IMG/VR virus record: IMGVR_UViG_3300028025_003438
Location: 1-24,471 of that record
Origin: a virus
Direction: 5' to 3' (one strand)
Length of the DNA: 24,471 nucleotides
Shown here: piece by piece, positions 1 through 24,471 of the stretch
Position numbering within the stretch: position 1 is the first letter of the stretch
Layout: every line of letters starts with the position of its first letter
Program-made: the position numbers and the translations under genes
The notes under the pieces: generated by a model
Told to the model about the DNA's origin: nothing
Database searches by the model: none
Seen by the model: only the letters and a program-made list of their open reading frames with translations

Positions 1-196
1 TATTAACTACTACGGATTTGATTCATTTACTTTTGTTATCTATGAATGGGTATTCGGAAAAGGAATGCTTACGTATAGGGAAGTCCAAGAGCAGTGGGAA
101 TGTGAAGTCCTTTCAAGAGTTGAAACACCTGATGGAGAACGCCTCTACTACAATGGGAATATTGGGGCAGTAAAATTTCTTAAACCAAAGCTATGA
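1..196 (+). CDS. C-terminal part of an unidentified phage protein, possibly GIY-YIG-endonuclease-like
   Basis: An open frame runs in from the left edge (codons from base 2) and stops at TGA 194-196, giving 64 residues. The visible part begins INYYGFDSFTFVIYEW and ends RLYYNGNIGAVKFLKPKL. The stretch with G-x-D-x-F-x-F-x-I, followed about 20 residues later by RE and W, resembles the second half of GIY-YIG nucleases. The catalytic N-terminal half would lie outside the window, so this is only a guess. The stop codon overlaps the next start (ATGA), which indicates translational coupling and supports the frame being real. Another small DNA-metabolism protein is equally possible. Confidence 0.55.
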   Translation, partial: INYYGFDSFTFVIYEWVFGKGMLTYREVQEQWECEVLSRVETPDGERLYYNGNIGAVKFLKPKL

Positions 197-345
197 AAAA
201 TAAAAAACCTGAACCTTTAAAAGAATATATTAGTCTTAAGGATGAATTTAAAAATCAATTTCAAAAGAAAAAGTCTACTCAACAAGAGGCTAGACAGCGT
301 AGAAAAGAAATTAGAGATATGAAGGAACAAAGGGAGTGGAATTAA
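193..345 (+). CDS. Small basic 50-aa protein of unknown function
   Basis: The 50-residue frame starts with ATG at 193 overlapping the previous stop (ATGA). It ends with TAA 343-345, one base before the primase-helicase start. It is very rich in Lys, Arg, Glu and Gln (begins MKNKKPEPLKEY, ends DMKEQREWN), and the second half is probably one charged helix. No motif is recognisable. The tight packing between two coupled genes is the main evidence that it is translated. The ribosome binding site of the next gene (AGGGAG, around 331-336) lies inside its last codons. Confidence 0.6.
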   Translation: MKNKKPEPLKEYISLKDEFKNQFQKKKSTQQEARQRRKEIRDMKEQREWN

Positions 346-346
346 T

Positions 347-1951
347 ATGTCCCGCTGGATACATGCACCATGCCCTAAATGTAGTTCATCAGACGCATTT
401 AGCTACAAAGAAGATGATAGTCATGGCTTCTGCTTTAGCTGTCAGAAGTCTTCACCTGTAGACCTTAACTTTAAACCAACTGTATATCACAAAGAGAATT
501 ACGACATGCATACCTTAGAGGAAATTAAAGATTATGACACTAGAGGATTTCAAGAAAGAGCTATCACAAAAGTGGTTGCATCTCATTATGGAGTTAAAGT
601 ATCGTATGCAGAAGATGGTACAATCAGTAGTCACTTCTACCCATATACTCGTGGCGGTATCGTTGTTGCCTATAAGGAACGTAAACTACCTAAAACATTC
701 CTTATACATGGTGACTTTAAAGACACTGAGTTATTTGGCCAGAATGTTTCCTCAGGTGGTAAGCGCATTGTTATTACTGAAGGAGAACTGGATGCGCTTG
801 CCGTGGCACAAGCCCAACACGATAAATATTCTAAATTCTATCCGTCAGTCGCAATCCCGTCGGCATCGGCAATGTCTCTGATCCTTAATCAACGTGAGTA
901 CCTTCGTAGCTTTGATGAAGTAGTACTTATGTTTGATATGGATGAGCCAGGTAAAAAGGCTACTCAACAAGCAGCTAAGATTATTGGTTACGATAAAATT
1001 AAAGTAGCAGACTTACCTGAGAAAGATCCATGTGATGTATTAATTAAACATGGTTCAGCAGAGTTAATGAAGTGTATCTTTAATGCTCGTACATACAGCC
1101 CTGCTGGTGTAGTTAAAGGTGAAGAGATCTGGGAACAGTATCAGCGTAGACAGTCTACTGTATCTGTACCTTATCCTCATTGTTTAAATGGCTTAAATGA
1201 AAAGCTATATGGTATGAGACAAGGTGAGATTGTATTGTTTACTTCAGGTACTGGCTCAGGTAAATCAACTGTCATTAAAGAAATTGTATTTGAAATCCTA
1301 AGTAAAACTACTGACATGGTGGGTATGGTTTCTCTTGAAGAATCTGTAGGTGATACTGCTCAAAAGTTTATTAGTATGCAGCTACAAAAGAATCTTAATG
1401 TTGATGTTGTATCTGAACAAGAACAATATGAAGCATTCCAAACAGTCTTTGGTGATGAACGATTAATCTTATTAGACCACCAAGGTTCTGTAAGTGATGA
1501 GTCACTCATTGATAAGATGGAACACCTAGCATTGATGGGTTGTAAGTATATTATCCTTGATCACATTACTATTGCTGTATCTGAAGGTGCTAAGGGTAAG
1601 ACAGGTAATGAGGCAGTTGACTCTGTTATGTCTGACTTACTTAAGATAGCTAAGAAACATAACGTATGGTTAGGTGTTGTATCTCACCTACGTAAAGGTG
1701 AAAAACCTTTTGAAGAAGGTAACTTACCTACTATTGATGACATCAAAGGTTCTGGTTCTATCAAACAAATTTCATTTGATATTATCGCTTTTGCACGTAA
1801 TATGATTGCTGAAACAGAAGCAATGCGTAATACTATTCGTCTTCGTGTTCTTAAGTCTCGCTTTACTGGTCTTACAGGTGACTGTGGTACTACTAAGTAT
1901 GATGCTGGTACAGGACGACTACAACAAAATACATTCGTAGACTTTCAATAA
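347..1951 (+). CDS. T7 gp4-like DNA primase-helicase
   Basis: This bifunctional replication protein makes RNA primers and unwinds DNA at the phage fork. At 534 aa it is close to the 566 aa of T7 gp4. A zinc ribbon has C9, C12, C29 and C32 (CPKC and CFSC). The TOPRIM primase core has the conserved Glu in TEGELDALA (E145) and the metal-binding DxD in FDMDEPG (D197, D199). A RecA-type hexameric helicase follows, with Walker A GTGSGKST (301-308), Walker B YIILD (401-405), and a C-terminal KSRFTG motif (503-508) whose Arg corresponds to the gp4 arginine finger. Both activities therefore look intact. The start is an ATG one base after the preceding stop with AGGGAG upstream. The RNA polymerase gene follows after 9 bases. 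Arginine codons here are mostly CGT (11 of 20). Confidence 0.95.
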   Translation: MSRWIHAPCPKCSSSDAFSYKEDDSHGFCFSCQKSSPVDLNFKPTVYHKENYDMHTLEEIKDYDTRGFQERAITKVVASHYGVKVSYAEDGTISSHFYPYTRGGIVVAYKERKLPKTFLIHGDFKDTELFGQNVSSGGKRIVITEGELDALAVAQAQHDKYSKFYPSVAIPSASAMSLILNQREYLRSFDEVVLMFDMDEPGKKATQQAAKIIGYDKIKVADLPEKDPCDVLIKHGSAELMKCIFNARTYSPAGVVKGEEIWEQYQRRQSTVSVPYPHCLNGLNEKLYGMRQGEIVLFTSGTGSGKSTVIKEIVFEILSKTTDMVGMVSLEESVGDTAQKFISMQLQKNLNVDVVSEQEQYEAFQTVFGDERLILLDHQGSVSDESLIDKMEHLALMGCKYIILDHITIAVSEGAKGKTGNEAVDSVMSDLLKIAKKHNVWLGVVSHLRKGEKPFEEGNLPTIDDIKGSGSIKQISFDIIAFARNMIAETEAMRNTIRLRVLKSRFTGLTGDCGTTKYDAGTGRLQQNTFVDFQ

Positions 1952-1960
1952 AAGGAATAC

Positions 1961-4162
1961 ATGAATCCAGTACAATATCTATCTGAAAGAGTAGCCAAAG
2001 TCGTGGTCAACTCAGATAAGATTTATAATGAGGGTGCTCGACTATTAGCACATCATCCAACATGGGAATATGACTTAGAAAGGTTTGTAAATGAATCGTG
2101 GGACACACTTCTCCGCTACTGTATTCGCAACAAGAATGCAACTCATAGCGCATCAGTTAAACTTACTTTTGCAAGTGACCTTATCGGAAAACGAATCGCA
2201 AGAGCTATTGGAACTGATGAAAGCAACATCAAATCAACTCTCGCTCTTGGAGACATTCTACTCGAAACATTTCTCCAAGATAGTCTTATAGATATCTTCA
2301 GAGAGTATGATGGATTTAAAGCTCCATACATGGTGCGTATTGTCAACATGCCTGACAATATTAAGCCTACATTAATAGGTACTTCATTTGAACCTTTATT
2401 ACCTATAGCTGGTCTATACAGTAACCTTACTAAAGAACCATTCATTAAAGGATGGACTAACAGTAAGCTGTTTCATGAGTACTTAGATAAACCTTTTGTA
2501 CGTGCATTAGAAACATTACGCCAACAACCTTGGGTATTAAATCAAGGTGTGTTAGAAGGTATGAGAAACTATAAGCCAACTGAAATACTAAAGTTGGTTG
2601 ATGATGATGGTGTATTATATGACTACAACATTCATTATGAAAATTTAGAACTACCAAAGAAGCTTAAGCACCTAGATGGTACTTTTTTCCTTGGTAAGAA
2701 AGACCCTAAGCTACAACGTATGCTTAGTAAGTTCTTTGAATACAATCAAGTAGTAAAGAAAGCTGAATTGATTGGTGATAGATCATTCTATCAAGAAGTA
2801 TCCTGTGACTATCGTGGTCGAGTATACTATGCTGAATCCTTCTTAGAGTTTCAGGGTAGTGACTTGGCTCGTAGTCTCTTTTTATTCCAGAATAAAAAAG
2901 AAATGGATGATCGTGGTTACTTCTGGCTTAAGGTTCATACAGCAGGATGCTATAATGAATCGTTTAATGTTAATAAATTACCACATTATTTTACTACTGA
3001 CTATAAGACTTATTTAAAAGGAGAAGGTTTAGATACTATTTCTCTTGATAAAATGACTCTTGAAGACAGAGCTATATGGGTAGATAATAATTTAATTAAA
3101 TTAGCTAACATTGCTAATCAATATACTATAGATACATCCGCTGAAAAGCCTTACAGTTTATTAGCTTGTTGTCTTGAAATTAAAAATTATATCCAAGCTA
3201 AATCTAAAGGTAAGAAGCATATGTCTGGTCTTCCTATACCTATTGATGGTAGTAATAATGGATGGCAGCATCTGGCAGCTATGTCTAGAGATACCCAAGC
3301 AGCTACCTTAGTATCATTAGTACCTACACCTATACAGAAAGACTTTTATGTAGCTGTGGCTAAAGAGCTAATTAACATTATGCCTGACTACTTTAAACAA
3401 AAGAATATGCCTATGAAAGATATCCGTAAAGGTATTGCTAAACGAGGTTCTATGACTCGTGCATACTCAGCAGGTAAACAACGTATTGCTAAGAATATGT
3501 ATGATGACTGCCATGTAGAAGGATTTACTGTTAAATATGGTATCACAGAAAAAGAATGTGGAGACTTAGCAGGTAACCTAATTAAGGCTATTAATGCAGT
3601 ATGCTCTGGTCCATTAAAGACAACTAAGTTCTTACAAAAAATTGCTGAACATGAGCTTAACTCTGGTCGTAATCAACTATCATGGCATACACCTTCAGGA
3701 TTCCCTGTAGTGTATAAAGCATTTCTTCAGCATGAACGTAAACATAGAGGTACTATTAGAGGTATACCTGGAAACCCTAAAGGAAGGATTAGACATGTTA
3801 TTAAAGTGGATGTACTCAATAAAGATACAGGTGAAAAAGTTCCTTGTAGACGCTCCTTTGCTTCTGGCATCAGCCCTAATCTCGTTCATAGTTACGATGC
3901 TGCTCATATGGCTAATGTTATCTCTATTTTTAATGGCAACTTTGGTGCTGTCCACGACAGCTTTAGTACTCATGCCAGTGAAGTGGATTTTCTTCAGGAA
4001 GTAACTAAGATGACCTTTGTAGCACAGTATGATATAGAAAACTTCTTTAGTAATCTTATGGATACATTAATGCTTAACAAAGATACATTCACTTACCCTC
4101 CACCAGAAGAAGGTACATTAGATTTAAAACAAGTCTATGAATCTAAATACTTTTTCTGCTAG
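1961..4162 (+). CDS. T7-like single-subunit DNA-directed RNA polymerase with short N-terminal domain
   Basis: This phage-type RNA polymerase would transcribe phage genes from phage-specific promoters. At 733 aa it is about 150 residues shorter than T7 RNAP (883 aa). All catalytic landmarks are present: DxxGR (DYRGR, 283-287), motif A IDGSNNGWQH with catalytic D429, motif B with K494 and Y502 in KRGSMTRAYSAG, the SPNLVHSYDAAHM segment (638-650), and motif C VHDSFSTH with D666. It ends in FFC, near the aromatic FAFA end of T7 RNAP. A long insertion between about 583 and 635 occupies the place of the T7 promoter specificity loop. The DxxGR motif lies about 138 residues earlier than in T7, so most of the size loss is N-terminal, where T7 binds and melts promoters. 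Start ATG with AAAAGGAA upstream. Confidence 0.96.
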   Translation: MNPVQYLSERVAKVVVNSDKIYNEGARLLAHHPTWEYDLERFVNESWDTLLRYCIRNKNATHSASVKLTFASDLIGKRIARAIGTDESNIKSTLALGDILLETFLQDSLIDIFREYDGFKAPYMVRIVNMPDNIKPTLIGTSFEPLLPIAGLYSNLTKEPFIKGWTNSKLFHEYLDKPFVRALETLRQQPWVLNQGVLEGMRNYKPTEILKLVDDDGVLYDYNIHYENLELPKKLKHLDGTFFLGKKDPKLQRMLSKFFEYNQVVKKAELIGDRSFYQEVSCDYRGRVYYAESFLEFQGSDLARSLFLFQNKKEMDDRGYFWLKVHTAGCYNESFNVNKLPHYFTTDYKTYLKGEGLDTISLDKMTLEDRAIWVDNNLIKLANIANQYTIDTSAEKPYSLLACCLEIKNYIQAKSKGKKHMSGLPIPIDGSNNGWQHLAAMSRDTQAATLVSLVPTPIQKDFYVAVAKELINIMPDYFKQKNMPMKDIRKGIAKRGSMTRAYSAGKQRIAKNMYDDCHVEGFTVKYGITEKECGDLAGNLIKAINAVCSGPLKTTKFLQKIAEHELNSGRNQLSWHTPSGFPVVYKAFLQHERKHRGTIRGIPGNPKGRIRHVIKVDVLNKDTGEKVPCRRSFASGISPNLVHSYDAAHMANVISIFNGNFGAVHDSFSTHASEVDFLQEVTKMTFVAQYDIENFFSNLMDTLMLNKDTFTYPPPEEGTLDLKQVYESKYFFC

Positions 4163-4163
4163 T

Positions 4164-4187
4164 ACTAGCTAGCCATAGCTGGCCAGT
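4164..4187 (+). other. Hairpin in the gap between RNA polymerase and reductase genes
   Basis: ACTAGCTAGC and GCTGGCCAGT can pair as a 10-bp stem with one A-C mismatch and one G-U pair around the loop CATA. The element starts two bases after the polymerase stop. No run of T follows, so it is not a standard intrinsic terminator. It could be an RNA processing site, an mRNA 3'-end stabiliser or part of a regulatory region. It sits directly before the GTCCCCTAATA repeat copy. Confidence 0.5.
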
Positions 4188-4188
4188 T

Positions 4189-4199
4189 GTCCCCTAATA
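4189..4199 (+). promoter_or_regulatory. Copy 1 of GTCCCCTAATA, candidate phage RNA polymerase promoter core
   Basis: This 11-base sequence occurs exactly twice by eye on the plus strand, here and at 6360-6370. The two copies precede the only noteworthy gaps of the rightward unit. This one ends 25 bases before the reductase start. Its pyrimidine-rich block followed by TAATA loosely recalls the initiation end of T7-group promoters. The bases after it here (CCGAAG) do not give the GGG start of T7 promoters. Promoter function is inference. Confidence 0.35.
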
Positions 4200-4224
4200 C
4201 CGAAGAATAAAACAAAAGGAACTC

Positions 4225-6102
4225 ATGAACTCTTATCAACAACTTATCGCTAAATCCCGTTATGCACGTTACTTACCTGAAAAGAAACGTAGGGAGAATT
4301 GGAATGAAACCTCTGAACGTTGGATAGCTTTCTTTCAAAGAGAATTAAAAAATAAAATTAAACCAGATGACAGTATCTGGAATATTCTAGGTAATGAGAT
4401 TAATAATTTGTCTACATTACCCTCAATGCGTTCTATCATGACAGCTGGTGAGGCTCTTCGCCGCACTAATGTAGCCGCATATAATTGTTCTTATTTACCT
4501 ATAGATAATCCTCGTTGTTTTGATGAGGCCATGTACATCCTATTATGTGGCACTGGAGTGGGCTTCTCAGCTGAACAACAATATACGGGTCTATTACCCC
4601 CAGTACCTTCCCTTGTAAATGATCATAATGTTATCATTAAAGTGCAAGACAGTAAAGAAGGTTGGTGTGACGCCTATCGTATCCTTGTTAATATGTTATA
4701 TCAAGGTACCATCCCTACATGGGATGTATCCTTAGTACGTCCTGCAGGTGCTCCGCTTAAGACCTTTGGTGGTCGTGCTTCTGGTCCTGGTCCATTGATT
4801 GACTTGTTTATTTATACAGTTAATAAATTTATGATTGCCCAAGGACGTCAGCTAAAGCCTATCGAGTGCCATGATATCATGTGTAAGATTGGTGAAGTAG
4901 TTGTAGTAGGTGGTGTACGCCGTAGTGCTATGATTAGCTTAGGTGACTTAGGAGACTATGACCATGCTACCGCTAAGACAGGTACATGGTGGGAACAACA
5001 TGGTGAACGTGCTCTGGCTAATAACTCAGCTGTATACAATAGTAAGCCTTCTGTAGGCGAGTTCATGAAGGAGTGGTTAGATATCTACAACAGTCATTCA
5101 GGTGAACGAGGAATCTTTAATCGTGAAGCATCACAAAAACAAGCAGCAAAATGGGGTCGTCGTGATAGTACCACAGACTATGGAACAAACCCTTGTTCAG
5201 AAATTATCCTCAAGCCCTACCAATTCTGTAATCTATCTACCGTTGTTGTATCTCCCGAAGATACTTTGGAATCACTCAAACACAAAGTAAGAATTGCTAC
5301 TATCATGGGTACTATGCAGTCAACTCTAACTTACTTCCCTTACCTACGTGATATCTGGCGTACTAATACTGAGTCAGAACGTTTGTTAGGTGTGTCTATG
5401 ACTGGTATTTTAGATAATCAACTATTACGTGGTCAAGGTAATATGAATCTAGAAGAAGTTTTATCTACCCTACGTGACGTAGCTCGTGATACTAACCAAG
5501 AATGGGCTGAGATCTTAGGTATACCTGCTTCAACAGCTATTACCTGTGTTAAGCCTGAAGGTACTGTATCTCAGTTAACACAAACAAGTAGTGGTATTCA
5601 TGCTGGACATGCACCATATTATATCAGACGTATTCGTCAAGATAAAAAGGATCCTTTAACACAGTTCTTAATTGAACAAGGTGTTCCTCATGAAGACTGT
5701 GTGATGAAGCCTGATCAAACATCTGTGTTTAGCTTCCCACAACGTTCACCAGGATTTACCCGCAAAGACTTAACCGCTATTGATCATTTAAATATCTGGT
5801 TAATGTATCAGCGTTATTGGTGCGAACACAAACCATCTGTTACTATCTCTGTTAAGGAACATGAATGGATGGAGGTAGGTGCATGGGTATATGAACACTT
5901 TGATGAGTGTACTGGTATCAGCTTCTTACCTGATGATGGTGGTACTTATCGTCAGGCTCCATACGAAGATATTGACTTGTCAGTATATCATCGTTTAAAA
6001 GATACACAACCCACTATTGATTGGGAAAATTTTATTGAAGATCGTGATAATGTTGAGGGTGCTCAAACATTAGCATGTGCAGCAGGAGGATGTGAGATTT
6101 GA
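4225..6102 (+). CDS. Class II (adenosylcobalamin-dependent) ribonucleoside-triphosphate reductase
   Basis: This enzyme reduces ribonucleotides to deoxyribonucleotides for phage DNA synthesis, using coenzyme B12 to form a thiyl radical. The sequence (625 aa, against 739 in the Lactobacillus monomeric enzyme) shows LPSMRS (65-70), the redox Cys in YNCSYLPID (C88), the active-site loop TNPCSEI with N322, C324 (thiyl radical position) and E326, the partner Cys in FCNLS (C335), and the KPEGTVSQL phosphate-binding loop (443-451). It ends in CAAGGC (C618, C623), a C-x4-C pair that passes electrons to the active site. No oxygen-labile glycyl radical domain or small subunit is present, as expected for class II. 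The start ATG follows AAAGGAAC. The stop overlaps the start of the thioredoxin-like gene, its likely electron donor. Activity would depend on cobalamin in the host. Confidence 0.95.
   Translation: MNSYQQLIAKSRYARYLPEKKRRENWNETSERWIAFFQRELKNKIKPDDSIWNILGNEINNLSTLPSMRSIMTAGEALRRTNVAAYNCSYLPIDNPRCFDEAMYILLCGTGVGFSAEQQYTGLLPPVPSLVNDHNVIIKVQDSKEGWCDAYRILVNMLYQGTIPTWDVSLVRPAGAPLKTFGGRASGPGPLIDLFIYTVNKFMIAQGRQLKPIECHDIMCKIGEVVVVGGVRRSAMISLGDLGDYDHATAKTGTWWEQHGERALANNSAVYNSKPSVGEFMKEWLDIYNSHSGERGIFNREASQKQAAKWGRRDSTTDYGTNPCSEIILKPYQFCNLSTVVVSPEDTLESLKHKVRIATIMGTMQSTLTYFPYLRDIWRTNTESERLLGVSMTGILDNQLLRGQGNMNLEEVLSTLRDVARDTNQEWAEILGIPASTAITCVKPEGTVSQLTQTSSGIHAGHAPYYIRRIRQDKKDPLTQFLIEQGVPHEDCVMKPDQTSVFSFPQRSPGFTRKDLTAIDHLNIWLMYQRYWCEHKPSVTISVKEHEWMEVGAWVYEHFDECTGISFLPDDGGTYRQAPYEDIDLSVYHRLKDTQPTIDWENFIEDRDNVEGAQTLACAAGGCEI
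6084..6089 (+). promoter_or_regulatory. Strong AGGAGG ribosome binding site for a TTG start
   Basis: A perfect AGGAGG lies within the last codons of the reductase gene, nine bases before TTG 6099. It supports use of the rare TTG start for the thioredoxin-like protein, since the first in-frame ATG would remove the CxxC motif. Confidence 0.75.
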
Positions 6103-6368
6103 ACTTATATAAATTTTATACTGATACATGTGTACCATGCAGACAAATGAATAATCGTATTAAAGATGTAGATTTTCATTTTGATTATGGTGTAATATTA
6201 ACTAATGTTAATGCTACTGAAAACACAGAGCTTAGAGACAAGTATGGGGTTAAGACTGTACCTACCTTTGTACTAGCCGATGATAAAGATAATATGATTC
6301 GTAAGATCAGTGGATCTATTTCTTTACCTGAGTTAGATACTTTTATTACAGGCACAGCCGTCCCCTAA
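6099..6368 (+). CDS. Thioredoxin/glutaredoxin-like protein, likely reductant for the reductase
   Basis: This small thiol-disulfide oxidoreductase (89 aa) of the thioredoxin fold probably reduces the C-terminal cysteine pair of the upstream ribonucleotide reductase. The active site is TCVPC (C11, C14) right after the first beta strand. The cis-proline motif is VKTVPTF (P55), preceded by the usual helix and YGV segment. The protein is shorter than classical thioredoxin (about 108 aa), and the Trp of WCGPC is replaced by Thr, so it is a minimal phage version. The start is TTG at 6099, overlapping the reductase stop as TTGA with AGGAGG upstream. The next ATG is residue 17, which would lose the CxxC. 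The last codons (GTC CCC TAA) form part of the GTCCCCTAATA repeat. The tRNA pair follows. Confidence 0.88.
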   Translation: MNLYKFYTDTCVPCRQMNNRIKDVDFHFDYGVILTNVNATENTELRDKYGVKTVPTFVLADDKDNMIRKISGSISLPELDTFITGTAVP

Positions 6369-6370
6369 TA
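6360..6370 (+). promoter_or_regulatory. Copy 2 of GTCCCCTAATA, candidate promoter core before the tRNA genes
   Basis: This copy overlaps the end of the thioredoxin-like gene and ends eight bases before the first tRNA. Here it continues as GGGAACA, so CCCCTAATAGGGAA resembles the start region of T7-group promoters, where transcription begins at GGG. The same bases can also form a short hairpin (GTCCCC/GGGAAC with one mismatch, loop TAATA). Promoter function is inferred from the repeat and its position. Confidence 0.4.
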
Positions 6371-6378
6371 GGGAACAT

Positions 6379-6453
6379 TGCGGAATAGCTCAGTAGGAGA
6401 GCGCTGGACTCATAATCCAGAGGTCAGTGGTGCGAATCCACTTTCCGCAACCA
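6379..6453 (+). tRNA. tRNA with CAU anticodon (elongator Met or Ile2)
   Basis: A full 75-nt cloverleaf with encoded CCA can be folded by hand. The acceptor TGCGGAA/TTCCGCA has 7 bp, the D stem is GCTC/GAGC, the anticodon stem CTGGA/TCCAG holds loop CTCATAA (anticodon CAT), and the T stem is AGTGG/CCACT. The discriminator is A. The first acceptor pair is T-A and the anticodon stem lacks three G-C pairs, so it is not an initiator tRNA. It either reads AUG or, if the C is converted to lysidine by host TilS, reads AUA as isoleucine. The T loop is TGCGAAT, with G in place of the near-universal T at position 55. Confidence 0.9.
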
Positions 6454-6461
6454 CCATACAA

Positions 6462-6536
6462 GGGTCATTAGTTCAATGGATAGAACAGTGATCTTCTAAG
6501 TCACGAGTGCATGTTCGATTCATGCATGACCCACCA
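6462..6536 (+). tRNA. tRNA-Arg (UCU anticodon)
   Basis: A 75-nt cloverleaf with encoded CCA. The acceptor is GGGTCAT/ATGACCC, the anticodon stem is GTGAT/GTCAC with one T-G pair, the anticodon loop is CTTCTAA (anticodon TCT), the T stem is GCATG/CATGC with the standard loop TTCGATT, and the discriminator is A. It reads AGA and probably AGG. It lies eight bases after the CAU tRNA, so the two are likely processed from one transcript. AGA and AGG are the main arginine codons in the giant 1201-aa late gene but a minority in the primase gene. Confidence 0.95.
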
Positions 6537-6546
6537 TAGGACACAT

Positions 6547-6900
6547 ATGAAATATAAAACACATAACTCAAGGAAATTCCTTAATAACAAACATGGGTTA
6601 GCAGCTATCCAAACTAGTTGTGATATCTCTGGTTGGGCTATGGATGCTAGTGTTACTATTTCCGACTGTAACAGGAATATTACATTAGACTTTAGTGTAT
6701 ACCGAGAAAAAGATTATGCTGAGAAGGCTAAAAAGTTAGCTTTAATTATTAATGAATTAGTAGCAGTACAATCATTTATGGAAGCAAATCTAGATACCTT
6801 TATTGAAGCTAAAAAGAAAGCAGACTTAGAAAGAAAAGAGTCTTTAAGTAAGAGAAAATCAACACCACTTTCACAAATATTAGAGGGATTAGATGATTAA
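6547..6900 (+). CDS. Conserved-looking phage protein of unknown function (117 aa)
   Basis: I do not recognise this family. The N-terminal half looks like a small beta domain (TSCDISGWAMDASVTISDC, then ITLDFSVYREKDYAEKA). The C-terminal half is a helix followed by a strongly charged, Lys/Glu-rich stretch (EAKKKADLERKESLSKRK) and a short tail. The start chosen is ATG 6547, five bases after AGGA (6538-6541). An upstream in-frame ATG at 6511 is rejected because it lies inside the tRNA-Arg gene. The stop overlaps the start of the next gene by 8 bases. Confidence 0.75.
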   Translation: MKYKTHNSRKFLNNKHGLAAIQTSCDISGWAMDASVTISDCNRNITLDFSVYREKDYAEKAKKLALIINELVAVQSFMEANLDTFIEAKKKADLERKESLSKRKSTPLSQILEGLDD

Positions 6901-7132
6901 TGAATATGATATCCGAGATATGCGTGATGACAGCATTATCTTTGAATGTAAACACAGTAACCCTAAGTTAATTACTCGTATGGAAATGTCTGCTCACTCT
7001 CATATCACTGAGGTAGTAGAACAGTTTGAAAGATTCCTACGAGGTATGGGATACTTTCCTCCATCAGGATGTCATCTGGAATTTGTAGATGACCATACAT
7101 ATACTATGGATTGGGCAGACGCTAATGAGTAA
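6893..7132 (+). CDS. Small acidic phage protein of unknown function (79 aa)
   Basis: The protein begins MINEYDIRDMRDDS and contains a helix-like stretch (ITEVVEQFERFLRGMGY) followed by a short hydrophobic strand (HLEFVDD). Small phage proteins with a 'helix, FLRG.GY, then strand' pattern are common near replication genes, as far as I remember, but no function is known to me. It overlaps its upstream neighbour by 8 bases and its downstream neighbour by 8 bases, consistent with coupled translation. Confidence 0.75.
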   Translation: MINEYDIRDMRDDSIIFECKHSNPKLITRMEMSAHSHITEVVEQFERFLRGMGYFPPSGCHLEFVDDHTYTMDWADANE

Positions 7133-7223
7133 GGGTAGTAATCGTAGACCTACTGATGAACAAAAATTTAAAGATAATTATGATAGAATCTTTGGACAAA
7201 AGAAAAAGGAAGAAAAGAAATGA
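7125..7223 (+). CDS. Tiny basic phage protein (32 aa)
   Basis: A 32-residue frame starts at ATG 7125 and stops at TGA 7221-7223. It overlaps the preceding gene by 8 bases and the Dps-like gene by 4 (ATGA), so it bridges two genes exactly. The protein begins MSKGSNRRPTDEQKF, contains DRIFG, and ends in a run of Lys and Glu. From memory, very short proteins with an M-S-K-G-S, R-P, D, F, N, D-x-I-F-G pattern are widespread in podoviruses. No role is established as far as I know. Its last codons contain the AAGGAAG ribosome binding site of the Dps-like gene. Confidence 0.7.
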   Translation: MSKGSNRRPTDEQKFKDNYDRIFGQKKKEEKK

Positions 7224-7678
7224 GTGAATATAATTCAATAGCGCCAGCATTAAAGTGTCTTCATGCTGATAATTTTACAACATACTTTAAATCACACGCA
7301 TTTCATTTTAATGTTCAAGGAAATACCTTTGCACAAGATCATGGATTATTAGAAGAAATTTATTCTTTTTTGTGGGAACAACATGATACTTTAGGTGAAC
7401 AAATTCGTCAATTAAATTTACCTACTTCAATTAGCATGAGTGATATGCTTAAAACAACTGAAATTAGTGAAGCTTCAGGAGTAACTAGCAATAGTGTTAA
7501 CATGTTTGAATCCATATTAAAAGATTTTAATATACTTATGGCTAATGCTCAATGGGTTTATGATAAAGCAGAATCAAGTAATATGGGTGGCTTGTCAACT
7601 TTAGTTGGTGATTATTTAAAAGACTTATCTAAGTTACGTTGGAAAGTACGTGCAACATTAGGAAAGAGTATGCCATGA
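7220..7678 (+). CDS. Dps-like ferritin-family protein (152 aa)
   Basis: Dps proteins form 12-subunit shells that oxidise and store iron and protect DNA from oxidative damage. This one matches the family signature FHFNVQG followed by a Phe, a His and a long acidic helix. By spacing to E. coli Dps (H51, H63, D67, D78, E82), the ferroxidase ligands appear as H29, H41, E45, D56 and E60. All five are present, one as Glu for Asp. The length is slightly below the usual 155-170 aa. There is no Lys-rich N-terminal tail of the kind that binds DNA in E. coli Dps, so DNA binding is uncertain. The start overlaps the tiny upstream gene (ATGA) and the stop overlaps the next start (ATGA), so it is embedded in the phage operon rather than being a stray host gene. 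Confidence 0.88.
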   Translation: MSEYNSIAPALKCLHADNFTTYFKSHAFHFNVQGNTFAQDHGLLEEIYSFLWEQHDTLGEQIRQLNLPTSISMSDMLKTTEISEASGVTSNSVNMFESILKDFNILMANAQWVYDKAESSNMGGLSTLVGDYLKDLSKLRWKVRATLGKSMP

Positions 7679-7932
7679 ATAATGTAAAAAATTATAACAT
7701 CTTTGCATTAAAAGGTGATACACAAACTTCAGATGCGGATGTATGTGAAGCACTAGGGCTAGATCCTAATTTAGCTAACACACCAGAATTAAATGAGGCT
7801 GCTATTAGAAAAATGCACAAGGAAAATTATGATGGGTATATCAAACAAGGTATGCCATCAGATGATGCTTTAGCTAAAGCAGATAAGCTTGCTTACAACG
7901 CAAGAAAAGAAATTCGTAGTCTTACTAAATAA
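7675..7932 (+). CDS. Small phage protein of unknown function (85 aa)
   Basis: This is the last gene of the rightward unit. The start chosen is ATG 7675, which overlaps the Dps-like stop as ATGA and has AGGA about 12 bases upstream. An in-frame ATG at 7639 would add 12 residues lying entirely inside the Dps-like gene and is less likely. The protein begins MNNVKNYNIFALKGD and appears mostly helical, with LGLDPNLANTPELNEAAIRK and a basic C-terminal helix ending EIRSLTK. I recognise no family. The bidirectional terminator begins 9 bases after its stop. Confidence 0.72.
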   Translation: MNNVKNYNIFALKGDTQTSDADVCEALGLDPNLANTPELNEAAIRKMHKENYDGYIKQGMPSDDALAKADKLAYNARKEIRSLTK

Positions 7933-7941
7933 AGAAAAAAT

Positions 7942-7977
7942 AACCCCTTCAAGGAATAATCCTTGAGGGGGTTTTTT
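7942..7977. terminator. Bidirectional intrinsic terminator between convergent operons
   Basis: CCCCTTCAAGGA and TCCTTGAGGGGG form a 12-bp stem with one G-T pair and the loop ATAA (7956-7959). The stem is extended by A-T pairs from flanking A and T runs. T6 follows on the plus strand, and AAAGAAAAAA precedes it, which reads as a T-rich tract on the minus strand. It therefore fits a rho-independent terminator in both directions. It lies between the last rightward gene (stop 7932) and the last leftward gene (stop 7983). Confidence 0.93.
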
Positions 7978-7982
7978 ATTTG

Positions 7983-10900
7983 TTAAGCGTGATTCATTTG
8001 AGCAATACCTGCATTACCTAAATTACGTTTAAATTCTTTGAATCCTTCTTCTACTTCATGAGCAAAATTATCTACCCATAATTTAAACTTATTATTGGCA
8101 CCACCCATTCCAAAAGCTTCTTCAGCTATATTGAATAAGTCTCTAAATGATTTAGCATCTACTGCTAGATTAGGTTTACCTTGAATCCATCCAGCATCAG
8201 TAGCTTTCTTAAGAATGATTTTTTGTTTAGCAACATAGTCATTCCAACTATCCTCGCTATTATGAGACCTTCTTAAGAATACTTCTTTATATGCAGAACT
8301 TTCTATCTTCTTTGCTATTTCATCAAAGACACCACCAAGAGTAGGATAGTCGCCATTATCTCCAATGCCAATATACTTTTCACCTGAAAGTTTATCAAAT
8401 AAATTTCTTTTAGCTTCATTGTATGCTTTATCTAGCTTAACTCCAAACTTAGCAATTTCTTTTACAGCTTGTGGTATAGCAATATTGTTATAAGCATTTC
8501 TATAAATGTGCATACTATCAGCAGTTGTAATTAAAGCATCATGAATAGTAGCTACTGGCATAGGCATTTTAAGTCTTGAATTAACTGCAAGCATCATAAG
8601 CTTAATTAAATCCCCATCAGTAGATTGAACAGGCATAACTCCCATTTGCCTAGATAATGCAGATCCAATTGCATTCTCAAATAAATCAAATGTTTTTGTT
8701 TTCTTATTAAAGAATCTTTGAATACCTTTAGAAGAATTAGGGTTTAAACCTCGTTTAGCCATTGGTGCTTCTACAATACCATTAGGTGTTTGATATTGAG
8801 TAGTTGTTTGACCAATAATTTTTTCTACATACTCCTGTCCTTCAGCTGTAATAGCTTGGCTAATAATATTTTTATTATAGTCAGGTATAAATCCACAATC
8901 AACCGAACTAAAAGACCAATGATCTTTAGCGGTACCTTCAATAGTAGGTACAGTATCCATAACAGCAAACATACGACCTACTCGTTTAAGTGATTCAACA
9001 AATTTAGGGTTAATTGTTTTTCTTAATGTAGCTTCCATAGCATTAGATAAGTCGGTTGCTGCGGCATTAAAATCATTACCGTAAGCTTGGCTTAACACAG
9101 TACCATAGATATCTGAATATTCCTGGGTATCCTGTAAGAATTCTCTGATATGATCAAAGAACATACCTGCATCTTTACCATAAGAGTTTTGCATCATAGG
9201 TACTTTAAACAAATCAGATGCTAATTTATCTGGTAGTTTAGAGTATGCTTCCATAAAGAACTTAGTCCAAGCTTGTTTCTTTTCAGGTTGATCAGGAATT
9301 AATTCATCTAATTGATCACCAATTATATTTAAAGCATGCCCACGCATATCTTCTAATGAAGGGTTGTAAGAACCTAATCGAGTTGCAACAGGGGTATTTC
9401 CTGCATAAAGGGCTTGAATAAAAATACCATTTTGATTTCCATCATCATAATTTAATGCTGTTAATCTTACAGGTGATCTAGATAGTTCAGGAGATTTTGC
9501 AGCTGTTTCTATTTGAAACATATCATCCCATAAATTTTGAAATCCTTGAGCTTCACCTCTAGGCATTTTACTAAGCTTATCTAAAACAAATGAGCTATCA
9601 TTGTCTATTTTACCATCTAACCAGTCATTATATTCTTTACCTAATGCAGCTAAATATCCTGCTATTTCTGGTGTATACATTTTGATTAAATCAATTTCAG
9701 AATATTTTTTAATATTCTTTTTTATATTAGCAGGATCAGCAGAAAAAGAATAGTAATTAACTACAGCCATTTCCATTAAACCTAAGGTAGCTCTTTCAAA
9801 AGGAGTAAGTGCTATCAAAGCTTTATGCCTATCTTCTCCCTGTTTAGCAAATATAGATACTGCTTTATCTTTTAATTCTTGAACCTTTGTGGGATTAAAA
9901 AATGATGTTGAAGTAACGTGTCCTTGTACACCAAAATTAAGCATTTCTCGAATACCACTTTTAGAACCCATGATATCAGTGCCATCGCTGTTTCTAAAGA
10001 AACGCTGATTAGCACTACTATGTATGTAAGCGCTATATAATAACCCTCTTAAGCCTGATGCATTTTTAATATCTCTTTCTAGAGCCTTTTCTTTAGTATT
10101 CATTTGTTGAACAGCATGATCAATTTTAGTTTGATTAAATTTAGCTCTTTGTTCAGGATCACTATCATTATAATCTTTAGGTGGAGAAACATTATTTAAA
10201 AGATTTTTATAAGAAGCTTCATCCATTTTATGTCGTTTAGCAAACACACTAGTGGAGTAGTATCCTGTTTCATCATTTACCATTTTATTTTTGATATCGG
10301 TAAGTTGAAAGTAAGTAGACTTTACATTCTTCTTTAAAAACTTTTCAGCTATAGAACCAAAAATATCTTTAACAGCTTCTGCTACAGTAGAGGTTGTTCC
10401 AGGAATCTTCATAGTATTTTTACTAGTTTGACTTCCTGGTCTTAAGAAATTAGAACCTGATAATTGAGGTACCTTAGAAGGAGGAGATCTACGAGTATCC
10501 CCTGCTAATGCTTCAGATAGCATACTTAATTCTCTAGCATAATCTTTAATTCTAGGTGTAGAACCTAAAACCCATCTGCCATTTTTATCCTGCATTAGCC
10601 TATGGTTTCCATTATACTTTTCTGCTTGTACTTTAGCTTCAACTAATTGTCTAACAGCATCTGGAGGTATATTAATACCTACTCTATCAAGAGCATTTTG
10701 AGCAGAATGTATCATAGAATTAATTAGATTAACTTCTGGTACAGCATCCTCAATAACATCTCCATTTTTATCTACAATAAGGCCACTATCTTCTTTAGTA
10801 TACCCTGTGTTAGGGCTATCTTTAAATTGATTAGTTTCACTTGTAGCTAAAATATGAGCAATACCTATAATAGTAGCTAAAGGTTTAACTTGTTCTTGTG

Positions 10901-11588
10901 GAATATCAAATTCATGTTGTATTTGAATACCCACAGGAACACCTTCATACCCTGCTTTTGTGCTTCCTATAGTGGCATCTAATGGATTAAACAAATCATG
11001 TTCTGTGCTATTAGAAATAGTAGCTAAAACAGGAGCCATTTTATCAGCCATTCTATTGATTGTTACTTCATCAAAATCGCCTTTATTATTAGTAGTTATA
11101 ATGGCTTTAGCCATAGCTACAGGATTGTCTTCCATTAAAGCAGCATCAAAATTAGGGACAGTTTCTAATTGCGCTGCTTGTTCTTCTCCAAACCTTTCCA
11201 TAGGTATTTCTTGTAGCTGATGCTCACCTGTTGTGGGGTCCACAATTGCTCTACCTAATTCATCAAATGCAGGCTCCATCCTTGTTAGGTTAGCATGAGG
11301 AGATTGAGTAACCTCTGCAAGGGCTTCTGGAGATGATAACCCTGTAATCCTATTAGACTCTATTACCCCTTTCATTCCAGGAGCTGGCATAGGAGGAGGG
11401 GATAAAGGCACTGGGTTGTATGTGTTAACACCTTCTTGAGCAGCAACAGAGCCAGGGATTACTGGAGTAGACCCCTGACCATATCTGTCTACAGCTTGGT
11501 TCATTAGGTCTTGAACCGATAATTTACCACCAATAGGCGCAGCAATATTAGCATTGCTTGTTGATGGCGTTGAAACTTTTCCGACCAT
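7983..11588 (-). CDS. Giant virion protein with N4-vRNAP-like RNA polymerase motifs (1201 aa)
   Basis: I infer a virion-packaged, ejected RNA polymerase. In order it has: SSANQRFF (524-531) followed by GSKSGIREMLNFG (541-553), matching the T/DxxGR region and the GSD..R.LF segment of T7-like polymerases; motif A as NYDDGNQNGIF with catalytic D716; motif B as FKVPMMQNSYGK with K795 and Y803, exactly eight residues apart as K631 and Y639 in T7; motif C as TIHDALITT with D1017. The usual Arg four residues before the motif B Lys is Ser here, and DxxGR is diverged to SANQR. About 500 residues precede the core, starting with a Pro-rich, low-complexity segment, and about 180 follow it. It is much smaller than N4 vRNAP (about 3500 aa) but similar to its 1106-aa active core. 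It is the last late gene and its start overlaps the upstream stop (TAATG). Confidence 0.82.
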   Translation of the reverse strand: MVGKVSTPSTSNANIAAPIGGKLSVQDLMNQAVDRYGQGSTPVIPGSVAAQEGVNTYNPVPLSPPPMPAPGMKGVIESNRITGLSSPEALAEVTQSPHANLTRMEPAFDELGRAIVDPTTGEHQLQEIPMERFGEEQAAQLETVPNFDAALMEDNPVAMAKAIITTNNKGDFDEVTINRMADKMAPVLATISNSTEHDLFNPLDATIGSTKAGYEGVPVGIQIQHEFDIPQEQVKPLATIIGIAHILATSETNQFKDSPNTGYTKEDSGLIVDKNGDVIEDAVPEVNLINSMIHSAQNALDRVGINIPPDAVRQLVEAKVQAEKYNGNHRLMQDKNGRWVLGSTPRIKDYARELSMLSEALAGDTRRSPPSKVPQLSGSNFLRPGSQTSKNTMKIPGTTSTVAEAVKDIFGSIAEKFLKKNVKSTYFQLTDIKNKMVNDETGYYSTSVFAKRHKMDEASYKNLLNNVSPPKDYNDSDPEQRAKFNQTKIDHAVQQMNTKEKALERDIKNASGLRGLLYSAYIHSSANQRFFRNSDGTDIMGSKSGIREMLNFGVQGHVTSTSFFNPTKVQELKDKAVSIFAKQGEDRHKALIALTPFERATLGLMEMAVVNYYSFSADPANIKKNIKKYSEIDLIKMYTPEIAGYLAALGKEYNDWLDGKIDNDSSFVLDKLSKMPRGEAQGFQNLWDDMFQIETAAKSPELSRSPVRLTALNYDDGNQNGIFIQALYAGNTPVATRLGSYNPSLEDMRGHALNIIGDQLDELIPDQPEKKQAWTKFFMEAYSKLPDKLASDLFKVPMMQNSYGKDAGMFFDHIREFLQDTQEYSDIYGTVLSQAYGNDFNAAATDLSNAMEATLRKTINPKFVESLKRVGRMFAVMDTVPTIEGTAKDHWSFSSVDCGFIPDYNKNIISQAITAEGQEYVEKIIGQTTTQYQTPNGIVEAPMAKRGLNPNSSKGIQRFFNKKTKTFDLFENAIGSALSRQMGVMPVQSTDGDLIKLMMLAVNSRLKMPMPVATIHDALITTADSMHIYRNAYNNIAIPQAVKEIAKFGVKLDKAYNEAKRNLFDKLSGEKYIGIGDNGDYPTLGGVFDEIAKKIESSAYKEVFLRRSHNSEDSWNDYVAKQKIILKKATDAGWIQGKPNLAVDAKSFRDLFNIAEEAFGMGGANNKFKLWVDNFAHEVEEGFKEFKRNLGNAGIAQMNHA

Positions 11589-14500
11589 TATTTACCTTCT
11601 TTCTTAAATGCGTTAGCAATAGCTTGTTGTGTCCAAGGAAAGCTTCCTAATACAGGAGCTGCTTTGGCAAGCTTCTTTGCACCTTTATCTGTTTTACCTT
11701 CTTCAATATCGTATAGACCTTCACCAACATTTGCAGCCCAAGATGCTTGTGGTGATGCATTTTTAATTTGGCTATAAGCCCAGTCAACTGGTTTACCTTC
11801 TATGACTTTACCTTTAGGTGTTGTTGTATCAAACAAGTTAGGTGACTTATGGAAATCATACAAAGGATCAACTCTTTCCCATAGTTTTTCACCTTGACCT
11901 AACAAACCTGAGCTATATATTAGTCTTTGTGTTTTCTTAGCAGTTGATTTTACATAAGGACTATCATCATCTCCATAAGATAAACCATTTTTAAGCATAT
12001 TAACCATATGACCTGCAATAAGCGACATTGCAATAGTAGTAAATGCACTATAGCGCATAGCCATATTACCCTCTAATAAATATTGTTTGTATAATCTAGG
12101 TAACACAACTGCTTGAGCTGTAGCCATGAATCTTCCCATAGCTGTAATTATTCTAAATCTAGGATCATTAAATATTTTAGGAGTGTTAAACGCCTGAGGA
12201 TTAACAATTCTTTGATCAACCATATTTGATAATGCAGTAGCCACGTTATCTTGGAGATGCTGTGCTTCAGGAGTAGTAGCATTAAAGCTCATAAAGTCTT
12301 GACTAAAAGGGTTTAAGTCTGGCATCTTATCCATTTGAGATAAGAAACCATGTACATCTAAACCATAAGATTGTAATTCTGTTAATGCCTGAGCTTGTTC
12401 TTTTGTAAGACCCATACCTGTTGAAAACATTGCTATTCTATTTGTTTCAGGAACAGAGGCTAACGATTGTAGTTGTGTAAGCATAATATCAGAACCCACA
12501 GAAAGAACAGCAATACGATTTGCATCTGTTTGCGCTCTTAAAGTAATAGCTCTTGCAAATATACCCATTATTTTTCTTTGAATACCTGCTGCAGTGTTTG
12601 CATAATCATACCGTAAAGCTGCACCAGCACCAGTCTCATTATAGCCTAATCTATTAATCATTTTTTGGCCAAAATTTTCTTTAACTAATTTATCAACTTC
12701 GTCTTGGATAGCCTTATATTCTTCTAAAGTTAAATTAGGGTCTTGTTGTTTATTAATAAGGGTATCAATTTTATTTTGTAAAGATACACTAGGTACTGAT
12801 CTTAACATATTGATACCTATCCTAGAGGCAGCATAAGATACCCCTTTATTTATATCAGAAGCTGTTTCTTTAAAATAGGATTTAAAAAAGGTACTTAATT
12901 GTTTTCCTATTAAATGACCAGGAGTTCCAAGAGTTGCTATAGAAGTTTCTGCCATTGAAGACACTGCTGCTTTACCTAAATAAGCTAACATAGACATTGT
13001 GGTACTCCATCCTAATGTCTTATTAATTAAAGATTCTTCTGCTAATGGGTGAAAATTATTATTCATAATATCATAAAAAGCTTTAACCTGTGTTGCAGTG
13101 TTCTTATAATCAGCATCATCTTTAAATTCACCAGCAGCTTTTGCTTTTCTTAGTAACTCAGCTAACACTTGTCCATTCTTACCAAAATAAGTATTAGCCA
13201 TAATGCTATTAGCCATTTGATCTTTATGGTGTTCAATATTATCAAAGATACCTTGTTTAAATAAATGACTTAAATTAGGATTAGTGAATACATTAAATTG
13301 ATTTAAATAATCTCTAGCTAAGCTAGCTTCTTGTTTATTTTTTGAAGTTAAATTATTAATAGCAGTTCTTGCAGAGTTTTGATCTGCATTAGCATTAACC
13401 ATTTCAGTAAGAATATTTAACTTATTAGCAGCCCATAAAGCAGGATCAACCTCAGCTGCCTGAAACAAGGCATTAGTGTCAGATAAATGTAAAGTATTTA
13501 CTCCAGCTACTTGTCCTAAGCTAATCATAGATTGTTGTACGTTATCTAATCTATCTTTCCATGCTTGTAACGTATCACTAAAAGCATCTCCACCTAATGT
13601 ACCTCCTTGACTCCATACTTGATCATAATTAACCTGAACATATTTTTGTGCTTCTTCTTTGCTAACTCCTAATTGTGCAGCTAAATCATCACCACTAATT
13701 TCTTCAGACCATTTACCTAGTAATCTTTGTCTAAAACCAGAGGCATGCTCTCCAGGAAGTATACCAAACCCACCCATAATAGATTTTATTTTTGCTAAGT
13801 TAGTTTTAAAACTACCATCTTCATTAACAATAGAAGGAATAGCTGTATGAGCAAGTTGTCTAAGGTTAGACAAGGGATTAGTAATCATAGGTAATACTGT
13901 TTCTCTAAAGAAACCTGTATGGGTAGGTATTGTATCTAATCCACCAGCATTATTATTTTGAGCATTTTTGCTTTCAGTTCTAGACATTTCTTGAACAGTT
14001 CTATACCCGCCAGTTTGATTTAAAAGGTTTTCATGGTTTTGAGCATTAAACCTTTGAGCATCTCCTAACATTTTTTCATTTAATGCTTGTAAATCAGCAG
14101 CCCCATGCCATCCAGCCATGTCAATACTATGATGTACACCGCCAAAAGCACCTCCAACTAAAAAGCCCCCACCTGCTGCTTCTTTAAGTTGGTTATAATA
14201 GTCAGGAGTATAATGGTAATTAAGATTACGTTGACCAGATTGGCCTAGCATTTCTAATTCTTGTTGTGCAGTTTCTGTAATTGATTCAGCTCCTGCTCTA
14301 ATAACTAAATCACCAGATCTTTTAGCCATAGCTTCTGCTGATTTAATTTGCTTCATAGCAAATTCATTAGAAAAACCTGTTAGCTTAAGTATCTCACTTT
14401 TTGTTTCAGTATGAAGAAGATTTCTTGCTTCTGCTTCGGTTAGCCTACCATTACTTTTAGCTACTATAGCAGATACAGCCTCTTTTTCTCCCACCTTAGT

Positions 14501-15838
14501 AAATAAATTTGCACCTAATAATAAATTTAAACTGAATTTATCTAATATACCAGAACCTAAAGCAGTCATAACTGCTAGCATAGGGTCTTTTTTGTCATCA
14601 GGTTGTTCAGCATAAAATTGCCCTGCATACAAAGCAGATACAGGAATTGTAGCTAATGTACCTGCAATCAATGGGCTTGCCATACCTCCTGTAGCTATTT
14701 CAGCTCCTGTAATAGCAACTATATAAGGTAAGGAATTAATAAGTTGACCTGCAATAAAAGATGCACCTGTAGAAATAGTACCCCATGCACCATTTGCATT
14801 TCCTATATCTGAGAAAGATAATGACTCAGGTAATTGTCCTTTTTCCATTTGATTAAGCTTAACATTTTTAGATGCCTTTTGGCTTAATGTTTCCCAACCA
14901 GTAGAATCACCTATTAATTGACCTATTCCATATGTGTTTTCATATAAGCCTAACCACATACTATCAGACATAGTTCCAAGATTACTCCTGGATTTGTTCA
15001 TTATAGTGCGGTCTTGACTACGAACATCTACCCCTGTATAAACATCAGGAGCCATTGCAGCATATTGAAGGTCATTAACTAGATTTGCTTTTTCTTTAAG
15101 CAACATATTTCTTTGCGAATCAGTAATACCGCTAGGTGCTTCTCCTAAAACTGCACCAGTTAAAGGGTCATATATTTCAGACGTCCCACCATAAGTATTT
15201 AAATCAGATTCAATCTGTTTTAATCTTTCTAAGATCCTATTTTGAGCACCAGTACCTACTGCATTTTTGTGATAGGCATATGTAGCTTCATTTGGAGCAT
15301 TTAAGCCTACAATGTATCGAGGTAAACCTTGTTCTTTTAAAGCTTTTTGCTTAGCCTTTTTAAGCTCTTTAGCAGCAGCAAGTACTGGGTCTTGATCAGC
15401 TAATTCAGGATATAAAATAGAAAAAGATTTTAAATAAGTTTTATCAGATATAGCAGATTCACTTGTACGATTATTTACGGGTGCTAAACCTGTTTTAACA
15501 GCAAAATTGCTTAATGTTTCTCCAGTAGTTGGATTAGTTACATTAGCAAGTTGGCGTTTATATTTATCAGTACCAGTAATATCAACTTGATTAAAGCCAC
15601 TTATGCGAGCCGCTTCAGGTATTAAAGCAGATTCACCTTGGTATTGTCCAGTAATCCATCTACCATCTTTAATATGATTTACTTCAGGGGCATTATATCC
15701 TTGAACACGATATGTGTTTTTATCAGTAGTTTTTGATTTTGATTTAAATGTGTCAGGGTCTATCCAATTAGCAGTAGCAGCAGTTGCGGGGAGTATACTA
15801 CTATCTTCCTCTATTGGTGCGAGATCGGTTGGTTTCAT
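11588..15838 (-). CDS. Giant ejection protein with N-terminal staphylococcal-nuclease-like domain (1416 aa)
   Basis: Probably an internal virion protein injected with the DNA. Residues 24-121 look like a staphylococcal nuclease fold: DPDTF (D29), YRVQGYNAPEV with R44 and E52, TGTDKYKRQLANV with R95, then GETLSNFAVKTGLAPV. The two catalytic arginines and the glutamate are kept; the calcium Asp before E52 is Asn (N49). A hydrophobic, Ala/Gly-rich zone at about 355-446 may insert into membrane. Residues 515-570 (ESITETAQQELEMLG, then AAGGGFLVGGAFGG) match a pattern I remember from large phage ejection proteins. Another hydrophobic segment lies near the C-terminus. GGAG lies about five bases before the ATG (AAAAGGAGAG upstream). 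The middle is long and helical with no recognisable domain. Location next to the polymerase-like giant suggests shared packaging. Confidence 0.8.
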   Translation of the reverse strand: MKPTDLAPIEEDSSILPATAATANWIDPDTFKSKSKTTDKNTYRVQGYNAPEVNHIKDGRWITGQYQGESALIPEAARISGFNQVDITGTDKYKRQLANVTNPTTGETLSNFAVKTGLAPVNNRTSESAISDKTYLKSFSILYPELADQDPVLAAAKELKKAKQKALKEQGLPRYIVGLNAPNEATYAYHKNAVGTGAQNRILERLKQIESDLNTYGGTSEIYDPLTGAVLGEAPSGITDSQRNMLLKEKANLVNDLQYAAMAPDVYTGVDVRSQDRTIMNKSRSNLGTMSDSMWLGLYENTYGIGQLIGDSTGWETLSQKASKNVKLNQMEKGQLPESLSFSDIGNANGAWGTISTGASFIAGQLINSLPYIVAITGAEIATGGMASPLIAGTLATIPVSALYAGQFYAEQPDDKKDPMLAVMTALGSGILDKFSLNLLLGANLFTKVGEKEAVSAIVAKSNGRLTEAEARNLLHTETKSEILKLTGFSNEFAMKQIKSAEAMAKRSGDLVIRAGAESITETAQQELEMLGQSGQRNLNYHYTPDYYNQLKEAAGGGFLVGGAFGGVHHSIDMAGWHGAADLQALNEKMLGDAQRFNAQNHENLLNQTGGYRTVQEMSRTESKNAQNNNAGGLDTIPTHTGFFRETVLPMITNPLSNLRQLAHTAIPSIVNEDGSFKTNLAKIKSIMGGFGILPGEHASGFRQRLLGKWSEEISGDDLAAQLGVSKEEAQKYVQVNYDQVWSQGGTLGGDAFSDTLQAWKDRLDNVQQSMISLGQVAGVNTLHLSDTNALFQAAEVDPALWAANKLNILTEMVNANADQNSARTAINNLTSKNKQEASLARDYLNQFNVFTNPNLSHLFKQGIFDNIEHHKDQMANSIMANTYFGKNGQVLAELLRKAKAAGEFKDDADYKNTATQVKAFYDIMNNNFHPLAEESLINKTLGWSTTMSMLAYLGKAAVSSMAETSIATLGTPGHLIGKQLSTFFKSYFKETASDINKGVSYAASRIGINMLRSVPSVSLQNKIDTLINKQQDPNLTLEEYKAIQDEVDKLVKENFGQKMINRLGYNETGAGAALRYDYANTAAGIQRKIMGIFARAITLRAQTDANRIAVLSVGSDIMLTQLQSLASVPETNRIAMFSTGMGLTKEQAQALTELQSYGLDVHGFLSQMDKMPDLNPFSQDFMSFNATTPEAQHLQDNVATALSNMVDQRIVNPQAFNTPKIFNDPRFRIITAMGRFMATAQAVVLPRLYKQYLLEGNMAMRYSAFTTIAMSLIAGHMVNMLKNGLSYGDDDSPYVKSTAKKTQRLIYSSGLLGQGEKLWERVDPLYDFHKSPNLFDTTTPKGKVIEGKPVDWAYSQIKNASPQASWAANVGEGLYDIEEGKTDKGAKKLAKAAPVLGSFPWTQQAIANAFKKEGK

Positions 15839-15853
15839 ATACTCTCCTTTTGT

Positions 15854-18800
15854 TTACTTAATTGTTTTTAGCCACGGATAATCACGATTTTCTGGGGGTT
15901 TAGCCATTTGGATAACGAATTCACTATATGCTGAATAACCTTCTCTTCGTTTTCCAACGTCTTGTCCTTTACCATTACTACCTATACGAAGCATAGTTTC
16001 TCTTTGTTCTGGAGTTAAACTATTCCATTTAGTTTTCATATCTTTATCGGCAACGTCAAGTTTACCTTTATGAGTTCTAGATAATTGCTCCATAGCTTTA
16101 CCCATATCAACCTGGGCTCGATCAGATAAATAACCTGATTTACCTTCTTTATCAGTGCCACTATATAAATGAGAGCTTGAAGGATTCATTTCAACAATTG
16201 CTGTTGTAGTGAATGCGTGCTTAAATGCATCACTAGATAAGCCTTCGCCCTTTTCTTTAAGATTGCTAAATGTCTTTTCTAAAGCATGTGAAAATTGAAC
16301 AGGATTAATATGTTGGAATTGTTGTGACATTAACACAGCATCTTCTTTCATTTTACCTACTTGTCCTTCATTAATACCTTTAATAGCTTTAACCCTATTT
16401 TCAACAATAGTTCTGACATTATTTTCATTATCTTTTTTCTCATTATAATTAACAGCATAGTTAGAAGGTACAGCAACAACTCCTTGGGGTGTTGCAACAT
16501 CTAAATGGCCATCTGGTCTACGTGACGCCGTAATAGTATTGCCTTCTGGAGTAACATAAGATTGCCAATTTGGTTTATACTTTTTATTCTTACCACTACT
16601 ACCACCTTCACCATCGTCATCACCACTACCACTACCACCTCTACGACCATATCCAGGAGGATAATGCTGAACATTAGCTGCTAGATATGTAGTAGCATTA
16701 CGCATATTGTTCATCCAGTCTTCAGGTGTTTTAGCTTCTGCAAACGCCATACCTAAACCTTTTGATCTTACTGCAGGAGGAATATCTTTAGATATATACA
16801 ACAGTAATTGATCGTTAAGGTGTTGTTGTTCTGCTCTGGCATCTTTAGATTGAGTATGACTCCATCTATTATCCTCTTTTAATATTTCAAATCTTCTATC
16901 AGCTTCTCTAGCAGCTTGGATAGCCTCTTCTTTTCTTTCTTGTAAAGATAATCTTTTCTCAGCAAGCTTTCTATCAGCTTCTGCTTTCTTATCAGACTTA
17001 GCTTGTCCAGCTAATGTAATAGCAGTACGCATATCTTCACGTTCTGTTTGAGCAGCTAATTGTTTATCTTGACGCTTGTTAGCCTCTTCTTGAGCCTGTC
17101 TACGTAAAGAAGTTTCAAATGCTTGTCTACCACCATAAGATAATGCACGAGCAGTATCATAGCCCATAGCACGACCTGCTACAGTAGCTACAGCTAACCG
17201 AGCAACTTCTTGATCATTTAAGCCTAAGACACTCTTAATACCTTTGTATGTAAATAAATCTTTAAGCGAGTTAATAGCAGACTCATCGTCTTTATTAGCT
17301 ATAGCTTTATCAACATCTTTTTGGGAACCCCTTAATTGTTTAATCCAGTATTCAGGTCTAGTATCATCATCTTCTGGTTTTAATGGAGGAACAATTTTAC
17401 CTTCATTAACATCTATTAATGCTTGCATCTCAGCATTAGATGCTTGTTTAGCATCTGGATCAGGGATAAATGCAACTGGCTCTGCAGGCATATCAATAGT
17501 ACTATTGTTACCACCAACAGACTTAGCTACAACAGGAGAAGGTACAGGAAAACGATCTTTACCTTCAACAACTACTTTAGGTTTAGCAGCAAGCATTGGT
17601 AAAGGTTCAATTACCTCCATACCTACATTTTTAAAAGGTCTCTCTGGAATATCGAACTCTGAGCTGACACTACCATTAATCTTTGCTTGTACATCTTTAA
17701 GCTTCATGTCTGCAGTTACATCTGGATAAACAGAACGAGGAACCGCATCTTCTATTTTATTTTCTATTTTATCTTTTATTGTAGAAACCCTAACTAGATT
17801 TTCAGGGATTACTTTTTGATAATCTATTACTGGGCCAGCAATTACTGTTGGTTCAAGCATAGGTACATCTTCAACACCATCTTCATAATGATAACTAGCT
17901 GAACTACCTCTATTAAAGTCATATACTCTTTCAGTACCGTCTTCAAAAGAAGATCCAGGTACATCAGAATGCTCATATGCTAATGATGGTACTGGTACCT
18001 GAATAGTACCTTCATTATAGTTCATTAATTGAGGTACTGCAGAAGTACCGTCAGCATATAACGTATCAGTATATCCTACAGGTATTTTAACACCTAGTCT
18101 ATCAGCAAAAGGTGATTGACCAGCATTAACTCGCATGTCTCTATAAGCAGCAGCTTTATTAGCTATTGCATCATTCATTTGACCTTGAGTAATTAATTGA
18201 ACTTCTTTGTTACTTAATGTAGGAACTAAGCTAGGGTATTGACCCTTATTATCATCAAGACTATACTCAGTCATTGCACTAGGCCTAATAGATATTTCTT
18301 GATTATAAACAGGTATTTCACCCATATAACCTTTTCCTTTAGGCATAGGCATCTCATATGATATTGAACTTTGAGTAGGATCATCATTCTGATAACGTAA
18401 ACCGTCAGGAGCTAACCCTTTACCTTTAACTTTTTTAGTACCATCTTTGTATCCAGCAGCTTGTTGTACTCTACTAGGGATAACATCTGAGTTAACAATG
18501 TTAATAGAGCCATCACGAAATTCTAAAAAACCTTTTTTAGTTTTGTTAGCTTTTCTACCTTCTTGAACCATACGTTTAATAATAGGTTTATTCTTAGGGT
18601 CTTGTGCGGCAGGTTCAGGGATAACAGCTTCGCCAGGAGTTAGCATAGCAGGTACTGTATCTGTATTTTGTTTAGCAGCTTTCCTAGCTTTAGCAGCATC
18701 TTCTGCTTGATATGGCAACATATGCTGACCACGTTTAAATAGTTCTGTCCCTGCTAATGGGTTAGGTGATTTAACTTTTAATGGAGCACCTAAGGTACCC

Positions 18801-18988
18801 ATCTTATATTTGTGAACGTCTTCTTTATGACCTAATGTTTGTCCAGCCTTACCAGCAGCTTCTACAAGTTTAATTTCATGTAGTTGTTGTTTACGGGCTT
18901 CTTCCCGTTCCATCTTAGCTGTTTCTCTGGCTTCTTGAGAAGCAAACTTTAGGTACTCTCTGTGTTGTTTAGCAGATAGTGGTCCCAT
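15854..18988 (-). CDS. Large internal virion or ejection protein with DG repeat motifs and coiled coil (1044 aa)
   Basis: The N-terminus is a charged helix (about 8-45). TVPAMLTPGEAVIP (111-124) is followed by PKNKPIIKRMVQEGRK, a motif I remember from large virion proteins of many phages. Residues 241-297 (EYSL, YPSLVPTLS, then a helix and GQSPFADRLG) match another recurring podovirus virion segment. Six copies of a short pattern [YF]-x-[DE]-G-x-x-x-[VI] occur between 158 and 376 (for example YADGTSAVP, FEDGTERVY, YEDGVEDVP). A long Gln/Glu/Arg-rich coiled coil covers about 620-735, followed by a Gly/Asp-rich linker and a C-terminal domain of unknown function. The start lies one base after the upstream stop. 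A structural role is inferred from context; no enzymatic motif was seen. Confidence 0.75.
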   Translation of the reverse strand: MGPLSAKQHREYLKFASQEARETAKMEREEARKQQLHEIKLVEAAGKAGQTLGHKEDVHKYKMGTLGAPLKVKSPNPLAGTELFKRGQHMLPYQAEDAAKARKAAKQNTDTVPAMLTPGEAVIPEPAAQDPKNKPIIKRMVQEGRKANKTKKGFLEFRDGSINIVNSDVIPSRVQQAAGYKDGTKKVKGKGLAPDGLRYQNDDPTQSSISYEMPMPKGKGYMGEIPVYNQEISIRPSAMTEYSLDDNKGQYPSLVPTLSNKEVQLITQGQMNDAIANKAAAYRDMRVNAGQSPFADRLGVKIPVGYTDTLYADGTSAVPQLMNYNEGTIQVPVPSLAYEHSDVPGSSFEDGTERVYDFNRGSSASYHYEDGVEDVPMLEPTVIAGPVIDYQKVIPENLVRVSTIKDKIENKIEDAVPRSVYPDVTADMKLKDVQAKINGSVSSEFDIPERPFKNVGMEVIEPLPMLAAKPKVVVEGKDRFPVPSPVVAKSVGGNNSTIDMPAEPVAFIPDPDAKQASNAEMQALIDVNEGKIVPPLKPEDDDTRPEYWIKQLRGSQKDVDKAIANKDDESAINSLKDLFTYKGIKSVLGLNDQEVARLAVATVAGRAMGYDTARALSYGGRQAFETSLRRQAQEEANKRQDKQLAAQTEREDMRTAITLAGQAKSDKKAEADRKLAEKRLSLQERKEEAIQAAREADRRFEILKEDNRWSHTQSKDARAEQQHLNDQLLLYISKDIPPAVRSKGLGMAFAEAKTPEDWMNNMRNATTYLAANVQHYPPGYGRRGGSGSGDDDGEGGSSGKNKKYKPNWQSYVTPEGNTITASRRPDGHLDVATPQGVVAVPSNYAVNYNEKKDNENNVRTIVENRVKAIKGINEGQVGKMKEDAVLMSQQFQHINPVQFSHALEKTFSNLKEKGEGLSSDAFKHAFTTTAIVEMNPSSSHLYSGTDKEGKSGYLSDRAQVDMGKAMEQLSRTHKGKLDVADKDMKTKWNSLTPEQRETMLRIGSNGKGQDVGKRREGYSAYSEFVIQMAKPPENRDYPWLKTIK

Positions 18989-18989
18989 T

Positions 18990-19493
18990 TTAAATCCATT
19001 TCATTGACTTGGCTAACATTAATGCGCCTATACCCCAACCAACTGGTCCCATACCAGCAAGCATACCTGCTTCAGTACCCGCTAACGCAGCAGCTTCAGG
19101 AGCAGTAGATAATGCTGCTGTAGTTGCAGCATTTCCAGCAGCACCTGTACCTACACCCGCCATAGTTCCTGCTGGTGCAGCAATTGTTGGATAACTAGCC
19201 ATAACACTTTGTTCTACTACAGGAGCGCCACCAGTACCTATAGGACCAGCGGTCATATCTCTGTAGGTACCATAAGCATAGTTACCACCTTTTTCAACAC
19301 CTTTGTTAATAGCCATAGTTCTTAATTGTTCTGCATCTCTATTAGGTTTTTCTTGTATAACCTGTCCTGGTTGCATTTGTTCGTTACTAGCTTGTAAAGG
19401 AACAATAGCATTAGATAGAGGAGCAGCAATTTGAGGTTGTTGTGCTGATTGTGCTGATTGATTTGCCCAATCCCAAGGATCATTGTTAATCAT
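18990..19493 (-). CDS. Small Ala/Gly-rich internal virion protein (167 aa)
   Basis: The first half is polar and Gln-rich (begins MINNDPWDWANQSAQSAQQ). The second half is Ala/Gly/Thr-rich and ends with the hydrophobic stretch MGPVGWGIGALMLAKSMKWI, which could insert into membrane. This composition, and its place between a gp14-like protein and a giant virion protein, fit the small ejection proteins of podoviruses, but I cannot assign a family. The ATG overlaps the upstream stop by one base (TAATG). Confidence 0.7.
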   Translation of the reverse strand: MINNDPWDWANQSAQSAQQPQIAAPLSNAIVPLQASNEQMQPGQVIQEKPNRDAEQLRTMAINKGVEKGGNYAYGTYRDMTAGPIGTGGAPVVEQSVMASYPTIAAPAGTMAGVGTGAAGNAATTAALSTAPEAAALAGTEAGMLAGMGPVGWGIGALMLAKSMKWI

Positions 19494-20185
19494 TATTTAC
19501 CTCCACCAGTTTGAACTACTTGAGTAGATTGTCTTGCGGGATTACCATAAATACTTGAAGCATAACGTTGATACCCTTGCCATGCAGCATCTAATTCTTG
19601 TTGATCAATAGCTCGTTGTTGTCCACCACTAGACTCTAACATTTTAACTAAATTAGATTGATCAGAGGATAATGCAGCAGCATTTGTATTTAATCCTTGT
19701 TCAGCAGCAGCTTTATTTTGAATTACTTGTTGAGCAAACTTTGCTTTAGTAGCGTCTTCAGCAGAAGCATTAGCTAAGTTTTGTCTGTAAGAACCTAATG
19801 TCCCTGATGCACCATAATCTTGACCAATTTTAGCAGCACCCATACCAACATCTAATTCAAGTGCGTCTCTAAGTTGATCCGCTCCACCTGTATTAGCCAT
19901 GTCTTCTAAACGAGCACGTTGACCTGTTAATGTTCCTCTATTAGCTGCAACAGCTTTTTCTAAATCGGATAAACCTGAATCCCAAGCTTTAGCTTGTAAA
20001 TCACTTTCACCTGCTACTTTACTTAGTTCACCTCTTTCAAAAAGAGTTTGTCCAGTACTTTGAACATTGCGTATAGCTGGTCTAAATTCTTCAGGAATGT
20101 TTTCTGTAGTAACCTCTTTTGTGCCACCACTTCCTCCACCGCCGCCATAACGCTTTGTAACTTTACTTATTTTCCATTTGCTCAT
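19493..20185 (-). CDS. Internal virion (DNA ejection) protein, T7 gp14-like by composition and position
   Basis: The 230-aa protein has a Gly-rich N-terminal segment (YGGGGGSGG), then mostly helical Ala/Gln-rich sequence. The pattern GASGTLGSYRQNLANASAED, followed by a Gln-rich helix and GQQRAIDQQELDAAWQGY, is typical, as I remember it, of small ejection proteins lying just before giant internal virion proteins in podoviruses. In T7 such a protein (gp14) forms the outer-membrane pore of the ejection apparatus. Direct homology to gp14 is not demonstrated. The start lies inside the end of the GNAT-like gene (23-base overlap). Confidence 0.7.
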   Translation of the reverse strand: MSKWKISKVTKRYGGGGGSGGTKEVTTENIPEEFRPAIRNVQSTGQTLFERGELSKVAGESDLQAKAWDSGLSDLEKAVAANRGTLTGQRARLEDMANTGGADQLRDALELDVGMGAAKIGQDYGASGTLGSYRQNLANASAEDATKAKFAQQVIQNKAAAEQGLNTNAAALSSDQSNLVKMLESSGGQQRAIDQQELDAAWQGYQRYASSIYGNPARQSTQVVQTGGGK

Positions 20186-20612
20186 TATATGTTCCTTCTA
20201 AGTCTTTTCTCATAACTACGTATGCTTGTTTAAAACCAGGAACATACTTGGGTAATTCTTTTGCCCATCCTGGTCTTCCCCATTGTTCAATAGCTTTACA
20301 TCCCATTTGTTTTGCAAACTTTTCTACAGTGGGAAATACTTTAGATTGCTCTTTAAAATCTTTACCTGCAAAGGCTATAATATGAAGTGTTTTATATTGC
20401 GCATATTGTATTACTTGTGTTAATGCAGCACCAACAATATTGTTATTGTTGTTACCTATCACCCAACAATGTGTAGTGTTATTAAGTATATTACGCATGT
20501 GATCAGTTAAAGTAGATTCACTTTGACCTTTGTCTATTGCTTTTTCTAACAAGCTGGAAATAGCTGCCCAGTGTTTTAAAACTAATTCTGGAGGTAGTAT
20601 TACTATTTCCAT
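20163..20612 (-). CDS. GNAT-acetyltransferase-like phage protein (149 aa)
   Basis: The overall pattern resembles the GNAT-like small protein often found just before ejection protein genes in podoviruses: LPPELVLKHWAAISSLLEKA, a strand CWVIG, a core strand IVGAALTQVIQY, then FAKQMGCKAIEQWGRPGW and a final strand ending VVMRKDL. T7 gp13 occupies a comparable place and is also GNAT-like. The canonical acetyl-CoA loop (Q/R-x-x-G-x-G/A) is not evident, so enzymatic activity is doubtful and an assembly role is possible. A run of five Asn (NNNNN) interrupts the core. AAAGGAA lies just upstream of the ATG. Confidence 0.68.
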   Translation of the reverse strand: MEIVILPPELVLKHWAAISSLLEKAIDKGQSESTLTDHMRNILNNTTHCWVIGNNNNNIVGAALTQVIQYAQYKTLHIIAFAGKDFKEQSKVFPTVEKFAKQMGCKAIEQWGRPGWAKELPKYVPGFKQAYVVMRKDLEGTYNEQMENK

Positions 20613-20636
20613 ACTTATTCCTTTTAATATTATTTG

Positions 20637-21284
20637 TTAATAAAATTCTTCAATGATTACAACGCCAGCAGCTCCTGCTCCTCCAGATTGTCCAGGATTA
20701 CCAGAGTTGCCACCACCTCCACCACCGCCATAGGCTTGTCCAGCGCCACCTGCACTATTAAGATTAGCAAGTCCACCACCACCTAAGCTAGAGGACCCAC
20801 CTATTCCACCTGGACCATAAGTACTACCACTATACACATGACCAACTGAACCCCCCTGTCCACCAATATTTATATTACCGTTTGATCCTACGCCACCTGC
20901 ACCACCAATACCATATGATGCGCTTGACCCGCCTGTTGCAGAAATTACTGTGATAGGTGAACTTCCAAAAGATGAGGTTCCACCAGCTCCTCCAACTACA
21001 TATGGATGTGTTGAGGACAAAGAGCTTGCTGAATAATAACGGATAGCTGTGCCTCCACCACCTCCTCCAGCGCCACCAGGAATAGTACCTCCACTAGTGT
21101 TTGTTCCACCATTACCACCTCCACCAACAACAGTTACTTTTATTGATTTAAGACCTGTAGGCTTTGACCAAGTACCTGATGATGTGTAAACGTTTATAAG
21201 GTTAACTCCTGTAGATCCAGAAGATGTTTGTGAAGAAGAATCAGGAAATGTTATTCCTGAAGAATTGATTGTTGTTGTTGCCAT
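20637..21284 (-). CDS. Glycine-rich tail-fibre or adhesin-like protein (215 aa)
   Basis: After a short Ser/Thr-rich N-terminus (MATTTINSSGITFPDSS), the protein has GTWSKPTGLKSIKVTVVGGGG and then long Gly-rich stretches, ending GAAGVVIIEEFY. This plan, a beta strand entry, glycine-rich body and hydrophobic VVI.E exit, is typical of phage glycine-rich receptor-binding tips and related bacterial surface proteins. In such proteins polyglycine helices form a stacked tip. A host recognition role is inferred from this and from its place after the fibre genes. AAGGAA precedes the ATG and overlaps the upstream stop. Confidence 0.78.
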   Translation of the reverse strand: MATTTINSSGITFPDSSSQTSSGSTGVNLINVYTSSGTWSKPTGLKSIKVTVVGGGGNGGTNTSGGTIPGGAGGGGGGTAIRYYSASSLSSTHPYVVGGAGGTSSFGSSPITVISATGGSSASYGIGGAGGVGSNGNINIGGQGGSVGHVYSGSTYGPGGIGGSSSLGGGGLANLNSAGGAGQAYGGGGGGGNSGNPGQSGGAGAAGVVIIEEFY

Positions 21285-21292
21285 ATTTTTCC

Positions 21293-21655
21293 TTAACTTC
21301 CTGAGACTGCACCACCAGCACTAATTGAATTATTTGTAGTAATTGCTCCAGTAGAGGCAATAGTTACTAAGGTTGTTGATCCATACTTAATAAGTAAATT
21401 ACCACCTGATTCAGTTATTGAAAAGTTTGTTGATACTAAGCTAGGTGCTGATCCTGTAATACTAATAGGCCATGTTCCTGTTGCTGTTGTACCAGAGTTT
21501 GAAGGTACATTTAAACTTGTTCTAGCATCTGCGGCTGTTGCTGCATTAGTGCCACCTTTAGAAAGAGGAACTACAGCATTTAATACAGTAGGAGGTACTT
21601 GACCCGAAGTATCTACCGAATTAGCAAAATTTGCTAAATTAACTGCTTGTGTCAT
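21293..21655 (-). CDS. Small tail-fibre protein (120 aa)
   Basis: The protein contains VVPLSKGGTNAATAADARTS, a motif repeatedly found near the ends of phage tail fibres, followed by ATGTWPISITGSA and Ser/Thr/Ile-rich beta sequence ending SISAGGAVSGS. It probably forms a short trimeric fibre segment or links the long fibre to the glycine-rich tip. The first 17 bases overlap the end of the 718-aa fibre gene. Confidence 0.75.
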   Translation of the reverse strand: MTQAVNLANFANSVDTSGQVPPTVLNAVVPLSKGGTNAATAADARTSLNVPSNSGTTATGTWPISITGSAPSLVSTNFSITESGGNLLIKYGSTTLVTIASTGAITTNNSISAGGAVSGS

Positions 21656-23795
21656 TTGTTTGACCTTTCACTTGTAAACGTAGTTCATCTATTTGATCTT
21701 GCATAACTTTGAACATATCTGCTATTGTTGGTTTTTGATCTATTACAACAGGCATATCCATACCTAATACACCCGCAGCGCTTACAGAAGATGCTGATGC
21801 TTCGCCATATTTATTAAATGAACAATATTGGTAAGGTTGTCCTGCAATATTTAATGTACCTATTTCAGTTAAATTGTATGATGTTGATGTTGATCCAGGA
21901 ATTGAATAGTCTGATGTTGGCCTTAACAATACCCCATTAAGAAACATTAAATGCGAATTTCTATAATAAGGGGTTGGAAACACTACATTGGTAGAAGATA
22001 TAATTGTTTCAGTAATGTTTTCACCAAATATAAGAACACTAGAAGCATTAAAAGAAAAAGTAACTACATCACAATTACCACCTTTAGATGCTGTTTTTAA
22101 TATATATCCTTGAGCTGTTCCAAAATAATCATAATCACTATCAACAATTAAAGTACCATTTATAAATAATAACTCAGAACCATTAGCAGAAGTTGATGAT
22201 ATATAAGTTTGTCCATCTGTTAATGTAGAACTAGTTGTTATAAAAGGAACTTTATCAGCAGACGTAGCACCATCAATTAAACGAATATAATATATTGCTA
22301 TTTTATCATTTACTGCACAGGCATCTGAAAATGTTACTGTGGTTGTAGTTCTTGTATAATCAGTCCCTGGCTTAAGAAATGCACCATTCCTAAATACTAA
22401 TATCTGATTTGTTTGTGCGTTAGAAAAAGTAAATACTGTTTGTCCTGATGTTGCAGTAGTAAGCATTGAACTAAATAATACTTGGTCAGAAGCACCTGTT
22501 CTATATACTCTACCAAATTGATCTACACCAATAGTAGCTGTTGTAGTAATATCAATATCAAAACCACTAGTAGTTGATCCTTGCCCATATGGTGTTAAAT
22601 TAACATTAGTAATACCAGTAGTGTTAGTATAATAGGAAATATTACCATCAGTAGGGCTTGTAATACCTGTAACAACAGATCCTGTTCTTTGATACATATC
22701 AATGTAATCAATTAAGTCAGATTGCTCACATATATTTTGCCAACCAGAATTGTCTGGAGCATTTTGAGTTAAACTAAATTGAACTACATTAGATGAATTA
22801 GTTCTTACCCATAAATTAACTGTAGTTAAAAATGTTCCACCTGCTGCAAACCATGTATAATCAGCAGGATTATTATCTACTGTTAATACATCAGATGCTT
22901 GTAAGCCATAATAAGTTTTACCTGAAGGATCATTACTAATACTTGTTCCTGTAATACTAGTAGCATATTGCACTAATAAATATCTGTATGGTGATTCAAT
23001 AATAAGTGGTGCTTCAGATATAATACCAATAGTATCTACTGTACCTAAGGTTGATACATCTAAATTGAGTACATCCCCTTTGTATTCAAGATATCCTAAC
23101 GGTCTTGTTTGTGCAGGTAATACATCAATATTACGCCCACCATAAGCTCTATAATATAGCTCATAAGTGGTTCCAAAGGTAAAAGGTGACCAATCAAACA
23201 AAGTTGGATCTACTGAAGTAGAACCATCAGTGCTTGTATATATACCATAATAAGTTTTATTTGTAGGTGTTGTAGATAAACCTGTGCCTACAGAATCATC
23301 TGCATATCTAATAATTAAATATTGATTAAATACTGCAGATGGATTATCTAAATCAATAGATCTTTGAGGTACAATTCTCCATTGTCTGCTATCGTCAGGT
23401 GCCTCTGTAGATACTGCAAATGTTGCAAATCGTCCACCAGTAGTAGCTACCCATAATACTTTACTAATACCAAATCCACCATCAGCTACTTCATACCATG
23501 TGTATGCTGCTGGATTTAAACTTTCAATAACCGTATCATCATTCCTAACACCAAACCATGTTCTTGAATAAGGGTTATCAGATATATTTGTACCAATAGC
23601 ATCATCAGCATATTTGACATCAAGATATCTATAAAGATAGCCAACAAGATTTCCTGAATTATCAGCTATTGAACCAGTACTAGTATTAGTAGATACCACT
23701 GAATTTGAAACGCTAGAATTATTTTGATAATCTAAAAATACTTGAGTTAAAAAAGAATTTAAATCTGTGTTATCCGTGATAGGTGGATTAAGCAT
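21639..23795 (-). CDS. Tail-fibre or tail structural protein built from two sets of threefold repeats (718 aa)
   Basis: The N-terminus (MLNPPITDNTDLNSFLTQVF) is helical and may attach to the tail. Three repeats of about 85-90 aa follow at about 54-143, 157-235 and 269-355, each with a YL..(K/R/Q)YA..(I/V)GT..S..P..(R/K)T(W/Y)(F/Y)G core and an aromatic TW or DW segment. A second set of three repeats at about 450-505, 525-583 and 602-660 shares an L-x-F-x-N-G-x-(F/L)-(L/I)-x-(P/D)-x-x-DY core. The C-terminus (MFKVMQDQIDELRLQVKG) looks like a short coiled coil suited to trimerisation. A virion fibre role is inferred from this beta-rich repeat plan and the neighbours. AGGAGA lies within the last codons of the upstream gene, seven bases before the ATG. 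Confidence 0.8.
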   Translation of the reverse strand: MLNPPITDNTDLNSFLTQVFLDYQNNSSVSNSVVSTNTSTGSIADNSGNLVGYLYRYLDVKYADDAIGTNISDNPYSRTWFGVRNDDTVIESLNPAAYTWYEVADGGFGISKVLWVATTGGRFATFAVSTEAPDDSRQWRIVPQRSIDLDNPSAVFNQYLIIRYADDSVGTGLSTTPTNKTYYGIYTSTDGSTSVDPTLFDWSPFTFGTTYELYYRAYGGRNIDVLPAQTRPLGYLEYKGDVLNLDVSTLGTVDTIGIISEAPLIIESPYRYLLVQYATSITGTSISNDPSGKTYYGLQASDVLTVDNNPADYTWFAAGGTFLTTVNLWVRTNSSNVVQFSLTQNAPDNSGWQNICEQSDLIDYIDMYQRTGSVVTGITSPTDGNISYYTNTTGITNVNLTPYGQGSTTSGFDIDITTTATIGVDQFGRVYRTGASDQVLFSSMLTTATSGQTVFTFSNAQTNQILVFRNGAFLKPGTDYTRTTTTVTFSDACAVNDKIAIYYIRLIDGATSADKVPFITTSSTLTDGQTYISSTSANGSELLFINGTLIVDSDYDYFGTAQGYILKTASKGGNCDVVTFSFNASSVLIFGENITETIISSTNVVFPTPYYRNSHLMFLNGVLLRPTSDYSIPGSTSTSYNLTEIGTLNIAGQPYQYCSFNKYGEASASSVSAAGVLGMDMPVVIDQKPTIADMFKVMQDQIDELRLQVKGQTNDTSS

Positions 23796-23796
23796 T

Positions 23797-24471
23797 TTAT
23801 CTCCTATCTATTTGTTTAGAATCAAGTGACATAGTAGCTAAACGCCAATAGCCAGTAGTTGTTATTCTGTAATTCATTACACGACCATATACTCTTGGAT
23901 CAACTTTGTAACCCTGAGATTTTTCATTGTTAGGTAAAAATGTAAATGTATCTTTTAAATCAGGATCATCTATTGATAAATCAATATTATCTACATAATT
24001 GTTTTGCCCTATTACTCTTATAGTAATACTTGCATTACTAGGTACTTGATCAAATATAGGATAGACAGAGCTAATCATTGTACTTCCAGTAACATCCCCT
24101 GTGTTTAATTTTTTCTTTTCAATATAAGATGTATATGCGACTAATGCTGAACCATTCCACATTAAATAATTGCTATCTGTTACTAATGTTTGTGTTGTAT
24201 TAGTACACATGTATATTACTTCAGTTCCATATTGAAATGTAGTAGATACATTAGCAGGACCAGTAAAGGCGTAAGTTAAAGATGGTAATGTTCTTTTAGA
24301 CCATGTGTTATTTTTGTAATTAAACACTAAAGCTTCATTACATACTGTAGAAGAACCTTTAGGGTAATTAATCCATATTTCTTTATAAAAAGAATTTTTA
24401 ACTAAGTGTACTTTGTTAATATAATCTTTATTTAAATTATTAAAGAAATATTTTTTAATTCTAAAGTCAGC
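23797..24471 (-). CDS. Phage tail or head-tail hub protein, C-terminal part (5' end outside window)
   Basis: The frame is open to the right edge and gives 224 residues. An internal GTG at 24327 is not the start, because conserved sequence continues upstream of it: KEIWINYPKGSSTVCNEALV followed by FNYKNNTWS. This E-(I/V)-W...YP.G.S..C(N/D)...V(F/Y)NY....W pattern, together with the ending GYWRLATMSLDSKQIDRR, recurs in podovirus tail stabilisation or hub proteins in which beta-propeller-like blades end in GRR. It probably belongs to the tail or connector complex. The TAA stop lies one base before the next start, and AGG AGA, its last two codons, serve as the ribosome binding site of the fibre gene. 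Confidence 0.75.
   Translation of the reverse strand, partial: ADFRIKKYFFNNLNKDYINKVHLVKNSFYKEIWINYPKGSSTVCNEALVFNYKNNTWSKRTLPSLTYAFTGPANVSTTFQYGTEVIYMCTNTTQTLVTDSNYLMWNGSALVAYTSYIEKKKLNTGDVTGSTMISSVYPIFDQVPSNASITIRVIGQNNYVDNIDLSIDDPDLKDTFTFLPNNEKSQGYKVDPRVYGRVMNYRITTTGYWRLATMSLDSKQIDRR

What the first reader, a model, noticed from the sequence alone, without database searches (positions are those of the whole stretch)
1961..11588. Two RNA polymerases of the same superfamily in convergent operons suggest a two-stage transcription programme
A cell-made T7-like polymerase (1961-4162) and a virion polymerase-like protein (7983-11588) lie in units facing one another across a bidirectional terminator. 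A plausible programme is that the ejected polymerase starts early transcription without host RNA polymerase, and the T7-like polymerase then takes over. Textbook T7 uses host polymerase first, and N4 uses a two-subunit middle polymerase and then host polymerase late, so this layout would be a hybrid strategy.
Basis: inference. Interest (0 to 1): 0.75.

Follow-up and report, generated by a model that had tools for sequence, protein, structure and literature searches.

The report
Phage with two T7-superfamily RNA polymerases
This aquatic virus of bacteria encodes an ordinary T7-type RNA polymerase and a second, unannotated one that is probably packed in the virus particle and injected, so it may read its genes with little or no help from the host's own polymerase.

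Summary
ORF 1961-4162(+) is a T7-type single-chain RNA polymerase (RNAP). ORF 7983-11588(-), with no sequence match to an RNAP family, is a single-subunit RNAP as well. AlphaFold2 (pLDDT 85.6) finds only single-subunit RNAPs among its 50 best PDB matches. Its profile aligns with the N4 virion RNAP (P=6e-4), placing N4 R424, D559, K670, Y678 and D951 on R529, D716, K795, Y803 and D1017. Four of these five residues are invariant in 46 homologues (down to 14% identity); K795 is always Lys or Arg. Every related locus with at least 6 kb downstream of the T7-type RNAP carries the second gene, convergent. The relatives, including isolate CRP-7, lack N4's heterodimeric RNAPII. A T7-like promoter motif (core CCTAATAG) occurs 58 times in 13 relatives (1.2 expected), before middle and late genes; the early block starts upstream of it. 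Injection is inferred from near absence of cysteine, N4-like gene position and exchange as a cassette with the neighbouring gene. Early transcription by the second enzyme is untested. I read this as a new variant of the N4 strategy: a short virion RNAP paired with a single-chain T7-type RNAP.

The parts
1961..4162 (+). T7-type single-chain DNA-dependent RNA polymerase, 733 aa
   Evidence: PF00940 3.4e-55, phrog_414 2.9e-94; motifs PIPIDGSNNGWQH, KRGSMTRAYSAG, GAVHDSF
7983..11588 (-). second single-subunit RNA polymerase, putative virion (ejected) RNAP, 1201 aa
   Evidence: AlphaFold2 of residues 205-1201 pLDDT 85.6, pTM 0.84; Foldseek/VIA matches to T7, mitochondrial and N4 RNAPs; hhalign to N4 mini-vRNAP
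10002..10004 (-). codon of R529, aligned with N4 R424 (TxxGR motif)
   Evidence: invariant in 46 homologues; alignment
9441..9443 (-). codon of D716, motif A catalytic Asp, aligned with N4 D559
   Evidence: invariant in 46 homologues; alignment
9204..9206 (-). codon of K795, motif B, aligned with N4 K670
   Evidence: K or R in 46 of 46; alignment
9180..9182 (-). codon of Y803, motif B, aligned with N4 Y678
   Evidence: invariant in 46 homologues; alignment
8538..8540 (-). codon of D1017, motif C catalytic Asp (HDA), aligned with N4 D951
   Evidence: invariant in 46 homologues; alignment
7942..7973 (.). stem-loop at the meeting point of the two units, T-runs on both sides
   Evidence: 14-bp stem; sequence; the scan reported only the + strand
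4184..4203 (+). candidate promoter of the T7-type RNAP (CAGTTGTCCCCTAATACCGA), in front of the ribonucleotide reductase gene
   Evidence: (two matches in window vs mean 0.08 in shuffles); a homologous site follows RNAP in relative G002
6355..6374 (+). candidate promoter of the T7-type RNAP (CAGCCGTCCCCTAATAGGGA), in front of the tRNA genes
   Evidence: exact match to the consensus found in relatives
11588..15838 (-). 1416-aa cysteine-free protein, putative ejection partner with SNase-like N-terminus
   Evidence: 0 Cys; SNase PF00565 E=0.0019, sub-threshold; invariant D27 D29 T30 R44 E52 R95; diverged together with the RNAP gene between window and G014
15854..18988 (-). 1044-aa cysteine-free late protein, putative ejection protein
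   Evidence: 0 Cys; conserved DTVPAMLTPGEAVIP stretch; the CRP-7 protein at the same position has a lysozyme-like domain PF16754 3.6e-6
347..1951 (+). primase-helicase (context)
   Evidence: phrog_239 1.3e-149

Best explanation
The phage carries two single-subunit RNAPs. The 1201-aa late gene product is packed with its cysteine-free neighbours, is ejected with the DNA, and transcribes the early genes at the far end of the rightward block. The 733-aa T7-type RNAP, made in the cell, then transcribes the middle (+) and late (-) units from ~20-nt promoters with core CCTAATAG, including the unit that encodes the next generation of virion polymerase. Shown here: both proteins have the single-subunit RNAP fold or family and conserved catalytic residues; co-occurrence, layout and promoter-like sites. 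Inferred: packaging, ejection, early transcription by the second enzyme, promoter use, and how far host RNAP is dispensable.
For: Fold: AlphaFold2 pLDDT 85.6; the 50 best Foldseek PDB hits are all mitochondrial, T7 or N4 RNAPs, best E=1.8e-13; VIA Z 24.9 to T7 1h38, and Z 19.2 with 707 residues aligned to N4 2po4. Profile: hhalign to the N4 vRNAP family P=6e-4, score 46.7 against at most 23.5 for reversed controls, five catalytic residues in register. Invariance: only 12 invariant columns in 46 proteins, four of them R529, D716, Y803, D1017. HDA/HDS/FDN rather than the HDE of family-A DNA polymerases, and a separate DNA polymerase is present in relative G014. Co-occurrence: 67 loci convergent, none lacking with 6 kb or more downstream; one PF00940 gene per contig. 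Promoter-like sites: 58 found vs 1.2 expected. Ejection: 0-2 Cys per ~1250 aa, as in N4 gp50/51/52 and T7 gp15/gp16 (0), against 9-12 in cell-made RNAPs. Same position as N4 gp50. RNAP gene and 1416-aa gene diverged together (49%, 43%) between window and G014, while the T7-type RNAP is 99.9% identical.
Against: No proteomics or transcription data. No N4-type hairpin promoters were recognised in the early regions (hairpin density near genome average). The conserved early-end element does not follow the type of the second RNAP, as it is shared by several types. The second RNAP of L039 is ~18% identical to the window's although the T7-type RNAP is 96% identical, so the two are not tightly co-adapted. 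N4 R666 has no counterpart in the window protein. Host RNAP promoters in the early block cannot be excluded: the sigma-70 scan is at chance level and uninformative, and the host is unknown.
Confidence: 0.72

Rival explanations
1. The second enzyme is an active RNAP but is made and used in the cell late in infection (or as a replication primase) and is not ejected.
For: It is encoded in the late unit; no virion data exist.
Against: Late units already have T7-type promoter sites; near absence of cysteine matches ejected proteins and not cell-made RNAPs; position next to putative ejection proteins as in N4; diverged as a block with the 1416-aa neighbour; a primase-helicase is already present.
Confidence: 0.12
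2. The second enzyme is ejected but serves mainly in DNA internalisation or as a conduit part, while host RNAP transcribes the early genes as in T7.
For: No early promoter of the second enzyme was identified; T7 uses host RNAP for early genes, with annotated E. coli promoters A1-A3.
Against: Full catalytic set kept at 14% minimum pairwise identity; no excess of sigma-70-like sites in the early block.
Confidence: 0.14
3. The 1201-aa protein is a family-A DNA polymerase relative or a decayed, non-catalytic structural protein.
For: The only Pfam hint is DNA_pol_A over motif C, E=0.0056.
Against: No E after HD in motif C; nearest folds are RNAPs in 50 of 50 rows; catalytic residues invariant; relative G014 has its own DNA polymerase.
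Confidence: 0.02

Closest known systems
Phage N4 virion RNA polymerase gp50 (Schitoviridae)
   Same: Single-subunit RNAP fold; N4 R424, R440, D559, K670, Y678, D951 in register with R529, R547, D716, K795, Y803, D1017; essentially no cysteine; last gene of a leftward late unit facing the early/middle genes; Cys-free neighbours gp51/gp52
   Different: 1201 aa instead of 3500; motif A YDDGNQNG rather than ExDGxxxG; motif C HDA rather than FDG; no hit to the N4 vRNAP family phrog_2206; no recognised hairpin promoters; partner RNAP is single-chain, not the gp15/gp16 heterodimer
T7 RNA polymerase (Autographiviridae gp1)
   Same: The 733-aa protein is of this family (PF00940, phrog_414), with T7-like ~20-nt promoter sites in the relatives
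   Different: Here it co-occurs with a second, probably virion, RNAP, and late genes run against it; T7 uses host RNAP for early genes
Roseobacter phage CRP-7 gp30 and gp33 (MK613349, PMC6918029)
   Same: Same two genes in the same convergent layout; gp33 keeps the catalytic residues
   Different: 22% identity (tblastn) in the second RNAP; gp33 is annotated hypothetical and the paper names only gp30 as RNAP; CCTAATAG promoter sites absent
Putative vRNAP of Stenotrophomonas phage StenR_269 and Zobellviridae proteins (PMC10747016)
   Same: Large Cys-free protein at a comparable position, proposed as vRNAP
   Different: That proposal rests on size, absence of Cys and helical content, with no motif or fold evidence; not compared here

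Membership tests
Single-subunit RNA polymerase superfamily (for 7983-11588) | Cupped right-hand RNAP fold | tested here: met
   AlphaFold2 + Foldseek/VIA: best 50 rows are T7, mitochondrial and N4 RNAPs only
Single-subunit RNA polymerase superfamily (for 7983-11588) | Catalytic Asp pair (motifs A, C), motif B Lys and Tyr, TxxGR Arg | tested here: met
   D716, D1017, Y803, R529 invariant, K795 K/R in 46 homologues
Single-subunit RNA polymerase superfamily (for 7983-11588) | DNA-dependent RNA synthesis | not testable with these tools
   needs biochemistry
N4-type vRNAP (Schitoviridae gp50) | Profile similarity to the gp50 polymerase domain | tested here: met
   hhalign P=6e-4 over 692 columns, reversed controls score at most 23.5
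N4-type vRNAP (Schitoviridae gp50) | Giant size, 2842-3820 aa (PMC10654107) | tested here: not met
   1201 aa; homologues 1135-1474 aa
N4-type vRNAP (Schitoviridae gp50) | Motif ExDGxxxG (PMC10654107) | tested here: not met
   YDDGNQNG in the window; the CRP-7 type has the E but not the DG
N4-type vRNAP (Schitoviridae gp50) | Hairpin early promoters | tested here: inconclusive
   hairpins with 3-5-nt loops (stem at least 6) near genome-average density in early regions; shorter stems not scanned
N4-type vRNAP (Schitoviridae gp50) | Encapsidated and ejected | not testable with these tools
   only indirect: Cys content, gene position, cassette divergence
Schitoviridae (the phage) | N4-type major capsid, terminase, heterodimeric RNAPII | tested here: not met
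   G014: capsid phrog_1328, TerL phrog_2; N4: phrog_1357, phrog_38; one full-length PF00940 gene per contig
Schitoviridae (the phage) | N4-type portal | tested here: met
   phrog_1216 in both N4 and relative G014
T7-type RNAP (for 1961-4162) | PF00940 with motifs A, B, C in one chain | tested here: met
   3.4e-55, cut-off passed
T7-type RNAP (for 1961-4162) | Recognises dedicated ~20-nt promoters in its own genome | tested here: inconclusive
   58 candidate sites vs 1.2 expected in 13 contigs show that such sites exist; use by this enzyme not tested
Autographiviridae (the phage) | One phage RNAP and genes all on one strand as in T7 | tested here: not met
   second RNAP and leftward late unit; T7 layout

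The most novel reading that the evidence does not exclude
A widespread group of aquatic podophages runs its whole transcription programme with two single-subunit RNAPs and no host RNAP at any stage: an ejected short virion RNAP reads the early block, which opens with a conserved TCTYTGTGTG element and an adenine-poor leader of about 90-860 nt, and a T7-type RNAP then reads middle and late genes.
Probability: 0.35. Interest if true: 0.8.

Novelty: new variant of a known kind. Interest (0 to 1): 0.63.

Why it matters
Virion RNAPs of the T7 superfamily have been treated as a Schitoviridae hallmark tied to a heterodimeric RNAPII (PMC4496689), and a recent N4 survey discarded vRNAP-related proteins under 2,500 aa (PMC10654107). 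A diverse family of ~1,200-aa candidates outside that family, found next to a single-chain T7-type RNAP wherever the contig is long enough, suggests that injecting a polymerase is more common than thought. It also offers a minimal virion RNAP for biochemistry and makes host-independent transcription testable in a cultured system (CRP-7 and its RCA Roseobacter host).

Tried and rejected
phmmer of the 1201-aa protein against PDB sequences: nothing. NCBIfam: nothing for any of the six proteins tried. Direct profile match between the second RNAP family and the T7-type family of the same phages: not significant (score 19.7). Plain hmmsearch of the second-RNAP profile against T7, HTVC200P and N4 proteins: no convincing hit (best N4 gp16 E=0.0046). 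Search for N4-like hairpin promoters: no clear enrichment. Sigma-70-like promoters: at or below shuffle expectation. AlphaFold2 of the 1416-aa N-terminal part: low confidence (pLDDT 51.9), not interpreted. Idea that the early-end element is the specific promoter of the second RNAP: not supported by co-variation with RNAP type. DNA polymerase reading of the 1201-aa protein: rejected (motif C without E, fold, separate DNA polymerase gene). Literature searches for a vRNAP outside Schitoviridae combined with a T7-like RNAP found only the StenR_269 conjecture.
Full report
WHAT IS THERE. The window is a 24,471-bp virus fragment. Rightward genes: primase-helicase, the 733-aa RNAP, a ribonucleotide reductase, a thioredoxin-like ORF, two tRNAs, a Dps/ferritin-like gene. 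They end at 7932 and face a leftward block that starts with a 1201-aa ORF (7983-11588), followed by 1416-aa and 1044-aa ORFs and tail genes. Between them lies a 14-bp stem-loop at 7942-7973.

THE FIRST RNAP. 1961-4162 is a T7-type enzyme: PF00940 3.4e-55, phrog_414 2.9e-94. Its nearest isolate relative is CRP-7 gp30 at 33% identity.

THE SECOND RNAP. Database HMMs say almost nothing about the 1201-aa protein. Relatives in IMG/VR and in phage CRP-7 gave 46 distinct full-length proteins; in the first 40 the lowest pairwise identity is 14%. Only 12 columns are invariant: P374, R529, R547, G650, D716, R749, Y803, G975, Q988, D1017, N1034, N1035; position 795 is always K or R. These columns came from the alignment alone. 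A profile-profile alignment to 22 N4-type vRNAPs (N4 residues 998-2103) is colinear over 692 columns, P=6e-4, score 46.7; reversed-profile controls reach at most 23.5, and the known homologues N4 and T7-type score 40.2 on the same scale. It puts R529 on N4 R424, R547 on R440, D716 on D559, K795 on K670, Y803 on Y678 and D1017 on D951. N4 K437 and R440 bind the initiating nucleotide (PMC4496689); K543, near-invariant, is the counterpart of K437. AlphaFold2 without templates on residues 205-1201 gives pLDDT 85.6, pTM 0.84. The 50 best PDB rows are all mitochondrial, T7 or N4 RNAPs; VIA gives Z 24.9 to T7 (525 residues, 4.8 A) and Z 19.2 to N4 mini-vRNAP with the longest alignment, 707 residues. 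Motif C is HD followed by A, S or similar, or FDN as in N4's FDG, never the HDE of family-A DNA polymerases; the near relative G014 has a separate DNA polymerase. I take RNAP identity as shown by structure prediction and conservation, activity as inferred.

CO-OCCURRENCE. In 67 loci (some contigs appear twice) a T7-type RNAP and a member of the second family are convergent; all RNAP loci without the second gene have under 5.5 kb of sequence downstream, too short to tell. Each of 18 records searched has one T7-type RNAP gene; the second row in two records is the same gene's C-terminus, so N4's split RNAPII is absent.

PROMOTERS. In intergenic DNA of near-complete relatives one motif recurs: CAGTTGTCCCCTAATAGGGA in the window's group and TAGYCGGTACCTAATAGRGA in others. 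A pattern for both gives 58 sites in 13 contigs against 1.2 expected, 53 intergenic. Sites lie in front of middle + genes and - late genes, including the start of the late unit. The window has two, at 4184-4203 and 6355-6374. CRP-7 has none of this type. That these serve the 733-aa RNAP is inferred from their T7-like form. The genes at the far left of the rightward block lie upstream of the first + site, so something else must start them; sigma-70-like sites there are not above chance.

IS THE SECOND RNAP EJECTED? Evidence is indirect. It has 0-2 cysteines per ~1,250 aa; N4 gp50/51/52 and T7 gp15/gp16 have none, cell-made RNAPs 9-12. Its gene sits where N4 gp50 sits. Its neighbours are Cys-free; the CRP-7 protein at the 1044-aa position has a lysozyme-like domain, and the 1416-aa protein has an SNase-like N-terminus. 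Between the window and contig G014 most genes are 90-100% identical and the T7-type RNAP 99.9%, but the second RNAP (49%) and the 1416-aa protein (43%) diverge together, as expected of partners exchanged as a unit.

HOW IT MOST LIKELY WORKS. Ejected second RNAP transcribes the early block (inferred); early or read-through transcription yields the T7-type RNAP (inferred); that enzyme reads the middle and late units from CCTAATAG promoters (sites shown, use inferred), so that a new second RNAP is made with the virion proteins and packed (inferred).

PLACING IT. The phage is not a schitovirus by capsid, terminase, RNAPII or vRNAP length, though its portal family is N4's (tested on the relative G014). 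It is not a T7-like phage by layout. It works like N4 in outline with different parts. The CRP-7 paper annotated only gp30 as RNAP (PMC6918029). StenR_269 authors guessed a vRNAP from size and Cys absence (PMC10747016). An N4 survey removed proteins under 2,500 aa, which would drop this family (PMC10654107).

UNEXPLAINED. At the divergent end of near-complete relatives, just before the early genes, the strand read rightward is nearly free of adenine for about 90-860 nt: 0-9 A per 150 nt in 12 of 14 genomes (13 and 17 in the others) where ~45 are expected; the lowest values are 16 in T7 and 14 in HTVC200P, and the longest A-free run in N4 is 32 nt against up to 242 here. A TCTYTGTGTG-type element precedes it in 13 of 14. 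Two genomes show codon-like periodicity in the tract, so part may be coding. Early promoter region, replication origin or packaging site are all open.

Noticed in passing
relatives, e.g. L157:15345-15562 (contig G014); G011 6322-7182 (contig flipped so that RNAP is +); CRP-7 57384-58083: Adenine-poor tract (about 90-860 nt, often 0-3 A per 150) on the rightward strand at the divergent junction before the early genes, preceded by a conserved TCTYTGTGTG element; it is the A-poorest window in nearly every genome. The window itself does not reach this region. Function unknown.
   Followed up: partly
L106:11256-11499, L108:2928-3171, L109:11268-11501: Group I introns (Rfam RF00028, 87-89 bits) interrupt the T7-type RNAP gene close to the motif A codons in three relatives.
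   Followed up: partly
window 11588-15838 (-): N-terminus of the 1416-aa putative ejection protein looks like a staphylococcal-nuclease domain; invariant R44, E52, R95 keep the SNase R35/E43/R87 spacing (SNase residue numbers from memory).
   Followed up: partly
window 6511-16000 versus contig G014 (L156, L158): Mosaic exchange: genes on both sides are 90-100% identical, second RNAP and 1416-aa protein only 49% and 43%. L039 has a 96% identical T7-type RNAP but a second RNAP only ~18% identical.
   Followed up: partly
CRP-7 25696-29367 (L004): gp35, annotated hypothetical, carries a lysozyme-like domain (PF16754, E=3.6e-6), as in T7-type ejection proteins.
   Followed up: no
CRP-7 35552-38170 (L004): The B12-dependent ribonucleotide reductase is annotated as two pieces with a hypothetical ORF between, inside the late unit; possible intron or insertion.
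   Followed up: no
window 7220-7678 (+): Dps/ferritin-like protein (PF00210 1e-8, phrog_3636) near the end of the rightward unit.
   Followed up: no

Follow-up and report, generated by a model that had tools for sequence, protein, structure and literature searches.

In the window analysed here, the whole 24,471-base virus record IMGVR_UViG_3300028025_003438, the late operon closes with a gene for a 1201-aa protein, a strongly diverged single-chain RNA polymerase of an uncultured podovirus. We computed its fold, active-site register, conservation, coexistence with a T7-like RNA polymerase (RNAP) and gene position; its place among the single-subunit RNA polymerases is almost certain from fold and active site. 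Virion-packaged enzymes of this type are regarded as a hallmark of N4-type phages, and the strategy is known mainly from there. According to the explanation which, taken as a whole, we consider quite probable, the protein would be a divergent DNA-dependent RNA polymerase of the two-metal type, produced late, built into the particle together with two giant neighbouring proteins and ejected with the DNA into the host. There its transcripts would cover the first (early) genes, among them those that lead to the T7-like RNAP; the latter would in turn act at its own promoters on both strands (consensus TAGYCGGTACCTAATAGGG in relatives). The pairing of two such polymerases is itself known from N4 and R22Y; here the N4-like strategy would probably occur in phages that are unrelated to N4 and encode a T7-like polymerase as well.

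Predicted fold and active site

HMMER searches of Pfam, PHROGs and PDB found no match of the 1201-aa protein to any RNAP family. PHROGs gave no match, PDB sequences gave none at E-values up to 10, and the two Pfam matches were a sub-threshold one to DNA_pol_A, covering motif C (E = 0.0056), and a weak, unrelated one. In a tblastn search of 50,697 phage records the sole relative was gp33 of Roseobacter phage CRP-7 (MK613349; E = 1e-10, 22% identity), and scans of IMG/VR added several dozen loci encoding relatives, which form two main branches (the window clade and the CRP-7 clade) and outliers. No relative was found in the cellular genome contigs scanned. CRP-7 gp33 occupies the same genome position with a T7-like RNAP nearby, but carries arginine at the position of K795 and is annotated as hypothetical. 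In the available part of the 2019 CRP-7 paper, ORF30 is named as the (T7-like) RNAP and gp33 is not discussed (PMC6918029). We found no earlier description of this polymerase family in the open-access literature, and one may have been reported elsewhere.

An AlphaFold model of the 1201-aa protein (pLDDT 84.6, pTM 0.85), for which the input alignment comprised 25 sequences from the window and IMG/VR without the CRP-7 protein, has the right-hand fold of single-subunit polymerases that the original prediction had anticipated. Foldseek matched the model to yeast Rpo41, T7 RNAP and human POLRMT in PDB (E = 3e-15 to 2e-11, probability 1.00), and the best 50 PDB matches listed were all single-subunit RNA polymerases, N4 vRNAP not being among these 50. 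TM-scores were moderate (0.31–0.40 by query length, 0.38–0.52 by target) and rmsd values large, so the match reflects a shared fold with divergent domain placement. Matches in BFVD included phage RNAPs, among them the annotated vRNAPs of phi50-12, RD-1410W1-01, phi 1 and vB_EamP-S6. The sub-threshold Pfam match over motif C and one weak DNA polymerase match in BFVD would suit a packaged polymerase of another kind, such as a family A DNA polymerase or a primer-making enzyme; however, RNA polymerases head the matches in both PDB and BFVD, the DGxxxG of motif A and the HDA/HDS signatures are RNAP-like, and a separate family A DNA polymerase is encoded by the phage, making such an identity very improbable.

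The landmarks on which the polymerase had been recognised, within residues 515–1035 (window 10046–8484), were all found at the residues proposed: SANQRFF (R529), GSKSGIREMLNFG (K543, R547), DDGNQNG (D716), K795-x7-Y803-G804 and IHDALITT (H1016-D1017; Table 1). Across 38 non-redundant relatives, with identity down to about 20%, R529, K543, R547, D716, Q719 and Y803 were invariant (38/38). D1017 was present in all 37 rows with a letter there (one row being gapped) and H1016 in 36 of the 37, while position 795 was lysine in 29 relatives and arginine in nine, with arginine in the CRP-7 branch.

Profile–profile alignment (hhalign), blind to the motifs, of the family against T7-like RNAPs and against N4-like vRNAPs paired D716/K795/Y803/D1017 with D537/K631/Y639/D812 of T7 and with D559/K670/Y678/D951 of the N4 mini-vRNAP. 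The scores were 53.8 for T7-like RNAPs (E = 2.4e-5) and 44.4 for N4-like vRNAPs (E = 7e-4, P 27%); the 20 column-shuffled controls reached no more than 24.6, and the reversed profile scored 18.6. A smaller alignment held the T7 register over 376 columns, the T/DxxGR arginine included. In the model (where numbering equals residue minus 6), D716 is located at the end of strand 706–711, ahead of helix 714–723, K795 and Y803 lie on a helix or at a helix end, and H1016-D1017 occupies the turn between strands 1006–1009 and 1012–1016 (strands and helix in model numbering). These surroundings are canonical for motifs A, B and C, and together with the alignment they support a predicted clustering of D716, K795, Y803 and D1017 in one site.

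Fold, active-site register and family-wide conservation thus uphold the assignment to the single-subunit RNA polymerases. A polymerase fold that has lost catalysis and acts only as an internal or ejection protein, in a gp16-like role, would be compatible with the strong divergence, with the placement of the gene among giant late proteins, with K795R in one branch and with the loss of the position of T7 R627 / N4 R666 (S791 in the 1201-aa protein, mostly K in relatives). Such a relic is nevertheless unlikely: a protein with a structural role alone would not be expected to retain the metal-binding Asp pair, the Tyr of motif B and the basic residues of T/DxxGR type, yet all of these persist in relatives with as little as about 20% identity. 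We consider it likely that the 1201-aa protein is catalytically active as an RNA polymerase. T7 and N4 polymerases carry a specificity loop between motifs B and C, and we propose the beta-rich segment found there in the model as a candidate promoter-recognition element.

Table 1. Features of the window discussed in the text, with the basis for each
Feature	Position	Strand	Basis
Putative virion-type single-subunit RNA polymerase (vRNAP-like), 1201 aa	7983..11588	-	ORF call, AlphaFold, Foldseek, profile match to T7 RNAP and N4 vRNAP
R529, counterpart of T7 R425 / N4 R424 (T/DxxGR element)	10002..10004	-	38/38; aligned with T7 DWRGR element
K543...R547, counterpart of N4 K437...R440	9948..9962	-	38/38; correspondence by hand, N4 spacing one residue shorter
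D716, motif A catalytic Asp	9441..9443	-	38/38; aligned to T7 D537, N4 D559
K795, motif B	9204..9206	-	K 29, R 9 of 38; aligned to T7 K631, N4 K670
Y803, motif B	9180..9182	-	38/38; aligned to T7 Y639, N4 Y678
Beta-rich segment, residues 882-971, between motifs B and C	8676..8945	-	Secondary structure of the model
H1016-D1017, motif C (HDA/HDS) at beta-hairpin turn	8538..8543	-	Aligned to T7 D812, N4 D951
NAYNNI (residues 1031-1036), family signature past motif C	8481..8498	-	Invariant in 25-sequence alignment
Giant late protein, 1416 aa, presumed ejection protein	11588..15838	-	Synteny in relatives; weak SNase match below Pfam cut-off
Giant late protein, 1044 aa, presumed ejection protein	15854..18988	-	Synteny; no Pfam match
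T7-like RNA polymerase, 733 aa	1961..4162	+	Pfam RNA_pol 3e-55, PHROG 414
DNA primase/helicase, early/replication operon converging on vRNAP-like gene	347..1951	+	PHROG 239, synteny

Relationship to the T7 and N4 polymerases

The 1201-aa protein shares with T7 RNAP, Rpo41 and POLRMT the fold (Foldseek E-values to 3e-15), the four catalytic residues and the spacing of K-x7-YG and HD[AS]. It differs from them in sequence (about 12% identity), in an extra N-terminal region and a beta-rich insertion between motifs B and C, and in the location of its gene in a late operon. The window phage already has a separate, recognisable T7-like RNAP, from which the 1201-aa protein is distinct.

Comparison with the N4 vRNAP (gp50, Schitoviridae) revealed a single-subunit fold and motifs A, B and C with counterparts of D559, K670, Y678 and D951. 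As in N4, the gene is the last late one, faces the early operon and lies beside giant late proteins, there is a second, T7-like RNAP, and hairpins occur at the left end of the early region (here in relatives). However, the N4 enzyme is 3500 aa long compared with 1201 aa here, and the profile similarity is weak. N4-type head and portal genes are replaced by SU10-type ones, the heterodimeric T7-like RNAP of N4 contrasts with a single-chain enzyme, and the N4 P1–P3 hairpins differ in loop and stem from those of the relatives.

The likeness to N4 vRNAP put forward in the original prediction did not carry over to sequence, in which the family is no closer to N4 (hhalign 44.4) than to T7 (53.8). The N4 and T7 profiles scored 104.1 against each other, above the score of either against the 1201-aa family, and on this evidence, which comes from small alignments, we read the family as a separate deep branch, farther from T7 and N4 than those are from each other. 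The ‘N4’ label for the 1201-aa polymerase is a functional analogy of position and setting and does not denote family membership. The size, put at one third of N4 vRNAP, is correct by length (1201 of 3500 aa) but misleading if taken to mean half a polymerase: the catalytic mini-vRNAP of N4 is itself about 1100 aa, so the missing part corresponds to the N4 end domains. The N4 hallmark of about 3,500 aa with an NTD and an inhibitory CTD is accordingly absent from the 1201-aa protein, which would represent a smaller natural enzyme without giant end domains.

Co-occurrence with a T7-like polymerase, initially considered unusual, has precedents. N4 has a T7-like RNAPII besides its vRNAP (PMC4496689), and of the two RNAPs of Alteromonas phage R22Y one is a 2,083-aa vRNAP (PMC11705849). 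The latter also falls outside the typical 3,500-aa size; it is recognised by the N4 vRNAP profile (3.5e-7) but does not match the 1201-aa family.

Gene order and the proposed role in infection

A T7-like RNAP gene was present in 20 of the 23 contigs with a vRNAP-like gene, and, by our reading of the contig coordinates, each of the remaining three breaks off no more than about 4 kb from its vRNAP-like gene, on the side expected for the early operon. In seven longer relatives (58–64 kb) and in CRP-7, the late operon ends in giant proteins followed by the vRNAP-like polymerase, and converges on a replication operon with primase/helicase, T7-like RNAP and, mostly, RNR. The vRNAP of N4-like phages has the same place, as the last late gene converging with the early/middle operon, and within the N4/DEV ejectosome it is the third of the ejection proteins (PMC12633501). 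By analogy of gene position we infer that the 1201-aa polymerase is packaged and ejected, which we regard as probable, as we also infer its catalytic activity and its part in early transcription.

We assign a low probability to a late-made RNA polymerase that stays unpackaged and acts within the same infection cycle. Promoter-like sites for the T7-like RNAP do lie on both strands in the relatives, and the labour between the two enzymes could be divided otherwise; but the gene is the last late one, expressed after the T7-like RNAP has acted, which would leave the product little to transcribe unless it were carried to the next host, and N4-like phages are arranged alike. Packaging with the two giant neighbours remains our preferred reading. 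In the 1416-aa neighbour, N-terminal residues 45–129 weakly matched staphylococcal-nuclease-like domains, below the threshold (E = 0.0019).

The head genes of G001, the nearest relative, are SU10-type, with matches to SU10_portal (E = 2e-123) and SU10_MCP (E = 1e-73), and the best phage match of its capsid was CRP-7 (52%). As the portal and major capsid protein are of this type and not of the N4 type, phages like that of the window are, judged by these sequences, not Schitoviridae. The RNR gene is divided in two by an intervening ORF in CRP-7 (35552–38170) and in G009 (6507–9263), possibly owing to an intron or intein, and is intact in the window (4225–6102).

Hairpins and other repeats in the early regions of relatives

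The early left end lies outside the window, and the hairpin data come from relatives. All seven long genomes of the window clade carry, within the leftmost 1.3 kb of early sequence and just upstream of the first early genes, one or two copies each of a hairpin with the stem AGAGC, ACAGC, GGGC, GGAC or GAGC and the loop GNTNTT (or GTCTT, GTCTTT). Across these genomes ten matches fell within these 1.3 kb and two weak ones elsewhere on either strand, compared with a shuffled expectation of 0.1–0.8 per whole genome. Loop matches fell inside stems of at least 4 bp in 10 of 13 cases in the early 1.3 kb and in 2 of 234 elsewhere (Fisher 1e-13, a post hoc value since the motif was found by eye in the same regions). 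Four of five stem pairs change on both sides, as counted on hairpins picked because they pair. Confinement to the early end is a stronger point for the hairpins than either the p-value or the covariation.

Collection scans with two of the stems yielded more than 30 related early-region contigs with one to three copies each, some of which also carry the polymerase gene (e.g. IMGVR_UViG_3300020044_003577). Under the same definition the hairpin was not found in the CRP-7 branch. Whole-genome scans for exactly repeated hairpins with N4-like settings returned no recurrent class; they failed to recover N4 P1–P3 as such a class too, and are therefore uninformative.

The N4 promoters P1–P3 occupy a corresponding place near the left end (PMC4496689). 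Going by position and sequence, the early hairpins, with their covarying 4–5 bp stem and GNTNTT loop, are possible but still doubtful candidates for the promoters of the 1201-aa polymerase. The chances appear evenly balanced that they are RNA elements, involved in boxB/nut-like antitermination or in stabilising or processing the leader, which would leave the polymerase itself unaffected. The hairpins shortly precede Shine-Dalgarno-like sequences and start codons, as leader structures do, and the 5-bp stem with a 5–6-nt loop resembles lambda boxB. Conversely, an Rfam search of the hairpins gave no match, they are confined to the opening 1.3 kb on the early strand in the manner of the N4 left-end promoters, and none occurs at later genes save the two weak matches.

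The family could constitute a third deep lineage of single-subunit RNAPs, independent of N4 vRNAP as well as of T7 RNAP, ejected by widespread SU10-headed podoviruses and using its own extruded DNA-hairpin promoters (4–5 bp stem, GNTNTT loop), a combined claim that we advance as rather unlikely. If true, hairpin-directed transcription by virion polymerases would have arisen in, or spread to, phages other than the N4 group. That unrelated, environmentally widespread podoviruses have an enzyme with this fold, missed by standard family searches, suggests that the strategy may be broader, and the cultured CRP-7 and the candidate hairpin promoters may offer a way into promoter choice by virion polymerases and early transcription without host RNAP.

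Further repeats were seen in the relatives. Sites resembling TAGYCGGTACCTAATAGGG occur on both strands, several of them intergenic, and recur in G006, G007, G018, G014, G009 and G008 (L058–L081); they are likely, if tentatively, promoters of the T7-like RNAP. Exact copies of GGTACCTAATA are present several times per genome in six relatives. We rejected this sequence as a vRNAP promoter and assigned it tentatively to the T7-like RNAP because it lies on both strands and resembles T7-type promoters. One sub-class of TAGYCGGTACCTAATAGGG ends in ...CCTAATACCGAACAA, can be folded as CGGTA-CCTAA-TACCG and in G007 lies just upstream of the RNR gene, and G001 has GTTGNCCCCTAATAGG in place of TAGYCGGTACCTAATAGGG.

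The GAGACCACTTGGGGTARGTACCAAG repeat of G001 was set aside as a hairpin, its first stem being broken in the second copies of other contigs. It is a conserved 25–29 nt element found in one or two copies before early genes in the early regions of L082, L083, L084, L085 and L086. The early region of the L016 contig (G009; oriented positions 33024, 34323 and 34957) contains three twin hairpins with compensatory stem changes, each consisting of nnAGC-ATA-GCTnn followed by GGAC-TAC-GTCC or GAAC-TAC-GTTC. At the early left end (first 600 nt), the relatives have a leader that is strikingly rich in T and G and in which conserved TTTGTGTGTGAAAAAGAATCA and GTGTGACCCCCC blocks precede the first early gene.
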